A program made the position numbers and the translations under genes. Below are positions 1 to 64,000 of a stretch of 64,000 nt of DNA, piece by piece. The DNA comes from Oceanobacillus luteolus (lineage in GTDB: Bacteria > Bacillota > Bacilli > Bacillales > Amphibacillaceae). The notes under the pieces are model-generated. The model saw nothing but the letters and a program-made list of their open reading frames with translations, was not told the DNA's origin and did no database searches. The stretch covers positions 1 to 64,000 of the forward strand of contig NZ_JAMBON010000013.1 in NCBI RefSeq assembly GCF_023715655.1, in the 5' to 3' direction. Numbering within the stretch: the stretch's first letter is position 1; each line of letters opens with the position of its first letter.

Positions 1-57
1 TAAAAAGCAAACCTTGATATCAAAAGAACTAACATCTAAACCAACAAATAATTTCAT
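1..57 (-). mobile_element. IS110-family transposase, N-terminal 19 codons (runs off the window edge)
   Basis: Reading the minus strand from the ATG at 57 gives MKLFVGLDVSSFDIKVCFL, the typical start of a DEDD (RuvC-like) IS110 transposase. The VGLDVS stretch carries the first catalytic Asp. A ribosome binding site (minus-strand GAAAGGAG, 68-75) sits 10 nt upstream. The rest lies outside the window, so intactness cannot be judged. IS110 enzymes are known to recombine DNA guided by a bridge RNA encoded in the non-coding end of the element, and a suitable structured region lies immediately upstream (101-354). Only 19 residues support the family call, but the motif is characteristic. Confidence 0.72.
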
Positions 58-100
58 AGAATTAACACTCCTTTCGATTTAGAATCATTGGAACCTAACT

Positions 101-354
101 CTTGGACGCTCTGGGATATCCCTAGTGTGGGCGCCGATCAGCAGCCTCGTGTATGAGTACTCTCCTTGCATCGAAAGCCGCCCTGGAGCTACTATCATCC
201 AGGTTCGAACATCAAGGGGTACAGCCTGCGTGTTTGAAGGTCGAAACGCACACTGGGATTCAGTCTTTGTAATGCGGTTAAGCCCGCAGGAGGAATAAGA
301 ATTGTCCCAAATGATCCTAAGACCATTATCTAGGAATATCCCAGAGCGTCCAAG
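101..354 (-). ncRNA. Candidate IS110 bridge RNA (structured left-end non-coding region)
   Basis: A 25-bp inverted repeat (101-125 with 330-354) encloses about 200 nt that can form further hairpins, including a 6-bp stem around CCTGGA/TCCAGG and a 5-bp stem TGCGG/CCGCA. The single imperfect position is a G.U wobble if the minus strand is transcribed but an A.C mismatch on the plus strand, which favours an RNA on the transposase strand. Its position, between the element's left end and the transposase start, is where IS110-subgroup elements encode bridge RNAs. The guide loops cannot be assigned without the right end of the element. A long stem from some other structured RNA or a MITE-like insertion is the alternative. 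Confidence 0.5.
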
Positions 355-441
355 TCATTTGACATATCAACAGGTTGATTAACAAGGGAAATAATAGGCG
401 GAAACTAAGTGCCTAAACATAATATACGAGGAGGTTACCTC

Positions 442-1713
442 ATGGAAAAGGTTAAGAACAGATGGTTGATTGCAGCTTCTGCTTTAGGGATTCATCTTTC
501 CATTGGTTCTGCTTATGCATGGAGTGTATTTACAAACCCTATGGTTGATCAGTACGGCTGGGAAACAGCACAGGTATCGACAGCGTTCAGTATTGCCATT
601 TTCTTTTTAGGGATGTCCGCTGCTTTTATGGGGAAGTTTGTAGAGAAGCATGGTCCAAGAAAATCAGGGATGCTTTCTGCTTTGTTTTTTAGCGTTGGGG
701 TTGCTGGTTCAGGCCTTGCAACATTAACCGAATCCTTAATGTTATTATACTTATTTTACGGTGTCATTGGTGGCATCGGGCTCGGAATTGGATATATCGC
801 TCCGGTTTCTACACTTGTGAAGTGGTTTCCGGATCGCAGGGGACTTGCTACTGGACTAGCTATTATGGGATTTGGATTTGCCGCAATGATTTCCGGTCCC
901 CTTGCAGCAGCCTTAATTGAAGCGATTAATATTCCTTCTACCTTTTTCATATTAGGGGCGATTTACTTTACTGTCATGAACCTTTCCTCCCTCTATTTAG
1001 CTCCTCCACCTAAGGGATGGTTGCCAAAAGGATTTAAGGAAAATGAAGCTTCTAAGCAAAAGATTAAACCGGATCTATCACAATTGACAGCAAATGAAGC
1101 CGTTAAAACACGTCGATTTTGGTTTCTTTGGTTCATGCTGTTCATCAATATTACGTGTGGCATTGCCATTCTTGCCGTCGCCTCACCAATGGCACAGGAA
1201 ATCACAGGGATGACTGCGATTGCCGCAGCTACGATGGTTGGCATCATGGGTGTGTTTAATGGAGCTGGCAGGTTGGGCTGGGCATCGTTAAGTGATTATA
1301 TCGGACGGCCAAATGTATACACCGTATTTTTCGTCATCCAAGTTGCCGCATTCTTTATGTTGCCTTTCGCAACGAATCCGATCGTTTTCCAAGTTTTATT
1401 GTTTGCTATTCTTTCCTGTTATGGAGGAGGATTCGCTTCGATTCCCGCGTACATTGGAGATTTGTTTGGAACGAAGCAACTGGGCGCTATCCACGGATAC
1501 ATCCTCACCGCCTGGGCAATGGCTGGTCTGGCAGGCCCACTCATCTTATCGCTGATTTATGATTCAACGAAAAGTTATAATCTGACCATGGTCATCTTTA
1601 GCTTATTGTTCGTCATTGCTTTAGCACTTTCACTATGGATACGATTAGATATCAAAAGAATTCGGAACGCAAACAAAACAATGCCATTACCTACGGAACA
1701 GAGAAGTATATAA
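442..1713 (+). CDS. MFS transporter, OFA (oxalate/formate antiporter-like) family
   Basis: A 423-residue membrane protein with about 12 hydrophobic segments. The N-terminus, with GSAYAWSVF in the first membrane segment, is typical of the OFA branch of the major facilitator superfamily, whose members exchange small organic anions. The central loop (around residues 195-225) is charged, as expected between the two six-helix halves. The ATG at 442 is chosen because GAGGAGGT lies directly upstream (428-435); an in-frame GTG at 409 lacks a ribosome binding site. It stands alone, with the IS110 end about 90 bp upstream, so the insertion may have separated it from its original promoter. The substrate cannot be read from the sequence. 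Confidence 0.82.
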   Translation: MEKVKNRWLIAASALGIHLSIGSAYAWSVFTNPMVDQYGWETAQVSTAFSIAIFFLGMSAAFMGKFVEKHGPRKSGMLSALFFSVGVAGSGLATLTESLMLLYLFYGVIGGIGLGIGYIAPVSTLVKWFPDRRGLATGLAIMGFGFAAMISGPLAAALIEAINIPSTFFILGAIYFTVMNLSSLYLAPPPKGWLPKGFKENEASKQKIKPDLSQLTANEAVKTRRFWFLWFMLFINITCGIAILAVASPMAQEITGMTAIAAATMVGIMGVFNGAGRLGWASLSDYIGRPNVYTVFFVIQVAAFFMLPFATNPIVFQVLLFAILSCYGGGFASIPAYIGDLFGTKQLGAIHGYILTAWAMAGLAGPLILSLIYDSTKSYNLTMVIFSLLFVIALALSLWIRLDIKRIRNANKTMPLPTEQRSI

Positions 1714-1722
1714 AAATATAAT

Positions 1723-1768
1723 CCCTGCCGGTTAAACTTAAGACCGCTCGCTCCAGAGCAGGGTTTTT
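1723..1768 (+). terminator. Rho-independent terminator after the OFA transporter
   Basis: CCCTGC (1723-1728) pairs with GCAGGG (1758-1763), enclosing a smaller CGGT/ACCG hairpin, and five Ts follow. Confidence 0.55.
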
Positions 1769-1852
1769 ACAATCATCATAGCGTAATACAAACCACATTC
1801 CTATCCACAGACTCCAGATACTTTTACGATTTACATCAACAAGCATATCCCC

Positions 1853-1881
1853 TTTACATTCTTTTCCAGCCATGGTATGGT
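1853..1881 (+). promoter_or_regulatory. Predicted promoter of the TPP-riboswitch/yko transcript
   Basis: A -35-like TTTACA (1853-1858) and a -10-like TATGGT (1876-1881) are separated by 17 bp. Transcription would start about 20 nt before the riboswitch aptamer. Confidence 0.45.
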
Positions 1882-1907
1882 ACATGTAGAAAACTCAATA
1901 TGCGTTA

Positions 1908-1996
1908 GCACTAGGGGAGCCAAAAAGCGGCTGAGAAGAACAAGTGAGTTCTGACCCTTTGCACCCGATCTGGATAATACCAGCGTGGGGAAGTGC
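1908..1996 (+). promoter_or_regulatory. TPP riboswitch (THI element)
   Basis: The conserved THI-box segments are present in order: GGGGAGCC, GGCTGAGA, GACCCTTTG, then CTGGATAATACCAGCGTGG and GGAAGTGC. The P1 helix pairs GCACT (1908-1912) with AGTGC (1992-1996). It lies upstream of ykoFEDC and is followed by a terminator at 2069-2100, so the arrangement fits thiamine-pyrophosphate-dependent attenuation of a thiamine-precursor transporter. Confidence 0.95.
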
Positions 1997-2068
1997 GGTC
2001 GAAATGTTTTACTGAAACGATGTTTTTTAGTGCAATCTATTAAACTTTGAGTGATACATACATGTAGA

Positions 2069-2100
2069 CTGCATTCCCCCACAGGGAACGCAGTTTTTTT
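2069..2100 (+). terminator. Expression-platform terminator of the TPP riboswitch
   Basis: CTGCATTCCC (2069-2078) pairs with GGGAACGCAG (2084-2093) with one mismatch, followed by seven Ts. It stands 34 nt before the ykoF start, as expected of the ligand-controlled terminator. Confidence 0.8.
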
Positions 2101-2133
2101 ATTGTCAAAAATACTTTCGGGGAGGAATTTTCA

Positions 2134-2748
2134 ATGACAAATCAAAACCAAGCATGTACAAAGAGCGATATCGCAGGAGCAAGCTTTTCCATCCATCCAA
2201 TGAGTGATTCTTTCATCTCCATCATTAAAGATGCTTTAGAAAAGACAGATACATCAAAGGTCTATGTGAAAACCGACGATGTGACGACGACAGTTAGAGG
2301 AAAGCTTGTCCATATTTTCGACGTGACGAAGGCAATCTTTCTCCATGCAGCAAGTACAGGTGAACATGTGGCATTCCAAGCAACCTACTCACTCGGCTGC
2401 CCAGGAGATTCACAAGGAGAAGCATATATGGAAACCGATGATGCCCCATTAAATACAGAGTCTATAAAAGATATCGAACAATATGTGGCAGCGAAGTTTT
2501 CCCTTTACCCACTTGGGGGCGGGAATTATATGGATGTTATTTATGACCAAATTGAAGCAATGAAGGAATATGTGAACGTCTCTCCCGCCCATTATTCCAC
2601 TCGATTAGATGGTGATGCCAGTGATATTTTCCGTGGATTGGAGCAAGTGTTCACTGCCACAGTTGAACGCGGATCGAGTCACACCGTGATGACTGTCTCC
2701 ATCTCAGCGAACAGTCCGTCCCACAAAGGAAACGGTGCAGATGAATAA
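2134..2748 (+). CDS. ykoF: YkoF-family thiamine/HMP-binding protein
   Basis: A 204-residue soluble protein of the usual YkoF length. It contains two tandem ferredoxin-like units, visible as repeated GASFSIHPM (about residues 15-23) and AKFSLYPLG (about 115-123) strands. YkoF proteins bind thiamine or its pyrimidine moiety and are encoded with ECF transporters. It has no signal peptide, so it acts in the cytoplasm. It is first in ykoFEDC, directly behind the TPP riboswitch, and its stop overlaps the ykoE start. The ribosome binding site is GGGGAGG (2119-2125). Confidence 0.9.
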   Translation: MTNQNQACTKSDIAGASFSIHPMSDSFISIIKDALEKTDTSKVYVKTDDVTTTVRGKLVHIFDVTKAIFLHAASTGEHVAFQATYSLGCPGDSQGEAYMETDDAPLNTESIKDIEQYVAAKFSLYPLGGGNYMDVIYDQIEAMKEYVNVSPAHYSTRLDGDASDIFRGLEQVFTATVERGSSHTVMTVSISANSPSHKGNGADE

Positions 2749-3316
2749 CTGGCGTTTTAAAGAAATCGTGGTGATGGCAGCACTTGCTGTCGTCTTTGGA
2801 GTCGTCTATCTTGCCTTTTTACCACTTGGTAGTTTGCTAGTTGGCTTTATGGGACCTATCGGGTATGACTTTATTTTCGGCATTTGGTTCATCGTTTCGA
2901 TTATTGCAGCCTACATCTTGCAAAAGCCAGGTGCAGCATTTTTATCAGAAACCATTGCCGCTATGATTGAAGTACTTCTTGGCAATGCGGTCGGGCCGAT
3001 GCTCATTGTTACAGGAATGGTGCAAGGGATTGGAGCCGAAGCTGTTTTTGCCGCTACACGCTGGAAAAATTACTCGACCTGGGTATTGATAGCAGCCGGA
3101 ATGGGCTCATCCGTAACAAGCTTTATATACGGTTACTTCATGAGTGGATATGCTGCACTTGCCACCGAATACGTCATCGCCATGTTTGTCGTTCGCTTAA
3201 TCAGTGGAGCACTCATTGCCGGTCTCCTAGGAAAAGCACTCAGTGAAGGGCTTGCAAGGACAGGCGCTCTATCCAGCTTTGCCTTAGGTAAACAACAGAG
3301 GAAAGATGCTGCATGA
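2741..3316 (+). CDS. ykoE: ECF transporter S component for thiamine/HMP
   Basis: A roughly 191-residue protein with about six membrane segments, the size of an ECF substrate-capture (S) subunit. YkoE subunits recognise the thiamine precursor hydroxymethylpyrimidine and associate with the YkoD ATPase and YkoC T subunit. The ATG at 2741 is preferred because AAAGGA (2725-2730) is 10 nt upstream; the in-frame GTG at 2735 is too close to it. It overlaps the end of ykoF by 8 bp and shares an ATGA junction with ykoD, so the genes are translationally coupled. Confidence 0.88.
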   Translation: MNNWRFKEIVVMAALAVVFGVVYLAFLPLGSLLVGFMGPIGYDFIFGIWFIVSIIAAYILQKPGAAFLSETIAAMIEVLLGNAVGPMLIVTGMVQGIGAEAVFAATRWKNYSTWVLIAAGMGSSVTSFIYGYFMSGYAALATEYVIAMFVVRLISGALIAGLLGKALSEGLARTGALSSFALGKQQRKDAA

Positions 3317-4974
3317 AGCCATTACTGCAGGTCGAGAATCTATCGTTACGCTACGAGATGGAAAAACAGAATGTCCTCTCTTCACTCAACTTCAAGCTGA
3401 ATCGGGGGGAAAGCGTGCTGCTCTTAGGGCCAAGCGGAAGCGGAAAAAGCACCCTAACCTCCTGCTTGAATGGCCTTTTCCCAAGAGAGCTGGACGGAGA
3501 AATGAGTGGAAATGTATTTGTACATGGCGTCGAAAACAGGGAAACGAAACCTGGTGAAAGAAGCCAAGCAGTCGGCGTCGTCTTCCAAGATCCAGAAACA
3601 CAGTTTTGTATGATGACCGTGGAAGATGAAGTGGCATTCGGTTTGGAAAACATCGGAATAGCCCATCAGGAGATGGAAGAAAAAATTGATTCTGCACTAG
3701 CACTCGTGAATATGCTGCCTTATAAAAAAACAGACATAGCCACCCTTTCCGGCGGGCAAAAGCAAAAACTGGCACTTGCTTGTATCCTTGCACTGAAGCC
3801 GGAGCTTATCATACTCGACGAACCGACAGCAAATCTGGACCCGATTGCAACTAGGGATTTCATCTCCACCCTTAAAGATTTGAAAAACAATCTGAACTTC
3901 GGATTAATCGTCATTGAACATAAGCTCGATGGGTGGACAGAGATTACGGAGCGCGTAATTTTACTTAATCAGCATGGTGAGATTTTTCACGACGGATCGA
4001 TACGTGAGGTCATTAAGGAAAAAGGGCAGCAATTAAAAGAGGAAGGGATTTGGATTCCAAGGGTAACAGAGCACATATTACGTGAACATCCTTATCTACA
4101 GGAGCCTCCTTTAACGGTGGAGGAGTATCGAAGAAATCCTGTTTTGTTGGCAGATAGAGAAATCGATCAGCCTATTAAAACTGAAAGCAATACTGTTCCC
4201 CTGCTGGAAGCGAAAGATATCTCATGGACGGTCAACAAGCATGAAATTCTCCATAATATTTCACTTACTTTCCATCAAGGTGAGTTTGTTGCAATCGTAG
4301 GAGCCAATGGAAGTGGAAAAACCTCGCTCTCCAGAATGCTTGCGGGACTAAGGCAACCAACCACTGGAAATCTATTGGTTCATGGAAAACCAATCAAACA
4401 ATGGAAGGAATCCATGCTGCGACAAGAAATTGGCTATGTTTTTCAAAATCCGGAGCACCAATTCATTACAAACACGGTTTATGATGAAGTCGCCTTCAGT
4501 CTTCAGTGGAAAGATATGCGACCGAGCCAAGTTCAAGAAAAAGTGGAAGAAATTCTTGATACTTGCGGGCTGCTGAAGTTGAAACATGCACATCCATTTA
4601 CACTTAGCCAAGGGCAAAAGCGCAGACTGAGCGTTGCCACGATGCTTATTGACAATCAGTCCCTGCTCCTGCTCGATGAGCCGACCTTTGGTCAAGATGC
4701 TCACTCTAATCAAGAGCTTATGAAACTATTACACAAAAAGCATCAGACCGGTGCGACACTTATCATGATCACACATGATATGGATCTGATCCATGACTAT
4801 GCGACTCGAGTCATTATCATGAAGGACGGTAGAGTCGTTGAGGACTGTTCACCAAGTGAATTATGGAAGGGTGATCCAGAAAAATTGGAAGCTTGGCAGC
4901 TTACCCTACCAGTTGCCGTCCAATTAAAAAATATATATGAAGAGGAAGTAAACGATGTTCTTACAACGACTTAA
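3313..4974 (+). CDS. ykoD: ECF transporter duplicated ATPase subunit for thiamine/HMP
   Basis: A 553-residue fusion of two ABC ATPase domains. The first has Walker A GPSGSGKST (about residues 38-46), signature LSGGQ (about 143) and Walker B ILDEPTANLD. The second has GANGSGKTS (about 331), a variant signature LSQGQ and LLLDEPTFGQD. Domain duplication in one chain is typical of YkoD, which energises YkoE/YkoC uptake of hydroxymethylpyrimidine or thiamine. It starts in the ATGA overlap with ykoE and overlaps ykoC by 20 bp. The second signature departs from LSGGQ, as is common in ECF ATPase pairs. Confidence 0.93.
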   Translation: MKPLLQVENLSLRYEMEKQNVLSSLNFKLNRGESVLLLGPSGSGKSTLTSCLNGLFPRELDGEMSGNVFVHGVENRETKPGERSQAVGVVFQDPETQFCMMTVEDEVAFGLENIGIAHQEMEEKIDSALALVNMLPYKKTDIATLSGGQKQKLALACILALKPELIILDEPTANLDPIATRDFISTLKDLKNNLNFGLIVIEHKLDGWTEITERVILLNQHGEIFHDGSIREVIKEKGQQLKEEGIWIPRVTEHILREHPYLQEPPLTVEEYRRNPVLLADREIDQPIKTESNTVPLLEAKDISWTVNKHEILHNISLTFHQGEFVAIVGANGSGKTSLSRMLAGLRQPTTGNLLVHGKPIKQWKESMLRQEIGYVFQNPEHQFITNTVYDEVAFSLQWKDMRPSQVQEKVEEILDTCGLLKLKHAHPFTLSQGQKRRLSVATMLIDNQSLLLLDEPTFGQDAHSNQELMKLLHKKHQTGATLIMITHDMDLIHDYATRVIIMKDGRVVEDCSPSELWKGDPEKLEAWQLTLPVAVQLKNIYEEEVNDVLTTT

Positions 4975-5707
4975 TCCAAGCTATAAGGCAGTGACGATCA
5001 TCGTGTTCATTATATTTCTTGCAACGATTTTTGAACCGGTTACACCACTCTTATTCTTAATTTGGACTCTTGCTGTCACATTCCTTTTTGGTGGTGTGAG
5101 TTTGAAAAAGTATCTTCTTTATTTTACGCCGTTCATCATCTTTGCGCTTGGCATGCTTTGGACATCAATTGCCTTTGCGGATACACCAAATAATCCGAGC
5201 GATACGATTAGCTTATTCGGCACGAGTTTACCAAAGGAATCCGTACTTACAGCGCTCGCACTCTCACTGCGTGTACTGAATGTTGCCGCCCTATCGCTTA
5301 TGTTTGTGTTCACCACGAACATCGTCCACTTTATCCTTAGCATGATGCAGCAATTAAAGCTGCCACCAAGGATTGCTTACGGCGTTCTTGCTGGCTACCG
5401 GTTCTTACCGATGCTGAAGGATGAGTTAATGATCATCCACGATGCCCATCGTATCCGTGGCGTAAATCAAGCAAAGACAATGCGGGAGAAATGGCAAAAT
5501 TACAAGCGCTACCTGATTCCCCTCCTTGCCAGCGCGATACGCAAAGCGGAGCGAACTGCCATGGCAATGGAATCGAAGGGATTCACTGGGGATAAAAGCC
5601 GAAGTTTCTATCGACAATTCTCTATACAAAAACAGGACTTCATCTTTTCGATTATCATGTTGATTGGATTTACGATATCTTATTTGATTTCCTATCAGCT
5701 TGGTTAA
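4955..5707 (+). CDS. ykoC: ECF transporter transmembrane (T) component
   Basis: A 250-residue membrane protein of the CbiQ/EcfT type, with several N-terminal membrane segments followed by a cytoplasmic coupling region. The coupling motifs that dock on the ATPases are visible as AHRIRGVN (about residues 163-170) and AMAMESKGF (about 206-214), variants of the family's A-R-(A/G)-x signatures. It is the last gene of ykoFEDC. The start at 4955 has GAGGAAG 7 nt upstream. No convincing T-tract terminator follows; the 11-bp hairpin at 5794-5821 lacks a U-run. Confidence 0.88.
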   Translation: MFLQRLNPSYKAVTIIVFIIFLATIFEPVTPLLFLIWTLAVTFLFGGVSLKKYLLYFTPFIIFALGMLWTSIAFADTPNNPSDTISLFGTSLPKESVLTALALSLRVLNVAALSLMFVFTTNIVHFILSMMQQLKLPPRIAYGVLAGYRFLPMLKDELMIIHDAHRIRGVNQAKTMREKWQNYKRYLIPLLASAIRKAERTAMAMESKGFTGDKSRSFYRQFSIQKQDFIFSIIMLIGFTISYLISYQLG

Positions 5708-5793
5708 GTAAATAACGGCATTATCACGCTGCTTTCACTGATTCGTGCCCAATGGAAATAAGAAATGAAATACTGTACAATGGATATAGACAA

Positions 5794-5912
5794 AGAGAGA
5801 AGTGCATCAACACTTCTCTCTGCAACCTCTACCGTCAGGGCAGGGGTTGTCAAAATTTAGTTATTATGTTGAGGACCACCTTTTTGCTTGTGACGGCGTA
5901 GGGTGGTTTTCT
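5794..5912 (+). promoter_or_regulatory. Structured leader with three successive hairpins upstream of the sarcosine oxidase
   Basis: Three stem-loops follow each other. The first is a perfect 11-bp repeat AGAGAGAAGTG/CACTTCTCTCT (5794-5804, 5811-5821). The second is a 10-pair hairpin CAACCTCT...AGGGGTTG (5823-5849). The third is a terminator-like CCACCTT/AGGGTGG stem (5876-5906) followed by TTTTCTTTTAT. The third ends about 40 nt before the start codon. I do not recognise a known riboswitch class. It could be an attenuator, or the first hairpin could belong to the 3' end of the yko transcript. Confidence 0.45.
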
Positions 5913-5949
5913 TTTATCTTTTTAAACTGATGATTGGGAGGTAAAATAC

Positions 5950-7077
5950 ATGGACTTTGATGTAGTGATAGTTGGTGCTGGCACTGCTGGAATGGCAGCG
6001 GGGTATTTTTTATCGAAAAGAGGAAAGCGGGTTGCCCTCATTGATGCCTATGATCCACCGCACACGGAAGGATCACACCATGGAGAAACTCGGATTATCA
6101 GGCATGCATACGGGGAAGGATCGCATTATGTTTCTATGGCTCTGCGTGCGAGTGAATTATGGGGGGAATTAGAACAAGAAGTTGATAGAAAAATTTTCTA
6201 TAATACCGGTGTGTTAAATATCGGAACAAAAGATTCTGCTTTTTTGAAAAACGTCATCACAACTGCAGATACTTTTAACCTACCAGTGGAAGTTTTGTCA
6301 GCTGAAGAAGTAAATAACAGATGGCCCGGATTTAAACTGGAAAAGAATTTAGTAGGCTGTTTTGAAAAGACCTCTGGTGTACTATTAAGTGAAGAAGCCA
6401 TACGAGCTTATCGAGAACTCTCTTTAAAATATGGCGCAATATTGTTGAGCAACGCGAAAATCGAGAAAATGATTGTGAATGATTCTAAAGTAGAGGTTCG
6501 CCTTGATGGAAAGAAAATAAATGGAAATCAATTATTAATTACAGCAGGCAAAGGAACGAATCATGTATTATCACTGTTAGGATTAGAACTCCCATTAACA
6601 CCGCTTCGAAAGACGTTTTCCTGGTTTCAAACGAATGAAGAAATTTACAACGCTGCAGTTTTTCCTGCATGGACTTTTGACGACGGGAATCAGACATACT
6701 ACGGCTTTCCAAGTATCGAGAAATCCGGATTTAAAATTGGAAGGCATGATGGCGGAATGCCAGTAGATCCTTTAAAATCTCTGGATAAGTTCGGGCAACA
6801 TCCTGCAGATCAAAGCGATGTAACTGATTTTGCCGAGAAACACTTTTCATCTTTAGGACCACATAATATAGGCAAGGTATGTACATATAATATGACGCCT
6901 GATGGAGATTTCATCATCGATAGACTACCAAACTACAGCAATATCTTCGTAGCAAGTGGATTCTCAGGTCACGGATTCAAATTCGGAAGTGTTATCGGAG
7001 AGATTCTGAGTCAGATGATGATAGATAAAGATACTGATTTGGATATAACTCCCTTTGCTTTGAGCAGATTTGTGTGA
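5950..7077 (+). CDS. Monomeric sarcosine oxidase / N-methyl-amino-acid oxidase family protein
   Basis: A 375-residue flavoprotein. The N-terminus VVIVGAGTAGMAAGYFLSKRG is the FAD-binding Rossmann fold (about residues 5-26), and HHGETRIIRHAY (about 43-54) matches the conserved MSOX/MTOX loop. The Cys in KVCTYNMTPDGDFIID (about residue 311) corresponds to the cysteine that binds FAD covalently in monomeric sarcosine oxidases. Such enzymes oxidise N-methyl amino acids to formaldehyde, the free amino acid and hydrogen peroxide. The substrate (sarcosine, N-methyltryptophan or another) is not decided by sequence. The start has GGGAGG 7 nt upstream. It is a single-gene unit between a terminator-like leader and a strong terminator at 7163-7222. 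Confidence 0.85.
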   Translation: MDFDVVIVGAGTAGMAAGYFLSKRGKRVALIDAYDPPHTEGSHHGETRIIRHAYGEGSHYVSMALRASELWGELEQEVDRKIFYNTGVLNIGTKDSAFLKNVITTADTFNLPVEVLSAEEVNNRWPGFKLEKNLVGCFEKTSGVLLSEEAIRAYRELSLKYGAILLSNAKIEKMIVNDSKVEVRLDGKKINGNQLLITAGKGTNHVLSLLGLELPLTPLRKTFSWFQTNEEIYNAAVFPAWTFDDGNQTYYGFPSIEKSGFKIGRHDGGMPVDPLKSLDKFGQHPADQSDVTDFAEKHFSSLGPHNIGKVCTYNMTPDGDFIIDRLPNYSNIFVASGFSGHGFKFGSVIGEILSQMMIDKDTDLDITPFALSRFV

Positions 7078-7162
7078 AGATTTAACTTATAGACCATGTG
7101 ATTTTCTCGTCCATATTAACTAGATTACCCGCTCCATAATTCAGAGATAAATAAATCATAAG

Positions 7163-7222
7163 AAAACCTCCTCAATAATTAGATATACTGTTTCATGCAA
7201 TCTAAATTATTGAGGAGGTTTT
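7163..7222 (+). terminator. Strong bidirectional-looking terminator hairpin
   Basis: AAAACCTCCTCAATAATT (7163-7180) is perfectly complementary to 7205-7222, with an extra AGAT/ATCT pairing in the loop. It has T runs on the plus strand and A runs on the other side, about 90 nt after the sarcosine oxidase stop. Confidence 0.8.
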
Positions 7223-7303
7223 ACTATTACTTCATCTCTGTTCCAGCGTATGGTGATCCGCAATCCAGTAAAACACAGGTCCCTATATCTTTTGGTCATA
7301 AAT

Positions 7304-7481
7304 AAATTCGCACCCCATATGCAGGAATTCGCACCATTCTCGTTCAAATTCGCACGCTACCCCCATAAATACGCACCAACCACGTTCAAATTCACACGCC
7401 AACGGCATAAATACGCACCTACCCCGTTCGAATTCACACGCCTCTTGCAAAAAAGCACACCATCTCAGCCGTAATTCACAC
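7304..7481. repeat. Tandem array, nine units with an exact 21-bp period
   Basis: The 10-mer AAATTCGCAC and its variants (GAATTCGCAC, AAATACGCAC, AAATTCACAC) start at 7304, 7325, 7346, 7367, 7388, 7409, 7430, 7451 and 7472, always 21 bp apart. The intervening 11 bp are variable but alternate between a CGTTC type and a CATAA type, giving a 42-bp super-period in the middle of the array. The period equals seven codons, so an open frame (7250-7474) exists, but it has no ribosome binding site and is probably not a gene. Confidence 0.85.
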
Positions 7482-7556
7482 CATAACCACAGGATTGGTT
7501 ACCATCCTAGCTTCAAAGCATTACTTTTCTCTTGAAATTCCGCCACCCCTGATAAC

Positions 7557-7583
7557 AAAAAGGCTGGCAACATCATGCCAGCC
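7557..7583 (-). terminator. Terminator of the met operon
   Basis: On the minus strand GGCTGGCA (7583-7576) pairs with TGCCAGCC (7569-7562), followed by five Ts (7561-7557). It lies 18 nt after the last metQ-like gene. Confidence 0.88.
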
Positions 7584-7600
7584 TCTTTGTATATTCTATC

Positions 7601-8413
7601 TTACCAACCAGGAACAACAGAACCTGAGAAGCTTTCTTCAACGAATGTTTTCACTTCATCAGATTGGTAGATTTCGATAAATTGTTTTAATGCTTCATCA
7701 TCTTTATTCTCTTCACGAACAGCGATCAAGTTTACAAATGTAGAATCTTGCTCAATAAAGATGGAGTCATCTTTAGGGCTAAGTCCTGAATCCATTGCAA
7801 AGTTCGAGTTGATTGCAGCGATATCCACTTCACCTAATTGACGTGGAATTTGTGCGGAATCCAGTTCAATAAATTCATAGTTGTTTGGGTTCTCTACAAT
7901 ATCATTTACTGTAGCATTAACGCCAAGTCCTTCTTCCAATTTGATTAAACCAGCTTGTTCAAATAATAGTAAAGCACGGCCACTGTTTGTCGGGTCACCT
8001 GGCAGTGCAATTTGTGCTCCGTCTTCAAGCTCGGAAAGATCTGTTATTTTCTCTGAATAAATACCCATTGGGAATGTAACGGTATCCGCCACTTTAATTA
8101 ATCCTAAATCACGTTCTTCATTCATATGGTCGAAAAACGGCTCAGTTTGGAAACTGTTTAAATCAAGCTCTCCTTCAGACAAGCTGACATTCGGCATGAC
8201 ATAGTCACTAAAAGAAACAATCTCAATTTCTAGTCCTTCTTCTTCTGCAAGTTCAGATACTTTTTCTAAGATTTCTTCATGAGGACCTGCTGTCACTCCA
8301 ACTTTGAGCTTACCATCTTCTAAAAGTCCTTCTTCCGCTTCATCCGACCCGCCACATGCAGCCAATAATGCTACAATACTTGCTAGAATTGCTGTTAATA
8401 ATAACTTCTTCAT
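7601..8413 (-). CDS. metQ: MetQ-family ABC transporter substrate-binding lipoprotein (distal copy)
   Basis: A 270-residue lipoprotein. A signal peptide ends in the lipobox LLAAC (Cys about residue 20), followed by a NlpA/MetQ fold with GVTAGPHEEIL, FQTEPFFDHM and ALPGDPTNSGRALLLF. MetQ proteins deliver L- or D-methionine and related compounds to MetNI. It is the last gene of the SAM-riboswitch operon, 15 nt after the alcohol dehydrogenase. The first gene of the same operon (14542-15363) is a second MetQ, so one MetNI pair may work with two binding proteins of different specificity. Confidence 0.88.
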   Translation of the reverse strand: MKKLLLTAILASIVALLAACGGSDEAEEGLLEDGKLKVGVTAGPHEEILEKVSELAEEEGLEIEIVSFSDYVMPNVSLSEGELDLNSFQTEPFFDHMNEERDLGLIKVADTVTFPMGIYSEKITDLSELEDGAQIALPGDPTNSGRALLLFEQAGLIKLEEGLGVNATVNDIVENPNNYEFIELDSAQIPRQLGEVDIAAINSNFAMDSGLSPKDDSIFIEQDSTFVNLIAVREENKDDEALKQFIEIYQSDEVKTFVEESFSGSVVPGW

Positions 8414-8428
8414 GTTTTATCCTTCTTT

Positions 8429-9529
8429 CTAATTGTTTATTTTATTTTTTGCTTCCACTGAATGAATTGCAGATAAAAGCTTATCCTCGTTAATTTCTTC
8501 TTCCATTAAATGAATCGATTCTTGAGGTAACAGTATCTTTTTAATAATCCGCCCTAGAAGTTCTTCATCTTCTGGATCAATCGATAAATGCTTCAATGAA
8601 GTGGGAAATTCCCAGTCCTCATAAAATGCAAGCAGCTTATGTAGCTCTTCCTCTTTACCTTCCAAAGCAAGTTGAACTAATACACCATAAGATACAATCT
8701 CTCCATGCAATATTCCTTTTACGCCTGGTGCCTCGGTTAAGCCATTATGAATCGAATGTGCACCGGCAATCCTGCCTGCCTTTTCACCAAATCCACCGAC
8801 CATACCGCCAGCCATAATAATGGTTTCAATTACACGAACGAGTGCATCTGTAACCTCATTATTCGAAACTGCTTCGAGGGCATCCTTTCCATCATCCAGT
8901 AAAACATCTCTACACTGCGTTGCCGTAAACTGGGATATCTGCAGCCAGACAGGGTGTTCCTTATCCTGGTAAAAAGCGCGGACTAAAGCATCTGCTTCAT
9001 AGTACTTTGCCAGCGTATCCCCAATTCCTGCCTTCAAATATTTCAATGGCGCTTGAGCAATGATTTCTGGTTCAATAAGTACAAGCGTATTCGCTACAGG
9101 AAATTCCGTATAATGCGAATGGGTGCCATCCACATGATAAAAGACACTTAGCGGAGTCCATGCTGCACAAGTAGCTGCAATAGTTGGAATGAGCACCGAC
9201 TTGATTCGGGCTTCAACAGCAGTAGCCTTAGCAATATCTAATGCTGTTCCACCACCAATACCAATGACAGCATCTACTGCTTCCACTTCATATTTCTTGG
9301 ACAGTTCTGCAACCACTTCTAAAGTACAAGGCCCATCGACAAATGTAATATTGGAATGGTTAGAAAGCGTTTCTGATAAATACGGAGAAGCCGCAGCCCA
9401 TGCTTTCCTACCACTAATAATCGCTATCTTCTTTACATCTAATTCGGAAAGGAGTACATCCAATTCTTTTAAGACGCCTTCCCCAATTCTGTAGTGACCA
9501 GGTGCACCTTTAACAATTGCTGTTGTCAT
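8429..9529 (-). CDS. Iron-containing alcohol dehydrogenase family protein (GldA/HcxA-like)
   Basis: A 366-residue cytoplasmic dehydrogenase. The NAD(P)-binding GIGGGTALDIAKATA (about residues 92-106) and the metal-binding region with GDTLAKYYEAD (about 165) and a His-containing GAHSIHNGL segment place it in the GldA branch of Fe/Zn alcohol dehydrogenases. The branch includes glycerol dehydrogenase and the E. coli 2-oxo acid reductase HcxA (YbdH), encoded next to a methionine aminotransferase. In this operon reduction of a methionine-derived 2-oxo acid is more plausible than glycerol oxidation, but that is inference. AAGGAG precedes the start. Confidence 0.8.
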   Translation of the reverse strand: MTTAIVKGAPGHYRIGEGVLKELDVLLSELDVKKIAIISGRKAWAAASPYLSETLSNHSNITFVDGPCTLEVVAELSKKYEVEAVDAVIGIGGGTALDIAKATAVEARIKSVLIPTIAATCAAWTPLSVFYHVDGTHSHYTEFPVANTLVLIEPEIIAQAPLKYLKAGIGDTLAKYYEADALVRAFYQDKEHPVWLQISQFTATQCRDVLLDDGKDALEAVSNNEVTDALVRVIETIIMAGGMVGGFGEKAGRIAGAHSIHNGLTEAPGVKGILHGEIVSYGVLVQLALEGKEEELHKLLAFYEDWEFPTSLKHLSIDPEDEELLGRIIKKILLPQESIHLMEEEINEDKLLSAIHSVEAKNKINN

Positions 9530-9588
9530 TTTGAATTCTCCTTACCGTCTTTTTGAGAAAACTTTACATTCAACATTTCGACAGCAAC

Positions 9589-10815
9589 CTAACGTCCGGT
9601 TGCATCCACTAAATCATTTCTACCGTGAAGCACACCCTCATCAACGAACCTTTCCACCTCTTCAACTGCATATCCAAGCTCTGTCAACACTTCTTTATTA
9701 TGCTGTCCAAGTAGTGGTGCCGGCTTCGTTAGTTTTCCTGGTGTCTCAGAAAACTTAGCAGGGAATCCGAGAGTCTTCATCAAGCCGCCAACGGGATGTT
9801 CGTATTCCAAGATCATATCGCGTGATTGAATCTGTTCATTATTCAACGCTTCATCATAGGACAAAATTGGTCCAGACGGAATTCCGTATTGATCTAATAG
9901 TTGCAGCCAATAGTCACTGGATTCCTTTGTGAGGACTTGTTCCATTTCAGCTTCCAGTTCTGCGACATTTTCTGCCCGTATGCTGTTTGTCAGGAAACGT
10001 TGGTCCTTTATCCATTCCGGTTTCTTTAAGACATAAAGACATAGTTTCTCCCAAAGTTTCTGGTTACCTGCTCCAATCAGGATAAATCCATCTTTCGTTT
10101 TAAAACCTTGATATGGTGCTGAAACACGGTGCGCTGTTCCATTTCGCTTCGGAACTTCACCTTTACCGAAGTAAGCAGCAGCTTCCCACACCGTCCAAGC
10201 GAGCCCAGCATCAACAAGTGATATGTCAATGTACTGGCCTTCTCCACCTTTAAGGCGGTGGATATAAGCTGAAAGGATGGATTGAATCGCAGTTTGCGCT
10301 GCAGCAATGTCATGTATTGCAATTCCGACTTTCGCTGGCTTTCCTTCTTTATCACCCGTCATATCAATCATTCCGGAAAGCCCTTGGGCCATGATGTCAA
10401 AGCCACCTTTTTTACTATAGGGACCTGTTTGCCCGTAACCAGAAATGGAACAGTAGATCAAATTCGGGTTGATTTCTTTTAATGTGTCATAATCGATTCC
10501 CAGTTTTTTCGTTGTACCAGGACGGTAGTTCTCTACAAAAACATCTGCATCTTTGACCAGATCATATAATACACGTAAACCAGCTTCTTCTTTAAGGTTA
10601 AGACAGACGCCTCGTTTATTCCGGTTCACCATCATATACATATAGCTTTCCTCATCGATATAGGGTCCCATAGAACGTGTGTCATCACCAATCGGATATT
10701 TCTCCACTTTAATGACATCGGCTCCCATGTCACCTAATACCATGGTGCAATATGGTCCTGCCAATACTTGAGAGAGGTCCACTACTTTCATACCTTCCAG
10801 CGCTTGTTTCATCAT
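9589..10815 (-). CDS. Class III (CaiB/BaiF) CoA transferase
   Basis: A 408-residue protein with the conserved start VVDLSQVLAGPYC, the RNKRGVCLNLK motif and the catalytic Asp169 in GIAIHDIAAA. Class III transferases move CoA between carboxylic acids through an Asp-CoA intermediate. The length matches the single-domain family (about 400 residues), so it is not the two-domain DMSP lyase DddD. In context it would activate an organic acid made by the neighbouring oxidase or dehydrogenase. AAGGTGG precedes the tandem ATGs at 10815 and 10812. It overlaps neither neighbour; 25 nt separate it from the oxidase. Confidence 0.86.
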   Translation of the reverse strand: MMKQALEGMKVVDLSQVLAGPYCTMVLGDMGADVIKVEKYPIGDDTRSMGPYIDEESYMYMMVNRNKRGVCLNLKEEAGLRVLYDLVKDADVFVENYRPGTTKKLGIDYDTLKEINPNLIYCSISGYGQTGPYSKKGGFDIMAQGLSGMIDMTGDKEGKPAKVGIAIHDIAAAQTAIQSILSAYIHRLKGGEGQYIDISLVDAGLAWTVWEAAAYFGKGEVPKRNGTAHRVSAPYQGFKTKDGFILIGAGNQKLWEKLCLYVLKKPEWIKDQRFLTNSIRAENVAELEAEMEQVLTKESSDYWLQLLDQYGIPSGPILSYDEALNNEQIQSRDMILEYEHPVGGLMKTLGFPAKFSETPGKLTKPAPLLGQHNKEVLTELGYAVEEVERFVDEGVLHGRNDLVDATGR

Positions 10816-10840
10816 GATGCATCCACCTTCCCTCTTTCAC

Positions 10841-11983
10841 TTATCGCTTTACAATATATATATCGCGAGCATCCTTCACTTTGATAGCTCCAGATAGCGC
10901 TAGAGATACTTTTGTTTCCTGAATGAAGTTTTCAATTACTTTTTCTACACCTTTTTGTCCGTCGATCGCTAGTCCATATACAAAAGGTCTTCCTAGTAAT
11001 ATTGCATCCGCTCCAAGTGCAAGTGCTTTGACAACATCTGATCCACGGCGAATCCCGCTATCAAGTAAGACAGGAATCTTTCCATCCACTACCTCTGTAA
11101 TGCTCGGAAGGATATCAATACTAGAAACGGCTCCATCCAATTGACGGCCTCCATGGTTGGAGACGACAATACCATCCGCTCCACTTTCAATTGCTCGACG
11201 GGCATCTTCCGGATGTAAAATACCTTTTAATAGAATAGGAAGGTCGGTCCATTTCCTCAGTTCAGCAACATGTTTCCAGTTGAGCGTCGGATGGTAAATA
11301 TTTTTTAGAATTCCTTGAACAACAGACTCTTTGTCGACGTTAGGTAACGTTGCTAAAAATACATCATCTGTTAGATAATTTCCTGTTCCATACCCTTCTC
11401 TTAACGGAGAAAAGTGATTTCGCATATCTTCTTCACGCCAACCAAACATAAACGTATCAATCGTTAAAACAATTGCTTGATAGCCTGCTTTTTCCGCACG
11501 TTTCACCATACTGTAAGATATGTTTTCATTATTTGACCAGTACAGTTGAAACCATTTTGGACTTGTCCCCGAAGCTTCGGTTACATCCTCGATGGAGTAA
11601 CTGGAGGTGGTGCTTTGAATAAGTGGAACATGATGTTTGGCAGCAGCTTTCGCAACGGCGATCTCCCCGTCCTCATGGGTGATCTTCAACATTCCGACAG
11701 GTGCAAGTAAGAATGGGTGCTGATATTTATGGCCAAACAATTCAATGCTCGTATCCACCTGAGATACATCCTTTAAATACTGCGGAACAATCGAGTAGTT
11801 TGCGAAAGAAGCTACGTTGTTTTTTAACGTTTCTTCTCCACCGGCTCCTGAGCGTGTAAAGCCGAAAGCCTCTTTTGACATCTTCTTTTTAGCTTCTGCT
11901 TCCAGTTCCTCTGGACCGAATGGGAAGGAAGCACCTGATACAATATTTTCTAAGAATGAATCACTTGGTTTGGTTGTTGTCAC
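10841..11983 (-). CDS. FMN-dependent alpha-hydroxy acid oxidase (lactate 2-monooxygenase-like)
   Basis: A 380-residue TIM-barrel flavoprotein. FLLAPVGMLK, TIDTFMFGWREED and the catalytic SNHGGRQLDG block (with active-site His and Arg) define the family. GRPFVYGLA near the C-terminus binds the FMN phosphate. The N-terminal 60 residues and the loop after GWREED resemble lactate 2-monooxygenase more than glycolate oxidase. A monooxygenase would convert a 2-hydroxy acid to the acid one carbon shorter plus CO2; an oxidase would give the 2-oxo acid. The start is GTG with AGGAAGAG upstream, 6 nt after the crotonase stop. Confidence 0.82.
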   Translation of the reverse strand: MTTTKPSDSFLENIVSGASFPFGPEELEAEAKKKMSKEAFGFTRSGAGGEETLKNNVASFANYSIVPQYLKDVSQVDTSIELFGHKYQHPFLLAPVGMLKITHEDGEIAVAKAAAKHHVPLIQSTTSSYSIEDVTEASGTSPKWFQLYWSNNENISYSMVKRAEKAGYQAIVLTIDTFMFGWREEDMRNHFSPLREGYGTGNYLTDDVFLATLPNVDKESVVQGILKNIYHPTLNWKHVAELRKWTDLPILLKGILHPEDARRAIESGADGIVVSNHGGRQLDGAVSSIDILPSITEVVDGKIPVLLDSGIRRGSDVVKALALGADAILLGRPFVYGLAIDGQKGVEKVIENFIQETKVSLALSGAIKVKDARDIYIVKR

Positions 11984-11989
11984 GATTAA

Positions 11990-12775
11990 TCACTCTTCCT
12001 TCAAAAAAATTGGTTTTCTTTTCTCCATGAAAGCTTGGATCCCTTCCAAATAATCATCCGAACTGTATGATTCTAGTATCATATTGGAAAGGGCTTCGGT
12101 TTCTGTATTTTCTCCATCGATAATTGCCTGTATGACTTGTTTAATACCAGAGTTGGCAACTGGAGATTTTGTAAGTATCCGTCTAGCAAACGCATCAACT
12201 TCATTCTCAATTTCTTCAGGTTCACAAACATAATCGATTAAACCGATTTTCTGTCCTTCTTCCGCCGAGATGAGTTTTGCCGTATAGAGCATTTCTTTCG
12301 TTTTAGACGGTCCAATTAAATTGTATAGTCGTTTCGTACTGGATAAGTTATAAACAATTCCAATGTTCGCAGAAGTAATTCCAACCTTACTGCCTGAAGT
12401 TGCGAATCTGAAATCACATGCATTCGCAAGTTCGAGGCCACCGCCAATTGCGAGTGTTTGGATCATCGCAATCGTCGGGCGAGGAAATCGATACAGCTTT
12501 TCAATTGCCCCGAGCGCAAAGTCGTTATATGCTTTAGCCTTTTCTGCGTGTAGACGAACTTCCAGAAATTCGGTGATATCTGCTCCCGCTGAGAAAGCTG
12601 TTTCGTCGACACCACGAACGATAAGCAGTTTTACCGAATCATCGTTTCTCAGTTCATCGAGCAATTCTTCCAGTCGTTGAAACATTGCGAGCGAGAAACA
12701 ATTCTTTTTTTCCGGTCGATTGATGATGATGGATGCAATTGCACCATCCCTCTCCACATATAATTTATCTGTCAT
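11990..12775 (-). CDS. Enoyl-CoA hydratase/isomerase (crotonase) family protein
   Basis: A 261-residue crotonase. The oxyanion-hole segments are FSAGADI (about residues 61-67) and GGGLEL (about 107-112). The Glu of GGGLEL corresponds to the first catalytic Glu of enoyl-CoA hydratase. The second catalytic Glu, normally in a PE(I/V)xLG motif, is replaced: the sequence reads TSANIGIVYN. Ordinary 2-enoyl-CoA hydration is therefore doubtful, and an isomerase, decarboxylase or other crotonase reaction is possible. AGGAGG lies 6 nt before the ATG. It is downstream of metI (13 nt) in the SAM-riboswitch operon. Confidence 0.85.
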   Translation of the reverse strand: MTDKLYVERDGAIASIIINRPEKKNCFSLAMFQRLEELLDELRNDDSVKLLIVRGVDETAFSAGADITEFLEVRLHAEKAKAYNDFALGAIEKLYRFPRPTIAMIQTLAIGGGLELANACDFRFATSGSKVGITSANIGIVYNLSSTKRLYNLIGPSKTKEMLYTAKLISAEEGQKIGLIDYVCEPEEIENEVDAFARRILTKSPVANSGIKQVIQAIIDGENTETEALSNMILESYSSDDYLEGIQAFMEKRKPIFLKEE

Positions 12776-12788
12776 GTAGATCCTCCTG

Positions 12789-13451
12789 TTATTCCTTCTT
12801 CAATTTCGCTGCAATGCGATTTCCAAGAGATTGTATTCCTTGAACAAGGATAATTAGAATAAATACAGTTGCATACATGACATCCACTTCATATCGTAAA
12901 TGTCCAAAACGGTAAGCAAGGTCCCCGAGTCCGCCTGCTCCAACTAGACCGGCCATCGCGGTAGCACCAATCAAGCCAATCGTCGCAATCGTCAAACCTA
13001 AGATGATTCCTGGTCTTGCTTCACGGAGCATAACATGCCAAATGATCTGCCTTGTTTTAATCCCCATTGCACGGTACGCTTCGATAATGCCTTTGTCTAC
13101 CTCCAACAACGACGTTTCCATTAAACGAGCAATATAAGGAGCTGTATAGACGACGAGCGGCACGATAACTCCTTTGACTCCTATCGTTGTTCCAACCAAC
13201 AATTTCGTGAATGGTAAAATAAAGAATAATAGGATGATGAATGGAATCGAACGGACAATATTGATAAGTAGATTCAGTATTTGATAAACTACTTTATTTT
13301 CTAACGCTTCACCAGGTCTTGTCAGTACAATTAGTATGCCTAAAGGAATCCCGATTAAAATTGAGAAAAACAACGATATACCTACCATTTGAAATGTTTC
13401 TACAACTGCTTGGCCAATAATTGGCAACCATTCTTGGATGAATTCTTCCAT
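12789..13451 (-). CDS. metI: Methionine ABC transporter permease
   Basis: A 220-residue permease with five membrane segments and the EAA coupling loop EAYRAMGIKTRQIIWHVML (about residues 122-140). Length and order (metQ-metN-metI) match the methionine uptake transporter family. The ATG at 13451 with GGAGGGAG upstream is preferred to the open frame reaching 13493, which would overlap metN. The metN stop lies at 13453, so translation is probably coupled. Confidence 0.9.
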   Translation of the reverse strand: MEEFIQEWLPIIGQAVVETFQMVGISLFFSILIGIPLGILIVLTRPGEALENKVVYQILNLLINIVRSIPFIILLFFILPFTKLLVGTTIGVKGVIVPLVVYTAPYIARLMETSLLEVDKGIIEAYRAMGIKTRQIIWHVMLREARPGIILGLTIATIGLIGATAMAGLVGAGGLGDLAYRFGHLRYEVDVMYATVFILIILVQGIQSLGNRIAAKLKKE

Positions 13452-13452
13452 T

Positions 13453-14469
13453 TTATTCTCCCTCCACTTCTTCAGTTCGAACGCCTTGATCATTTAAGAA
13501 TTGTAAGGAGGCGTTTATTTTATCCTGTTCACCAACGAGATGAACGACTAAGTTTCCAATAATGCCATTTTTTAATTCCATAATATTTGCCGTTAAAATA
13601 TTCGGTACAACACCAAATTTTTGACTGACTTGGGCAAGCAATGGTTGACCTGTATTTTCACCGATAAATGTAAGTCTTGTTACCGTACCTTCGAGCTTCA
13701 ATTGTTCAACAAGGGAAGTTGATAATTTACGCTGCGATATCGTATCCAAGAATTTCTTTGTCGTTGGTCGATCTGGATTAGTGAATAGGTCGATACTAGA
13801 TCCCTGTTCAATGATCTCTCCTTTTTCTAGCACGTATACATAATCACAGATTTTCTGGATGACACTCATCTCATGCGTGATAAGTAAAATGGTAATGCCT
13901 AACTCCTTATTGATTTTCAGAAGCAGATCCAAAATCGAGTTAGTCGTTTCAGGGTCCAGCGCACTCGTCGCTTCGTCACTAAGCAGAACGTCTGGCTCTT
14001 GTGATAATGCTCTTGCGATTGCGACCCGTTGTTTTTGTCCACCGGATAATTGAGAGGGGTAGCTATGATGTTTGTCGGATAGTTCAACAATTTTCAAGTA
14101 TTTTTCAACCCGTTTTTCTACTTCTTGCTTATCATATCCAAGAAGTTTTAATGGAATAGCGACATTATCATAAACGGTTGCCGTTTTCATGAGGTTAAAA
14201 TGTTGGAATATCATCCCAACCTTTTGTCTTGTTTGACGTAGGTTTTCTGGTGACAGGGTAGTTAGATCTGTTCCATTGATGAGCACTTTTCCGCTATCTG
14301 GTTTTTCGAGCAGATTGATAAGTCGGATTAAAGTACTTTTCCCCGCTCCGCTGTATCCAATTACACCATGTATTTCTCCTTTTTTAACATGGAGATTTAC
14401 GTTATTTACAGCAGTTACATTCCCATTTTTTGCGGGAAAGACTTTCTTGACGTTTTCTAATTTAATCAT
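13453..14469 (-). CDS. metN: Methionine ABC transporter ATP-binding protein
   Basis: A 338-residue ATPase with Walker A GYSGAGKST (about residues 38-46), signature LSGGQKQR (about 141), Walker B LLSDEATSALD and a C-terminal NIL domain (about 260-338), where methionine binding inhibits MetN. It powers uptake through MetI with the MetQ proteins. It follows the first metQ by 72 nt and is controlled by the SAM riboswitch. Confidence 0.94.
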   Translation of the reverse strand: MIKLENVKKVFPAKNGNVTAVNNVNLHVKKGEIHGVIGYSGAGKSTLIRLINLLEKPDSGKVLINGTDLTTLSPENLRQTRQKVGMIFQHFNLMKTATVYDNVAIPLKLLGYDKQEVEKRVEKYLKIVELSDKHHSYPSQLSGGQKQRVAIARALSQEPDVLLSDEATSALDPETTNSILDLLLKINKELGITILLITHEMSVIQKICDYVYVLEKGEIIEQGSSIDLFTNPDRPTTKKFLDTISQRKLSTSLVEQLKLEGTVTRLTFIGENTGQPLLAQVSQKFGVVPNILTANIMELKNGIIGNLVVHLVGEQDKINASLQFLNDQGVRTEEVEGE

Positions 14470-14541
14470 CTTAAGTTCATTCCTTTCTGAAAAAGAATGC
14501 TGCTTCCAAGCAACATTCTTTTCCCTATCCTTACTTCTTGA

Positions 14542-15363
14542 TTATTCATCCCAGCTTGGAATGATAGAACCTTGAAATTCTTCTTCAATAAATGTTTTCA
14601 CTTTATCTGATTGATAGGCTTGTACAAATTTTTCTACGGTCGGGTCGTTCTCATTTTCAGCCCTTACAACGATATAGTTCACATAAGGAGAATTCGTTGA
14701 CTCGAGTAAAATAGAATCTTCCTTCGGGCTGATACCCGCTTCTAACGCAAAGTTCGTATTAATGGCGGCCGCATCGACTTCACTGAGTTGCTTTGGAATT
14801 TGCGCAGCATCCAACTCGATGAATTCGAGGTTTTTTGGATTATCCACCACATCATGGATGGAAGCTGTTTCTGCTTTACCTTCTTCCAATGTGATGACGC
14901 CAGCTTCTTCTAAAATGAATAATGCACGACCTCCGTTTGTCGGGTCATTTGGAAGACCAAATTTCGCACCATCCGGCAGGTCCTCGATATTCTCATATGT
15001 TTCTGAATAAATCCCCATCGGGTTTAAGATTGTTTTACCAACTGGTACTAAATCTGTGCCATGGTCTTCGTTAAACTGGTCAAGGAAAGGTTCATGCTGA
15101 TAACTGTTCAGATCCAAATCACCTTCGGAAAGAGCTGTATTCGGTAGGACATAATCGGAGAATACTTTCAATTCCACTTCCAATCCAAATTCTTCCGCAG
15201 CAACCTCTGCAGCGACTTCCGCAATCTCTTCCTGAGGACCAGAAGTAACACCAACCACGATATTTTTCTCATCTATCCCAGCATCGCCAGCCTCATCCTC
15301 ACCACAAGCAACTAGCAAACTAGCAAGTAAAAGTACAATGAATACAGAACCTAACTTTCTCAT
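14542..15363 (-). CDS. metQ: MetQ-family methionine-binding lipoprotein (proximal copy)
   Basis: A 273-residue lipoprotein starting at the ATG at 15363 with GGAGG (15370-15374 on the minus strand). Upstream in-frame codons run through the riboswitch and are not translated. The lipobox is LLVAC (Cys about residue 20). GVTSGPQEEI, YQHEPFLDQF and GLPNDPTNGGRALFIL are MetQ-type motifs. It is the first gene after the SAM-I riboswitch. The distal MetQ (7601-8413) is similar in architecture but clearly diverged. Confidence 0.93.
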   Translation of the reverse strand: MRKLGSVFIVLLLASLLVACGEDEAGDAGIDEKNIVVGVTSGPQEEIAEVAAEVAAEEFGLEVELKVFSDYVLPNTALSEGDLDLNSYQHEPFLDQFNEDHGTDLVPVGKTILNPMGIYSETYENIEDLPDGAKFGLPNDPTNGGRALFILEEAGVITLEEGKAETASIHDVVDNPKNLEFIELDAAQIPKQLSEVDAAAINTNFALEAGISPKEDSILLESTNSPYVNYIVVRAENENDPTVEKFVQAYQSDKVKTFIEEEFQGSIIPSWDE

Positions 15364-15394
15364 TTTATTTCCTCCTCTGATTTTCATTTGATGG

Positions 15395-15434
15395 TATAAA
15401 AATAGCCTCTCTTTCAAAGAAAGAAAGAGAGGCT
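15395..15434 (-). terminator. Expression-platform terminator of the SAM riboswitch
   Basis: On the minus strand AGCCTCTCTTTC (15434-15423) pairs perfectly with GAAAGAGAGGCT (15415-15404), followed by ATTTTTAT. It sits between the aptamer and metQ, as required for attenuation. Confidence 0.9.
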
Positions 15435-15451
15435 CAATATGTAGAATTCCC

Positions 15452-15564
15452 CTCTTATCTTCCAAAACATAACGTTTTGCTGGATGTAGCACCTTTTTTA
15501 TGGTTGCCATAAAAAGGTTGCCGAGCTTCATTGGGCCAGGTCCCTCAGCTTCTCTTGATAAGAG
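15452..15564 (-). promoter_or_regulatory. SAM-I (S-box) riboswitch
   Basis: The minus strand reads CTCTTATCAAGAGAAGCTGA, GGGACCTGGCCC, ATGAAGCTCGGCAACC, GGTGCTACATCC and GGAAGATAAGAG in order. These are the conserved S-box blocks, and CTCTTATC/GATAAGAG forms P1. SAM binding would favour the downstream terminator, so the operon is expressed under methionine/SAM limitation. Confidence 0.97.
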
Positions 15565-15590
15565 ATTTAATTATTAGATTGTATTAATAT

Positions 15591-15619
15591 AATCTACATT
15601 ATTATTTCGTTTCAGTCAA
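15591..15619 (-). promoter_or_regulatory. Predicted promoter of the SAM-riboswitch operon
   Basis: On the minus strand a -35 TTGACT (15619-15614) and a -10 TAGATT (15596-15591) are separated by 17 bp, placing the start about 20 nt before the aptamer. The -35 box overlaps the last codons of mtnE. Confidence 0.55.
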
Positions 15620-16809
15620 CTATATTTCTGATAATTTTCGTCTTTCGTGAAAATATCTAACTTTTCAATTCGTTGAACGGCTTCTCTCAGGCGCTCTTCA
15701 TCCACAAGCAGGCCAATACGGACATAGCCCTCTCCAAATGAACCAAAGCCTTTTCCTGCAGCAACCGCTACATCTGCTTTTTCCAATAGAAAATCAGCAA
15801 ATTCCTCGCTCGTAAAGCCCTCAGGTACAGGAAGCCAAGCAAAGAAGGAGCCTTGCGGAGCTTCAACGTCCCATCCAATCCGTTTACATTCTGCAATCAA
15901 CGCATTTCTACGCCCTTCATAAAGCTGAACCAATTCCTCGACACAAGTTTGATCTTCGGTGAGAGCCACTGCTGCCGCATGCTGAATAGCTGGGAACATG
16001 CTGACAAATAAGTGATCCTGCAGTAGATTGATAGCTTCAATCATTTTAGCGTTGCCGACTGCAAATCCGATACGCCAGCCTGCCATATTATACGTCTTCG
16101 ATAAAGTATACAGTTCGATTCCTGTATCTTTTGCTCCGTCAGCCTCTAGGAAACTCACCGGCTTCTTCCCATCGAAACCAATTGCTCCATAAGCAAAGTC
16201 ATGGACAATTCCAATGCCATGTTCCTTGCCCAACTTCACTGTTTCTTCAAAAAATTCCCTTGATGCAGTGGCACCAGTCGGGTTGTTCGGGTAATTCAAA
16301 TAAAGGAGCTTTGCTTCTTCCAATTGTTCTGGACTAAGCTTATTATAATCTGGTAAAAAGCCATTTTCACGAACTAATGGCATGACATCAAAGCGAACGT
16401 CTGCGAGTCCCACACCAGATAAGTAATCCGGATAACCAGGATCAGGCAGCAACATCAACTCCCCTTCATTCATTAACGCAAGCGGCAATTCCACTAATCC
16501 GATTTTTGTACCAAACAAAATGGCCACTTCGGTCTCCGGGTCAATATCCACATTGTATTCGCGTTTATAAAAATCCGCCGCAGCTTGTTTAAGTTCAGCT
16601 GTTCCGCGGAATGGAGAGTATTTATGTGTTTGTGGATCTGCCGCAGATTGCTGTAAAGCCTTCACAATATGATCAGGTGTCGGCTGATCTGGGTTACCCT
16701 GCCCCAATTTGATGACATCTCTTCCTTCAGCTTCTGCTTTGTTCACCTTTTCTACAAGAGTTGCAAAGAATTGGGTAGGCAAACTTTTTAAACGATTTGA
16801 AAATTCCAT
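15616..16809 (-). CDS. mtnE: Methionine-salvage aminotransferase (MtnE-like)
   Basis: A 397-residue class I/II PLP aminotransferase. LGQGNPDQPTPDHIV (about residues 37-51), NYPNNPTGA (PLP region), HDFAYGAIGF and the lysine loop TLSKTYNMAGWRIGF (about 232-246) are present. The sequence closely follows what I recall of Bacillus MtnE, which transaminates 4-methylthio-2-oxobutanoate (KMTB) to methionine. It is 33 nt downstream of mtnU, as in the Bacillus mtnU-mtnE pair. No S-box precedes this pair, but one begins just after it for the met operon. Confidence 0.86.
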   Translation of the reverse strand: MEFSNRLKSLPTQFFATLVEKVNKAEAEGRDVIKLGQGNPDQPTPDHIVKALQQSAADPQTHKYSPFRGTAELKQAAADFYKREYNVDIDPETEVAILFGTKIGLVELPLALMNEGELMLLPDPGYPDYLSGVGLADVRFDVMPLVRENGFLPDYNKLSPEQLEEAKLLYLNYPNNPTGATASREFFEETVKLGKEHGIGIVHDFAYGAIGFDGKKPVSFLEADGAKDTGIELYTLSKTYNMAGWRIGFAVGNAKMIEAINLLQDHLFVSMFPAIQHAAAVALTEDQTCVEELVQLYEGRRNALIAECKRIGWDVEAPQGSFFAWLPVPEGFTSEEFADFLLEKADVAVAAGKGFGSFGEGYVRIGLLVDEERLREAVQRIEKLDIFTKDENYQKYS

Positions 16810-16842
16810 AGTAACAACCTTCTTTTCTTTTTCTGTTTTCTA

Positions 16843-17628
16843 TTAGTATAATTCTGGAACACGACTAGCAAAAACTGGGACATTCTCTCTTACTTCTAGT
16901 ACTCTATCTGGATTGAGACTTCCCCTTATGGTTTCTTCTTTATTTTCAGAACCTTTCGCGAGGACCTCTCCCCACGGATCAACGATTAACGAAGCTCCTG
17001 TATATTCAACACCATCCAACGTACCAACATTATTCGATGATACAACATACATCTGGTTTTCAATCGCCCGAGCAATTTGCAGACTAACCCAGTGATTTGT
17101 TCGAGGCTTTGGCCACTCCGCAACAACAAATAAAACCTGTGCCCCATCGAGTGCCAGCTTCCTAGCCAACTCAGGAAAACGGAGGTCATAACAGATGATG
17201 ACACCCATGCGGACCCCATCCAATTCAAATGTTTCCACCTTTTCTTCCCCGCCCGTTAGATATGCTGGTTCATTCAGCATCGGGACAAGATGGATCTTAT
17301 TATATTTATAAACAAGTTCACCTTTTCGGTTAAAAATAAGACTCGTATTATAGATATTGCCATTTACTTTATTGGCAATTGAACCGCCAACAATATTAAT
17401 TTGATGTTTTTTGGCCAAATCACTCAGGAAAGATTGAGTTGGTTCTGATAATTCATCTGCGGTTGCATCAAGCTGTTCAAGTACATACGAGGTGGTCCAC
17501 ATTTCTGGTAAAACAATTATGTCGGGTGCATCCTCTTGCATCTGTGTTTCAACCCAGCGACTAACTTTCTTACGGTTTTTCTCTGGAGAACCTGGAACGA
17601 GTTCCATTTGGTAGACTGCGATTTTCAT
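16843..17628 (-). CDS. mtnU: Carbon-nitrogen hydrolase (MtnU/omega-amidase-like)
   Basis: A 261-residue nitrilase-superfamily enzyme with the Glu-Lys-Cys triad in LPEMW (about residue 42), YNKIHLVP (about 110) and ICYDLRFPE (about 145). Length and neighbourhood match MtnU, thought to act as an omega-amidase that hydrolyses 2-oxoglutaramate formed by glutamine transaminases such as MtnE, pulling methionine synthesis forward. The start at 17628 has AGGAGCTGACC upstream. Confidence 0.84.
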   Translation of the reverse strand: MKIAVYQMELVPGSPEKNRKKVSRWVETQMQEDAPDIIVLPEMWTTSYVLEQLDATADELSEPTQSFLSDLAKKHQINIVGGSIANKVNGNIYNTSLIFNRKGELVYKYNKIHLVPMLNEPAYLTGGEEKVETFELDGVRMGVIICYDLRFPELARKLALDGAQVLFVVAEWPKPRTNHWVSLQIARAIENQMYVVSSNNVGTLDGVEYTGASLIVDPWGEVLAKGSENKEETIRGSLNPDRVLEVRENVPVFASRVPELY

Positions 17629-17900
17629 ATTGGTCAGCTCCTTTTGTTATGTATGATTATTATGTTGTATTTTGAAATTTATTAAGGTTGAGCCTATTAA
17701 ATTAAAATAATAACATAATTTTTGATAATTTACTGTATTGTAATCAAAATACCATTCATTAGATATATTTAAGTAGTCAAGTTAACGTTGTTTTTTGTTT
17801 AAGTTTAGGGATGGTTTGCTGAATAATATTGGAATTTCAAATACGATGAGAAAGCCAGAAATTAATTATTCAAAAACTGCGTATCAAAAGTAATAATTTT
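17629..17900. other. Intergenic region upstream of mtnU
   Basis: About 270 bp of very AT-rich DNA. An extended -10-like TGTTATTAT on the minus strand (about 17712-17704) could drive mtnU. I see no S-box, T-box or ORF. Confidence 0.4.
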
Positions 17901-17947
17901 AAAAAAAGCCATGTGTGAAAGAAAAGCTCACCACACATGACTTTTTT
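17901..17947 (-). terminator. Terminator after the Opp-type binding protein
   Basis: CATGTGTG (17910-17917) pairs with CACACATG (17932-17939), flanked by A7 and T7, so it can act in both directions. It ends the minus-strand opp operon. Confidence 0.85.
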
Positions 17948-17981
17948 TATTATCTATCATCATCCATTTCTCATAATCTAC

Positions 17982-19811
17982 CTAGTTACCATCATACTCA
18001 CTCAAAAGCTCTTTCACTTTCTCACTATCTGCTTCCAATGATAGCCCTGTATCAACTAATGGTGTTACTGTTGATACTGCATTCATTTTATTCCCTTGAT
18101 AGAAACTGATGATTTCTTCTTGGTTAACAGAATAAAGTACGGCTTGACGTAATGGCACGCTAGAAGAAACCTCTCGATTATCCATATTAAATGCTAGATA
18201 GGAGACTCCGTTACTTTCATTTTGTTGCAATGTAAGTTTGTCGTCCTCTTCCACGATATCATATTTCGTTTCAGGAACTCCGTTTAAAATATGGATTTCT
18301 CCGTTTCGTAAAGCTGAAAGTGCACTATCCGGATCTTGGATAAACTTCACGATGACTTCGGAGATCTTCGGTTCTTTTTCTGTACCAGGCATGTAAGCTG
18401 GGTTTTTCACAAAATGTGCTTCATAATCGTTTTTATGCGTCATGATGTAAGGACCGCTTGCGTATAGCGTATTATCATAGCTGTTACCCTCGGTTACCGT
18501 GCGTTGGTCACCATAGGCAATATCCGTATTCACATCGTAATCTTCTACATCATACGTATTGATGCTTTCCACTTGGTCTTTAGAAACGATTCCTGCTGAT
18601 TGATGCGCTAAATAATTTAGCACTTGTGGGAATGGATTTTCTGTAGTTACTTTAACAACTTGGTAAACTCCAGATTCATTATCTACTTGCGTCTTATCTG
18701 TTACCAATTCAGTAATTTCGTTATCAATACCTTCTTCAAGCTTTTCACGTACTGTTCCACCGTCTGTAGCTGCTGTGTCCAATTCACTTAAATCACTGAC
18801 AATCGAGATTTCCTTCATACTTTCATGCAAGCTGTATGTGCGGTGATCTGGTACTGAATCTTTATCTTTAGCACGTTCTAATGAAAATACTACATCCTCC
18901 GCACCAACACGTTCGCCAGTATCAACTGCTTCCATGTCTTCTACCGCCGCAAAATTAATATCATCACGCAATAAGAAATAATAATCTTCGTTACCTTCTG
19001 CAATCGCATGGTTTAAAGATAAGGAACCGTCAGAAACTACTTGGTCATCATCCGTCAGATTCACTAAACGAACATACATATTCGTGTTTAACGTATTGAT
19101 GGAACCATCATTTCCTTTAATTGGATCAAGTGAAGTCAACGCGCCAATCGCTTGTTGAAGAATTAAAGGTTCTGAATCACGTTTTGATTCATCAACAAAG
19201 TCATAATCCTCCCAGACTGCTGCTCTTGATTTCGGTAGACGTACAGTTGATTCATCAATGACTTCATGATTCACGGCCTGCGCTTTATAAGAAACATAAA
19301 GCGGCACGATATACGCTTGATCAAAAACGACATGTTGTTCTAATTCTTTATAAGTCTCTGTGTACTCATCTTGTAATTGTGTGCTGGCTTTATTGACTAA
19401 TTCGTCTGCTTTTTCATCCGCAAACAAGCTGTTATCACCATCAGATGTAAACAAGGAACGAACGGCATAGTCAGGGTTACCTGTTACTGTCGTCCAGCTG
19501 TTTAAAGCTAAATCATAGTTGCCCGCTTCTTTTTGGGATGTAAAGCTACCATAATCCGGTTGGATATTCAGTTCTACGTTAAAACCATTTTTAGTGAGTT
19601 GGTCACGTAGAATATTCAAATCATCTTCGCTAGTACTCATCCCTAAAATTTCAATTGTAGGAGCAGATGCTGTACCTGTTCCTTTGTCTTCTGCTGTCTC
19701 ACTAGTTGAATCTGTAGAGGAATCGTCCTCTTTCACATCAGATTCTGTATTTAAACAGCCGGCTAATACTAAAGCAATGAACGCCATTAATAAAACTATT
19801 CGTTTTTTCAA
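17982..19811 (-). CDS. Family 5 (Opp/Dpp-type) substrate-binding lipoprotein with permuted domain order
   Basis: A roughly 609-residue lipoprotein beginning at a TTG (19811) with GGGGGT upstream; the lipobox is VLAGC (Cys about residue 19), followed by a Ser/Thr/Asp-rich linker. Residues about 50-190 resemble the normal C-terminal segment of SBP_bac_5 proteins (QLTKNGFNVELN, GNYDLALNSW, YIVPLYVSYKAQAVNHEVI). Residues about 215-600 then follow the normal N-terminal order: LTSLDPIKG, LRDDINF, VGAEDVVFSLERAKD, YASGPYIM, ALRNGEIHIL, LAFNMDN, PLRQAVLYSVNQEEI. The protein ends at VKELLSEYDGN, exactly where canonical proteins continue into the segment found here at the front. Both segments also exceed chance similarity, so a fusion artefact is unlikely. 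It ends the opp operon and would supply peptides or another solute to the permeases. Confidence 0.8.
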   Translation of the reverse strand: MKKRIVLLMAFIALVLAGCLNTESDVKEDDSSTDSTSETAEDKGTGTASAPTIEILGMSTSEDDLNILRDQLTKNGFNVELNIQPDYGSFTSQKEAGNYDLALNSWTTVTGNPDYAVRSLFTSDGDNSLFADEKADELVNKASTQLQDEYTETYKELEQHVVFDQAYIVPLYVSYKAQAVNHEVIDESTVRLPKSRAAVWEDYDFVDESKRDSEPLILQQAIGALTSLDPIKGNDGSINTLNTNMYVRLVNLTDDDQVVSDGSLSLNHAIAEGNEDYYFLLRDDINFAAVEDMEAVDTGERVGAEDVVFSLERAKDKDSVPDHRTYSLHESMKEISIVSDLSELDTAATDGGTVREKLEEGIDNEITELVTDKTQVDNESGVYQVVKVTTENPFPQVLNYLAHQSAGIVSKDQVESINTYDVEDYDVNTDIAYGDQRTVTEGNSYDNTLYASGPYIMTHKNDYEAHFVKNPAYMPGTEKEPKISEVIVKFIQDPDSALSALRNGEIHILNGVPETKYDIVEEDDKLTLQQNESNGVSYLAFNMDNREVSSSVPLRQAVLYSVNQEEIISFYQGNKMNAVSTVTPLVDTGLSLEADSEKVKELLSEYDGN

Positions 19812-19866
19812 CTCTGTATACCCCCATTTTATTAACATAGTCTTAGACTAATGTTTATTCTCTTCA

Positions 19867-21357
19867 TCAATCCATTTTTGGATCGAGCGAGTCTCTTAAA
19901 CCATCCCCAAAGAAGTTAAAAGAAAGCACCAATAATATAATCGCTATACCTGGGAAGATCGCCAAATATGGATGAGTTTCAAGGTACTCGCTTCCAACTC
20001 TCAGGACATTCCCCCATTCAGGTACATGCGGTTCCACACCTAACCCCAGGAAACTTAAACTGCTCGTTGCAATAATTGCACCACCGATCGTAAAGGTAGC
20101 TTTGACGATCATCGGTGCCAGGGAATTAGGGACCACATGCTGAAAGAGAATTTTCCACTCTGATTCCCCAAGTGCTTTTGCCGCTTCGACATACTCCAAA
20201 TTGGAGACCATCATCACATTGGCACGCATCGTACGTGCATAGGTTGGTATCGAACCGACACTTAATGCAATGATCAAATTTGTTGTGCTGGAACCAAACG
20301 CTGCGATAATCGCAATCGCGAGTAATATACCAGGAATTGCGTAAAGAACATCAAGAATACGCATGATGACATTGTCCAGCGACTTACTAAAGTAGCCGGC
20401 TACCGCACCCAATCCTCCACCTATGACGAATGGGATGATAGTGGTTACTACACCGACAATGAGTGAAATGCGTGCCCCGTAAATAATCCGGGAAAACACA
20501 TCACGTCCAAAGTTATCTGTACCAAAAGGATGCATTAAACTAGGCTCCAAAAGCATCGCTTCATAGTTATTTTCAGAAGCAAAGGAATAGACGAACGTAC
20601 CGATGCTGGCAACGGAAATAGCGAATGTAAAAATAACAAACAAGAGACCGAGCATGGCTGTAAAGTTTCTTGTAATCTTATTCCAAAGTTTATTCCATTT
20701 ATCTACAGCTGATGCATCTCGATTCGTGGACTTGACCAACAAACTATATCCTAAGATGAAGCCAAATAGGTTACCAGTGACACCCCTTAGAAATAATGCA
20801 ATACCAAGCCATTTCAGCTTATTATTCTTTTGATGCACTACATCGTTTCGATTAAAATACAGCACCAGAACGATATCCATAATCAGGAATAAGGTCAGGA
20901 CCGTCATGGTCATCATGAACTTATCCGATACATAAGGTTTAAATACATTGAATAAAGACACACCGACAATTAGAAACTGTGCAATCAACATGAAATAGCT
21001 AAGCGTATATTCAATCGAAGGCTTACGTCGTAACATGCGAAAAGCAAAAGCAGTCGAAAAGACATTTCCAACTAGTATACTTGGCAATTGGATTGCACCA
21101 AGGATCCTGGACCGCTTTTGAATCGTTCCTTCTGTCAGTAAATCCCTTTTTATACAATAAGTAATAATACCTTGCAAGACAGATATTAAAAGATAAGCGA
21201 GACTAAAAATGCCCCAACCCATACTCCAAGTATCCTCTGAAAAATCATAAACATTGAATAAGAAAATAACCATTAATGCAATTGAAATAACAAAGGTGAA
21301 TTGAGCCTGCTTATACTCCTCAGACTGTTTTAATGCAAATACTTGTTGTGTCGACAC
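19867..21357 (-). CDS. OppC/DppC-type ABC permease with a long N-terminal membrane extension
   Basis: About 496 residues, against about 300 for ordinary OppC. Residues about 1-215 contain some five or six hydrophobic segments of unknown function. The canonical permease begins around NFTAMLGLLFVIF and carries HPFGTDNFGRDVFSRIIYGAR and the EAA loop EAAKALGESEWKILFQHVVP. The GTG at 21357 is preferred because TTGAGGTG lies 6 nt upstream; the open frame extends to a GTG at 21366 inside that site. It lies between the OppB-like gene (14 nt) and the permuted binding protein (55 nt). Confidence 0.85.
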   Translation of the reverse strand: MSTQQVFALKQSEEYKQAQFTFVISIALMVIFLFNVYDFSEDTWSMGWGIFSLAYLLISVLQGIITYCIKRDLLTEGTIQKRSRILGAIQLPSILVGNVFSTAFAFRMLRRKPSIEYTLSYFMLIAQFLIVGVSLFNVFKPYVSDKFMMTMTVLTLFLIMDIVLVLYFNRNDVVHQKNNKLKWLGIALFLRGVTGNLFGFILGYSLLVKSTNRDASAVDKWNKLWNKITRNFTAMLGLLFVIFTFAISVASIGTFVYSFASENNYEAMLLEPSLMHPFGTDNFGRDVFSRIIYGARISLIVGVVTTIIPFVIGGGLGAVAGYFSKSLDNVIMRILDVLYAIPGILLAIAIIAAFGSSTTNLIIALSVGSIPTYARTMRANVMMVSNLEYVEAAKALGESEWKILFQHVVPNSLAPMIVKATFTIGGAIIATSSLSFLGLGVEPHVPEWGNVLRVGSEYLETHPYLAIFPGIAIILLVLSFNFFGDGLRDSLDPKMD

Positions 21358-21371
21358 GTGATTCACCTCAA

Positions 21372-22802
21372 TTATACGTTTTTCATTTGTGAACGAATCC
21401 TCGGATTTAGTAAAGCATATAAAATATCAACAAGTAAGTTCACCAGGGAGATAACGATGGCAATATAGACAACCCCTCCTAATACAGCAGGGATATCTGG
21501 GATAAATTGTTTATCGACGATATAACTCCCTATTCCACTAATATTAAACACTTTCTCCGTCACCGCGGCACCGCCAAGCATTCCGCCAAATTGGAGACCA
21601 ACCAACGTAATAATGGGAATCATTGCGTTTCGTAACGCATGATTAACAAATATTGGCCCAGGCTTTAACCCTTTAGCTTTAGCTGTGATGATGTAATCTT
21701 CATTGATGACTTCGAGAATCGAAGAGCGTGTCATCCGGGCGATCGATGCTGTTAGTCCAGTCCCGAGGACAATGACGGGCATGATGATCGATAGCCAGTT
21801 ACTTGGCGAATAGGTTGCTGGCAGTATCCCCCAATTGATGGAGAAGTTTAAAATAAAGATAAGCCCTTGCCAAAAGTTCGGAATCGACAAGCCGATTAAA
21901 GCAATGAACATGAGCGTATAATCCCAAAACGTATTCATTCTTGCTGCAGAAATCATCCCAATCGGTATAGCAATCACAATTGCCATCAACAGTGACCAAA
22001 GAGCGATGATCAATGTAATTGGGAATCTATTCGCAATGCTTGTCATGACATCTTCATTTCCTGTATACGAATATCCTAAATCAAATGATAGGATGCCTTT
22101 TACTGCATGCCATAACTGGACATGATATGGTTGATCCAAACCGTATTGGCGGTTGAACTCCTCACGTTGTTCCATTGTTGCTGCTTCCCCGAGGATATTT
22201 GCCGCCGGGTCCGTCGGTGAGAAATATAACATCGTGAATACAAAGATCGTCACAGAAACAATTACAAAAATGGTCATTACGATTCGTTCTGCTATGTATC
22301 GAATAAAAGGATTGGAATAAATAAGCAAGTAGAGATACATGAATATTCCCGGAATAAAACTCAAAACCAGGAATAACTTGTTTTGTAAGCAATCTTGAAA
22401 GAAACGGTGATAATTCATTTCTTCCATATTTTGATTAGCCAATTCAGCCTTTGCTAATTTCAATACCTGCTCATCACTGAGTTGCGTCGCCAACTGCTCC
22501 ATTTCATCTTCAAGAATTGGTTCGTTGAAATATTCCTTTTTACTGCGGTATTGCTTTCTATACCGTTCCAAAAGTTCCTCATATTTTGGAGAGTGTCGCA
22601 TCATTTCGATTTGTTTATGAAGTTGCTTTTGGTACGTTGTATGCCGGAAATTAATTTTATAATAAATCCAACTGACGATATGCACAGGTAATCCTAAGAT
22701 AACCAACCAAATCGTTTGCATAGAACTTTCACTTATATGACGATAGCTTTTCTCCAGCTTTCCTCCAGTTGAGACCATCGATTTCGTTGTCTGGGATGGC
22801 AA
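21372..22802 (-). CDS. OppB/DppB-type ABC permease with an N-terminal extension
   Basis: A 476-residue permease starting at TTG (22802) behind GGAGGTGAG. Roughly the first 165 residues are extra: a membrane segment (about 30-48), a charged, predicted helical cytoplasmic stretch with repeated Lys/Glu/Gln, and another membrane segment. The standard OppB core follows (PFIRYIAERIVMTIFVIVSV, FFSPTDPA-like FSPTDPAANILG, then GLDQPYHVQLWHAVKG). The EAA loop is YIITAKAKGLKPGPIFVNHAL. It is the first gene of the minus-strand unit and is divergent from the OppDF ATPase gene. Confidence 0.86.
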   Translation of the reverse strand: MPSQTTKSMVSTGGKLEKSYRHISESSMQTIWLVILGLPVHIVSWIYYKINFRHTTYQKQLHKQIEMMRHSPKYEELLERYRKQYRSKKEYFNEPILEDEMEQLATQLSDEQVLKLAKAELANQNMEEMNYHRFFQDCLQNKLFLVLSFIPGIFMYLYLLIYSNPFIRYIAERIVMTIFVIVSVTIFVFTMLYFSPTDPAANILGEAATMEQREEFNRQYGLDQPYHVQLWHAVKGILSFDLGYSYTGNEDVMTSIANRFPITLIIALWSLLMAIVIAIPIGMISAARMNTFWDYTLMFIALIGLSIPNFWQGLIFILNFSINWGILPATYSPSNWLSIIMPVIVLGTGLTASIARMTRSSILEVINEDYIITAKAKGLKPGPIFVNHALRNAMIPIITLVGLQFGGMLGGAAVTEKVFNISGIGSYIVDKQFIPDIPAVLGGVVYIAIVISLVNLLVDILYALLNPRIRSQMKNV

Positions 22803-22931
22803 AATCTCACCTCCACTCCTTAAGTTGATTAATCCTATGAATTTAGTATACTATGTAATAAAACAGTATAGAATCTATTGAGACGGAAGTCAATGAGAAG
22901 AAATTAGCATAATAGAAAAAGAGGATTTACA

Positions 22932-24659
22932 ATGGAGAATCTTTTACAAGTAGATAATTTACACGTTTCCTTTATCTCAAATCAGGAAGTATTTGAAGCT
23001 GTAAAGGGAGTCAGCTTTGACATAAAAAAAGGCGAAACACTTGGGATTGTTGGCGAGTCCGGTTCAGGTAAAAGTGTAACCGCACGGTCGATTATGCGGT
23101 TACTACCATCTCCCCCTGCAATGATGACAGACGGGAGCATAGAATTTTCAGGAAAAATGATTTCCACTTTTAACGATAAACAAATGGAAGCCATTCGCGG
23201 GAAAGAGATTAGTATGATCTTCCAAGATCCGATGACTTCCCTGAATCCTACAATCAAAGTCGGGAAGCAAATCGACGAAATGTTGATGAAGCATCAGCAA
23301 CTCAGTGCTCAAGCAGCGAAAGAGAGAACGATTGAGATGTTGAAACTCGTCGGGATCAACAATGCAGCGGAACGATATAATCAATATCCGCATGAGTTCT
23401 CTGGAGGAATGAGGCAACGCGCCATGATTGCAATGGCCGTAGCTTGCCAACCTAAACTGCTCATCGCGGATGAACCGACAACCGCGCTGGATGTAACCAT
23501 CCAAGCACAAATCCTCCGATTGATGAAAAAAATGCAAAAGCAATTCGGGACATCCATTATTTTAATTACGCATGACTTAGGTGTTGTCGCAGGCATGTGT
23601 GACCGCGTAATTGTAATGAAAGAAGGGGAAATCGTCGAGAGGAATACAACCGAAAAAATATTCTCTTCGCCGCAGCATCCATATACGCAAAAGTTATTGA
23701 ATGCCTTGCCACGACTACATGAAAAGAAACAGCCAAAAAACGAATCCCAACTGCCTGAAGATATCCATCCGGATCAAGCCCTTGTGGAAGTGAGAGATTT
23801 AAAGAAAGAATTCCCTCTCAGGAACGGACAGACATTAAAGGCAGTCAACTCGATAAGCTTTTCCATTCAACCGGGTGAAACGTTAGGACTTGTTGGTGAA
23901 TCCGGATCTGGAAAATCAACGACAGGGAGATTGTTGTTACAACTGCAGAAGGAAACAGATGGAGAAATATTATATAAAGGAATGGCGATCAATCGACTAA
24001 AGAAAAAGGAAATAAAACAGATCCGTAAAGAAATCCAGATTATCTTCCAAGACCCCTACGCTTCACTTAATCCCAGAATGAAGGTAATGGATATTATCGG
24101 GCATTCATTAGATGTACATAAACTGTATAAAACAAAAGCTGAACGAAAAGCAAGAGTGGAAGAATTATTGGAGTTAGTTGGATTAGATAAAGCCCATGCG
24201 ATGCGCTATCCGCATGAATTTTCCGGTGGACAGAGGCAACGAATCGGTATTGCTAGAGCGTTGGCTGTCAATCCTAAATTTATTGTTTGTGATGAACCAC
24301 TATCTGCCCTTGATGTTTCCATCCAAGCACAGGTTGTAGAGCTACTAAAGGACTTACAAGAGAAACTTGGTCTGACTTATTTATTTATCGCTCATGACTT
24401 ATCCATGGTCAAACATATCAGTGATCGAATCGCGGTAATGAATGCCGGGAAGCTTGTTGAACTTGCTGAGAGTGAGGAACTTTACAGCAATCCGATTCAT
24501 CCTTATACGAAATCGTTATTATCAGCAGTTCCAATACCTGATCCGGCCATTGAATCGAAGAAATTAAAACAAGAAGCAGTAAAAGTACCAAAGTATGATG
24601 TAAACCACGGTGAATTTAAAGAGGTAAAACCAGGACATTGGGTGTTGGTTGAGGAATAA
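22932..24659 (+). CDS. Fused OppD-OppF-type ABC ATPase
   Basis: A 575-residue chain with two complete ATPase halves. The first half has Walker [11 protein letters not shown] (about residue 40), signature [14 protein letters not shown] and Walker [12 protein letters not shown]. The second has [12 protein letters not shown] (about 318), [15 protein letters not shown] and [11 protein letters not shown]. Each half ends in the oligopeptide-type tail containing HPYT(Q/K). It is transcribed away from the two permeases and the binding protein, with 129 bp between them, and probably energises that transporter. AGAGGA lies 7 nt upstream of the ATG. Confidence 0.92.
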
Positions 24660-24671
24660 TTAAAAGCATAC

Positions 24672-24710
24672 AGACTTCATTAAGCACTGGACTTAATGAA
24701 GTCTTTTTTA
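24672..24710 (+). terminator. Terminator after the fused OppDF ATPase
   Basis: AGACTTCATTAAG (24672-24684) is perfectly complementary to CTTAATGAAGTCT (24692-24704), followed by six Ts. Confidence 0.92.
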
Positions 24711-24784
24711 TGAGTATGTTCAATACTGTTAATCAAAAAAGTGAAGTGCAGCTACGTAACCCCTTCCTATTATGACAAACCTTA

Positions 24785-25549
24785 CTAATCCCCTTTCACA
24801 TACACACTAAAGATCTCTTCTACCGCCTCATTATAACTTTTCCTTATGCCTTTTTTAGCTATTTCAACTTTGGATACTTTTTTAAACGGGATGGAAACAG
24901 TGAAAGTTTCTTGGAAAGGAGATTTCTCACTGCCAATTGTATGTTTATCTATCCATTCCAAATGAAGTCTTTTGCCAAATTGCTCCTCCACATGTTTTGG
25001 AAACGGAATCCCCTTTTTAAAAAAGTAATGAAAGTCCTCCTGCCCTGCCCCGGGTTCGTTTAAGCAAAGAAATAATGAAAGGTTATCAGCGAATTGGAGC
25101 AGTTCAAAGTGGGAAGCTACTAGTTCATGATCCACTCTAAATTCTTCTTGAATTGATTTTTGCCTATTTTCTTCATTTATAACAAACCGGGTGGCTTCTG
25201 GAGAGGGATCATGCGCAAGGAAGTTTGCATAATGCTTGCTGCATAACAACCCTGCATAAAGATCTTCTTTTGCTACCTCATCAATTCCATGCTTATATAG
25301 AATGGTTTTTATATGGTCGGGATAATCAATAAAACTATAAGGTATTTGTTTTTCATCATTCCATAGAGGTTCAGCATCAAAGTTTCTCCAACCGAAATCA
25401 TGCATCTTAATCGCATAAAGCACCGAACGTTGCCAATCGTCATCCGGAAGAAATTCCTTCCTCAACTTCATCGTCATTTGTTCTGAAATAATGGCGTGAT
25501 CATGCTGGCGTATCATTAAAAAGTTATCATCCTGTTCTCGGATAATCAT
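24785..25549 (-). CDS. DUF3891-like protein of unknown function
   Basis: A 254-residue soluble protein with a His/Asp-rich N-terminal half: MIRQHDHAIISEQ, KMHDFGWRNFD and CSKHYANFL are the most striking blocks, suggesting a metal-dependent HD-like helical fold. The pattern fits my memory of the DUF3891 family, for which I know no assigned activity. AGAGGAGGG lies 5 nt upstream of the ATG. It is a single-gene unit between the opp ATPase and the truncated BCCT gene. Confidence 0.65.
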   Translation of the reverse strand: MIIREQDDNFLMIRQHDHAIISEQMTMKLRKEFLPDDDWQRSVLYAIKMHDFGWRNFDAEPLWNDEKQIPYSFIDYPDHIKTILYKHGIDEVAKEDLYAGLLCSKHYANFLAHDPSPEATRFVINEENRQKSIQEEFRVDHELVASHFELLQFADNLSLFLCLNEPGAGQEDFHYFFKKGIPFPKHVEEQFGKRLHLEWIDKHTIGSEKSPFQETFTVSIPFKKVSKVEIAKKGIRKSYNEAVEEIFSVYVKGD

Positions 25550-25641
25550 GGAATCCCTCCTCTATTCTTTATCCTTTATCTAATACCAATCATACCCCAA
25601 AAGCGAAGAAATACATCGCTTAACAAGGGAGAAGTAACTAA

Positions 25642-25692
25642 TAAAAAAATTCTAAGCAATTGCATAGAATCTCTACAACAATTACTTAGAAT
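25642..25692 (-). terminator. Terminator after the truncated BCCT gene
   Basis: ATTCTAAGCAATTG (25649-25662) pairs with CAATTACTTAGAAT (25679-25692) with one mismatch. On the minus strand a run of seven Ts follows. Confidence 0.75.
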
Positions 25693-25742
25693 TAAATTAC
25701 GAAGTCCTTAATAAGGGGATATATTGTCTAGCCACACAACAC

Positions 25743-26600
25743 TTAAGAGCTCTTCCTTCTATCCTCCAGCTCTTCTTCTCTCACATGCCCACTCACCAAC
25801 TTCTCCTTACGCAATGATTTAAAGAATGATATCGCCATCACTACGATAACTATTGAGACTGGTAGTCCTGCAGCGGCAGATACAGTTTGTAGCGGTGTTA
25901 ATCCACCGGTTAAATGTAAAGCAATTGCCACACCGGCGATAACCATTGCCCATAGAATTTTACTGCGTGTTGATGGGTCTGTGCTTTCTTCGCTATACAT
26001 ACCAAGCACATAAACAGTCGAATCTGCCGAGGTAACGAAAAAGATGATTAATGAAATAAATGTCATTAAAATGAGTATTGGTGATGCTGGGAATAGTTCT
26101 AGGAAATAGAAAAGAGCTGTATTCATATTTTCTAAAATTCGATTGACAAGTTCTGAATCTCCGAGGTTAATAATGTTATAGAGGGCAGTTCCTCCGAATG
26201 TCCCATACCAAATCATTGTTGCAATCGTTACTTCCCCAAGAACAAATTCCCTAATCGTTCTCCCTTTTGATATCCGAGCGAAAAATAGTCCTACAAATAC
26301 ACCGAAGCTAATTGCCCAACCCCAATAGAAGAAATCCCAGCCTGCTTGCCAGCTATAATCATCAAGAAATGGCTCTAGATGAAAGCTCATAGCCAGAAAA
26401 TTACTTAGATAGTCTCCAGTTGATGTAAATAGTATTTCTACGATCTTCACGCTTGGACCAAGAATGAATACTGCAACCAAGATCGTTAATGCAATTACAA
26501 TGTTAGTATTGGATAACCATTTAATCCCTCGTTCAATGCCACTGCTTGCCGATAGGGTAAAGATAAGAGTTAGGATGAGGATTAAGATAATGTTCTTCCA
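25743..26600 (-). pseudogene. BCCT-family transporter, 5'-truncated remnant
   Basis: About 285 codons encode the C-terminal half of a betaine/carnitine/choline transporter. The characteristic block is present in the form WGWAISFGVFVGLFFARISKGRTIREF, cited here only by its key residues W-G-W and R-T-I-R-E-F. TSADSTVYVLGMYS and the final helices follow. Full-length family members have about 500 residues; the first 200 are missing. Homology begins close to 26600, and the lacI-like gene ends at 26637, so the remnant has no promoter or start of its own. The intact terminator downstream supports decay from a real gene by deletion or insertion at this junction. Confidence 0.8.
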
Positions 26601-26636
26601 CCACGGATAATGCATAAAAAAAAGCGAATACACCCT

Positions 26637-27638
26637 CTACCTTCGACTCGACTCCCTCACAATCAACTCCACATTCAATTCAACATTACGATTTATTGTT
26701 TCATCTGGTTTTTCAATCAATGATATTAATTGAGTCACCGCATTTTCTCCAATTTCTACAACTGGTTGTTTAATTGTACTAATTTCGGGATTCACCATTT
26801 CCGTCAACTGTATCCCATCAAAACCAATAATCGCGATTTCTTGAGGAATGGGCACTTGCTGTTTGGCAAAAGTTTTTAATGCGCCGATTGCCATGAGATC
26901 ATTCGCATAAAATACACCGTCGATATTCTGATTCGAAGCAAGCATTGCCTCAGTAATATTCTTTCCGCTCTCTAGCGAGAAATCACCTTCAAAAATGATT
27001 GGTTCAAGATTCAAATCCTCGACAGCGCTTAGATAACCATTCAATCTCTCTTTTGCAGTCAGGACTGTTTTCGGACCACTAATGTGTGCGATTGCCTTAC
27101 ATCCAATGTCTACCAAATGGTTGACTGCCATTTTTGCACCTTCAAAGTTATTTACACTTACCGTATTATTTTCCTTTGCATGCACTGCTCGGTCAATTTT
27201 CACAAAAGGAATATTTACCTGACTTAAGTAATCTTGGATTTCACTGGTCAATTCCGATTGTGCTAATAGAAACCCATCAACGTATCTGCTCCTAAGATTA
27301 TTCCAAAAGTCCTTTTGATTTAATTCCTCTTCTTTTGTATTGATTAGCAGTAAACTATAACCCTTTTTCTTCGCGACATGTTCTATCGACTTAATCATCT
27401 CCGGGAAAAAGGGGTTCGTAATATCGGGAGTAATGAATGCAATCGTATTCGATTTCTGCTTCGCTAAACCACGCGCTATTGCATTCGGTGTGTAATTGAA
27501 TTCATCCAGTACCTTTTGTATTTTTTTCTCTGTCTCTGGACTCGTATAGCTAACTTTATTCAAATAACGTGACACCGTAGCAATAGAAACCCCTGATGCT
27601 TTTGCAATCTCTCTTATAGTCACTTTTTTCTTCGTCAC
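26637..27638 (-). CDS. LacI-family transcriptional regulator
   Basis: A 333-residue regulator. The N-terminal helix-turn-helix is TIREIAKASGVSIATVSRYL (about residues 5-24), with a hinge helix at PNAIARGLA. A periplasmic-binding-like ligand domain follows (IAFITPDITNPFFPEM, VDGFLLAQ, VKIDRAV, IAIIGFDGIQL). It is the last gene of module A, 100 nt after the larger ADP-ribosylglycohydrolase gene. The obvious targets are the two GTAACCGGTTAC operators at 37016-37075. The effector is probably a sugar or nucleoside derivative taken up by the adjacent transporter. Confidence 0.92.
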   Translation of the reverse strand: MTKKKVTIREIAKASGVSIATVSRYLNKVSYTSPETEKKIQKVLDEFNYTPNAIARGLAKQKSNTIAFITPDITNPFFPEMIKSIEHVAKKKGYSLLLINTKEEELNQKDFWNNLRSRYVDGFLLAQSELTSEIQDYLSQVNIPFVKIDRAVHAKENNTVSVNNFEGAKMAVNHLVDIGCKAIAHISGPKTVLTAKERLNGYLSAVEDLNLEPIIFEGDFSLESGKNITEAMLASNQNIDGVFYANDLMAIGALKTFAKQQVPIPQEIAIIGFDGIQLTEMVNPEISTIKQPVVEIGENAVTQLISLIEKPDETINRNVELNVELIVRESSRR

Positions 27639-27738
27639 AACGTTTCTCCTATAAATCCATATTAACTGAATTATAACATAAATTTCCCCCTCAGTAAGGA
27701 AGGTGTTTCACGCAACATTGTTTCATCTCTCTGGACAA

Positions 27739-29838
27739 CTATTCTCGAACCTCTACATGTTCATATTCACATGATCCAGCTTCTGAAAGTGAAAATCCGA
27801 TCATTCCATGGGTTAATCGCTCATCCAGATGCTCTAATACTAAATCTCCATTAATGAAGAATTGAATTTCCGAACCACGGACCGCTACTTCAAACGTATA
27901 ATCTTCATTTAAATTCCAGTCATAGTCCACGCTTTTCAATGTTTCTAAACCGAAATCATTAAGTTGAAGTGCTACTTTTCCTTCACCAGCAAAGCCTGCT
28001 TGATAATACTTCTGCGTTCCTAACGCACGGAATAAAAGAGCATGGTGATGACCAGCTGTTGGTTTTAATCCCGCTCGAATAACGGCATCCTTCATATAAT
28101 AATGTCCAGTGAAAGAAGCACAGTCTTCGTTACTGTCAACTACCATCTTCCCACTTTCTAGATCCCAATTTCCTCGATGATGTGCGAATGGTGTAACACT
28201 CAGAAACTCAACAACCTGTTTTGAAAAATCAATATCATAGTTTGGCGCACCATAAATATGAAATTCATCCAAGAATATTTTCCCAAAGGCACGATAATCC
28301 CTCGGTGATGGACTTTCAATTGCAAAGCCCACTTCTTCAACGAAAGAACCTTCCGTATCTGGAATAATGAACTCTACTGTCTGCCACGTCTTATCTTCCA
28401 AAGTAACCGGCTCGAGCTCTACTACTTCTTTTGTAAATGTATCACGAATATATGGTGTCACAATAACTTCTTTTCCACGAAGTTGATCTAGATATAGTTT
28501 CATTGACACTGTTTGACCACTGTAAGCTTTCGGTGCAAATGTTGGTTTGTACTTTTCATCATTGAACTGATCTCTACGGTAAAATGTTTGATAATAAACT
28601 CTACTCTTTTCCCCTTCAACCATACGATCAATGAATATCTCTAAAGAACCAGGTGTGCGATATCCAAACTCATCATTTGGTTTTAATATCGTTTTGAAAG
28701 GTACTTCCGTTTGAAAACCATGTGTGGAACCAGGTAATGTGAAATCGAAAAACACATCTTCTTCCTTAAAGCCATTCACTAACATTTCAGGCGCTTGTTC
28801 ACCTGACACATGGTACCCTAATAAGGCTAATGATTTTACGAAAGAAGGGATATCCAATATATTTAAATACCCTGAAACACTCGATGTTACTATAAAGTCA
28901 TTAATCGGTGCGCGATACTTATCTTCAATACCATTAATTCCCACAAGCGTGCCAACAATCGATCCGACATTCCCTGCATTACAGTCTGTATCCCAGCCAC
29001 ATGCAGTCGCAATTTCAATTGTTTTCGATAAATCCCCTTCTCCGTACACGAGGGATAATACACATACTCCGGCGTTCGGAATGATATGGCAGACGCCCGT
29101 ATATTTGTCATAACCCCATTCTTCCTCTAAATACTGGCGGCATTTCCAAAAATCATCGGGATGTTCTTTTTGAAAATCCAATACGGCATGTACAACTTTT
29201 GCATACGTTGAATCAGCCGGGATTTCTTTTAACCCACGGGATATGACTTCATCGATAGTTGAAGCTGAGAAAGCTTCTGCGATACATGCAGCAATGAATC
29301 GAGCACCATATAATCCATTAAGGTCATGGGAGACACTGGCTGCTTTCTCTGCATAATCTGCTGCTTTCGTTGGATTGTTCGGGAATATCCAGCCCCATGT
29401 ATCAATGAAAATCTGACCACCAATCTGTTCCGCCATAATGATTCCATTTGTCTCGGCAGAGCCTGATTCCGGTGCTTCCATCCCTCGAAGTAAATTCAAA
29501 TATGCCGTATGCTCGGTACTAACACCGTCTCCACCCCACCAGAACATTCCAATCCCTTCTCTGGAATAATTCAGCCATGCTCTAGCTACATCCTGAGCTT
29601 CCATCTCACGATCAACTGCATCATCGATTAAAGCACGAAGGAAAAATACTGGCCCATTCGCATCATCATCGGCAGAGAACACATTATAATCTTTTAAATA
29701 TCCATTTACTTCACCATATACATCCGATATCATTTCCGGTGTCCATTCGGTTGGTTCCACTGGTGCACCTAAACGAATGCCAGCATTCATTCCAATAAAA
29801 CCAGCGTATACTTTTTCTAAGTAATTATGTGGTATCAA
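27739..29838 (-). CDS. ADP-ribosylglycohydrolase-family protein with C-terminal beta-rich domain
   Basis: A 699-residue protein starting at TTG (29838) behind GGGGG. Residues about 5-330 form an ADP-ribosylglycohydrolase-like helical domain with GMNAGIRLGAPVE near the start and GWDTDCNAGNVGSIVGTLVG (about 286) as a metal-site motif. The usual TDDT motif is replaced by SADDDANGP (about 55). Residues about 360-699 are beta-rich, carbohydrate-binding or LamG-like in appearance (FAHHRGNWDLESG, YEFEVAV-like strands). No signal peptide is seen. The architecture suggests hydrolysis of an N- or O-riboside or related glycoside. It is coupled to the 383-residue paralogue upstream (17 nt). Confidence 0.78.
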   Translation of the reverse strand: MIPHNYLEKVYAGFIGMNAGIRLGAPVEPTEWTPEMISDVYGEVNGYLKDYNVFSADDDANGPVFFLRALIDDAVDREMEAQDVARAWLNYSREGIGMFWWGGDGVSTEHTAYLNLLRGMEAPESGSAETNGIIMAEQIGGQIFIDTWGWIFPNNPTKAADYAEKAASVSHDLNGLYGARFIAACIAEAFSASTIDEVISRGLKEIPADSTYAKVVHAVLDFQKEHPDDFWKCRQYLEEEWGYDKYTGVCHIIPNAGVCVLSLVYGEGDLSKTIEIATACGWDTDCNAGNVGSIVGTLVGINGIEDKYRAPINDFIVTSSVSGYLNILDIPSFVKSLALLGYHVSGEQAPEMLVNGFKEEDVFFDFTLPGSTHGFQTEVPFKTILKPNDEFGYRTPGSLEIFIDRMVEGEKSRVYYQTFYRRDQFNDEKYKPTFAPKAYSGQTVSMKLYLDQLRGKEVIVTPYIRDTFTKEVVELEPVTLEDKTWQTVEFIIPDTEGSFVEEVGFAIESPSPRDYRAFGKIFLDEFHIYGAPNYDIDFSKQVVEFLSVTPFAHHRGNWDLESGKMVVDSNEDCASFTGHYYMKDAVIRAGLKPTAGHHHALLFRALGTQKYYQAGFAGEGKVALQLNDFGLETLKSVDYDWNLNEDYTFEVAVRGSEIQFFINGDLVLEHLDERLTHGMIGFSLSEAGSCEYEHVEVRE

Positions 29839-29855
29839 TTCATATGCCCCCTATA

Positions 29856-31007
29856 TTATTCTATGATATCTGTAAGTACTGCGATTTTCTCAATGTCGCT
29901 CTTTATGATCTGTCTTGCAGTCTCTGCAAATTCCTCTGTAATGCTGTTGAAATCTAGTTGATTAGAAGTTTCAAGTAATGCAACATCTTCAGATTCAACT
30001 ACTGAGGCACCATACATTGCACCAAGAATTACTCCAATCATCACTCCGATTGAATCGGTATCACGCCCCGAATTTATTCCATCATAAATAGATTTATAGA
30101 AAGCACCGTCATTATACAAAATAAAACCTAAAGCAAAAGGCAATTCTTCTATAGATCCTAGTCGACTCGGTGTATAATGATTCGATGGAATTCCAACTTT
30201 CTCCAATTTTCTAGATACATCATCTCCCATAGGTGAATATGGCAGAATCGCTTCTTGGAAAGCAGCAACAACTTCGTCCATCGTACAATTACTTGCTTTC
30301 AATTCTCGGGCAGCATTTGTAACTGCAATAATTGCCTGCTTTGTGCCGTCTTTAGCAAATTCAATTGACGTCTCAATAATTTCTTCTACTGTAACATCGG
30401 ATTGAAAAGCTTTTGCGACACATGCAGCTAACACACCAGCAGCTTCCAACCCATAGCTCGTTTGATGTCCCATCGCAAATAGAATCGCTTCATCATACGC
30501 AGCCTTTGGATTTCCGGCATTTACAATTCCCACTGGTGCAATATACATTGCTGCACCACAATTAATCATGTTGCCGTAACCACCTTCCCGTGGTTCACAA
30601 TTCGCTAGCGTATGACGCAGGAATATATGCTTTTCCGGGTAAAAAAGACGTTCGATGATCATATCTTCACGGTCAAATTCTGGGATATATGTTTTGCGAA
30701 AAGCAATCTCTTTAACAAATTCATTTGACATGTCGTACGCATCCAAGTGTCTTCTTTCAATGTTGTACACATTACATAAGGCTAATGTCATCAGGGTATC
30801 ATCTGTCACAATTCCATTTCCGCGTTTTTTACCTTTATGTGCATCGTAACCCATTTCTTCCTTATACCATTTCGTTTTCAAACTTTCCACACGACCGTAT
30901 CGTTCCTTAATTTCTTGATAGCTTAACTTTTCAACGGGAGCGCCGAGTGCATCACCCAGCGCCGTTGAAATTAGAACACCTTTGACTTTATCTTTAAAAT
31001 TAGACAT
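29856..31007 (-). CDS. ADP-ribosylglycohydrolase-family protein
   Basis: A 383-residue member of the DraG/ARH hydrolase family. KGVLISTALGDALGAPVE (about residues 8-25), the metal-binding TDDTLMTLALC (about 68) and GRDTDSIGVMIGVILGAMYG (about 315) are present. Known members cleave ADP-ribose from proteins or small molecules using two Mg/Mn ions. Next to a ribokinase and an ABC importer, a catabolic role on an imported ribosylated solute is more likely than protein de-ADP-ribosylation. AAGGAG lies 5 nt before the ATG. It is 11 nt downstream of the binding-protein gene. Confidence 0.85.
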   Translation of the reverse strand: MSNFKDKVKGVLISTALGDALGAPVEKLSYQEIKERYGRVESLKTKWYKEEMGYDAHKGKKRGNGIVTDDTLMTLALCNVYNIERRHLDAYDMSNEFVKEIAFRKTYIPEFDREDMIIERLFYPEKHIFLRHTLANCEPREGGYGNMINCGAAMYIAPVGIVNAGNPKAAYDEAILFAMGHQTSYGLEAAGVLAACVAKAFQSDVTVEEIIETSIEFAKDGTKQAIIAVTNAARELKASNCTMDEVVAAFQEAILPYSPMGDDVSRKLEKVGIPSNHYTPSRLGSIEELPFALGFILYNDGAFYKSIYDGINSGRDTDSIGVMIGVILGAMYGASVVESEDVALLETSNQLDFNSITEEFAETARQIIKSDIEKIAVLTDIIE

Positions 31008-31018
31008 TCATATGCTCC

Positions 31019-32473
31019 TTATTTAATCGTTTCATTTGCTAATTCGGTCAATTCCGTACCACCTGCTGCATACCACTCTTCAACGAAATCTTCAAAAGCA
31101 TCGAGTGGTAGTTTACCAGTAATTATATCTGCTGAGTATTCTCTATATAAGTTTTCCATTGCATCCCATTGTGAAATAGACTCTTGTGGGAGAATGAAGG
31201 TATTGTCTTCTGCAAAGTATTCACTTGCTAATTGTTCAGACTCGAGTCCTGGCTTACTTAGCATTGGTGTTTCTTCACTAATTGGTTTCGTAAATTCTAC
31301 ATCTACTGGCTCCCAATAGCGTGCATACCAATCTGAATAATAAGCATCCGTCAATTCAATGGAATCATCTGTTTCATTATGATGCTCTCCTTCAAATCCA
31401 AGACGGTCGAATTGTTGCCCTTCTGGACTAGCTAGATAATCCAAAATTTCGAACACCAAGTCTTTATTTGGAGATACTGCAGAAATCGCTACACCACGTG
31501 ATTCTTTTGTAACATCAGATGCACCAAAACCTTGATAGATACCTTTTGCCGGTGGGAGCACTGCTAATTCAGCTTCCTCACCATTCACTTCTTTTACTCT
31601 AGTATTATAAAAATCTACAACCTTACCATTTGTACCAACTATTACACCGGCTTTGCCATCATAAAAGGCGTCTTCTTTCGTATCCCATTGTTTCGTTAAA
31701 TATTGATTGTCCAGCAAACCTTCCTCATATAACTCCCTGTAAAAGGCAAGTTTCTCTTTTTCTTGCTCGGATACTTTACTAAATACATAACCATCATCTG
31801 TTTCCAACCATGTTTGATTGATGCCGAATGCGTTTTCAAAAATGAAGTCCAACTCTGCTATGTCACCAGCTACGGTCATTGCATAATCAGCATTACCAGT
31901 TTCCACTATTTCTTCAAATAGAGATTTGTAGTTTTCAATCGTCGGATCTGCTAATAATGCATCTGCAGTACTTAATTCATTTAAAATATCTTGGCGCACA
32001 ACAGGCACTTTATAGTCAATTGGTTTTACCCATAATAAATATGGATAGTTATCTAATCTTAGTTCATTATGTGGTTGTAAAATATCCTTTAAATACTCCG
32101 ACTCTTCAATATAGGGGCGAAGATCGACTAATAAATCCTGGTTGGCAATTTGTTGGTCTCCACCTTGGAAGTAAATCAAATCAGGGATTTCACCACTGTT
32201 TAATAACAAACTCAACTTCTCAGAGTAGTCTCCTTGAGCAACTTCTAATAATTCAAATTGCACATCTAAATCCTTATCTTCCTTTAACTTTTCAGCTAAA
32301 GTTTCATAGTATTTCACAGCATTTGGATTTGATGGCCCATCATCTTTGAACGCTACTTTGATGATTGTCTTTCCATCCTCTGTTACTTCTGCCTGAGGCT
32401 CTTCATCTGAAGAGCAAGCCGCTAATAAACCGATAAATAATAATGCAATCAGCAAAAATTTAATTTTTTTCAT
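31019..32473 (-). CDS. Family 1 extracellular solute-binding lipoprotein (LplA-like)
   Basis: A 484-residue lipoprotein with lipobox LLAAC (Cys about residue 20) followed by SSDEEPQAE. The size and the sequence around FQGGDQQIANQDLLVDLRPYIEES resemble the large LplA/YtcQ-type sugar-binding proteins that work with LplB/LplC permeases. It would deliver an oligosaccharide- or nucleoside-like solute to the permeases encoded just upstream. GGAGGTACTTGAGAG leads into the ATG. Confidence 0.86.
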   Translation of the reverse strand: MKKIKFLLIALLFIGLLAACSSDEEPQAEVTEDGKTIIKVAFKDDGPSNPNAVKYYETLAEKLKEDKDLDVQFELLEVAQGDYSEKLSLLLNSGEIPDLIYFQGGDQQIANQDLLVDLRPYIEESEYLKDILQPHNELRLDNYPYLLWVKPIDYKVPVVRQDILNELSTADALLADPTIENYKSLFEEIVETGNADYAMTVAGDIAELDFIFENAFGINQTWLETDDGYVFSKVSEQEKEKLAFYRELYEEGLLDNQYLTKQWDTKEDAFYDGKAGVIVGTNGKVVDFYNTRVKEVNGEEAELAVLPPAKGIYQGFGASDVTKESRGVAISAVSPNKDLVFEILDYLASPEGQQFDRLGFEGEHHNETDDSIELTDAYYSDWYARYWEPVDVEFTKPISEETPMLSKPGLESEQLASEYFAEDNTFILPQESISQWDAMENLYREYSADIITGKLPLDAFEDFVEEWYAAGGTELTELANETIK

Positions 32474-32574
32474 CTCTCAAGTACCTCCAATGTTTTTTGT
32501 CTTCATTTGTCCTTTGTACATTTCTTTCAACAATATAAATAAAGACATCCCCCTCCTTTAAAGAGACCTAAAAG

Positions 32575-33450
32575 TTAGTCTTTCACTCCACCATCCATCG
32601 TTCCTTTTGTAAAGTATTTTAGAATTAATGGATATAAAAGCAGTAAAGGTATAATCGCAATAACTATCGTACTTGACTGCAGTGAAGCGAAATCCAGACT
32701 TGCCAACACTTCTGGAGATAGATTCATGCCTGCCAACATTGTTGTATTATCTTGAGTCACAACAAATTGTCTTAAGACAACTTGTAGTGGCCATTTACCT
32801 GGATCGGAAATGTAAATCGTCGCACGGAAATATTCATTCCAATGATAAACTCCGTAAAATAAAGTCAATGTTGCTAACGCCGGTTTGGACAGAGGCAAGA
32901 CGATTCGGGTGAATATGCGGAAGTGCCCAGCTCCATCAATTCTTGCTGATTCAATTATACTCTCAGGTATTTCCTGGAAGAAGCGCATCAAAATGAATAA
33001 ATAGTACACATTAATCGCCTTATAGAAAATCAAAGATGCATAGGTGTTTAGTAATCCCAAATCCTTAACCAGCAAATACTCCGTAATCATGGATGGCTCA
33101 AATACCATAATCGCAATAAGAAATATTAATACGAAATTCTTACCTACAAAATTCGTACGGGCAAGTACATAAGCTGTAATTGAAGTTAAAGTGAGGTTCA
33201 GTACTGTTCCAACAATCGTTATGAATACAGAGTTGCCGATACTTTTTAAAATCATGGGATTGGATAAAATAATTTCATAGTTTATTAGTGAGAACCCCTT
33301 AGGAAAAATGCCCAAGCCTGACAATTCATTAACTCGATCTGGTGATGACAGGGACATGGCCAACAAATTCAGAAGGGGAATTAAAACAGCTAAAGAAACG
33401 AAAAATAAAATAGTATATATAATGGTCCGGGACCAGCTCATTCTTCTCAT
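32575..33450 (-). CDS. LplC/YtcP-type sugar ABC permease
   Basis: About 291 residues with six membrane segments and the EAA loop IIESARIDGAGHFRIFTRIVLPL (key residues E-S-A-x-x-D-G-A and L-P). The ATG at 33450 with GGAGG upstream is preferred over the longer frame to 33474. It pairs with the LplB-like permease 13 nt upstream. No ATP-binding subunit is encoded in this operon. Confidence 0.88.
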   Translation of the reverse strand: MRRMSWSRTIIYTILFFVSLAVLIPLLNLLAMSLSSPDRVNELSGLGIFPKGFSLINYEIILSNPMILKSIGNSVFITIVGTVLNLTLTSITAYVLARTNFVGKNFVLIFLIAIMVFEPSMITEYLLVKDLGLLNTYASLIFYKAINVYYLFILMRFFQEIPESIIESARIDGAGHFRIFTRIVLPLSKPALATLTLFYGVYHWNEYFRATIYISDPGKWPLQVVLRQFVVTQDNTTMLAGMNLSPEVLASLDFASLQSSTIVIAIIPLLLLYPLILKYFTKGTMDGGVKD

Positions 33451-33463
33451 TTTAATTCCTCCA

Positions 33464-34357
33464 TTACCATACACCTTTTCCTGTCAGTCGCTTAGACAGG
33501 AAATGTGTTCCTAAAATCAAGACCAAGCCAATGGCACCTTTAAATAGGCTGGCAGCAGTAGCATAGGAATACTCCCCGTTCAAAAGACCGATTCGATAAA
33601 CATACGTATCTAAAATATCAATTTTACTGATTACGGAATCATTCATTAGATTAAACACTTGGTCAAAGCCCGCGTTCATAAAGAAACCAAGGTTTAATAT
33701 GAATACGGTTACAACAGTGGTGGCAAGAGCTGGTAATGTAATGTGACGCATTTGCTGAAAGGTGCTTGCCCCATCAAGTTGTGCCGCTTCATATAAATGA
33801 GGACTGATTTTCATAATTGCTGCGATATAAAGAATACTGTCCCAACCTGCACTCCGCCACATTTCAGAAAACACAAGCACCCATCTGATATGGTCTTTGC
33901 TAGTCATAAAATCGAGAGAAGGAAGCTGGAAAAAGTTACGAATAATATTAAATCCCCCATCCGGACTTAAAAAACTGATCCAAATACCTGCGATAACAAC
34001 CCAAGACAGGAAGTGCGGTAAATAGGATACAGATTGTACATATTTCCTAAAAGGACCTGAACGAACTTCACTGATCAGTAATGATAGAATAATAGGGATT
34101 GGGAATATAAAGATGATTTTCATCGTACTTATGATAATCGTATTTTGCAATACATCCATGAAGGCTGGGGAGCTGAACAGTACTTGAAAATGTTTTAGTC
34201 CTGCCCACGTATTCTCGCCAATAATCCGATAGTCTTCAAATGCCAATTTCATATTAATAATTGGAATGACGTGGAAAATAATGAAATAAGTAATTCCAGG
34301 TAGTAACATTAAATATAAAATCCAGTCGCTGCGAATCCTCTTTAGTTTAGCTTTCAA
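33464..34357 (-). CDS. LplB-type sugar ABC permease
   Basis: A 297-residue permease with six membrane segments and the EAA loop HLYEAAQLDGASTFQQM. The TTG start at 34357 is placed 7 nt after GGAGGGG and overlaps the ribokinase gene by 11 bp. It begins the transporter block of module A. Confidence 0.87.
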   Translation of the reverse strand: MKAKLKRIRSDWILYLMLLPGITYFIIFHVIPIINMKLAFEDYRIIGENTWAGLKHFQVLFSSPAFMDVLQNTIIISTMKIIFIFPIPIILSLLISEVRSGPFRKYVQSVSYLPHFLSWVVIAGIWISFLSPDGGFNIIRNFFQLPSLDFMTSKDHIRWVLVFSEMWRSAGWDSILYIAAIMKISPHLYEAAQLDGASTFQQMRHITLPALATTVVTVFILNLGFFMNAGFDQVFNLMNDSVISKIDILDTYVYRIGLLNGEYSYATAASLFKGAIGLVLILGTHFLSKRLTGKGVW

Positions 34358-35255
34358 GCCTTCTCCCCTCCTTCTCCAATAGCTCGTTCATTTCATGTTT
34401 ACGTGGCATGCCAGACTGTGCTCCTTTTTTCATGACTGCCAAACTTCCAGCATACGTGCCATAAACAATACAATCATGTAGTGGCATTCCTTCTGATAGA
34501 GCTACTGCAAATGCCCCGGTGAATGTATCACCTGCACCCGTCGTATCAATTGCTTTAACCCTTCTCGCAGGTACAGTTACAACTTCTTTACCATTATGGT
34601 ATTTGACACCATACTTCCCACAAGTAACAATCAATTTATTCGGATACTTCGCCAAGAGTCCATCCTTATCACCTATGTCATCCGTAATAATGGAAACTTC
34701 ATGCTCATTCGGAGTGATATACGTAATCTTCTCTAATATTTCATTCGACAGTAATTGCGCTGGTGCAGGATCAAGAATGATTGTTTTGTTATGGGAATGA
34801 AGAATAGGTATTAAGTATTCTAATGCATCTACTGGAACTTCCAACTGAAACACGAACAAATCATAGTTTAATAGATTTTCTAAATGTTGCTCACTATATT
34901 TCCGGTTCGTATATTGATTTGCACCAGGAACAATGATGATTCGATTTTCACTTTCACATAATTGAATAAATGCCGCTCCTGTCGAAACATCATTTCTAAC
35001 ATTTAAATAGTTTACATCTACATTTTCTTCTTTAAAATGTTCGAGAAGGATATTTTTTTGATCATCATTTCCTATTGAACCGAACAAAGCAACATCTCCG
35101 CCAAGCCTTGCCGCTGCAACTGCTTGGTTGGCACCCTTCCCACCAAAGTTCATGAAGAAATTTTCTCCGGAAACCGTTTCTCCAGCCTTGGGAAGTATTT
35201 TACTTTCTACAAAGTAATCGATATTGACACTGCCAAACACAGCAATTTTTTTCAT
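34347..35255 (-). CDS. rbsK: Ribokinase (PfkB family)
   Basis: A 302-residue PfkB kinase. The N-terminus KKIAVFGSVNIDYFV, the GGKGANQAVAAARLG motif (about residues 38-52) and the C-terminal catalytic DTTGAGDTFTGAFAVALSEG (Asp about 243) match ribokinase, which makes ribose 5-phosphate from ribose and ATP. GAGGAG precedes the ATG. Its place beside two ADP-ribosylglycohydrolase-like proteins suggests it captures ribose released from an imported riboside. Another sugar kinase specificity cannot be excluded. Confidence 0.87.
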   Translation of the reverse strand: MKKIAVFGSVNIDYFVESKILPKAGETVSGENFFMNFGGKGANQAVAAARLGGDVALFGSIGNDDQKNILLEHFKEENVDVNYLNVRNDVSTGAAFIQLCESENRIIIVPGANQYTNRKYSEQHLENLLNYDLFVFQLEVPVDALEYLIPILHSHNKTIILDPAPAQLLSNEILEKITYITPNEHEVSIITDDIGDKDGLLAKYPNKLIVTCGKYGVKYHNGKEVVTVPARRVKAIDTTGAGDTFTGAFAVALSEGMPLHDCIVYGTYAGSLAVMKKGAQSGMPRKHEMNELLEKEGRRLES

Positions 35256-35261
35256 CTTCTT

Positions 35262-35579
35262 CTACTCCTCATCGATGTCAATATTCATTAGCGGGGCGTG
35301 CTGTTGTGCCCCATATACATCACGATCTCCGGCACTGCCAGAAGAAATGTCTCTTGCCATCGTTATCTTAATTCCTAATGCTTGATCAAAGAATACAAAA
35401 TGATGGATATCACTAACTTCAATATGATAGAGTCTTGCAATGCGTTCTTTCGTCAAAATTCCAGATTGCTTAACATGATCATACTTTTCCTTTTCTTCAA
35501 ATAAAATATCCAAAGTTACTTCAAATGGACCAGCATTTTTACTGCGCAGTACTTTAGCATACTCATATAACTTAGTCAT
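35262..35579 (-). CDS. DUF4387 small protein (AtuA-associated)
   Basis: A 105-residue protein whose YAKVLRSKNAGPFEVTLDIL start is typical of DUF4387. In other bacteria this domain follows, or is fused to, AtuA-like DUF1446 proteins. The ATG at 35579 with GGAGGTGG upstream is chosen; the longer frame to 35603 would run deep into the AtuA gene. It overlaps that gene's stop by 8 bp, consistent with a two-subunit enzyme. Confidence 0.82.
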   Translation of the reverse strand: MTKLYEYAKVLRSKNAGPFEVTLDILFEEKEKYDHVKQSGILTKERIARLYHIEVSDIHHFVFFDQALGIKITMARDISSGSAGDRDVYGAQQHAPLMNIDIDEE

Positions 35580-36936
35580 TACTTCCCACCTCCAACCATT
35601 CAATACGAAACGGATTATCAGTCACTTCCAGTAAATGATAGACAGAGAACTGATAAACGGGACCAAAGGTGACATCACTTGGTGCAAAAGGAAAGGCCAA
35701 ATTACCTGCCGTTGATTTCCTTCCTTCATATCCATAGTGCAAGTAAGTGGAGCGAAGCGTAGCACAGAGCGCGTTTGCCAGTTCTTGAGTTTTTGCCAGC
35801 ACTTCAAATAAAACGCCCACTTCATGACCTTGGAAAATCTCTGGTTCTTTATCTCCAAGTACCGCATTTTTTCCATAGTAGTAAAAGTTGATTTCATATT
35901 CTGTCTCTGGTACTTCAACATAATAATTTTTCACTTGTTTTTTGACTTCCTTTTCGACCTTCTCCAAATTAGCGAGTAATAACGGATCACGAATCCCTGC
36001 TATAACGAAGGCTCGATAGGATGTTTTCCGTGCACCCTCGAGTTTAACTAAATGCTTCTCTGTTTCTACATATGTACTGCCTTTGACTTCAACTACTCCT
36101 AGAGATTTCTCTGTAAAGCTACAATTTGATAAGTCTAATTGAAAACCTGGACCATTTAAGAGATACGGATGTTCTTTTTCATAAAAGGTATGGGCGGCGA
36201 CACTGGTCTTTGTACATTTTCTCTCCGGGTTTAACGATTCTACGGTAAATGAATCCGAATAAATTGTTCCTAATATGCTATCTTTTGTCGTTCCGGGTTC
36301 CGCACACAATGCACCGCACTCCAGTATCTTTCCTAAGTGATAGGATAAACCTTCGTCCATTCCGTGATAAATGCCAATCGCAGCAAACGGAGAAGGGTCA
36401 TAAGCCCGGCCGCAAACGATGATGTCTGCCCCTCCTTGAAGTGCCTCCAATATTGGTTCATGCCCCATTTGTGCAACGATTGAAGCAGTTTCCTGAACAG
36501 CTTCTTTCGTTAAATCCGGAATATTATTCGATAGGGGGGTAATTCTATTGTCGTCCAATGCATCGATAATATAGTCTTTTTCAAAATCAGCCCAAATGAC
36601 TGCAATCTTTGCTTCATAGTTCTGTTCATGAATGATTTCTTTCAGAATAGCAAGCGTGTCTTCCACATGCTGTTTTGCTCCCGCTCCACCAGCTGATCCA
36701 ATAATCGTCGGGATTTTATTTGGAATACCTTGCGCTAACATGATTTCCAAATCTTTTTTCACTGCCCTCTCACTGACAATCGATACTCCTGCACCGAGTT
36801 TATGCGGACCTGCATCTGTCGATCCTGCATCAACCACGATCCCGTCTATTTTCTGATCAAAAGCACGATCAAACGACTCTTTTGGAAATCCGTAACCAAG
36901 CATCCCGCTTGGTGAAACAATTCTAATCTCTTTCAT
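35572..36936 (-). CDS. AtuA-like acyclic terpene utilisation family protein (DUF1446)
   Basis: A 454-residue protein with SPSGMLGYGFPKESF at the start, DGIVVDAGSTDAGPHKLG (about residues 31-48), IIGSAGGAGAK and DIIVCGRAYDPSPFAAIGI, all typical of DUF1446/AtuA. The family is named from acyclic terpene degradation in Pseudomonas, but the biochemical activity is unclear to me. It is the first gene of the LacI-controlled operon and forms a pair with DUF4387. With ribokinase and ADP-ribosylglycohydrolases nearby, terpene metabolism is unlikely here. Confidence 0.85.
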   Translation of the reverse strand: MKEIRIVSPSGMLGYGFPKESFDRAFDQKIDGIVVDAGSTDAGPHKLGAGVSIVSERAVKKDLEIMLAQGIPNKIPTIIGSAGGAGAKQHVEDTLAILKEIIHEQNYEAKIAVIWADFEKDYIIDALDDNRITPLSNNIPDLTKEAVQETASIVAQMGHEPILEALQGGADIIVCGRAYDPSPFAAIGIYHGMDEGLSYHLGKILECGALCAEPGTTKDSILGTIYSDSFTVESLNPERKCTKTSVAAHTFYEKEHPYLLNGPGFQLDLSNCSFTEKSLGVVEVKGSTYVETEKHLVKLEGARKTSYRAFVIAGIRDPLLLANLEKVEKEVKKQVKNYYVEVPETEYEINFYYYGKNAVLGDKEPEIFQGHEVGVLFEVLAKTQELANALCATLRSTYLHYGYEGRKSTAGNLAFPFAPSDVTFGPVYQFSVYHLLEVTDNPFRIEWLEVGSND

Positions 36937-37015
36937 ATGTATCCCCTCACCTTGTTGAAGTTAAATTTTATACATCTGAACCATATATAAATTATTATTT
37001 GATCAAATATTTAAT

Positions 37016-37033
37016 TAGGTAACCGGTTACATA
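37016..37033. promoter_or_regulatory. LacI-type operator 1
   Basis: TAGGTAACCGGTTACATA contains the perfect 12-bp palindrome GTAACCGGTTAC (37019-37030) with the central CG typical of LacI-family sites. It lies in the predicted 5' leader of the AtuA operon. It is the exact reverse complement of operator 2. Confidence 0.85.
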
Positions 37034-37057
37034 TAGGTACAAAAAAATATAAATATG

Positions 37058-37075
37058 TATGTAACCGGTTACCTA
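37058..37075. promoter_or_regulatory. LacI-type operator 2
   Basis: TATGTAACCGGTTACCTA, with the palindrome at 37061-37072, is centred 42 bp from operator 1. It begins directly after the -10 box, so repressor binding would block initiation. Confidence 0.87.
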
Positions 37076-37076
37076 A

Positions 37077-37105
37077 ATAATAGATCAGCTTTTCCTTTTA
37101 GTCAA
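37077..37105 (-). promoter_or_regulatory. Strong promoter of module A operon
   Basis: On the minus strand -35 TTGACT (37105-37100) and -10 TATTAT (37082-37077) are separated by exactly 17 bp, giving a start around 37070, inside operator 2. Confidence 0.85.
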
Positions 37106-37304
37106 TTGATTTTTTGCAAAAAGTTTGTGTTATATAAAAATACAATTATTTCCGAATTAGATAAATCTATGAACTGTCAGCTTACATGAGTCAACCTCAT
37201 AGCTCTCCTGCTAGGATAAGCTATGTTTGGGAGTAACATCCACAGAATCTGAAAGTAAGAGAGTGAGCGTCAAAAAGTCCACACAGCTGGCTCATTTTGT
37301 CAGA
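37106..37304. other. Intergenic DNA between module A promoter and the nagB remnant
   Basis: About 200 bp with no ORF that I can support. A weak hairpin CATAGCT/AGCTATG (37198-37228) is the only structure noticed. Confidence 0.4.
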
Positions 37305-37869
37305 TCAATCAACAACTTTAAAACCTTGTTCTTCCAACATTTCAATTGTTTGTTTCAAGCTAACATGTGAATCTGAATCTCCTTCATACTGTGATCCAGG
37401 CAACTTGCTAAGTTCTAAATCTATCACTTGTGTCCTACTTGAAAAAGGTGTTTCCGGTTCATTAAAACCGATATGTCCATTCTCCCCAATTCCCAGTAAT
37501 TGAAGGTCGATGCCACCCTCAGCTTTAATTTTTGTTTCGTATAACTCACATTCTTCATGTAAATCACTAGCAACTCAATTAGATGCGTTCACATGTGTTA
37601 ATGAGGTATCCACATGATAAAAAGGCTTTCTCTCATAAAATAGTAATAACTATTAGGGTTGTCGTTATCCAGCTAAGTTAAATGATTTTACACGTTAAAG
37701 AAACCTCGTGTTGACGATACTTCTCAATGATCCGCTTATACAAGCCTTCCGGAGTTGATCCTGTAGCAAGCCCTAACACTGGTGTTTTTTACTGATTAAT
37801 TTTTTCTACAATGATAGAACAGGAGGTATTGCTCATTTCATGATAATCTTTCACCCGAATGACCCTCAG
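37305..37869 (-). pseudogene. Decayed nagB fused to the 3' tail of a DUF1307 lipoprotein gene
   Basis: Minus-strand translation from 37869 gives LRVIRVKDYHEMS, then PVLGLATGSTPEGLYKRII, NPNSYYYFMRESLF and [19 protein letters not shown], the N-terminal half of glucosamine-6-phosphate deaminase. It is broken: no ATG (CTG at 37869-37867), an in-frame TAA (37791-37789), a frameshift near 37665-37680 and a TGA (37577-37575). After RTQVIDLEL the frame runs into [10 protein letters not shown] and [14 protein letters not shown], ending at 37305. That tail matches the C-terminus of the lipoprotein at 48751-49200. The catalytic C-terminal half of NagB is gone, so no function is expected. Confidence 0.85.
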
Positions 37870-37945
37870 AAACGCATCCCAAATGGATAACAAATTCCAG
37901 TTTGTAAGGAAGTTATACTCTGTTCACAGTAGCTAGCCAGAAACT

Positions 37946-38632
37946 TTATTTTAGAATCCTTTTAATTTCATCCACAGTTTTTTTATTAAATCCTTTTTCA
38001 AAAGATTTATTGCTTCTCACTCCGCGGCCAAAGTGGTATTCTTTTGCCTGCACAGCTTCATGAATTTCCGTTATATTATCCACATCTAATCCACTTCCAG
38101 GTAGAATCTCAGGACCCTTTGTTTCCCGCTGCAATTGAACTAGCTTGGAGAGATTTATAATCCCTGCGCTACAGTTATCTTCCCCTCCTGAGGTCAGTAT
38201 TCTTTTAACGTTTCTGCTATATCGTGTTAATGTCTCGTAAGCTTCCATTTGGTCATCCACTTCATCAAATGCACGGTGAAAAGTAACATCTACTTCAGGA
38301 AATTTCTTGAATAGTTGATCGAGAAAATCAGTATCTATTTTATGATTATCGCGGAGTGCACCTATCACGATACGATGATGACCTAACTTGTTTAGAAAGG
38401 CAATTTCCTCTAACATTACTTCTTTATCATATGTATCATATACAAACCCATAAGGATGGGGTCGAACCATAACTTGAACAGGTATGTGTACACTTTTCAA
38501 TACAGTTTTAATCGTTCCATGAGATGGTGTTAAACCACCCACCGCTATTGCAGATACTAATTCTAATCTGTTAACCCCGAGTTTTTCAGCATGAATGGCA
38601 TCTCGTTTATTTTCTACAATACATTCAATCAT
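37946..38632 (-). CDS. cutC: CutC-family protein
   Basis: About 228 residues, a TIM-barrel CutC with MIECIVENKRDAI at the start, VMVRPHPYGFVY, VTFHRAFDEV (about residues 116-125) and ILTSGGEDNCSAG. CutC was named for copper homeostasis, but this role is disputed and the conserved pocket suggests an enzyme. Many Firmicute copies lie in sugar-catabolism operons, as here. The ATG at 38632 has AGGGGGAA upstream; the frame to 38653 has no ribosome binding site. It is last in module B, 91 nt after the FAD oxidoreductase gene. Confidence 0.85.
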   Translation of the reverse strand: MIECIVENKRDAIHAEKLGVNRLELVSAIAVGGLTPSHGTIKTVLKSVHIPVQVMVRPHPYGFVYDTYDKEVMLEEIAFLNKLGHHRIVIGALRDNHKIDTDFLDQLFKKFPEVDVTFHRAFDEVDDQMEAYETLTRYSRNVKRILTSGGEDNCSAGIINLSKLVQLQRETKGPEILPGSGLDVDNITEIHEAVQAKEYHFGRGVRSNKSFEKGFNKKTVDEIKRILK

Positions 38633-38723
38633 TCCAGAGTTCCCCCTGTCCAATTACGAGCTTGTACCGAAGCCTGATGCTCTTCCCTCAAAATAAGAGA
38701 AAAGCACCACCCTCGGCCTTAAA

Positions 38724-40331
38724 CTATACCCTATTCGTCTCTCTCCCAAATGTTTCCTTCATTCTCTCAATCGGGTTATCTTCTATGGAATCATCCCACT
38801 CAAGTACTTGGCCAACTTTCAGGAGTTCTTCTCTTAATTCCTCATAATTTATGTCTTGAACAATCGTCTCATTCTTGATACTTAAACTTGCGGCAACTGC
38901 TGCGGATTGTCCTAACATCATAAATACAGGTTCCATTCTAATCGATCCATAAGCAATATGTGAGCTGGACAGACATACAGGTACTAATAAATTTGTACAT
39001 TCCTCTGCCTTTGGTCTAATCGACTGATAAGAGATTGCAAAAGGAGAAACCGGGATTTGGATATCTCCTTCATTTACTACTCTACCATCTATTACAACCC
39101 GTCGGACATGGTGAGAGTCCATTTGATAAGATGCTAGACCAACAGAGTCGGTAACAGTTTGAGTACCAAGACAGTTATGATCGGTCATAACATAATCAGA
39201 AATCATTCTTCTTCCTTCACGGATGTATAACTGATGAGGCCAGTGCGCTGTTTCTACAAATTCATCTATCGGTAATCCCCACTGGGAAACTTCTTCACGA
39301 ATAGTCTTTGGTACACGTTTATCATTGCTAAGGAAATATAGCATTCCTACGTTATATGTCACATGGTCTTGGAAGATTTCTTCGCGGGTTTTATATGAAC
39401 CATCAGGCCAATCATAATTCATTCCAATGTTATCGGAAGAAAATCCCCCATAGTTATTTAAATCTGTTTTTCCATTTGGAAGCATCGTATGTAGATTCAT
39501 CGCATCCCAAAATCCAGCATGTATATAACGCAGCAGCAACATATATCGGTCCGCATCATAATTCTTTGGTTTAGGAAAAGGTATTTTATTATCTTCATCA
39601 CTTGTTAGGCATACTCTGAAATTATATGCCTGGATTCGCTTATCGCCTTGCCCGTTATAGCCGATCAAATTCATATCGGTTTCCGTAATGCCGCTCAGAT
39701 AGCCACTCTCCTTATCTCCTTCGATTACATATGGATCAATCCACGTCTCAAACTTATGATGCTGACCATTGAATTGGACACCATTATAAATTTCTTTATA
39801 CGTAGCATTTGATTCACGACCGACAAAATAGGATACATTCGATCTTGCTAACAAATCCCCCTCATATGTAGCATCAATAAATACCTTTCCGATATAGGAA
39901 TTACCATCTTCCATCATCAGTTCCTTAATTTCGCCGTTCTCCATCACGACTTCTTCCAAGGTTTGATTATAGATAACATCAATCTCATATTCTTCCAGCC
40001 AGTTCTTATAAATTTCCATCGCTACTTTTGGTTCAAATTTAAATTGCTTCTCTTCCTTATAGTAAGTAGAAACACGATTATAAAACTCTCTGGATAGACC
40101 ACCAAGAGCAGCTTCTGCTCCTAAGTCCGTCGCCCCTAAACCACTTGCAGTCATGCCCCCGATATACCTTCCAAACTCAGCAATGACAACAGATAAACCG
40201 GATTTCCTTGCTTGAATGGCAGCTGTTATTCCAGCAGAAGTTCCTCCATATATAACCAAATCACGTTCAAATTGCTCCGGATTACTTTTCTTCTCAATCG
40301 GTCGATAATAATATAAGTTATCAAAACTCAT
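38724..40331 (-). CDS. FAD-dependent oxidoreductase (FAD_oxidored family)
   Basis: A roughly 535-residue flavoprotein. DLVIYGGTSAGITAAIQARK (about residues 24-43) is the FAD-binding fold, followed by EFGRYIGGMTASGLGATDLG, a hallmark of the PF12831 family. VFIDATYEGDLLARSNVSY and the C-terminal GSIRMEPVFMMLGQSAAVAA fit too. Members are often found in sugar and glycan operons and some oxidise sugar hydroxyls; the substrate here is unknown. The ATG at 40331 has GGAGGAGAT directly upstream. It follows the MalG-like permease by 19 nt. Confidence 0.84.
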   Translation of the reverse strand: MSFDNLYYYRPIEKKSNPEQFERDLVIYGGTSAGITAAIQARKSGLSVVIAEFGRYIGGMTASGLGATDLGAEAALGGLSREFYNRVSTYYKEEKQFKFEPKVAMEIYKNWLEEYEIDVIYNQTLEEVVMENGEIKELMMEDGNSYIGKVFIDATYEGDLLARSNVSYFVGRESNATYKEIYNGVQFNGQHHKFETWIDPYVIEGDKESGYLSGITETDMNLIGYNGQGDKRIQAYNFRVCLTSDEDNKIPFPKPKNYDADRYMLLLRYIHAGFWDAMNLHTMLPNGKTDLNNYGGFSSDNIGMNYDWPDGSYKTREEIFQDHVTYNVGMLYFLSNDKRVPKTIREEVSQWGLPIDEFVETAHWPHQLYIREGRRMISDYVMTDHNCLGTQTVTDSVGLASYQMDSHHVRRVVIDGRVVNEGDIQIPVSPFAISYQSIRPKAEECTNLLVPVCLSSSHIAYGSIRMEPVFMMLGQSAAVAASLSIKNETIVQDINYEELREELLKVGQVLEWDDSIEDNPIERMKETFGRETNRV

Positions 40332-40350
40332 GAAAATCTCCTCCAATACC

Positions 40351-41169
40351 CTATTTGATACTTCCTGCCGTCATTCCTTCAATAAACTTCTTCTGAGCAA
40401 AGAAGAAAATAATTAATAACGGAATTGTAGCCAATGTGGTAGCACTCATCAGATGCTCCCAAGCAGTACCAGTTTCATCTGTAAATAAGGACAATCCAAC
40501 CGGTAGTGTCATTAAATCCCTATCATTAATGAAAATTAATGGATATAAAAATTCATCCCAGTTTGTCAGGAATGTAAAGATTGTCAATGTTGATAAAGCA
40601 GGAACTGAAAGTGGTAAGAATATTTTCCAATAGATTTTAAAACGAGAGCATCCATCCATAACCGCAGCCTCTTCTAATTCTTTTGGAATGGCAATAAAAA
40701 ATTGTCTCATTAGAAAAACCCCAAAAGCACCAGGTGCACCAAAAATCGGTAAGATGATCAAAGGTATATGAGTATTAATGATATCTAAATCTCTCATGAA
40801 TAAAAACAATGGAATAATCGTTACCTCTGGTGGAATCATCATGACACTCAAAAGTAAGATAAAAATAATGTTCTTACCAGGAAAATTCAGTCTGGCAAAT
40901 GCATACCCTGCCATCGATGCAAATAGTAAAACCGAGATAGTGACTAATAAGGCGATATAAATACTATTCCAATATTGTGTTAAAAACGTGCCATTCTGTA
41001 ATACATCCAAGTAATTTTCCCATCTAATTGGATTAGGGAAGAACTGGGTGAAGATACGCGATCTTTCTTTTAATGATGTAGCGATCATCCATATCAATGG
41101 GCCGATCATAATCAGTGTAATAATAGATAAGGATATATATTTTAATGTTAATCGTCGTTTAGTCTTCAT
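40351..41169 (-). CDS. MalG-type sugar ABC permease
   Basis: A 272-residue permease with six membrane segments and the EAA loop ELEEAAVMDGCSRFKIYWKI (key residues E-E-A-x-x-D-G). The ATG at 41169 with AAAGGTGG upstream is preferred to the longer frame; it overlaps the MalF-like gene by 11 bp. No ATPase gene accompanies it. Confidence 0.88.
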   Translation of the reverse strand: MKTKRRLTLKYISLSIITLIMIGPLIWMIATSLKERSRIFTQFFPNPIRWENYLDVLQNGTFLTQYWNSIYIALLVTISVLLFASMAGYAFARLNFPGKNIIFILLLSVMMIPPEVTIIPLFLFMRDLDIINTHIPLIILPIFGAPGAFGVFLMRQFFIAIPKELEEAAVMDGCSRFKIYWKIFLPLSVPALSTLTIFTFLTNWDEFLYPLIFINDRDLMTLPVGLSLFTDETGTAWEHLMSATTLATIPLLIIFFFAQKKFIEGMTAGSIK

Positions 41170-42070
41170 AGAATATCCACCTTTTACGAACAACCCAAGA
41201 TATAACGGTAAATACTAGTAGGATAAAGAACAATACAAATGCCAATGCTGACGCATATCCCATATCAAATAGCTTAAAGGCTGTTTCCCAAATATAGTAA
41301 ACGAGCACCTTCGTACTTTCACCTGGACCGCCATTCGTCATAACATACACTTGACCGAATATCTTCATCGCACCGATTGTTGTAATAATTATCGTTAAAA
41401 ATACGGTCGGTGTGATCAATGGAAACGTGACATTACGGAATTTAACATAGTTAGAAGCCCCGTCCAACTCCGCTGCTTCATATAACTCTTTTGGTACCTG
41501 TTGCATCGCCGTAAGAAATAGAATCATATTTAATCCAACATTCTTTAGAACGCTTACAACAATAACCGCTGGGAGAGCGGTATTTGGATTCAATAGCCAA
41601 CTCGGACCAGTAATGCCAAACCAACCGAGCATTTGATTAATAAATCCTAACTCCGGAGCTAGAAGATACTTCCATACAATAGCCCAAACAACGAGTGATG
41701 TCATAACCGGCACAAAAATTGCCGTTCTAAAGATACCAATTCCCCAAAACTTCTCTTTTAAAAGATTCGCCAAAAACAGTGCTAGAATAATATTTAGTGG
41801 TACAAGTCCTAGACTAAATAACAATGTGACCTTCAATGAATTCGTAAACGAAGCATCACTCATCAAGTTCCGGTAATTCTCTAGTCCGATAAATGCCTGT
41901 TCACCTAATAACGGCCAATCATGCAAACTCATAAAAAATGCATAGACTAAAGGACCGAACATAAAGATGGTAAATCCTATAACCATAGGGGAGATGAACA
42001 ACCAACCAGCAATTGCTTCCCCCCGTTTTGCACTAAATGTTTTTTTTGTTTTTGCTTTGTTGTTCAGCAT
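41159..42070 (-). CDS. MalF-type sugar ABC permease
   Basis: A 303-residue permease. A basic N-terminus is followed by six membrane segments and the EAA loop ELYEAAELDGASNYVKFRNV. The TNGGPGESTKVLVYYIW segment is typical of MalF/UgpA-like permeases. It lies between the TIM-barrel gene (15 nt) and the MalG-like gene. Confidence 0.88.
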   Translation of the reverse strand: MLNNKAKTKKTFSAKRGEAIAGWLFISPMVIGFTIFMFGPLVYAFFMSLHDWPLLGEQAFIGLENYRNLMSDASFTNSLKVTLLFSLGLVPLNIILALFLANLLKEKFWGIGIFRTAIFVPVMTSLVVWAIVWKYLLAPELGFINQMLGWFGITGPSWLLNPNTALPAVIVVSVLKNVGLNMILFLTAMQQVPKELYEAAELDGASNYVKFRNVTFPLITPTVFLTIIITTIGAMKIFGQVYVMTNGGPGESTKVLVYYIWETAFKLFDMGYASALAFVLFFILLVFTVISWVVRKRWIFYED

Positions 42071-42085
42071 ATGATCATCCTTGCA

Positions 42086-42781
42086 TTAGTTAAGATTAGC
42101 TAAAAAAGCTTTGAATTCTGAAATTGATTGATGAATAGATTCTTTCGTTGCTCCAATCGTAACTGCACCCAACATAACTGCGTTGATACCGATATCCCGT
42201 AAAACCTTCAAATCCGTTGGTACTAATTTTTTCTGTGATGGTACGATAAGAGGTAAATCTGTATTTTTTCGGTAGTTGATGTATGAAACAATATCTTCCA
42301 AATGAAGGGGAGTTCCATAATTTTCACCCTTAACAACCGAAATCTCTAACGCTTTTACATCTAACACTTCTAAAGCTTTTGCATGTGTAGGATCAAACTC
42401 ATTATCTACTGCAACGGTTTGCGCTAATTGGTCTTGCACTAACAGTTTAGATGAAATATGTTTCGCATACAGTGAGTAATAATCAAATCCAACCTCTTTC
42501 AAGGAATGAAGATCTGTTTCATTCACTGTTTCTATATCATCTCCGATAACAATGCCAATTGGTCCAGCGAATTTTTCCCTCACAGTTGTGAACACATCTC
42601 TATATTCCTCCAACCCAAGAAATCTATTGCCACTCGCTCGATGATCCACTTGAATATGAAACTTTAAAGCGTCTGCTCCTGCTTCTATTGCAGCTTCAGC
42701 CAACTCTAACTTGTTTTCTGGAAGGCTAACGATAATTGGTAAATTAGGATTAGATAATAGTTCGTTTAATCGATTCGTCAT
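42086..42781 (-). CDS. Predicted TIM-barrel protein of unknown function
   Basis: About 231 residues. LAEAAIEAGADALKFHI (about residues 27-43), GIVIGDDIE, GFDYYSLYAKHIS and INAVMLGAVTIGAT suggest a (beta/alpha)8 barrel of the phosphate-binding class, related in appearance to hexulose-6-phosphate or ManNAc-6-phosphate epimerase folds. I do not recognise the specific family. The ATG at 42781 with GAGGTGAT upstream is chosen over the frame to 42844. Its location inside a sugar ABC operon suggests a catabolic enzyme. Confidence 0.65.
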   Translation of the reverse strand: MTNRLNELLSNPNLPIIVSLPENKLELAEAAIEAGADALKFHIQVDHRASGNRFLGLEEYRDVFTTVREKFAGPIGIVIGDDIETVNETDLHSLKEVGFDYYSLYAKHISSKLLVQDQLAQTVAVDNEFDPTHAKALEVLDVKALEISVVKGENYGTPLHLEDIVSYINYRKNTDLPLIVPSQKKLVPTDLKVLRDIGINAVMLGAVTIGATKESIHQSISEFKAFLANLN

Positions 42782-42844
42782 TTTATCACCTCTTATGTTA
42801 TTTGAACACCTATGGAAAGAGAACGGCGGGAACCGTTCTCTCAT

Positions 42845-44137
42845 TTACTTTTGTAGTATTGGATTTATCTTTTCTTCCATTTCCGCTAAAATTTCTTCAG
42901 GAGTAGCCATTTGGGCAAACAATTTATCGAATCCACCAACAATTTCACTTTCAATCTTTGCCCAATCATCATGAAGTGGATAAATAAATCCATTATCCAT
43001 TTCATTAATTAACGCTAATTCAATCGATTCTCTTGGCGGGTTATTTTCTACATTGATAAACTCATCTGATTCCAATACACTCTTCCGGGCTGGTACGAAG
43101 AACTGGGATGAAGCTTGGATGCCAGTTTTCGAACCAAGGAATTGGAGTAACTTTAATGCCTCTTCTGGATGGTCACTTCCCTCGAATGCTGCAAGTCCTG
43201 CTTGACCAAGTAATGGAACTCGCCCTTCTGGACCTTCAGGTAATGGTGCAATATCCCATTCAAAGTCAGTGATTCCTCTTACATTAGCAATGTAACTGTA
43301 CATAAAAGTAAACATTCCTACATTTCCACTTTCAAAGTTAACATTTTCACCTGGTGGTACATGGGACTTATCTTCAAACATCATGCGGTTAAGAAGTTCG
43401 AAAGTAGCAACCCCTTCATCTGAATTCCATTCGAAAGAACTCATATCCTCAGAGAACATCTCTCCACCATAGGAAAATGTATGAGAAGGCATCGTCGCGA
43501 AGTTCGTCCATTCATTGAACAACCTTGCACCATATTTCCGATTTACACCTTCACCTGATGATATTGCTTTAGCTGTTTCTTCGAATTGCTCCCAAGTCCA
43601 TTCACCTTTAGCAGCCAATTCATTCGGTGTTTCAACACCCGCATCTTCAAACATCGTCTTGTTATAATAAATAATCATTGGAGGTGTAGAGAACGGTAAA
43701 CCGTATAAACCTCCATCATGTTGCCATAGTTCCAAAGTGGATGGAATATAGTCGTCAAAATCAAATTCCTCATCCGTTGTAATCTCTGTAATCTCACGAA
43801 GAATATTGTTGTCTGTAAATTGAGGCACCATTCTTTCCGCTACCCAGCCTACATCAGGCAATTCATTTCCTGCAGCTAAGACAGAAAGCTTTTGCTGATA
43901 ATCGGCATGAGGGATACTCTCAATTTTCACCTTGATATTCGGATTCTCCTCGTAAAATTCTTCGAGAAGTTCCTCATACATAGCAATATGACCTTCACTA
44001 CCCCATGTGGTAAACGTTAGTTCTACGACATCTCCATCTTCACTTTTCTCATCATTCGTAGTGCTTTCGTTATCGTCCCCACAAGCGGCCAATATCGTTA
44101 ATAAAAAGACAAAACCAATCAATAATAGCTTTTTCAT
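42845..44137 (-). CDS. Family 1 sugar-binding lipoprotein
   Basis: A 430-residue lipoprotein with lipobox ILAAC (Cys about residue 19) and a UgpB/MalE-like fold (LTFTTWGSEGHIAMYEELL, YGLPFSTPPMIIYYNKTMFE, DHPEEALKLLQFLGS). It is the first gene of module B's ABC operon and sits behind a composite promoter at 44172-44230. AAGGGGGA precedes the ATG. Confidence 0.88.
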   Translation of the reverse strand: MKKLLLIGFVFLLTILAACGDDNESTTNDEKSEDGDVVELTFTTWGSEGHIAMYEELLEEFYEENPNIKVKIESIPHADYQQKLSVLAAGNELPDVGWVAERMVPQFTDNNILREITEITTDEEFDFDDYIPSTLELWQHDGGLYGLPFSTPPMIIYYNKTMFEDAGVETPNELAAKGEWTWEQFEETAKAISSGEGVNRKYGARLFNEWTNFATMPSHTFSYGGEMFSEDMSSFEWNSDEGVATFELLNRMMFEDKSHVPPGENVNFESGNVGMFTFMYSYIANVRGITDFEWDIAPLPEGPEGRVPLLGQAGLAAFEGSDHPEEALKLLQFLGSKTGIQASSQFFVPARKSVLESDEFINVENNPPRESIELALINEMDNGFIYPLHDDWAKIESEIVGGFDKLFAQMATPEEILAEMEEKINPILQK

Positions 44138-44171
44138 AATTTTCCCCCTTCCGTATAAGTCAATGATATCA

Positions 44172-44230
44172 ATATTGTAAACGCTTTAAAATACATATAT
44201 CTTAAGATTTGGTTTGCATTCTTAAGATAT
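44172..44230 (-). promoter_or_regulatory. Composite promoter of the module B ABC operon: AraC-type direct repeats plus cre box
   Basis: Reading on the plus strand, TCTTAAGAT occurs at 44200-44208 and 44220-44228, exactly 20 bp apart, as expected for an AraC-type dimer. The -10 box TACAAT (minus strand, 44179-44174) has a poor -35 (AGATAT, 44202-44197) overlapped by the proximal repeat, so activation is likely. TGTAAACGCTTTAA (44176-44189), a 13/14 match to the CcpA cre consensus, overlaps the -10. Confidence 0.7.
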
Positions 44231-44300
44231 ATGCTTCCATCAAAAAATGCTGTTGAACCCCAAATTGGTATGGATCAACAGCATTTCTGTATGCATATAT

Positions 44301-45953
44301 CTATTTTAAAATTAATTTTGGTTCTAGTTCAGCTTCAAAAGTTCTTGGCCATGGAAGTTCAATATGAACGGATTCCAAAGCATCTATGGTACTATAAAAA
44401 TCTTTATTCCCTCTAGAACCTATATAAACCTTTTTACCATCAAAGTGGCTATACCAATTTAGAGTCTCTTCTGTCAGTTGCTCCTGAACGAATTGGTTTA
44501 CCACATCATAATGCTGAACGAGATTCCATTGGTCACCACCGATTTCCCTAATGAAATTATTAGCACCCGGCTGTACAACGTTTTTATAGCCTTGATCCTT
44601 GGCAAAACGGTGTAGTAAAAATTCATAATGCGCTTTAGCGGTTTCTTTATATACAGGTACGCCAAAACCTGATTTCTGTTTTAAAAATACATCTCTAGCT
44701 GTCGCATGACCCACGGTTACACCGAGCGCATTACCTGCTGTATTCCAACTACTATAGGATAATACTTTAGTTAAATCTACCGTATTGGATAGTAATGTAA
44801 CGAAGTCTTCGTCTGCTTTATTGACAATGAGTACATCACCAATAACAACCTTCTTATCAGCATCTATTAATGCGCTTATTCGATTAACCATATTTTCTAT
44901 ATCCGACGATCGTTCCCTTCCCGCTTCAGTCGGGGTATTTAAAATAAGGTGGATGTCGGCAGCTTCTTCGTCTGTTGTTATTTCCGCTCCAGCAGAACGT
45001 ATATGTTTTTCTACATTTTCTTCAAATGTCGTATCTTCGAATGGTGCAATCCAATCTTTTCCATGCATCCCACCATACTCAACATAATACGTTGGCGACT
45101 CATTAAAAAATTCTGTTGCAAATCTGGAAACTAAAACAACATCAACTTCATCTGCTCCTGGGAAGATAGATACTTTATCATTGATATCTAGTTCATTTAC
45201 TCTTTCAACTAATAGTTCTCTCTCCGCTCGATGTAATCCATGTGGAGCTGCATCATCCTGAGCTAAAATCAAATAATCAATATAGCCGTCAGCCGACCAA
45301 TCAATTAACTGTTTATTCACTTCATGATTTCTTGCTCGAGCCCGTAGATAATCATCCAGTACTTCTTCCGGAATCAATGCTTCCAGTTCCTCTAATCTCT
45401 CTCTATCTTCTTCAAAACCTAAATTGTGTACTCGATCATATAAAATTGCCCATTCTCTAATCTGATCATAGTAAATTAAAGATTCCTCACTTAACGCGGA
45501 AATTGCTAAGCGCTGTATCGTATCATACACGTAGATTGGTTTATCTGGATATCTTTCCCGCAATTCTTTAATTACTTCAATACCCTCTAATGCTTCATCA
45601 AGTGGTTTTTCACCAGTCCTGGAAGCAATTAATCCCCCATAAGCTAACATACTGCTGGATAAAACAAACCCATCCGCTTCATTGGCATTATCCATTACCC
45701 ACTCAACTATTTCTTCCGTATTTCCAGGTGTGTTAAAATATCCGATGATTTCTTTTGGTGGAGTAATAACATTCATGCCTGCAGTTTTACCAACTTGTTG
45801 AGGGAAGTATAAATTTGCAGGACGATCATCTAAAGGCACTAATAATAATTCAGCAAGTCCTCCCTTTTCTGCCGCATTCGCAATTGGAATGTTTGTAAAT
45901 AATAATACAAGTACTAGAACCACAGATAACTTCTTAAATGCTCTCAATACCAT
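44301..45953 (-). CDS. DUF4127 family protein, exported
   Basis: A 550-residue protein with a signal peptide (membrane segment about residues 9-27, cleavage likely after ANA). LLLVPLDDRPANLYFPQQVG and GFVLSSSMLAYGGLIASR are diagnostic of DUF4127. Conserved acidic and His residues (ILAQDDAAPHGLHRAE) suggest a metal-dependent enzyme, but no activity is known to me. It lies between the sensor system genes and the ABC operon and has its own promoter with the same architecture as the ABC operon. Confidence 0.85.
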   Translation of the reverse strand: MVLRAFKKLSVVLVLVLLFTNIPIANAAEKGGLAELLLVPLDDRPANLYFPQQVGKTAGMNVITPPKEIIGYFNTPGNTEEIVEWVMDNANEADGFVLSSSMLAYGGLIASRTGEKPLDEALEGIEVIKELRERYPDKPIYVYDTIQRLAISALSEESLIYYDQIREWAILYDRVHNLGFEEDRERLEELEALIPEEVLDDYLRARARNHEVNKQLIDWSADGYIDYLILAQDDAAPHGLHRAERELLVERVNELDINDKVSIFPGADEVDVVLVSRFATEFFNESPTYYVEYGGMHGKDWIAPFEDTTFEENVEKHIRSAGAEITTDEEAADIHLILNTPTEAGRERSSDIENMVNRISALIDADKKVVIGDVLIVNKADEDFVTLLSNTVDLTKVLSYSSWNTAGNALGVTVGHATARDVFLKQKSGFGVPVYKETAKAHYEFLLHRFAKDQGYKNVVQPGANNFIREIGGDQWNLVQHYDVVNQFVQEQLTEETLNWYSHFDGKKVYIGSRGNKDFYSTIDALESVHIELPWPRTFEAELEPKLILK

Positions 45954-45995
45954 TCCACCCTTTCTTTATAATTTTTATTAAATGTAATGATAACT

Positions 45996-46054
45996 AAATT
46001 GTAAGCGCTTAACAATACAGAAGTCTTAAGATTTGGTGTAATATATTAAGATAT
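45996..46054 (-). promoter_or_regulatory. Composite promoter of the DUF4127 gene (same architecture as 44172-44230)
   Basis: TCTTAAGAT (46024-46032) and TATTAAGAT (46044-46052) are again 20 bp apart. The -10 TACAAT (minus strand, 46003-45998) has a weak -35 AGACTT (46026-46021) under the proximal repeat. A cre-like TGTAAGCGCTTAACA (46000-46014) overlaps the -10. Confidence 0.7.
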
Positions 46055-46059
46055 TTGTT

Positions 46060-46770
46060 TTAGAGTACTTCATTTTTAAATTGTTGAGGAGTTTTACCAA
46101 AGTATTTCTTAAATACAGATGAGAAATGTTTCGCATTTGAATATCCGGAGAGATAGGCGACATCATATATTTTTAAGTTTGTCTGTGAAAGCAACCTATT
46201 TGCCTTCTCCATTCTTCTCGAAACAATATAGTCCGATAAATTGACTTTCGTATAATCTTTAAACGTTTGACTAATATAGTTAGGATGCAAGTTTAGTGTG
46301 TTGGAAATAAATTTCAAGGATAAATCCTCTTCCAAATGTTGCTCAATCAGTTCTTTGATTTGACGAATAACGGGTGGGTCTTCTCTGAAGGCATATGTTA
46401 TGTCTTCTTTTTCGATTTTCTTAAGCACACTAGCAAGTTCGCTTCTTTTAATTGGCTTTAATAGATAGTCTTTTACCCCAAGCTTAAACGCCTCACGTAC
46501 ATAGGCAAAGTCATCATACCCACTAATTACAATAACAGGAACTTCGGGTAGTTTATCTTGTAAGTAAGATAAAAATTTAAGACCGTCCATCTTGGGCATT
46601 CGAATGTCTGAAAGAATGATATCAGGGACATCTACATGAATGATCTCGAGTGCCCTTTCTCCATTTTCAGCTTCCCAAGCTACTTGATACCCGGTGAACA
46701 CTTCTTCAAGCAGGAATTTAATCCCCTGTCTGATCACTTTCTCATCTTCCACGATCATCACTTTCTTCAT
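46060..46770 (-). CDS. YesN-like response regulator with AraC-type DNA-binding domain
   Basis: A 236-residue regulator. The receiver domain (residues 1-115) contains the acidic pair VEDEK, the phosphoacceptor Asp in IILSDIRMPKMDG (about residue 55) and KPIKRSE. The C-terminal AraC domain has two helix-turn-helix units (LSLKFISNTLNLHPNYISQ and KIYDVAYLSGYSNAKHFSS). It overlaps the kinase gene by 29 bp. The paired TCTTAAGAT repeats upstream of the DUF4127 and binding-protein genes are the probable targets. Confidence 0.93.
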   Translation of the reverse strand: MKKVMIVEDEKVIRQGIKFLLEEVFTGYQVAWEAENGERALEIIHVDVPDIILSDIRMPKMDGLKFLSYLQDKLPEVPVIVISGYDDFAYVREAFKLGVKDYLLKPIKRSELASVLKKIEKEDITYAFREDPPVIRQIKELIEQHLEEDLSLKFISNTLNLHPNYISQTFKDYTKVNLSDYIVSRRMEKANRLLSQTNLKIYDVAYLSGYSNAKHFSSVFKKYFGKTPQQFKNEVL

Positions 46771-48499
46771 GAGATTCCCCCCTTTGTACAGGAATTTTCG
46801 CCTTGATAGTAGTGTTTAAAAACGGTATGGAATGAACATGTAAGTGATATTCTGAACCATAGATGAGCATTAACCTTTTTGATATATTGACTAAAGCCAG
46901 CCCATTTCCACGTTCAGATTTCAAAGCATGATTACTGACATCTTGGTTGGATAGATGGTTCTGAAGCTCCGATAGTTTTTCTTGTGGAATGCCTTCGCCA
47001 TCATCCCTAACTGATATTTCCAGTACATCACCTTCCGTCTTTACATGAATGGAAATGGAAATAGGTCTGTCCAGGAAACCATGTTTAATTGAATTCTCGA
47101 TTAACGGTTGGATGAGATACTTTGGAATTAAAAAGGACGAGACTCCAGGAGCGATATCCCAATGTACATTCAGATTTTCTCCCAGTCGATATTCCATTAA
47201 AGCTATATACGACTTTGTAAAATTCATCTCTGCTTGCAACGGTATAAACGTATCTTCGTTATTTAATCGATATCGGATTAAACTACCTAAGTCGGAAACC
47301 ATATCCGATACATCAAACTGTTTATTTGAAAGGGCTGTCATATTGATCGTTTCTAACGTGTTAAAAATAAAATGTGGATCCATCTTAGCTTGCAATGATT
47401 TATATTCTGACTCTGCATTTTTCGTATTTAACTCATACACTTCTTTCACTAGTTGATTAATCTCAGACAACATATTATTGTATGTACCACTGATTTCCGC
47501 AAATTCCCCTCTAAAATTATCATCAATTTTATTCATTCTATTATTTTGAAAATCTCTAATTCTATCCTTTAGGAGATCAAATGGTTTTAACAACAATTTA
47601 GAAACATAGAAAGATAATAATAATGTGCCAATCAAACTCAATATGATGACGAGAACTAAGGATTGACGAAATTCTTTAATCTCATGATAGATAAATTCTT
47701 TAGGAATGACATTACTAACTTGGATGCCAGTAGATGGAGATGTATGTGTAAGACATAAGAATTCCTCATTCCCATCGTTAACCCATGTACGGTTACTTGT
47801 ACATTTATCTAAAAGTTGATAGCTGGACTTATTGAATAAGGCTCGTCCTTCACTAAATATTTGCCAATCTTCACCTGGCATTTGTTGGGTTAACTTCTCA
47901 AAGTAATCTGGATTAAAATCCACTTTTATTATCCCAATTCCATGGAGGTCTACAGGGTCTTTTAGTAACCGGACAAAACTTACATAATTATTACTATCGT
48001 TGATGTAGTACGGTTGATGAAACTCCGGATATAATATCCAACTCCCATCTGCTCCCATCACCGTCTGATACCAAGGCTGTTCTTTTAAATGAATCGTATC
48101 ACTTATTGAACCCCGGTCGAGATGACTAAATGTATGACCTTGGTTTGAAAATACATGTACACCACGGAAAGTCTCTCGATTATACATAATCCCAGATAAG
48201 AAAAGTGAGAACAGGTTCTTGTCCTCGTTACTGATATAACTCCCGGGTGAGTCATTACTATATGAGGTTAAAGTATTTATCAACTGATTATTATAGAGTA
48301 AGGATAACGTCGATCTTGCTGCATCATCGATCATTAAGTCCAAACTATTATTTAATTGTACGATTGTATTTTCCGTACTCTTCGTTACGTCCTCCAACTT
48401 AGATGACGAAAATATCCCATGAACAACAATGGCAATAATAATTAGAGGAACCAAGACTAAAGCTGTAAACATAATAAACACTTTGTTTCTTAACTTCAA
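46742..48499 (-). CDS. YesM-like sensor histidine kinase
   Basis: A 585-residue membrane kinase. One N-terminal membrane segment, an extracellular cache-like sensor (about residues 35-280), a second membrane segment, a HAMP domain and the His_kinase motif MDPHFIFNTLETINM (His about residue 376) are followed by the ATPase motifs QPLIENSIKHGF and RDDGEGIP. Such kinases usually sense sugars or their binding proteins and act with AraC-type regulators. The start is TTG at 48499 with AAGGA 12 nt upstream. Confidence 0.92.
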   Translation of the reverse strand: MKLRNKVFIMFTALVLVPLIIIAIVVHGIFSSSKLEDVTKSTENTIVQLNNSLDLMIDDAARSTLSLLYNNQLINTLTSYSNDSPGSYISNEDKNLFSLFLSGIMYNRETFRGVHVFSNQGHTFSHLDRGSISDTIHLKEQPWYQTVMGADGSWILYPEFHQPYYINDSNNYVSFVRLLKDPVDLHGIGIIKVDFNPDYFEKLTQQMPGEDWQIFSEGRALFNKSSYQLLDKCTSNRTWVNDGNEEFLCLTHTSPSTGIQVSNVIPKEFIYHEIKEFRQSLVLVIILSLIGTLLLSFYVSKLLLKPFDLLKDRIRDFQNNRMNKIDDNFRGEFAEISGTYNNMLSEINQLVKEVYELNTKNAESEYKSLQAKMDPHFIFNTLETINMTALSNKQFDVSDMVSDLGSLIRYRLNNEDTFIPLQAEMNFTKSYIALMEYRLGENLNVHWDIAPGVSSFLIPKYLIQPLIENSIKHGFLDRPISISIHVKTEGDVLEISVRDDGEGIPQEKLSELQNHLSNQDVSNHALKSERGNGLALVNISKRLMLIYGSEYHLHVHSIPFLNTTIKAKIPVQRGESHEESDDRGR

Positions 48500-48701
48500 T
48501 AGCTCTGCACATCCTTAAACTTCAAAAGAAGAATTAGAAACATTATATTTCGACTAAAAGTTTTTCAACATTATTGCACTTACCTAATTTTATCACATTT
48601 CAAATAATTCTCCGTACTTTTTTCTTAGTTGAGGAAAATTTAAGGAATGCCTTCGATTTTTATGTCGAATCTGTGCGGAAGGTAATCTAATTGAGGCTTA
48701 T

Positions 48702-48730
48702 AAAAAAGCACCCCAAATTGGAGTGCTCAC
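48702..48730 (-). terminator. Terminator after the DUF1307 lipoprotein gene
   Basis: On the minus strand AGCACTCC pairs with GGGGTGCT (one G.U) around an AATTT loop, followed by TTTTTTAT. Confidence 0.85.
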
Positions 48731-48750
48731 AAATTCTCTATTCTTATAAG

Positions 48751-49200
48751 TTATTCTACAATTTCAAACCCTTGTTCTTCCAACATTTCAATCGTTCGTT
48801 CCAAACTGATTTCATCACCTGATTCAGCTTCATACTGGGATCCAGCTAATTGACTTACTTCATCAATATCAGCCTTCTCATAGTCGACCGTTAACGATTC
48901 GACTACTTTATCCTCTTGATATTCGATGTTATGGGTAACCCCTTCTGTTTCATCAAAGCCTTCTACAAAACCCGCGAAGAATTCCTCTGCCTCTTCAGCA
49001 GTGCTTACACCTAATGCATCATACATAATTTCATTATCAGCAGTTTGCTCCGTTACTCTGTCTCCCTCTGCTTTAAGCGTAACTACCATCGTGACACCGG
49101 CTTGTTCCATTGAAAGTGTAGTTGTAGTTTCTTCAGAACCACAAGCAATAAGTGTAAAACTAATAAGTAATGTTAAACCAAACATGAACCATTTTTTCAT
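48751..49200 (-). CDS. DUF1307/YehR-like lipoprotein
   Basis: About 149 residues: signal peptide with lipobox TLIAC (Cys about residue 19), then a small acidic domain with SMEQAGVTMVVTLKAEGD and a C-terminal [14 protein letters not shown]. The ATG at 49200 lies just after GAGGGGG; the frame extending to 49248 is not needed. Family function is unknown. The last 35 residues have a diverged duplicate fused to the nagB remnant at 37305-37410. It is a single-gene unit with its own terminator. Confidence 0.83.
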   Translation of the reverse strand: MKKWFMFGLTLLISFTLIACGSEETTTTLSMEQAGVTMVVTLKAEGDRVTEQTADNEIMYDALGVSTAEEAEEFFAGFVEGFDETEGVTHNIEYQEDKVVESLTVDYEKADIDEVSQLAGSQYEAESGDEISLERTIEMLEEQGFEIVE

Positions 49201-49300
49201 CCCATTTTTCCCCCTCAAAATGTTAAAATTCCCAGTCACTTTAAACAATACTATAGAAGGGACAGGCTCTCTTCAATAGGGAAAAAGGTTTGTTTTACCA

Positions 49301-49331
49301 AAAACACCGGATCATCCAAATCCGGTGTTTT
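49301..49331 (-). terminator. Terminator between gltS and the DUF1307 gene
   Basis: AAAACACCGGAT (49301-49312) is perfectly complementary to ATCCGGTGTTTT (49320-49331). It follows the GltS-like stop and has T runs in both directions. Confidence 0.88.
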
Positions 49332-49359
49332 CATATATTCTAATCCCCTCAAACATCTA

Positions 49360-50691
49360 TTAAGATCGAAATCTAATCCACTTCCGCTGATACGAAAATA
49401 ATACAATCAACAGGGAAATCCCTACTGTTATTACAACAAATAGCCAGTGCTGGCCATTCAAGATAAACATCGGGGAAAACGTAATGAGCATGATTTCTAC
49501 AGGTGCGATTGGTATATAGGCTAGCCCATACTCATCCAATGTTTTACTTTCCATTTTCGGGTCGACAATCCGAAGCAAGGCGATTGCCATTGCTACAGCT
49601 CCAGTTATCCAGCCCCAAGTGAAGATACCCTTTTCAAACCAGTTTTCTCTAAAGTAATACTTCGATACCACTTTATAGAAGAAGTATGCAAAAAGAATCC
49701 CGAATATAATGAGGATCGCAAAGGGAACAATGTTTTCCGCCACGACCGTCAGATTAATGGATGCAATACCAAAAGCTACTAGTATATCGGTAGCGCTTCC
49801 ACTTATTTTAGAAACAACATTTTTATCAATATAATGCTCTACTTTTGCCCGTTGGATGAATAGACTAAAAACAAGCCCGACTAAGAAAGCTAATGAAAAT
49901 GCTGGAATGGATAGTTCTGGGTATAGCCATTCACCAAATTGGCTCAAATAGTAACCACCAGTTGCAATCAGTAATACGAGAGCCAAGTGAAATACGAGTG
50001 GGTCAATGGAAATGCTTGAGACTGTATCTTGTCCCATCGACGTTCTCTTCTCTTTTGGTAAGAGTCCTGTTCGATATTCTTCAGGCAACTCTTCAAAGCG
50101 GCTAATATAATTGGCTTGCCCATGATTAGCAGCAGACCGAATTAATAATAACCCTATTCCAATGGCAACAATCGCACCAATTGTAGCTGAAGTCATCGCT
50201 AGAGATGTAGCTTCTTCCCAGCCTTGCTGTGCGAAAGCATCTCCAATCGCTGCGGCAGTACCATGGCCTCCAACAAATCCTGCTGCCAATAATAATCCAA
50301 ATCCATAATGGACATCAAATGTCGGCACGAGGAAAATCAAAGCAAACAGCAAGCCTACCCCCCACATCAATAGCATAATGATTTGGGAATAAGACCAGAA
50401 GCCTCCCACCTTGTCCATGACATTACGCCATTTGAATTTCTCCGAAGACAAAGGGATCGATGCAAAAACGACCGCAATAAGAATACTAGGATAAGTTCCG
50501 ATAAAATCAGAAAACGGAATAATTCCAAACCCATTTGGACCGAGAATCAAACCTAAAATTCCGGCTATAATACTTGCTGGCATAAAAGAGCGTTGCAGTA
50601 AAGTAATCCTCGCCCTTAAAACAACTCCTAATAAAAGTAGAAGTGACAACAAACCTAAATCTGTAAGTACATCCCATAAAGTAAATTCCAT
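49360..50691 (-). CDS. GltS-like sodium:glutamate symporter family protein
   Basis: About 443 residues with some 12 hydrophobic segments. FMPASIIAGILGLILGPNG (about residues 36-54) and GFVGGHGTAAAIGDAF (about 137-152), a glycine-rich re-entrant loop, are hallmarks of the GltS/ESS family of Na+-driven glutamate carriers. The cargo is inferred, and another dicarboxylic amino acid is possible. The ATG at 50691 with AAGGAG upstream is preferred to the frame reaching 50724. It is a single-gene unit. Confidence 0.8.
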   Translation of the reverse strand: MEFTLWDVLTDLGLLSLLLLLGVVLRARITLLQRSFMPASIIAGILGLILGPNGFGIIPFSDFIGTYPSILIAVVFASIPLSSEKFKWRNVMDKVGGFWSYSQIIMLLMWGVGLLFALIFLVPTFDVHYGFGLLLAAGFVGGHGTAAAIGDAFAQQGWEEATSLAMTSATIGAIVAIGIGLLLIRSAANHGQANYISRFEELPEEYRTGLLPKEKRTSMGQDTVSSISIDPLVFHLALVLLIATGGYYLSQFGEWLYPELSIPAFSLAFLVGLVFSLFIQRAKVEHYIDKNVVSKISGSATDILVAFGIASINLTVVAENIVPFAILIIFGILFAYFFYKVVSKYYFRENWFEKGIFTWGWITGAVAMAIALLRIVDPKMESKTLDEYGLAYIPIAPVEIMLITFSPMFILNGQHWLFVVITVGISLLIVLFSYQRKWIRFRS

Positions 50692-50812
50692 ATTGTAACT
50701 CCTTTCTCTACGTTGGATGATCACAAGATGAATGGAAGGATCTAACCAAATGAATGGTTACAAACAGGGGAAAAGATGAAGAAATATTTCTTTGAAAAAA
50801 TCTCACTCGGTC

Positions 50813-50821
50813 ATTATAACA
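50813..50821 (-). promoter_or_regulatory. Extended -10 promoter of the gltS-like gene
   Basis: The minus strand reads TGTTATAAT (50821-50813), a perfect -10 with an upstream TG. The -35 region (TCACTT) is weak. The leader of about 110 nt contains a short TAACCA/TGGTTA hairpin (50743-50760). Confidence 0.55.
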
Positions 50822-50991
50822 TAAGTTTTTTAAGCAAGTGACCTCTGGAGATGTAGTTAAAACAGTTGGAATTAACCAAAAATAGGCAGATTCACAGGAC
50901 ATAGAACCCGTCCCCTTCCCCACATCCCTTATAAAATAAGGCTTTCGTTATATGTACGGCTGCATGTCTAAATGATATACTTAAATACAAC

Positions 50992-51033
50992 TATAAAATT
51001 CTGAATAGTTGGTAAGTTTAGTTTACTAACCAA
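50992..51033 (+). promoter_or_regulatory. Promoter and ROK-type operator of the PIG-L gene
   Basis: A -10-like TATAAA (50992-50997) is followed by the imperfect palindrome 51009-51033, with half sites TTGGT..AGT and ACT..ACCAA. It resembles palindromes near the ROK repressor gene (58204-58220) and the lyase gene (58361-58381). The position downstream of -10 fits repression. Confidence 0.5.
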
Positions 51034-51099
51034 CCAGAATAAAAAGGAGGATAGGTTGATTCTTTTATTAATTAAATAATGGAAGGAGCTTATTAATCT

Positions 51100-53607
51100 A
51101 TGTTGAAGAAAAAGACATTGTATCTATTTATAGCCTTACTTCTTCTCTTATCGACTTTACCACTAAGTGCCCTGGCGAAAGATCAGGAAGAACCAGATGT
51201 GGAACTTTGGAATGTCATTAAGCCGTTGAGTACAACTGTCACCTTCTTAAACACCGGGGCACATCCAGATGATGAGCGAAGTGATTTTCTAGCCTATTTA
51301 TCCCGCGGGCTTGGTGTCAAAACAGCAAGTTTAATAGCCAATCGTGGTGAAGGTGGACAAAATGAAATCGGAACGGAACTAGGTAATGGCCTAGGGATTA
51401 TCCGCTCGAATGAAATGATTGAAGCTGCCAAAATAACTGGAGTAAAAGCTTATCATTTAAGTGAAACTACTTCAGATGCGATTTATGATTTCGGATTTTC
51501 TAAGTCACCAGAGGAAACGTTAGAATTCTGGGATGAAGAAGTTACTTACGAACGTTTTATCCGCTTCCTTAGAACCTATCAGCCAGATATCGTGATGCCT
51601 TCATTCCGTGATGTAGACAGTCAGCACGGCCACCATAGAGCGATTTCGATTTTGTCAGAAAGAGCATTTGAAGATGCAGCAGACCCTTCTGTGTTCCCGG
51701 AACACTTAGAGGAAGGTTTATCTGTCTGGCAAATCAAGAAACTATACCTTCCAGCTGAGTCTCCGGCATCAGCAACCCTTTCCATAGAAATTGGCGATTA
51801 TGATCCAATCTACGGGATGAGCTATCCGCAAATTGGAGAGGAATCTCGCTACATGCATAAAAGCCAAGGAATGGGTAGAGATATTCCTGTTGAACCGAGA
51901 CAAACCCACCTAGAATTAATCAATCAAATCAACCCAAGTGAAGAAACGGATGAACTATTTGCGGGAGTTCCTTATGATTTTAATGAATGGGCAGAAATCA
52001 TTCCTGCAAGAAATGTACAAGTTCATCTTGGAAAATTACAAGAGAAATTAGATGAGATCATCGACTTATATCCAAATAGAGAAGCCATTCTACCTGTATC
52101 TCAACAGGCCTTGAAGGACTTAGAAAAATTAAACAAGATGGTCGGCAAGGCTAAAATCGATGAGCAATTAAAAAATGACTTGCTCCATAAACTCCAAATC
52201 AAGGAAGAACAATTACAGGAAGTGAGTTTCGTCACCTCTAGTCTAACAGTCGAAACGGACCTTGACTCGTATGTGTTAACGCAAGGTCAGAAAGAGACAG
52301 TGACAATGAAGGTTGCGAACGAAGGCAATGAAACAATCAAACACGTTAAAGCTTCCCTTGCATTACCAGAAGATTGGAAGCAAGTTAATGTACAACAAAT
52401 CGGCCACTTGAAGCCGAATCAGTCAAAAACCGTAACCTTTGAAATCACCGCTCCTCGCAATGCTGAATATTTTGAGCCATACGGTGAGCCATTAGTGCAA
52501 GGTGTCATTGAGTTCAAAGAAAAAGGAAGAACTGTAAATAAATTGATCGATTTGGATAATACAGTTGCAGTATTGCCGGAATTGAGTGTAGCACCAAATC
52601 CGAAAAACGTTACAATCAACACCGCTCATGTACAATCCAATATTCCAATCACGGTTCAAGTGAAAAACTATGTAAAAGGTGAAAATGCAGGCGTTGTATC
52701 TCTAGATTTGCCTGAAGGATGGACAAGCAGTCCGGAACAAGCTGAAGTTTCATTTACACATCAATTCGAAGAAGCTGAGGTGACATTTGAAGTCACTCCT
52801 CCATCAGATATCGAAGATGGTGACTTCTCATTCGATGCGATCGTCGAATCAAATGGCAAACTCTATAATACAACAGTACAGGAAATCAGTTACGACCATA
52901 TTAAAGATTCTTACTATCTGTATCCGTCGACCGTAAATACCATTGCATTTGAATTATTAACCGAGGATAATCTGAAGATTGGTTATATCGAAAGTGGTTT
53001 TGATCAAGTAGCAGATTATTTGACCAATGCTGGTTTAGATATCGATAAGCTTACAGCGGAGGACCTCTCATCCGGCGACCTCACCCAGTACGATACAATC
53101 GTTACAGGAATCAGAGCTTATCTATCCCGCCCGGATCTAGTGGCAAATAATGATAGACTGCTTGAATATGTGGAAAATGGTGGTCATTATGTCGTGCAGT
53201 ACCATAAACCTGGCGATAATTGGGATACAAATTCAACTGCACCATATTCATTAAAAATCGGAACTCCATCCATCCGCTGGCGTGTAACGGATGAAACTGC
53301 TGATGTAACGTTATTACAGCCGGAACATAAGCTGTTCAACTACCCGAATGTTATTACAGACAGCGACTGGGATAACTGGGTACAAGAAAGAGGACTCTAT
53401 TTCCCAATGGAATGGGATGACCGTTATGAAACATTTGTAAGCATGGCCGATCCGAATGAAGATCCATTTACAAGTGGTATCCTACTCGCTGAGTACGGTG
53501 AAGGAACGTACATGTATACAAATTTAGTATTCTATCGTCAAATGGATAGTCAAGTTCCTGGAGCATATCGTATATTCACGAACCTGATCAGCTATAGTAA
53601 CGATTAA
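51100..53607 (+). CDS. Secreted PIG-L-family deacetylase with NEW3-like domains
   Basis: An 835-residue exported protein: signal peptide (residues 1-26), then a LmbE/PIG-L metal-dependent deacetylase domain (about 45-300) with AHPDDE (54-59) and a His cluster QHGHHRA (about 175). Two beta-sandwich modules resembling NPCBM-associated NEW3 follow (about 380-490 and 500-600), then a C-terminal glutamine-amidotransferase/ThuA-like domain (NGGHYVVQYH, GEGTYMYTNLVFYRQ). The family removes N-acetyl groups from GlcNAc-containing substrates, so it may deacetylate an extracellular glycan before uptake. GGAAGGAGC precedes the ATG. It converges with the ABC operon on the minus strand. Confidence 0.86.
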   Translation: MLKKKTLYLFIALLLLLSTLPLSALAKDQEEPDVELWNVIKPLSTTVTFLNTGAHPDDERSDFLAYLSRGLGVKTASLIANRGEGGQNEIGTELGNGLGIIRSNEMIEAAKITGVKAYHLSETTSDAIYDFGFSKSPEETLEFWDEEVTYERFIRFLRTYQPDIVMPSFRDVDSQHGHHRAISILSERAFEDAADPSVFPEHLEEGLSVWQIKKLYLPAESPASATLSIEIGDYDPIYGMSYPQIGEESRYMHKSQGMGRDIPVEPRQTHLELINQINPSEETDELFAGVPYDFNEWAEIIPARNVQVHLGKLQEKLDEIIDLYPNREAILPVSQQALKDLEKLNKMVGKAKIDEQLKNDLLHKLQIKEEQLQEVSFVTSSLTVETDLDSYVLTQGQKETVTMKVANEGNETIKHVKASLALPEDWKQVNVQQIGHLKPNQSKTVTFEITAPRNAEYFEPYGEPLVQGVIEFKEKGRTVNKLIDLDNTVAVLPELSVAPNPKNVTINTAHVQSNIPITVQVKNYVKGENAGVVSLDLPEGWTSSPEQAEVSFTHQFEEAEVTFEVTPPSDIEDGDFSFDAIVESNGKLYNTTVQEISYDHIKDSYYLYPSTVNTIAFELLTEDNLKIGYIESGFDQVADYLTNAGLDIDKLTAEDLSSGDLTQYDTIVTGIRAYLSRPDLVANNDRLLEYVENGGHYVVQYHKPGDNWDTNSTAPYSLKIGTPSIRWRVTDETADVTLLQPEHKLFNYPNVITDSDWDNWVQERGLYFPMEWDDRYETFVSMADPNEDPFTSGILLAEYGEGTYMYTNLVFYRQMDSQVPGAYRIFTNLISYSND

Positions 53608-53621
53608 GAAACGATCTTAAA

Positions 53622-53660
53622 GGTCTCAGCCTTATAAATGGGTTGAGGCCCTTTTCTTTT
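53622..53660 (+). terminator. Terminator of the PIG-L gene
   Basis: GGTCTCAGCC (53622-53631) pairs with GGTTGAGGCC (53641-53650) including G.U pairs, followed by CTTTTCTTTTT. Confidence 0.8.
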
Positions 53661-53671
53661 TACAACACACT

Positions 53672-53703
53672 AAAAAAGCTCCCCCTAAAAATAAGAGAAG
53701 CTC
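53672..53703 (-). terminator. Terminator of the module C ABC operon
   Basis: On the minus strand AGCTTCTC pairs with GGGGAGCT, followed by six Ts (53677-53672). It lies 17 nt after the last permease stop. Confidence 0.75.
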
Positions 53704-53719
53704 CTTTTAATGTATGGCA

Positions 53720-54529
53720 TCACTTCATACCAGTCAACGTAATTCCTTTAATAATATGTCGTTGCAGCAGAATGAATACCAGTATGATTGGTACTACTGA
53801 AATGGTTGCCCCTGTCATGATTAAATGCCATTGTGATTCCGCTTCACCTGATGAGAAGAAGGATAGACCTACAGGAAGTGTCCGCAGCTCCGGTGATTCT
53901 ATGGCGATTAATGGCCATAAAAATGCGTTCCAGTTACTTAAAAAGGTGAAAATTCCTAAGGCAGAGATGGCTGGCCAAACTTGGGGCACCGCAATTTTAA
54001 AGAAAATCGCGAATTCATTCATGCCGTCAATTCGGGCAGCATTTAAAAGATCATCAGGAATTTGTTCCATAAACTGACGCATTAAAAATACTCCGAAACC
54101 TGTCATCAACCCTGGGAATAAGATTGCCCAATACGTATCCGTCCAACCTAATTCCGAACTCATCATAAACCATGGGATAATCAACATTTCCGTCGGAACC
54201 ATTAATGTACTCAATATCAGGAAAAAGATGAATGTACGGCCGATAAACCGGAATTTAGCAATAATATAGCCTACTAACGTATCAAAAAACAAGACACTGA
54301 TGGTTGTAATGACCGCAACGATCAGACTATTTATGAACCATCGGAGGAACAGGCTTTCCTCTAAGATTTTAAGATAGTTATCCAACGTCGGGTTAGAAGG
54401 AATGATGTCCAAACTAAATATATCAATCGGTGCTTTTAAAGAGGTGGAAACCATCCAAACAAACGGAAAGAGCATAATGACAGAACCAAGCAATAAGAGT
54501 AAGTATGGCAAGAGTTTTCTGATTTTCAC
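53720..54529 (-). CDS. MalG-type sugar ABC permease
   Basis: About 269 residues with six membrane segments and the EAA loop DLLNAARIDGMNEFAIFFKI. The GTG at 54529 is preferred because AAGGAGG ends 8 nt before it; the GTG at 54547 overlaps the neighbouring stop and the ribosome binding site lies inside that longer frame. Last gene of the ROK-ABC operon. Confidence 0.87.
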   Translation of the reverse strand: MKIRKLLPYLLLLLGSVIMLFPFVWMVSTSLKAPIDIFSLDIIPSNPTLDNYLKILEESLFLRWFINSLIVAVITTISVLFFDTLVGYIIAKFRFIGRTFIFFLILSTLMVPTEMLIIPWFMMSSELGWTDTYWAILFPGLMTGFGVFLMRQFMEQIPDDLLNAARIDGMNEFAIFFKIAVPQVWPAISALGIFTFLSNWNAFLWPLIAIESPELRTLPVGLSFFSSGEAESQWHLIMTGATISVVPIILVFILLQRHIIKGITLTGMK

Positions 54530-54546
54530 TGTTTCAACCTCCTTCA

Positions 54547-55518
54547 CTAGTAATCAAATTTCTTCGTGAGGACTTTCATTTGGAATATGGTTAAGCCCAG
54601 GATAAATAGGAATAGGATAACCGTAGCTGCTGAAGCAAGTCCCATATCAAACTGACGGAAAGCAAGCTGATAAATGTAAACCACAACGGAGATTGTAGAA
54701 TTTAACGGCCCACCACTTCCGTCCATACTCATGTTGACGACTTGGGTAAACGAAACTTGAATAAATGTAATCGTTCCAATAACGGCTGAAAACACAATCG
54801 TCGGGTTCAACAATGGAAAGGTTACTCTCCAGAACTTTTGCCATGGACTCGCACCATCAATATCGGCTGCTTCATACAACGAATCCGGTATATTTTCTAG
54901 ACCGGCTAAAAATAAAATCATTTGAAAACCGATGGATTGCCAAATCATCGCACCGATGATGACGTAGATTGCTTGATCCGGTGAATTCAAGAAAGGTTGT
55001 GCCGGCAATCCTAGTTTGACTAACACATCGTTGATTATCCCGTTACCCATCAATATCCATTGAAAGACCCAGCTAATCGCCACAATGCTCGTTACATAAG
55101 GAATAAAATAAATTACCCTGAAGAATCCGACAAACCGATTGATCTTATGCAGCAATAATGCGACAACCATTCCGAACACCAATTGGCCCGTCACTCCTAA
55201 GACGATATAAATCAACGTATTAACTATCGATTTAATAAAAACTTCATCTTTAAAAAGAGTGACATAGTTATCAAATCCTACAAATGGCTGGGCTTCCGTT
55301 GATAGAAGGTTCCATTCCCTAAACCCTACATTAAATGTAAATAATGTTGGTAAAATACGAATACCTAGATAGAAAATAAGTGGAAGTAATAAACAGACGT
55401 ACACAAATAAGTATTTTTGAAAGTTGAGCTTTTTCCAGAACTTTTGTTTTACTGGTTTCTTTTGAATCGGGGGTGTCTTTTTACCTTGGTTTTCTTGTGA
55501 GACAGAATGTTGTTCCAT
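54547..55518 (-). CDS. MalF-type sugar ABC permease
   Basis: A 323-residue permease. An unusually long basic N-terminus (about 35 residues with many Lys and Gln) precedes six membrane segments and the EAA loop SLYEAADIDGASPWQKFWRV. The segment GSGGPLNSTISVVVYIYQLAF is typical of MalF/UgpA relatives. It works with the MalG-like subunit and binding protein of the same operon. Confidence 0.88.
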   Translation of the reverse strand: MEQHSVSQENQGKKTPPIQKKPVKQKFWKKLNFQKYLFVYVCLLLPLIFYLGIRILPTLFTFNVGFREWNLLSTEAQPFVGFDNYVTLFKDEVFIKSIVNTLIYIVLGVTGQLVFGMVVALLLHKINRFVGFFRVIYFIPYVTSIVAISWVFQWILMGNGIINDVLVKLGLPAQPFLNSPDQAIYVIIGAMIWQSIGFQMILFLAGLENIPDSLYEAADIDGASPWQKFWRVTFPLLNPTIVFSAVIGTITFIQVSFTQVVNMSMDGSGGPLNSTISVVVYIYQLAFRQFDMGLASAATVILFLFILGLTIFQMKVLTKKFDY

Positions 55519-55579
55519 CTTGCACCTCCTCTAATGGATAGGGACCAAGGTAGACTACCCTTGATCCCCTATAAACGTA

Positions 55580-56911
55580 TTATTTATCTCCCCAATATTC
55601 GTCGTAAAGTGCTTGTGTCGATTCAACCAACTCATTAAATGCATCTTCCGGGTCGGCACCTTCCATCAACACTTTATTTGCAGCATTGATGACAAGTTCA
55701 CGTTCTTTCGTCTCATCCACAAAGAAATGCGCGTTCGCATAAGGTAGAGATTCAATGAAAGGACCATAAATCTCGTCATTCACATATTTATCCTGCATTG
55801 CTACCGCTTCTTTCGCCGGCAGTTCACCGATTTCATCCAACCATCTCTCCATCACTTCGTCACTGGTCAAGAACTGTAAGAATTTCACAGCTGCATCGAG
55901 TTTTTCACCCTCAACTTTTGCTGTAATTCCATTCGTCCAGAAAGAAGCATTCGTTGATTGCTCTACATTTCCTGGAAGAGGAGCGACTGCATAATTCAAA
56001 TCAGGCGCATCATTTTGCAATGTACCAATACGGAAAGAACCGTCAACGTTCATCGCAGCTTTTTCAGTAACAAAAGCAGTTACGTCATCTGTGTAGAATC
56101 CTTGTTCAGATGTGCCAAGATCCGTAGGGAAACTTAGCCAATACTTAAATGCTTCCAATCCTGCAGGGTCATCACCCCAAATCACTTCTTTACGGTCTTC
56201 ACTTAGAACTTCGCCACCTGCCTGTCTCGTCAAACCATCCCGCAGCCATTGGTGACCTTGTTGCGCCGGCTCCCAAGCCATACCTGATTGCTCCAACCGA
56301 CCATTGCTATCCGCTTTCGTTAGTTTCACTGCATATTCTTCTAACTCTTCCCACGTAGTTGGTGGTGAATCCGGATCCAATCCAGCTTCTTCAAATAAAT
56401 CTTTATTATAGAATAATGCAAGTGTTCTTACCGCAGTTGGGATGGTCCAATACTCTCCATCCATTTTTGTCGCTTCAACTAATGGGAAAAATTCACTTTC
56501 AATCTCTTCATGCGGGAAAGCATCCTGTGGTAACGGCTGTAAATAGCCCGCATCTACGTAAGTAGGTACCCAACCATAGAACAAGTTGATCACATCAGGC
56601 CCTCTTCCTGCCGGTACTTGTACCGCTACCTGTTCATTGTATTGATCATAAGGGAAATTCGTTTGTTTCACTTTAATACCTGGGTTCGCTTCCTCAAATT
56701 CCTGAATCAATTCATCCATCAAGTTCACTTTTGAATCAAAAGAGTACTGCCAATATTCTAGTGTGATTTCACCATCTTCACCTTCTGTTACCTCATCTGA
56801 TGTACCTTCTGCACCGTCAGTTTCTGAACTGCCATCATCGTCATCCCCAGAACAGGCTGCAAGTAACAATAGAAGTAAAATCCCCAACAAACCAAGATAC
56901 CATTTTTTCAT
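55580..56911 (-). CDS. Family 1 sugar-binding lipoprotein
   Basis: A 443-residue lipoprotein with lipobox LLAAC (Cys about residue 20), an acidic Ser/Gly/Glu linker and a MalE/UgpB fold (LEYWQYSFDSKVNLMDELI, WTIPTAVRTLALFYNKDLFE). It follows the ROK gene by 61 nt and would feed the two permeases downstream. The associated ATPase is not in the window. Confidence 0.88.
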   Translation of the reverse strand: MKKWYLGLLGILLLLLLAACSGDDDDGSSETDGAEGTSDEVTEGEDGEITLEYWQYSFDSKVNLMDELIQEFEEANPGIKVKQTNFPYDQYNEQVAVQVPAGRGPDVINLFYGWVPTYVDAGYLQPLPQDAFPHEEIESEFFPLVEATKMDGEYWTIPTAVRTLALFYNKDLFEEAGLDPDSPPTTWEELEEYAVKLTKADSNGRLEQSGMAWEPAQQGHQWLRDGLTRQAGGEVLSEDRKEVIWGDDPAGLEAFKYWLSFPTDLGTSEQGFYTDDVTAFVTEKAAMNVDGSFRIGTLQNDAPDLNYAVAPLPGNVEQSTNASFWTNGITAKVEGEKLDAAVKFLQFLTSDEVMERWLDEIGELPAKEAVAMQDKYVNDEIYGPFIESLPYANAHFFVDETKERELVINAANKVLMEGADPEDAFNELVESTQALYDEYWGDK

Positions 56912-56972
56912 TCTCCATTACCCCCAATATTTTTATTTTAAAGGACCGAAGTCACTCTAATACATATGGAGA

Positions 56973-58145
56973 CTACACTTTTAAAATTGAATCATGCTCT
57001 TTCAACAATAAGTAACCTGCACCTATTAAAGAAACATCTTCCACCTTCGTGACTGATATGTTGGTATGTATTGGCAAGTGCTTTTGGATTGTTTCAATTA
57101 TATGTGGTAAAAAATGATCCAATGATCTGGATACTCCCCCACCTAGAATAACTTGTTGCGGGTTGAGTATCGTAATCACATTAATCAAGCCATAAGAAAG
57201 GTGAGACAGAAAGTCTTCAATGACTTTCTTCGCCGTTGCATCCCCATCCATTGCCATTTCAAAAATTTTCTCAGCTGACCAATCCTCTGACTTCTGCTCC
57301 GCTTCACCTAAGTGACGAAGCATTCTTTTTGTAATCGAGGGGCCACCAACATGACTATCCAAAAAGCCGTATCCAGGAAATGTTTGATCATATTCTTTTT
57401 CTGCTGCGTTTTTGTCGGTCACCATATACCCTATCTCTCCAGCAGCATAAGTTGCACCACGGTATAAATCACCATTAATAATGAGCCCGCATCCGACACC
57501 ACTGCCTAACGTAATCATTAAGAAGTTATCATCGGTTTTTCCGGCACCCTTCCACCACTCTCCTAATGCCGCTACGTTTACATCATTATCGACATATACT
57601 GGACAGTGAAGTAGCTTCTCCATCTCTGCTTGTAAAGGTACATCGCGCCAATTCACTGTTGGTGCATCTAGAACAATGCCATTCTCCACATCAGTGATTC
57701 CAGGAACTCCAATCCCAACGCCCATAATCTGTTCCATCTCAAATTCATTTTCATCCAACAAATGATGTACTCGATCTGCAATTTGTTTAATCAAATCGTT
57801 GTCAACATTTGCTTGCGTATCTAAATTTGTCTTACTGAGCACATCCCCCGATAGGTTTAATATTGCAATTTCAACGGATGTTCCTCCAATATCGATTCCA
57901 ACAATATACGTTGCATTTTCATTGAATGATATTTGAAAAGGTTTCCTACCTCCGGATGAACTTGCTTTTTCACTTTCTTTCTCTCTTATCCAGCCTTCCT
58001 CTAATAATTCATCAACAATATTAGAGACTGTCGGTTTACTGATTTTCAAGGCACTTGCGATATCAGACCGTGAATGGCCTTCGTTATTTTGTATATAATG
58101 CAAGACCTTCCTTTTGTTTAGTTGTTTGGTTGTATTACCATGCAC
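56973..58145 (-). CDS. ROK-family transcriptional repressor (XylR/NagC-like)
   Basis: A 390-residue regulator: an N-terminal winged helix (HSRSDIASALKISKPTVSN, about residues 24-42) and a ROK sugar-kinase-like domain (VGIDIGGTSVEIAIL, VGVGIGVPGITD, DNDVNVAALGEWW, ITLGSGVGCGLI). The zinc motif CxCGxxGC(L/F)E of most ROK proteins is absent; GEIGYM stands where GE(I/L)GHM is usual. It starts an operon with the ABC genes and probably represses it, the PIG-L gene and the lyase gene. The start is uncertain: GTG at 58145 lacks a ribosome binding site, while AAGGAG (58181-58176) lies 9 nt before an in-frame ATC. Confidence 0.86.
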   Translation of the reverse strand: MHGNTTKQLNKRKVLHYIQNNEGHSRSDIASALKISKPTVSNIVDELLEEGWIREKESEKASSSGGRKPFQISFNENATYIVGIDIGGTSVEIAILNLSGDVLSKTNLDTQANVDNDLIKQIADRVHHLLDENEFEMEQIMGVGIGVPGITDVENGIVLDAPTVNWRDVPLQAEMEKLLHCPVYVDNDVNVAALGEWWKGAGKTDDNFLMITLGSGVGCGLIINGDLYRGATYAAGEIGYMVTDKNAAEKEYDQTFPGYGFLDSHVGGPSITKRMLRHLGEAEQKSEDWSAEKIFEMAMDGDATAKKVIEDFLSHLSYGLINVITILNPQQVILGGGVSRSLDHFLPHIIETIQKHLPIHTNISVTKVEDVSLIGAGYLLLKEHDSILKV

Positions 58146-58203
58146 CGAGATGTTACGTATAGTGATGGTTTGTCACTCCTTCCATTCAGAAAGTAACTAA
58201 TAG

Positions 58204-58220
58204 TTAGTAAAGTTTACTTA
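58204..58220. promoter_or_regulatory. Putative ROK operator of the ROK-ABC operon
   Basis: AGTAAAGTTTACT (58206-58218) is a perfect palindrome around a central G, extended by TT/TA. It lies 15-30 bp downstream of the -10 box of the ROK promoter. Confidence 0.6.
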
Positions 58221-58232
58221 TTAATTAAATTT

Positions 58233-58269
58233 ATAATAATATGGTAATATATATTTGTCAACGCTTACA
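58233..58269 (-). promoter_or_regulatory. ROK-ABC promoter overlapped by a cre box
   Basis: On the minus strand -35 TTGACA (58261-58256) and -10 TATTAT (58238-58233) are separated by 17 bp. TGTAAGCGTTGACA (58269-58256) matches the cre consensus at every defined position and covers the -35, so CcpA would repress directly. Confidence 0.82.
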
Positions 58270-58330
58270 ATGCGTAATATTCATTTTAATTATATTTTTC
58301 CAATTTAATTAACTATTTGAACAATAACTC

Positions 58331-58381
58331 TTTACAATCAGAAGTATTACTATAGAATGTTTAGTAAGTAAATCTAACTAA
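58331..58381 (+). promoter_or_regulatory. Promoter and putative ROK operator of the lyase gene
   Basis: -35 TTTACA (58331-58336) and -10 TAGAAT (58353-58358) are spaced 16 bp. The palindrome-like 58361-58381, with ends TTAGT and ACTAA, follows immediately and shares half sites with the other two ROK sites. Confidence 0.55.
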
Positions 58382-58418
58382 CTGAATTGATCATAAATAA
58401 ATCATATGGGGTGGTTAA

Positions 58419-59834
58419 ATGAAAACAATACGAGAGGAATTCGAATTAAAGGATGGTATTAGTTTCCCCGGAAAAACATACGTGGAAGAACTATTAAAGC
58501 CAGTATTCGAGGATCAAAAGAAACATTTATATGAAGCGATGTTCAACATTCACGAAGCCCATACCACCATGCTCGCTGAACAAGGAATACTTACAAATGA
58601 CGAATGCCAGATCATTTTAAAAGGAATTCAAGAAGTGAAATCACTACAAACTAGTGAAATAAGCTACTCTTCTCAATATGAAGACTTATTCTTCCTCGTT
58701 GAATCAAGAATTGGCGAGCATATCGGTGACGAGTTGGCCGGGAAAATGCATATCGCAAAAAGCAGAAATGATATGGGAGAGGCGATGTATCGAATCGTGC
58801 TGAGAGATTATATTAAACGCGCGATACAAGATGCCGAACAGTTAAATAAGGTTATTCTCCTACAGGCAGAGCAGCATACCGAATCGATTATGCCAGCTCA
58901 TACCCATACACAACCTGCCCAACCGACCACTTTTGGACATTATCTTGTGGCAATCTATGATAATTTGAGCCGTGATATCAAGAGGTTGAAGGAAGCCTAT
59001 CAAACTGTGAACCAGTCCCCTATGGGAGCAGCAGCCATCACGACAACGGGCTTTCCTATCAATCGGGAACGAATGGTCGAACTACTTGAGTTTGATGGTT
59101 TAATAGAAAATTCATATGACGCGATTGGAACTGGTGACTATTTGATTGAAGCAGCACAGGCACTTATCAGCCTTATGACGAACATGGGAAGATGGCTGCA
59201 AGAATTTTTGAGGATGGCTTCAAAAGAAGTAGGTTTAATTAAAGTATCAGATGCCTACATTCAGATCAGCAGTATCATGCCTCAGAAAAGGAACCCTGTC
59301 TCCATTGAACATTCCCGTGCACTCGCCAGCAGTGCGGCTGCTGAAGGGTTAGCCATTATTCATATGATCCACAACACACCATTTGGAGATATTAATGATA
59401 CCGAAGATGATATGCAACCACATATTTATGCTGGATATCAAAAAGCAATACGAGTTTTACGCCTCATGAGGGCGGTTATTCTGACGCTGGACTTCGATAA
59501 ACCAAGAGCATATCAACAAGCACGGGAAAATATGATTACCATCACAGACTTGGCAGATATACTCGCACGTGAATACGGCATACCTTTTCGAGAAGCACAC
59601 AGTAAGGCCAGCAATGTCGCGACAAAAGTAAGTGAAATGAATAAAGAGTTGTATGATGTCCCCCTATCATTAGTAAATAAGTGGTTAAAAGATGTTCAAC
59701 TAGAGGAAAGTGATTGGGAGGCAATCATTGATCCGAAGCATTTTGTGGAAAGTAGGAATGTGACGGGTGGAACGAATCCAGAAGTCGTGCGGGATATGAT
59801 TGAGAGAAGGAAAGAGAGTTGGGTTAATAGTTAG
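58419..59834 (+). CDS. Argininosuccinate lyase-like fumarase/aspartase-superfamily lyase
   Basis: A 471-residue lyase. HIAKSRNDMGEAMYRI (about residues 111-126), AHTHTQPAQPTTFGHYL (about 159-175) and the signature loop SSIMPQKRNPVSIEHSR (about 285-301), with its catalytic Ser, are the three conserved blocks. It most resembles ArgH-like enzymes, but no argG or other arginine gene is nearby and it lies in a ROK-regulated sugar region. A different C-N or C-O lyase reaction is therefore likely. The ATG has GGGGTGG upstream. A 14-bp perfect terminator hairpin follows. Confidence 0.82.
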   Translation: MKTIREEFELKDGISFPGKTYVEELLKPVFEDQKKHLYEAMFNIHEAHTTMLAEQGILTNDECQIILKGIQEVKSLQTSEISYSSQYEDLFFLVESRIGEHIGDELAGKMHIAKSRNDMGEAMYRIVLRDYIKRAIQDAEQLNKVILLQAEQHTESIMPAHTHTQPAQPTTFGHYLVAIYDNLSRDIKRLKEAYQTVNQSPMGAAAITTTGFPINRERMVELLEFDGLIENSYDAIGTGDYLIEAAQALISLMTNMGRWLQEFLRMASKEVGLIKVSDAYIQISSIMPQKRNPVSIEHSRALASSAAAEGLAIIHMIHNTPFGDINDTEDDMQPHIYAGYQKAIRVLRLMRAVILTLDFDKPRAYQQARENMITITDLADILAREYGIPFREAHSKASNVATKVSEMNKELYDVPLSLVNKWLKDVQLEESDWEAIIDPKHFVESRNVTGGTNPEVVRDMIERRKESWVNS

Positions 59835-59855
59835 TGAGATATCGAATTTAGCTAG

Positions 59856-59898
59856 CTAGGACTGATGTTGAAATCGGTATAACATCAGTCCTAGTTTT
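59856..59898 (+). terminator. Terminator of the lyase gene
   Basis: CTAGGACTGATGTT (59856-59869) is perfectly complementary to AACATCAGTCCTAG (59881-59894), followed by TTTTAG. It can also serve the converging membrane-protein gene. Confidence 0.82.
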
Positions 59899-59904
59899 AG
59901 CATG

Positions 59905-60669
59905 TTAGAAATACAAAATCAAAGCCTCAACCACTTCCACCAGCCAGATGAAAAGTGTTAAACCACAACAGCAAATTTCGAGGAAACGGATGAGCATCAT
60001 TTTGTTCTCGTTTTGTGTTGCTTTACGAATACCAAAGATATCTCCATTGTTGATGATATATACGTAAATACTGACGACCATCAAACCCGACGTTAAAAAT
60101 GCCATGACTGGAAGGGAAGTGATATATTTCGGATTGCCGCTCACTTCCATATGTATCGGAATACCTAGCTGCTTGCTTAAAAGAAAACTGATGATCACAA
60201 GACTATACATGATTAACGAAATAGTAAAGGGATGCCGTCGATAGTCTATCAAATCGAGGAGTTTTTTCGTTTTTCCCGTCGTATCCCAATCGTCTGGTTC
60301 CTCCATTCTGTCTCCCATCATTATATAGAGAAAACCAATATATGCGATACCGATAAAAATATAAATGAAAAACAACCTAAAAGCGAGCGGCCAGCTATAA
60401 AATGCTGCTCCAACAAGTACTGCAAGCGCAATAACGATCCCCCAATAAGATACTCCTCGACGTTCCCATTTATTGATGAAGTCCCTATTGTCCTTTTGGT
60501 TGGGAATCTCTTTGTAAGTTGATAACCTACTCATGATGTATGAACAGAGGACCATGCCCCACCCAATCCCAAACGAAATGTATGTGGCCTTAGGATATAT
60601 GGACACGAAATCATACTGCTCAATCACCCAGTTGCCAGTTAACGCTATAACGAAAATACCGACAAACAT
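59905..60669 (-). CDS. Predicted polytopic membrane protein of unknown function
   Basis: A 254-residue protein with about seven hydrophobic segments and a charged loop EEPDDWDTTGKTKKLLDLID (about residues 122-141). I recognise no family. The ATG at 60669 has no ribosome binding site. In-frame codons upstream (DDIRTLSSYI) look coding, and GGTGGTGAT precedes them, but no ATG, GTG or TTG is available there. The true N-terminus is uncertain. It is followed within 80 nt upstream by another small membrane protein gene, perhaps one unit. Confidence 0.6.
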   Translation of the reverse strand: MFVGIFVIALTGNWVIEQYDFVSIYPKATYISFGIGWGMVLCSYIMSRLSTYKEIPNQKDNRDFINKWERRGVSYWGIVIALAVLVGAAFYSWPLAFRLFFIYIFIGIAYIGFLYIMMGDRMEEPDDWDTTGKTKKLLDLIDYRRHPFTISLIMYSLVIISFLLSKQLGIPIHMEVSGNPKYITSLPVMAFLTSGLMVVSIYVYIINNGDIFGIRKATQNENKMMLIRFLEICCCGLTLFIWLVEVVEALILYF

Positions 60670-60745
60670 AATGTAAGAAGATAACGTCCTGATGTCATCA
60701 CCACCGATTCAATAGTAGATTAGTAGTCTTCCAACACTCATTTAT

Positions 60746-61153
60746 CTAGGAAGGAGTCGATTCCTTTTCCAATTCCACGCGACATCCTCCCTTAGTATGG
60801 AACCCTTCCAGCCTCAATGTGTACATTCTATCATCAGCTCGAAAACAAAAAGCACCTGATTCATCAGCAGTGAATTCTTTTCGGAAGTAGGATTTCTTTG
60901 TCGTACGCCAGAATTCAATTAATAGTGAACCCTCCTCCACCGTAACATCATAAGATACAGTAACTTTGCTTCCTTTCTTCACCAAGAAACGATGGTACTC
61001 CACCCCATCAAATTTCTTATAAGACACTTTATACCGACTAGGTGTATAAGTCGCTTTCCAAAAGATCTTTGTAAGACTTCTTATCCGAACAATCCCTTTT
61101 TGATGAAGGATATAAAATATGATGCCTATAATGGCTACTCCTAAAAGTTCCAT
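60746..61153 (-). CDS. Small membrane-anchored protein of unknown function
   Basis: 135 residues: one N-terminal membrane segment (LLGVAIIGIIFYILH, about residues 3-17) followed by a basic linker and a beta-rich domain (KGSKVTVSYDVTVEEGSLLI) that may be extracellular. AAAGGGG lies 13 nt upstream of the ATG. I recognise no family and infer no function. It probably precedes the 59905-60669 gene in one transcript. Confidence 0.6.
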   Translation of the reverse strand: MELLGVAIIGIIFYILHQKGIVRIRSLTKIFWKATYTPSRYKVSYKKFDGVEYHRFLVKKGSKVTVSYDVTVEEGSLLIEFWRTTKKSYFRKEFTADESGAFCFRADDRMYTLRLEGFHTKGGCRVELEKESTPS

Positions 61154-61360
61154 GTTTTGTTTTACCCCTTTATCTAAGATTACTTTCTCTAACCATCCAA
61201 TGTATGTGTATGATGGGAGCGCATTGGAATGTTCCCTTTTATTTTTATACGGATGTTACGTTTAAATCGTTTCACTGGGAGGAAAGAAATTCCTTTTATC
61301 ACTATTTCGAATGGATTCTATCATACTCAAAAGCAGTTTACTATAGTTCAAACCTACTGA

Positions 61361-61416
61361 AAAAACGTAAAAGTCCCTCCGATAAGATTTCCAATAAAAT
61401 CTCCTCGGAGGGACTT
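61361..61416 (-). terminator. Terminator of the lhgO transcript
   Basis: AAGTCCCTCCGA (61371-61382) is complementary to TCGGAGGGACTT (61405-61416), with GATTT/AAATC continuing the stem. On the minus strand TTTTACGTTTTTT follows. Confidence 0.85.
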
Positions 61417-61437
61417 ACATCAACCAAAAATCTATGA

Positions 61438-62652
61438 TTATAATAATATCGGCTCTTTCACTTCAAATTTCTCAGCAACCATATCCGCAATTTCCTTCCC
61501 AATCTCAATCGACGCAGTAGCTGCCGGAGATGGTGCATTACAGACATGTACGGTCCGTTTCCCCATAATGATTTGGAAGTCATCGACGAGTGTTCCATCT
61601 GAATTGATCGCCTGCGCCCGTACTCCCGCAGGTGCACGAACTAAATCATCTTCGTGAATCTCAGGAATTAACTTCTGAAGGCTCTTCGTGAACAGCTTCT
61701 TACTAAAGGAACGTGCATACTCATCGAGTCCTTCTTTGACAAATTTACTTGCTAATTTCCATAAACCTGGGTAAGTTAATGATTCCGCTAAATCCCTTGC
61801 ACTAAAATCGGTCATTTTATATCCTTCGCGTTTGAAACTGAGTACGGCATTCGGGCCCGCTTCCACTTTCCCATCAATCATACGCGTATAATGGACACCT
61901 AAGAAAGGAAACTTTGGATTCGGTACAGGGTAGATTAAGTTTTTCACCAGATAACGCTTCTCTGGTTTCAACATGAAATATTCCCCTCGAAACGGCATGA
62001 TTTTCATATCGGTTGTATATCCTGCCGCTTTCGCCACGCGATCACTATGTAAACCAGCACAATTGATGACAACGTTTGCTTTGAAAGAACCTTGATTCGT
62101 TTCAATAATGACTTGATCAGATTCTTCATGGATTTCCATTACTTCTGTATTTAAATGAATGACACCACCATGCGCTTCGATAATCTCCGCGAATTTCTCA
62201 CTGACTTGTCTATAATTCACAATCCCTGCTTGCGGAACTTGGATAGCAGCAAGACCAGCCACATGAGGTTCGATTTCTTTTAATTCTTCAGGTCCTATTT
62301 TCTTAATGGCAAGTTCATTTTGTAATCCACGTTCATATAGATTATCAAGCAATGGCAACTCTTCTTCGCTCGTTGCAACAATAACTTTACCGCAGATATC
62401 ATAATCAATTCCGTGTGTTTCGCAAAACTCTACCATCGATTGACTTCCTCGACGTGCAAAACGAGCTTTATAGCTGCCTGGTTTATAATAAATGCCAGAG
62501 TGGATCACTCCACTATTATTTCCGGTTTGGTGTTCGGCAAGCTTGGACTCCTTTTCGATAACAGCAATTTTACTATCTGGATAACGTGTGGAAAGAGCCA
62601 TCGCTGTAGACAAACCAACGATTCCCCCACCTACAATCGCATAATCATACAC
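61438..62652 (-). CDS. lhgO: L-2-hydroxyglutarate oxidase
   Basis: A 404-residue FAD enzyme of the DAO fold. YAIVGGGIVGLSTAMALS (about residues 4-21) binds FAD, and QTGNNSGVIHSGIYYKPGS (about 42-60) is the hallmark of LhgO/L2HGDH enzymes. GVRAQAINSDGTLVDDF near the C-terminus fits as well. It oxidises L-2-hydroxyglutarate to 2-oxoglutarate, passing electrons to oxygen or membrane quinone. It is 12 nt downstream of a GntR regulator gene, so probably co-transcribed and controlled by it. Confidence 0.88.
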   Translation of the reverse strand: MYDYAIVGGGIVGLSTAMALSTRYPDSKIAVIEKESKLAEHQTGNNSGVIHSGIYYKPGSYKARFARRGSQSMVEFCETHGIDYDICGKVIVATSEEELPLLDNLYERGLQNELAIKKIGPEELKEIEPHVAGLAAIQVPQAGIVNYRQVSEKFAEIIEAHGGVIHLNTEVMEIHEESDQVIIETNQGSFKANVVINCAGLHSDRVAKAAGYTTDMKIMPFRGEYFMLKPEKRYLVKNLIYPVPNPKFPFLGVHYTRMIDGKVEAGPNAVLSFKREGYKMTDFSARDLAESLTYPGLWKLASKFVKEGLDEYARSFSKKLFTKSLQKLIPEIHEDDLVRAPAGVRAQAINSDGTLVDDFQIIMGKRTVHVCNAPSPAATASIEIGKEIADMVAEKFEVKEPILL

Positions 62653-62664
62653 TGTTTACACCCC

Positions 62665-63378
62665 TCAATTATTTTTTGTCTCTTCACTTAGAAGTTCCAT
62701 TTGCTTGATCAGATTATTTTTCGTCCGTAAAATATGATATTTCACAGCCGCCTCTACTTCATGAGGATCTCCTCTTAATACAGCTTCATATATATTACGG
62801 TGTTCTCTTTGCGCCTCCGTATAATAACCCTTCAGTAGACTAGGAGCTATCAGAGAAATCCCAAGCGTCTCTACTATTTTTTTAAGTCTGCCCCACGGAC
62901 ACCCTTTTCTAAGGAGGTGATGAAAATCTCGATTCAACTGGATATATTGTTCATTCGTCCCATCGGAAATCTCCAACTCTTCCATTTGAATCAATATATT
63001 ATGTAACTCTTCTTTATCATCCTCTGTTAAAAAGGGCAGCGATTTTTTCACTGCGAGCCCTTCCAATAATGCGCGAGTTTGATAAACCTCTTCGATATCA
63101 TCCCGATTGATAGGGGTTACAATTGTTCCCTTGTGAGGAATGATTTCCACCAAATGTTCTTCCTGGAGCCTTGCAAAAGCTTCCCGTACAGGCATCCTGC
63201 TTACATTCAAGCGTTCTGCCCATTCCTCTTGAATCAAGCGTTCTCCTTCTTTTAAGTTACCTTTCAAGATCTCTTGCCTTATTTCTTTTACTACATAACT
63301 AACAATGGTTGATTTATCTTTACTTGAATGTACTATCTTGCATCCACTCCTTGTTAAATTGGATACACTTTTCATCAT
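62665..63378 (-). CDS. GntR-family (FadR/FCD-type) transcriptional regulator
   Basis: The N-terminal winged helix contains ERLIQEEWAERLNVSRMPVR and EIIPHKGTIV; the C-terminal helical FCD ligand domain includes YQTRALLEGLAVKKSL and conserved Asp/His positions. Neighbourhood suggests control of lhgO, like CsiR-type regulators. The start is unsettled. ATGs at 63378 and 63375 overlap the predicted -10 box, whereas AAGGAG (63352-63347) lies 10 nt before an in-frame ATA at 63336, giving about 223 residues. The open frame to 63504 includes non-coding promoter DNA. Confidence 0.85.
   Translation of the reverse strand: MMKSVSNLTRSGCKIVHSSKDKSTIVSYVVKEIRQEILKGNLKEGERLIQEEWAERLNVSRMPVREAFARLQEEHLVEIIPHKGTIVTPINRDDIEEVYQTRALLEGLAVKKSLPFLTEDDKEELHNILIQMEELEISDGTNEQYIQLNRDFHHLLRKGCPWGRLKKIVETLGISLIAPSLLKGYYTEAQREHRNIYEAVLRGDPHEVEAAVKYHILRTKNNLIKQMELLSEETKNN
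63359..63367 (-). promoter_or_regulatory. Possible GntR operator half-site (repeat)
   Basis: TTGGATACA occurs at 63359-63367, just after the predicted transcription start, and again at 63467-63475, where ATTGGATACAAT is nearly palindromic. Autoregulation is inferred. Confidence 0.35.
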
Positions 63379-63405
63379 GATATCATTGTTTGTTAATTTT
63401 GACAA
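63377..63405 (-). promoter_or_regulatory. Predicted promoter of the GntR-lhgO unit
   Basis: On the minus strand -35 TTGTCA (63405-63400) and -10 TATCAT (63382-63377) are 17 bp apart. Confidence 0.6.
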
Positions 63406-63501
63406 TATATAAAAAAGCTTATTTACAGCATTTATACAAAAAGGAACAATATACATCCATATTATATTGGATACAATCGCCTTAATTTTGGATTCATTAT
63501 A

Positions 63502-63540
63502 CACGAAAACAGGCTAGAGCTCTAAAAGCTCTAGCCTAAA
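63502..63540 (-). terminator. Terminator hairpin following the sugar isomerase gene
   Basis: AGGCTAGAGCT (63511-63521) is complementary to AGCTCTAGCCT (63527-63537). On the minus strand GTTTTCG follows. It is about 235 bp after the isomerase stop, and the DNA between shows no ORF or structure that I can support. Confidence 0.6.
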
Positions 63541-63771
63541 TAATCATATCCTATTATTTCACTCTCAACCTCTGTCCTGGCTATAACCCTTAAAATTGAA
63601 TAGATTTTTAGATTAACGTCCAATCTACAATTATTGAATTCACCTTATATATTTCAGTTTTCTCTATTAGATAATCTGGCGATTCAATTATATGAACAAA
63701 AACTACTTGTTTGGATAGTGTCTTAGTAGATTTTCTCTAATCTACATTAGTTAACTCGAAGCGAGGCTTTG

Positions 63772-64000
63772 CTATCCCAATAAACTCCTTAACCGCTGAA
63801 CCGCTTTCTCATTAGAAGATTTATCATCTTTAATTCCTTCATATTCAATGGATAGCCATCCATCGTAGTTTATTTCTTTCAATCCCTCAACAATATAAGG
63901 TAAATCCACCTGCCCATCCCCTGGAACCGTACCGATTATTTCCACTCCCAGAGTAGAGCGAAATCCACTTGTAGGTTCACTCTGTTTCTTTTCACGGAAA
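63772..64000 (-). CDS. Sugar phosphate isomerase/epimerase (xylose-isomerase-like TIM barrel), C-terminal part
   Basis: The last 76 residues of a gene entering from the right edge. VEIIGTVPGDGQVDLPYIVE and INYDGWLSIEYEGIKD correspond to the conserved C-terminal metal-binding and substrate strands of the AP-endonuclease-2/xylose-isomerase-like family, where the sequence (S/A)xE(Y/F)EG follows a DGWxSIE pattern. Members isomerise inositol, hydroxypyruvate or sugar derivatives; the specific activity cannot be told from this fragment. The stop TAG is at 63774-63772. Confidence 0.75.
   Translation of the reverse strand, partial: FREKKQSEPTSGFRSTLGVEIIGTVPGDGQVDLPYIVEGLKEINYDGWLSIEYEGIKDDKSSNEKAVQRLRSLLG

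Follow-up and report, generated by a model that had tools for sequence, protein, structure and literature searches.

What compound would be consumed by an operon in which two ADP-ribosylglycohydrolases, better known as protein-modification erasers that remove ADP-ribose from proteins, lie among genes for an importer and a ribokinase? The window (the whole 64,000-nucleotide stretch of Oceanobacillus luteolus DNA analysed here) harbored at 26637-36936 nine same-strand genes encoding an AtuA protein, a DUF4387 protein, a ribokinase, a CUT1-type importer, two ADP-ribosylglycohydrolases, and a LacI regulator. On balance, we favor an operon that, under LacI control, breaks down a furanoside, likeliest an O-ribofuranoside, whose acid part is citramalate or a close 2-hydroxy-diacid. 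Every gene named in the earlier note was recovered as an intact minus-strand ORF at the position reported, with agreeing Pfam/NCBIfam families; the span 27739-36936 given there held the named genes except that for LacI, which fell outside it at 26637-27638. The genes, in operon order, were as follows:

35572..36936, minus strand: AtuA-family protein, citramalate-lyase subunit-A-like, 454 aa (9erq_A, E=3.7e-136; Foldseek 9evf_A; tree and residue comparison)
35262..35603, minus strand: DUF4387 protein, citramalate-lyase subunit-B-like, 113 aa counted from TTG (9erq_B, E=2e-31, residues 12-111)
34347..35255, minus strand: ribokinase, 302 aa (TIGR02152, 303.3 bits; cut-off 299.65)
33464..34357, minus strand: CUT1-type permease 1 (BPD_transp_1)
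32575..33474, minus strand: CUT1-type permease 2 (BPD_transp_1)
31019..32473, minus strand: binding lipoprotein, 484 aa, with LLAACSS in the N-terminus (SBP_bac_8/SBP_bac_1)
29856..31007, minus strand: ADP-ribosylglycohydrolase 2, 383 aa, DraG/ARH3-like (PF03747, 146.6 bits; profile match to MJ1187, ARH3, and DraG)
27739..29838, minus strand: ADP-ribosylglycohydrolase 1, 699 aa, with catalytic, middle beta, and C-terminal CBM66-like domains (PF03747, 171.8 bits; AlphaFold2; Foldseek; sequence profile)
26637..27638, minus strand: LacI-family regulator (LacI/Peripla_BP_3; top-scoring curated family the ribose repressor RbsR, below the RbsR cut-off)

AtuA was the first gene of the operon, and adjacent genes either overlapped by at most 32 b or were separated by at most 101 b. 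Three candidate control sites were found in front of AtuA:

37077..37105, minus strand: promoter-like site TTGACT-17-TATTAT, stopping 4 b ahead of operator 1
37061..37072, strand not assigned: LacI-type operator 1, GTAACCGGTTAC, a palindrome
37019..37030, strand not assigned: LacI-type operator 2, GTAACCGGTTAC, a palindrome

The promoter scan overall gave 36 sites versus 41.5 in shuffles, i.e., no excess, and thus the promoter-like site carries weight only through its position. Both palindromes lay just downstream of it and were the only two exact copies of GTAACCGGTTAC in the whole 4.0-Mb assembly; of the 57 related loci (see below), 23 likewise had paired operator-like sites ahead of AtuA. 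Together with the HTH and ligand domains of the regulator, these two predicted operators at its own operon support the LacI control proposed earlier, with LacI as the putative local regulator.

AtuA (92.4 bits in Pfam) and DUF4387 (134.6 bits) were adjacent and homologous to subunits A and B, respectively, of 9erq, which is labelled citramalate lyase. AtuA matched 9evf_A in Foldseek with TM 0.95/0.94, 1.9 A, and 47% identity, the PDB title of this structure being 'Citramalate lyase - ADP - pyruvate complex'. The pair is accordingly predicted to have the two-subunit citramalate-lyase fold, sharing with citramalate lyase CmlAB (9erq, 9evf) both subunits, their adjacency, the fold, and 98 near-invariant columns. 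A terpene enzyme was rejected for AtuA, whose sole solved relative by sequence was labelled citramalate lyase. AtuA relatives adjoined methylaspartate mutase, methylaspartate ammonia-lyase, and fumarase genes, and the mutase or the ammonia-lyase was close by in 24 of the 112 rows of an AtuA tree [which left out L053 (389 residues), L001-L003 plus L067-L081 (duplicates or short stretches), and matches covering at most 380 residues]. In such methylaspartate-mesaconate clusters, the next intermediate is citramalate. CmlAB clusters contained these methylaspartate/mesaconate enzymes, whereas the operon pair was without them, was tied to glycohydrolases, and differed at 18 clade-specific positions; AtuA/DUF4387 pairs of still other clades had quite different gene neighborhoods. 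For structure and conservation, the window's AtuA was aligned with 21 proteins picked for spread from the 57 loci. The 18 positions, including K46/Y, K218/S, F251/L, and Y338/N, split the AtuA clade of the operon from the methylaspartate-linked clade. Since the operon's AtuA had all 18 fixed otherwise than the methylaspartate-linked enzymes, the pair is termed citramalate-lyase-like rather than counted as a CmlAB member; at 17 of these positions the solved enzyme agreed with the methylaspartate-linked clade (alignment read by eye), and thus the acid of the operon may not be citramalate itself.

Hydrolases 1 and 2 both scored far above the PF03747 cut-off of 26.2 bits and were the only two PF03747 genes found in the whole assembly. 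The dinuclear-metal motif of ADP-ribosylglycohydrolases, here aligned to ARH3, consists of TDDT and DTD plus an upstream Glu. It was present in both: (i) E28, D57-D59, D283, and D285 of hydrolase 1 were invariant across 23 rows (window plus 22 hydrolase-1 relatives), with A56 and C286 at the flanking Thr positions, and (ii) T68, D69, D70, T71, D316, and D318 of hydrolase 2 were invariant across 23 rows (window plus 22 hydrolase-2 or related proteins), the upstream Glu being absent only from five clostridial rows of another subfamily; the rows of both alignments were spread from the 57 loci. The AlphaFold2 model of hydrolase 1 (mean pLDDT 89.5) matched ARH3 and CBM66 in Foldseek, with TM to the CBM66 target of 0.80-0.83, and its C-terminal domain matched CBM66 of Bacillus subtilis levanase by sequence profile (E about 2e-7). 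CBM66 binds a furanosyl end, and hydrolase 1 may grip its sugar through this domain. Its homology with ARH3 and DraG, shared by hydrolase 2, would also fit erasers of protein ADP-ribosylation placed in a sugar operon by chance; this reading was considered and dropped as highly improbable, given the conserved linkage of the hydrolases to importer and lyase, the CBM66-like domain on hydrolase 1, and the finding of no ADP-ribosyltransferase family among the operon genes by Pfam/NCBIfam. Compared to ARH3/DraG, both operon hydrolases kept the fold and the acidic metal motif but differed in operon setting, and hydrolase 1 differed further in its residues A56/C286 at two Thr positions and its extra beta domains.

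The PfkB-family kinase passed the TIGR02152 ribokinase cut-off narrowly and was the only gene of the assembly to do so, while its counterparts in G010 and Agrobacterium fell below it (289.8 and 279.4 bits). The importer comprised the binding lipoprotein, with six weak PDB matches (including YesO, AlgQ1, and an arabino-oligosaccharide binder), and the two permeases; no ATPase gene was found in the operon, and candidates lay elsewhere in the genome, the best (G000:C162:48375-49469) being 53% identical to a rhizobial operon ATPase. In a single event in one genome (L064), the ABC importer was swapped for a CNT nucleoside transporter, which together with the CBM66-like domain indicates a furanoside.

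The same logic with other parts, namely, a different furanose (apiose, fructose, or deoxyribose) or a relative of citramalate (a 2-alkylmalate, or its ester or lactone), is the most serious competitor, though clearly less probable than the ribofuranoside. It could accommodate the CBM66 matches, which were modules of a levanase, and the clade-specific AtuA positions, as well as an alpha/beta-hydrolase esterase in some clostridial operons (L057, L059, and L060) and a distant hydrolase-1 relative beside ribokinase and DeoC (L140). A different furanose fits poorly with the kinase, which scored 303 bits as ribokinase versus 90 as fructokinase, and with the absence of known apiose or fructose enzymes from the nine operon genes by Pfam/NCBIfam.

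The gene set of the operon was kept across Bacilli and Clostridia, in an arrangement far from chance. The 57 AtuA loci were chosen by AtuA patterns alone, derived from the window's own AtuA, and thus close relatives are over-represented in the following counts: DUF4387 in 57, the 699-aa-type hydrolase in 55 (the other two, L012 and L045, being on short contigs), each permease in 54, the binding protein in 53, the 383-aa-type hydrolase in 48, and a ribokinase-like gene in 45 (36-67% identical, only 36-45% in 16 loci). The other 12 loci had no ribokinase-like match of 60 bits within the available stretch; in one of them (L062), the stretch stopped inside a ribokinase-like ORF. No methylaspartate or fumarase gene was found in any of the 57 loci at E 1e-6, and thus the acid would not come from mesaconate here and should arrive with the imported compound.

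Scavenging of ADP-ribose, NAD, or an ordinary nucleoside is suggested by the family name of the hydrolases, the ribokinase, and the one CNT transporter, and the earlier note had listed ADP-ribose, NAD, nicotinamide riboside, and nucleosides as candidates. These substrates went unsupported: none of them is known to release a hydroxy-diacid, yet the 699-aa-type hydrolase accompanied AtuA/DUF4387 in nearly all the loci and elsewhere adjoined a CoA-transferase/lyase pair, and the nine operon genes contained no phosphatase, pyrophosphatase, or base-handling family by Pfam/NCBIfam. Scavenging of this kind is thus very unlikely and was dropped.

The CoA-dependent module just mentioned occurred in two other lineages, a genome of the window's own family (G010) and rhizobial plasmids. 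In G010, CoA-transferase III and a CitE/HpcH lyase shared a gene row with the importer/glycohydrolase core, whose identities to the window were 49% (ribokinase), 74/62% (permeases), 53% (binding protein), and 65/59% (hydrolases). A lyase of CoA-ester type lay within 3 kb of a hydrolase-1 relative (identity 40% or more; alignment spanning 99-100% of the query in 15 cases and 86% in one) in 11 of 16 plasmid records, these 11 lyases being mostly from near-identical Ensifer plasmids; neighborhoods were read in 11 of the 16 records, and the other five were covered by a lyase position search. Among solved structures, the Ensifer lyase was closest to the mitochondrial CitE-like protein 5vxc. The G010 and rhizobial lyases were 33% identical, and the top 15 hits of the G010 lyase among plasmids included no rhizobial operon copy; thus the two were probably recruited independently. 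This replacement of AtuA/DUF4387 predicts a citramalate-type hydroxy-diacid as the aglycone, the same acid class being indicated by the pairing of one core with two unrelated lyase chemistries. Malate was dropped because its disposal requires no dedicated lyase, whereas that of citramalate requires one.

The 11 rhizobial stretches read had either the lyase module or ribokinase beside the core, never both, and an intact ribokinase adjoined the core in L087 and L158, which lacked the lyase; the presence of this kinase favors ribose as the sugar. The separation of the two modules would fit two substrates under one switch, i.e., two pathways, one for a riboside and one for citramalate, that happen to share the operon; this is improbable, considering the single importer, the attachment of a lyase module to this core in each of three lineages, and the lack of methylaspartate/fumarase genes that marks the 57 loci off from other AtuA/DUF4387 clusters. 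Other variants were L091, whose core was flanked by no ribokinase and no lyase module, and L090, whose core adjoined only a 65-residue ribokinase fragment. For a suspected nagB remnant, a piece of 39 residues gave no Pfam match. The divergent hydrolase-1 relatives L097-L099 (39-42%) of the window's own family had neither lyase module in the available stretch.

From the gene content, families, two predicted folds, conservation, operator-like sites, and lyase-module swap computed here, we infer the substrate, each reaction, and the step order of the favored furanoside pathway: (i) uptake would proceed by the lipoprotein and two permeases, with an ATPase from elsewhere in the genome; (ii) the furanosyl bond would be cut by both ADP-ribosylglycohydrolase-type enzymes; (iii) ribose would be converted by ribokinase to ribose 5-phosphate; and (iv) the acid would be split by AtuA/DUF4387 into pyruvate and acetate. 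Counting against this pathway are the 18 AtuA positions, the 12 loci without a ribokinase-like match and the low kinase identity in 16 others, the divergent L097-L099 without a lyase module, and the different neighborhoods of AtuA/DUF4387 pairs in other clades. The earlier proposal of a riboside-like substrate, glycohydrolase cleavage, and ribose phosphorylation thus stands as a prediction backed by the kinase score, the CBM66-like domain, and conserved linkage, and its assignment of AtuA/DUF4387 to the aglycone acid is narrowed by fold, neighborhoods, and module swap to the citramalate type.

The operon also has partial counterparts among known systems. E. coli K-12 yegT-yegU-yegV likewise combined by annotation a putative transporter, an ADP-ribosylglycohydrolase, and a sugar kinase in a row, and thus the novelty claimed earlier for nutritional use through a dedicated importer was put too strongly; unlike the operon, yegTUV had one hydrolase, no ABC importer, and no lyase module, and its annotation named no substrate. 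Bacteroides ribose utilization systems, like the operon, group ribokinases with nucleoside and ADP-ribosyl hydrolases but employ SusC/D-type uptake and are not known to include an AtuA/DUF4387 or CoA-lyase module. L166 and L167 carried the CoA-transferase and CoA ester lyase families that replace AtuA/DUF4387 beside tricarboxylate transporters; unlike the operon, they presumably import free acid, with no glycohydrolase annotated in the stretch. Literature searches gave no match for named ribosyl-citramalate or ribosyl-malate or for combined ribose scavenging terms, no title on furanosyl citramalate or malate, nothing for DUF4387 or for its joining with ADP-ribosylglycohydrolase, nothing for citramalate lyase plus cmlA, and, among citramalate lyase papers from 2021 on, none by title on this enzyme.

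More tentatively, O-ribofuranosyl citramalate or a close hydroxy-diacid furanoside could be a widespread undescribed natural product that feeds soil, plant-associated, and gut bacteria, opened by glycosidases of the ADP-ribosylglycohydrolase fold (one with a carbohydrate-binding module), its acid being disposed of by two unrelated lyase chemistries, one probably recruited twice. The gene modules thereby predict a compound class for chemists to seek in soil, plants, and the gut, and this prediction is readily testable through the operators and the variants in G010 and the rhizobia. A reaction class is proposed for AtuA/DUF4387 within this operon, and a fold known as a protein-modification eraser would gain a nutritional role open to test.

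The operon spanned 26637-36936 of the window with all of its genes on the minus strand, listed here in reading order:

35572-36936, minus strand, AtuA
35262-35603, minus strand, DUF4387
34347-35255, minus strand, ribokinase
33464-34357, minus strand, permease 1
32575-33474, minus strand, permease 2
31019-32473, minus strand, binding lipoprotein
29856-31007, minus strand, 383-aa ADP-ribosylglycohydrolase (hydrolase 2)
27739-29838, minus strand, 699-aa ADP-ribosylglycohydrolase (hydrolase 1)
26637-27638, minus strand, LacI regulator

The earlier note had placed an importer, two ADP-ribosylglycohydrolases, ribokinase, AtuA/DUF4387 and LacI together, and this gene set was recovered in full, the named families all scoring above their Pfam cut-offs. 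The window lies on contig C43 of a 4.0-Mb assembly (G000) that the closest relatives of its AtuA place, probably, in the Bacilli. In G000, the two hydrolases were the only PF03747 genes found, and the ribokinase was the only gene above the TIGR02152 cut-off. The operon contained no ATPase gene; genes related to the ATPase found in the rhizobial variant (see below) were located elsewhere in G000, the best being 53% identical.

Searching public genomes with AtuA patterns derived from the window yielded 57 loci, which carried DUF4387 (57), hydrolase 1 (55, the two loci without it both lying on short contigs), each permease (54), the binding protein (53), a 383-aa-type hydrolase (48), and a ribokinase-like gene (45; identity 36-67%). 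The second hydrolase of five aligned clostridial loci belonged to another PF03747 subfamily (24-27% identical). Hydrolase 1 had matches in 7 of 159 genomes of the window's own family (the window's genome counted; two weak), and this rarity suggests horizontal spread of the gene set. AtuA was commoner than hydrolase 1 in the phylum (97 versus 39 of 398 genomes sampled, any match at 1e-20 being counted for hydrolase 1). Several loci displayed additional genes: (i) two extra PF03747-type proteins of about 330-350 aa in L042, L043, L040, L019 and relatives, giving up to four glycohydrolases (Pfam scan for the L042 pair only); (ii) another long ADP-ribosylglycohydrolase in a Murimonas intestini contig (L060:1990-3993), which shares 25% identity with hydrolase 1 and lies some 6 kb upstream of AtuA; and (iii) acyltransferase-type look-alikes upstream of AtuA in two species (L052:6984-8306, with a PapA_C match just below cut-off, and L049:7871-9142, likened by eye only).

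Upstream of AtuA, a TTGACT-17-TATTAT site was closely followed by two copies of a palindrome:

37061-37072, palindrome GTAACCGGTTAC
37019-37030, palindrome GTAACCGGTTAC

These were the only exact copies in G000, and the reversed control pattern gave none. A palindrome of this type occurred within 320 b upstream of AtuA at least once in 29 of the 57 loci and twice in 23 (raw count); it was present in 18 of the 21 loci whose LacI was closely orthologous (45% identity or higher), in none of the seven clostridial loci (same 320 b), and in only one of 15 Paenibacillus-labelled loci, namely L031, which grouped with Cytobacillus in the AtuA tree. At the sequence level, the LacI control proposed in the earlier note is well supported as a putative assignment.

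The strongest clue to operon function was replacement of the lyase module. In G010, another genome of the window's family, the ribokinase (49% identity to the window), permeases (74/62%), binding protein (53%), and hydrolases (65/59%) were retained. AtuA/DUF4387 was not found in the stretch examined, and its place was taken by a CoA-transferase of class III together with a CitE/HpcH lyase. Rhizobial plasmids displayed the organization LacI–permeases–binding protein–hydrolase 2–hydrolase 1, then an ATPase, and then a CoA-transferase and a CoA ester lyase. Hydrolase-1 relatives of 40% identity or more occurred in 16 plasmid records. The lyase lay within 3 kb in 11 of these, most of them near-identical and hence non-independent Ensifer plasmids (both genes were in pieces in L092); beside the core, the other five contained CoA-transferase alone (L159), an intact ribokinase (L087 and L158), a ribokinase fragment (L090), or neither (L091). 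The 11 rhizobial stretches examined all lacked AtuA/DUF4387, and none of the 57 AtuA loci had a CoA-lyase or CoA-transferase match at E 1e-6. The closest solved protein to the Ensifer lyase was the mitochondrial CitE-like protein 5vxc, which we take to be a citramalyl-CoA lyase. The Ensifer CoA-transferase matched family III enzymes, including succinate-hydroxymethylglutarate and formyl-CoA transferases, with succinate-glutarate CoA-transferase scoring highest, far under cut-off. The G010 and Ensifer lyases were 33% identical, and none of the best 15 plasmid matches to the G010 lyase was a rhizobial operon copy; the CoA-transferase/lyase module was probably recruited twice. Two unrelated chemistries would thus serve the same core of importer and hydrolases, both predicted to cleave an acid of the citramalate or malate type. 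Malate needs no help to join central metabolism, so citramalate or a related acid is the more plausible candidate.

AtuA and DUF4387 matched subunits A (E 3.7e-136) and B (E 2e-31), respectively, of the solved protein 9erq, which is labelled citramalate lyase. As modelled by AlphaFold2 (mean pLDDT 87.9), AtuA superposed on 9evf ('Citramalate lyase - ADP - pyruvate complex'; TM 0.95, 47% identity), its sole match at E <= 0.001. AtuA/DUF4387 came after methylaspartate mutase and methylaspartate ammonia-lyase in plasmid records of E. coli, Salmonella and Prevotella, with fumarase slightly further on; this gene order is that of the glutamate-methylaspartate-mesaconate-citramalate route. Fumarase also followed AtuA/DUF4387 in other catabolic clusters on one Neorhizobium galegae plasmid and one Klebsiella plasmid. 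A Prevotella intermedia transcriptome table gives an AtuA gene as the neighbour of methylaspartate ammonia-lyase (PMC10434189). The AtuA tree (112 rows) contained an unresolved fork: one of its branches held 56 of the 58 glycohydrolase-linked rows plus two short-contig rows, a second contained all 24 methylaspartate-linked rows, and the remaining glycohydrolase-linked rows, L130 and L132, were placed elsewhere. The operon and methylaspartate-linked clades had 98 near-invariant columns in common and 18 positions fixed differently, and 9erq had the methylaspartate-type residue at 17 of these 18 (alignment read by eye). The operon pair is therefore classed as citramalate-lyase-like, and its acid may be a compound other than citramalate itself.

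AtuA/DUF4387 pairs whose AtuA was 34-38% identical to that of the window lay near other transporters and enzymes in L168, L171-L173 and L175, with no further match to the operon query set in the surrounding stretch; these other neighbourhoods make a single role for the family improbable. In the N. galegae plasmid (L163), AtuA–DUF4387–fumarase came after agmatinase, cytochrome P450 and dehydrogenase genes. Such a cluster might degrade a guanidine-isoprenoid, for example the host compound galegine, via mesaconate and citramalate.

As for the sugar, the hydrolase 1 model (AlphaFold2, mean pLDDT 89.5) was compared with the PDB by Foldseek: the top E-value ranks went to glycosidase beta-sandwich parts, whose TM was low. 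More informative were ARH3, matched by the N-terminal domain (TM to target about 0.76), and CBM66 of Bacillus subtilis levanase, matched by the C-terminal domain (TM to target 0.80-0.83) and recovered by sequence profile as well (E about 2e-7). CBM66 binds terminal fructofuranose. The metal-motif aspartates were invariant in both hydrolases (alignments of 23 rows each). The operon kinase scored 303 bits as ribokinase versus 90 as fructokinase; in L064 (Metabacillus kandeliae), the stretch lacked the importer, and AtuA had a concentrative nucleoside transporter as its neighbour; and in L140, a distant hydrolase-1 relative was found with ribokinase and DeoC. Taken together, the domain matches, kinase score, transporter and neighbours favour a furanose, most likely ribose. 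An esterase embedded in or adjoining three scanned clostridial operons (L057, L059 and L060) hints at an esterified substrate form there.

Three features were observed in the window on either side of the operon: (i) broken pieces resembling glucosamine-6-phosphate deaminase (nagB), judged by eye, at 37250-37850 on the minus strand between CutC and AtuA, one 39-residue piece of which matched no Pfam family; (ii) a BCCT transporter ORF directly after LacI (25743-26633), whose match to the family model was confined to positions 215-485, so that its N-terminal half is missing; and (iii) a second carbohydrate-type cluster adjoining the operon (37946-48499), composed of CutC, an FAD-dependent oxidoreductase, two permeases, a 252-aa protein without a Pfam match, a binding protein, DUF4127, and a two-component pair.

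From gene content, linkage, predicted folds, operator-like sites and module replacement, we infer the substrate and every reaction of the following pathway: the compound would be imported, its furanosyl bond cleaved, ribose converted to ribose 5-phosphate, and the acid split into pyruvate and acetate, or, in the variants with the CoA-transferase/lyase module, into acetyl-CoA plus pyruvate. In our judgement, it is quite probable that the operon degrades a glycoside with a hydroxy-acid aglycone; that this is a furanoside, most likely an O-ribofuranoside, of citramalate or a close 2-hydroxy-diacid is, as a whole, a reading we lean towards only slightly. A literature search (subscription papers mostly outside its scope) returned nothing joining ADP-ribosylglycohydrolase with DUF4387 or on DUF4387 alone, and the one paper using the term 'AtuA family' named an ADP-ribosylglycohydrolase only at an unrelated locus. 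The parts of the operon belong to known families, and a transporter–ADP-ribosylglycohydrolase–kinase set is already annotated in yegTUV of E. coli K-12; the predicted compound would be new.
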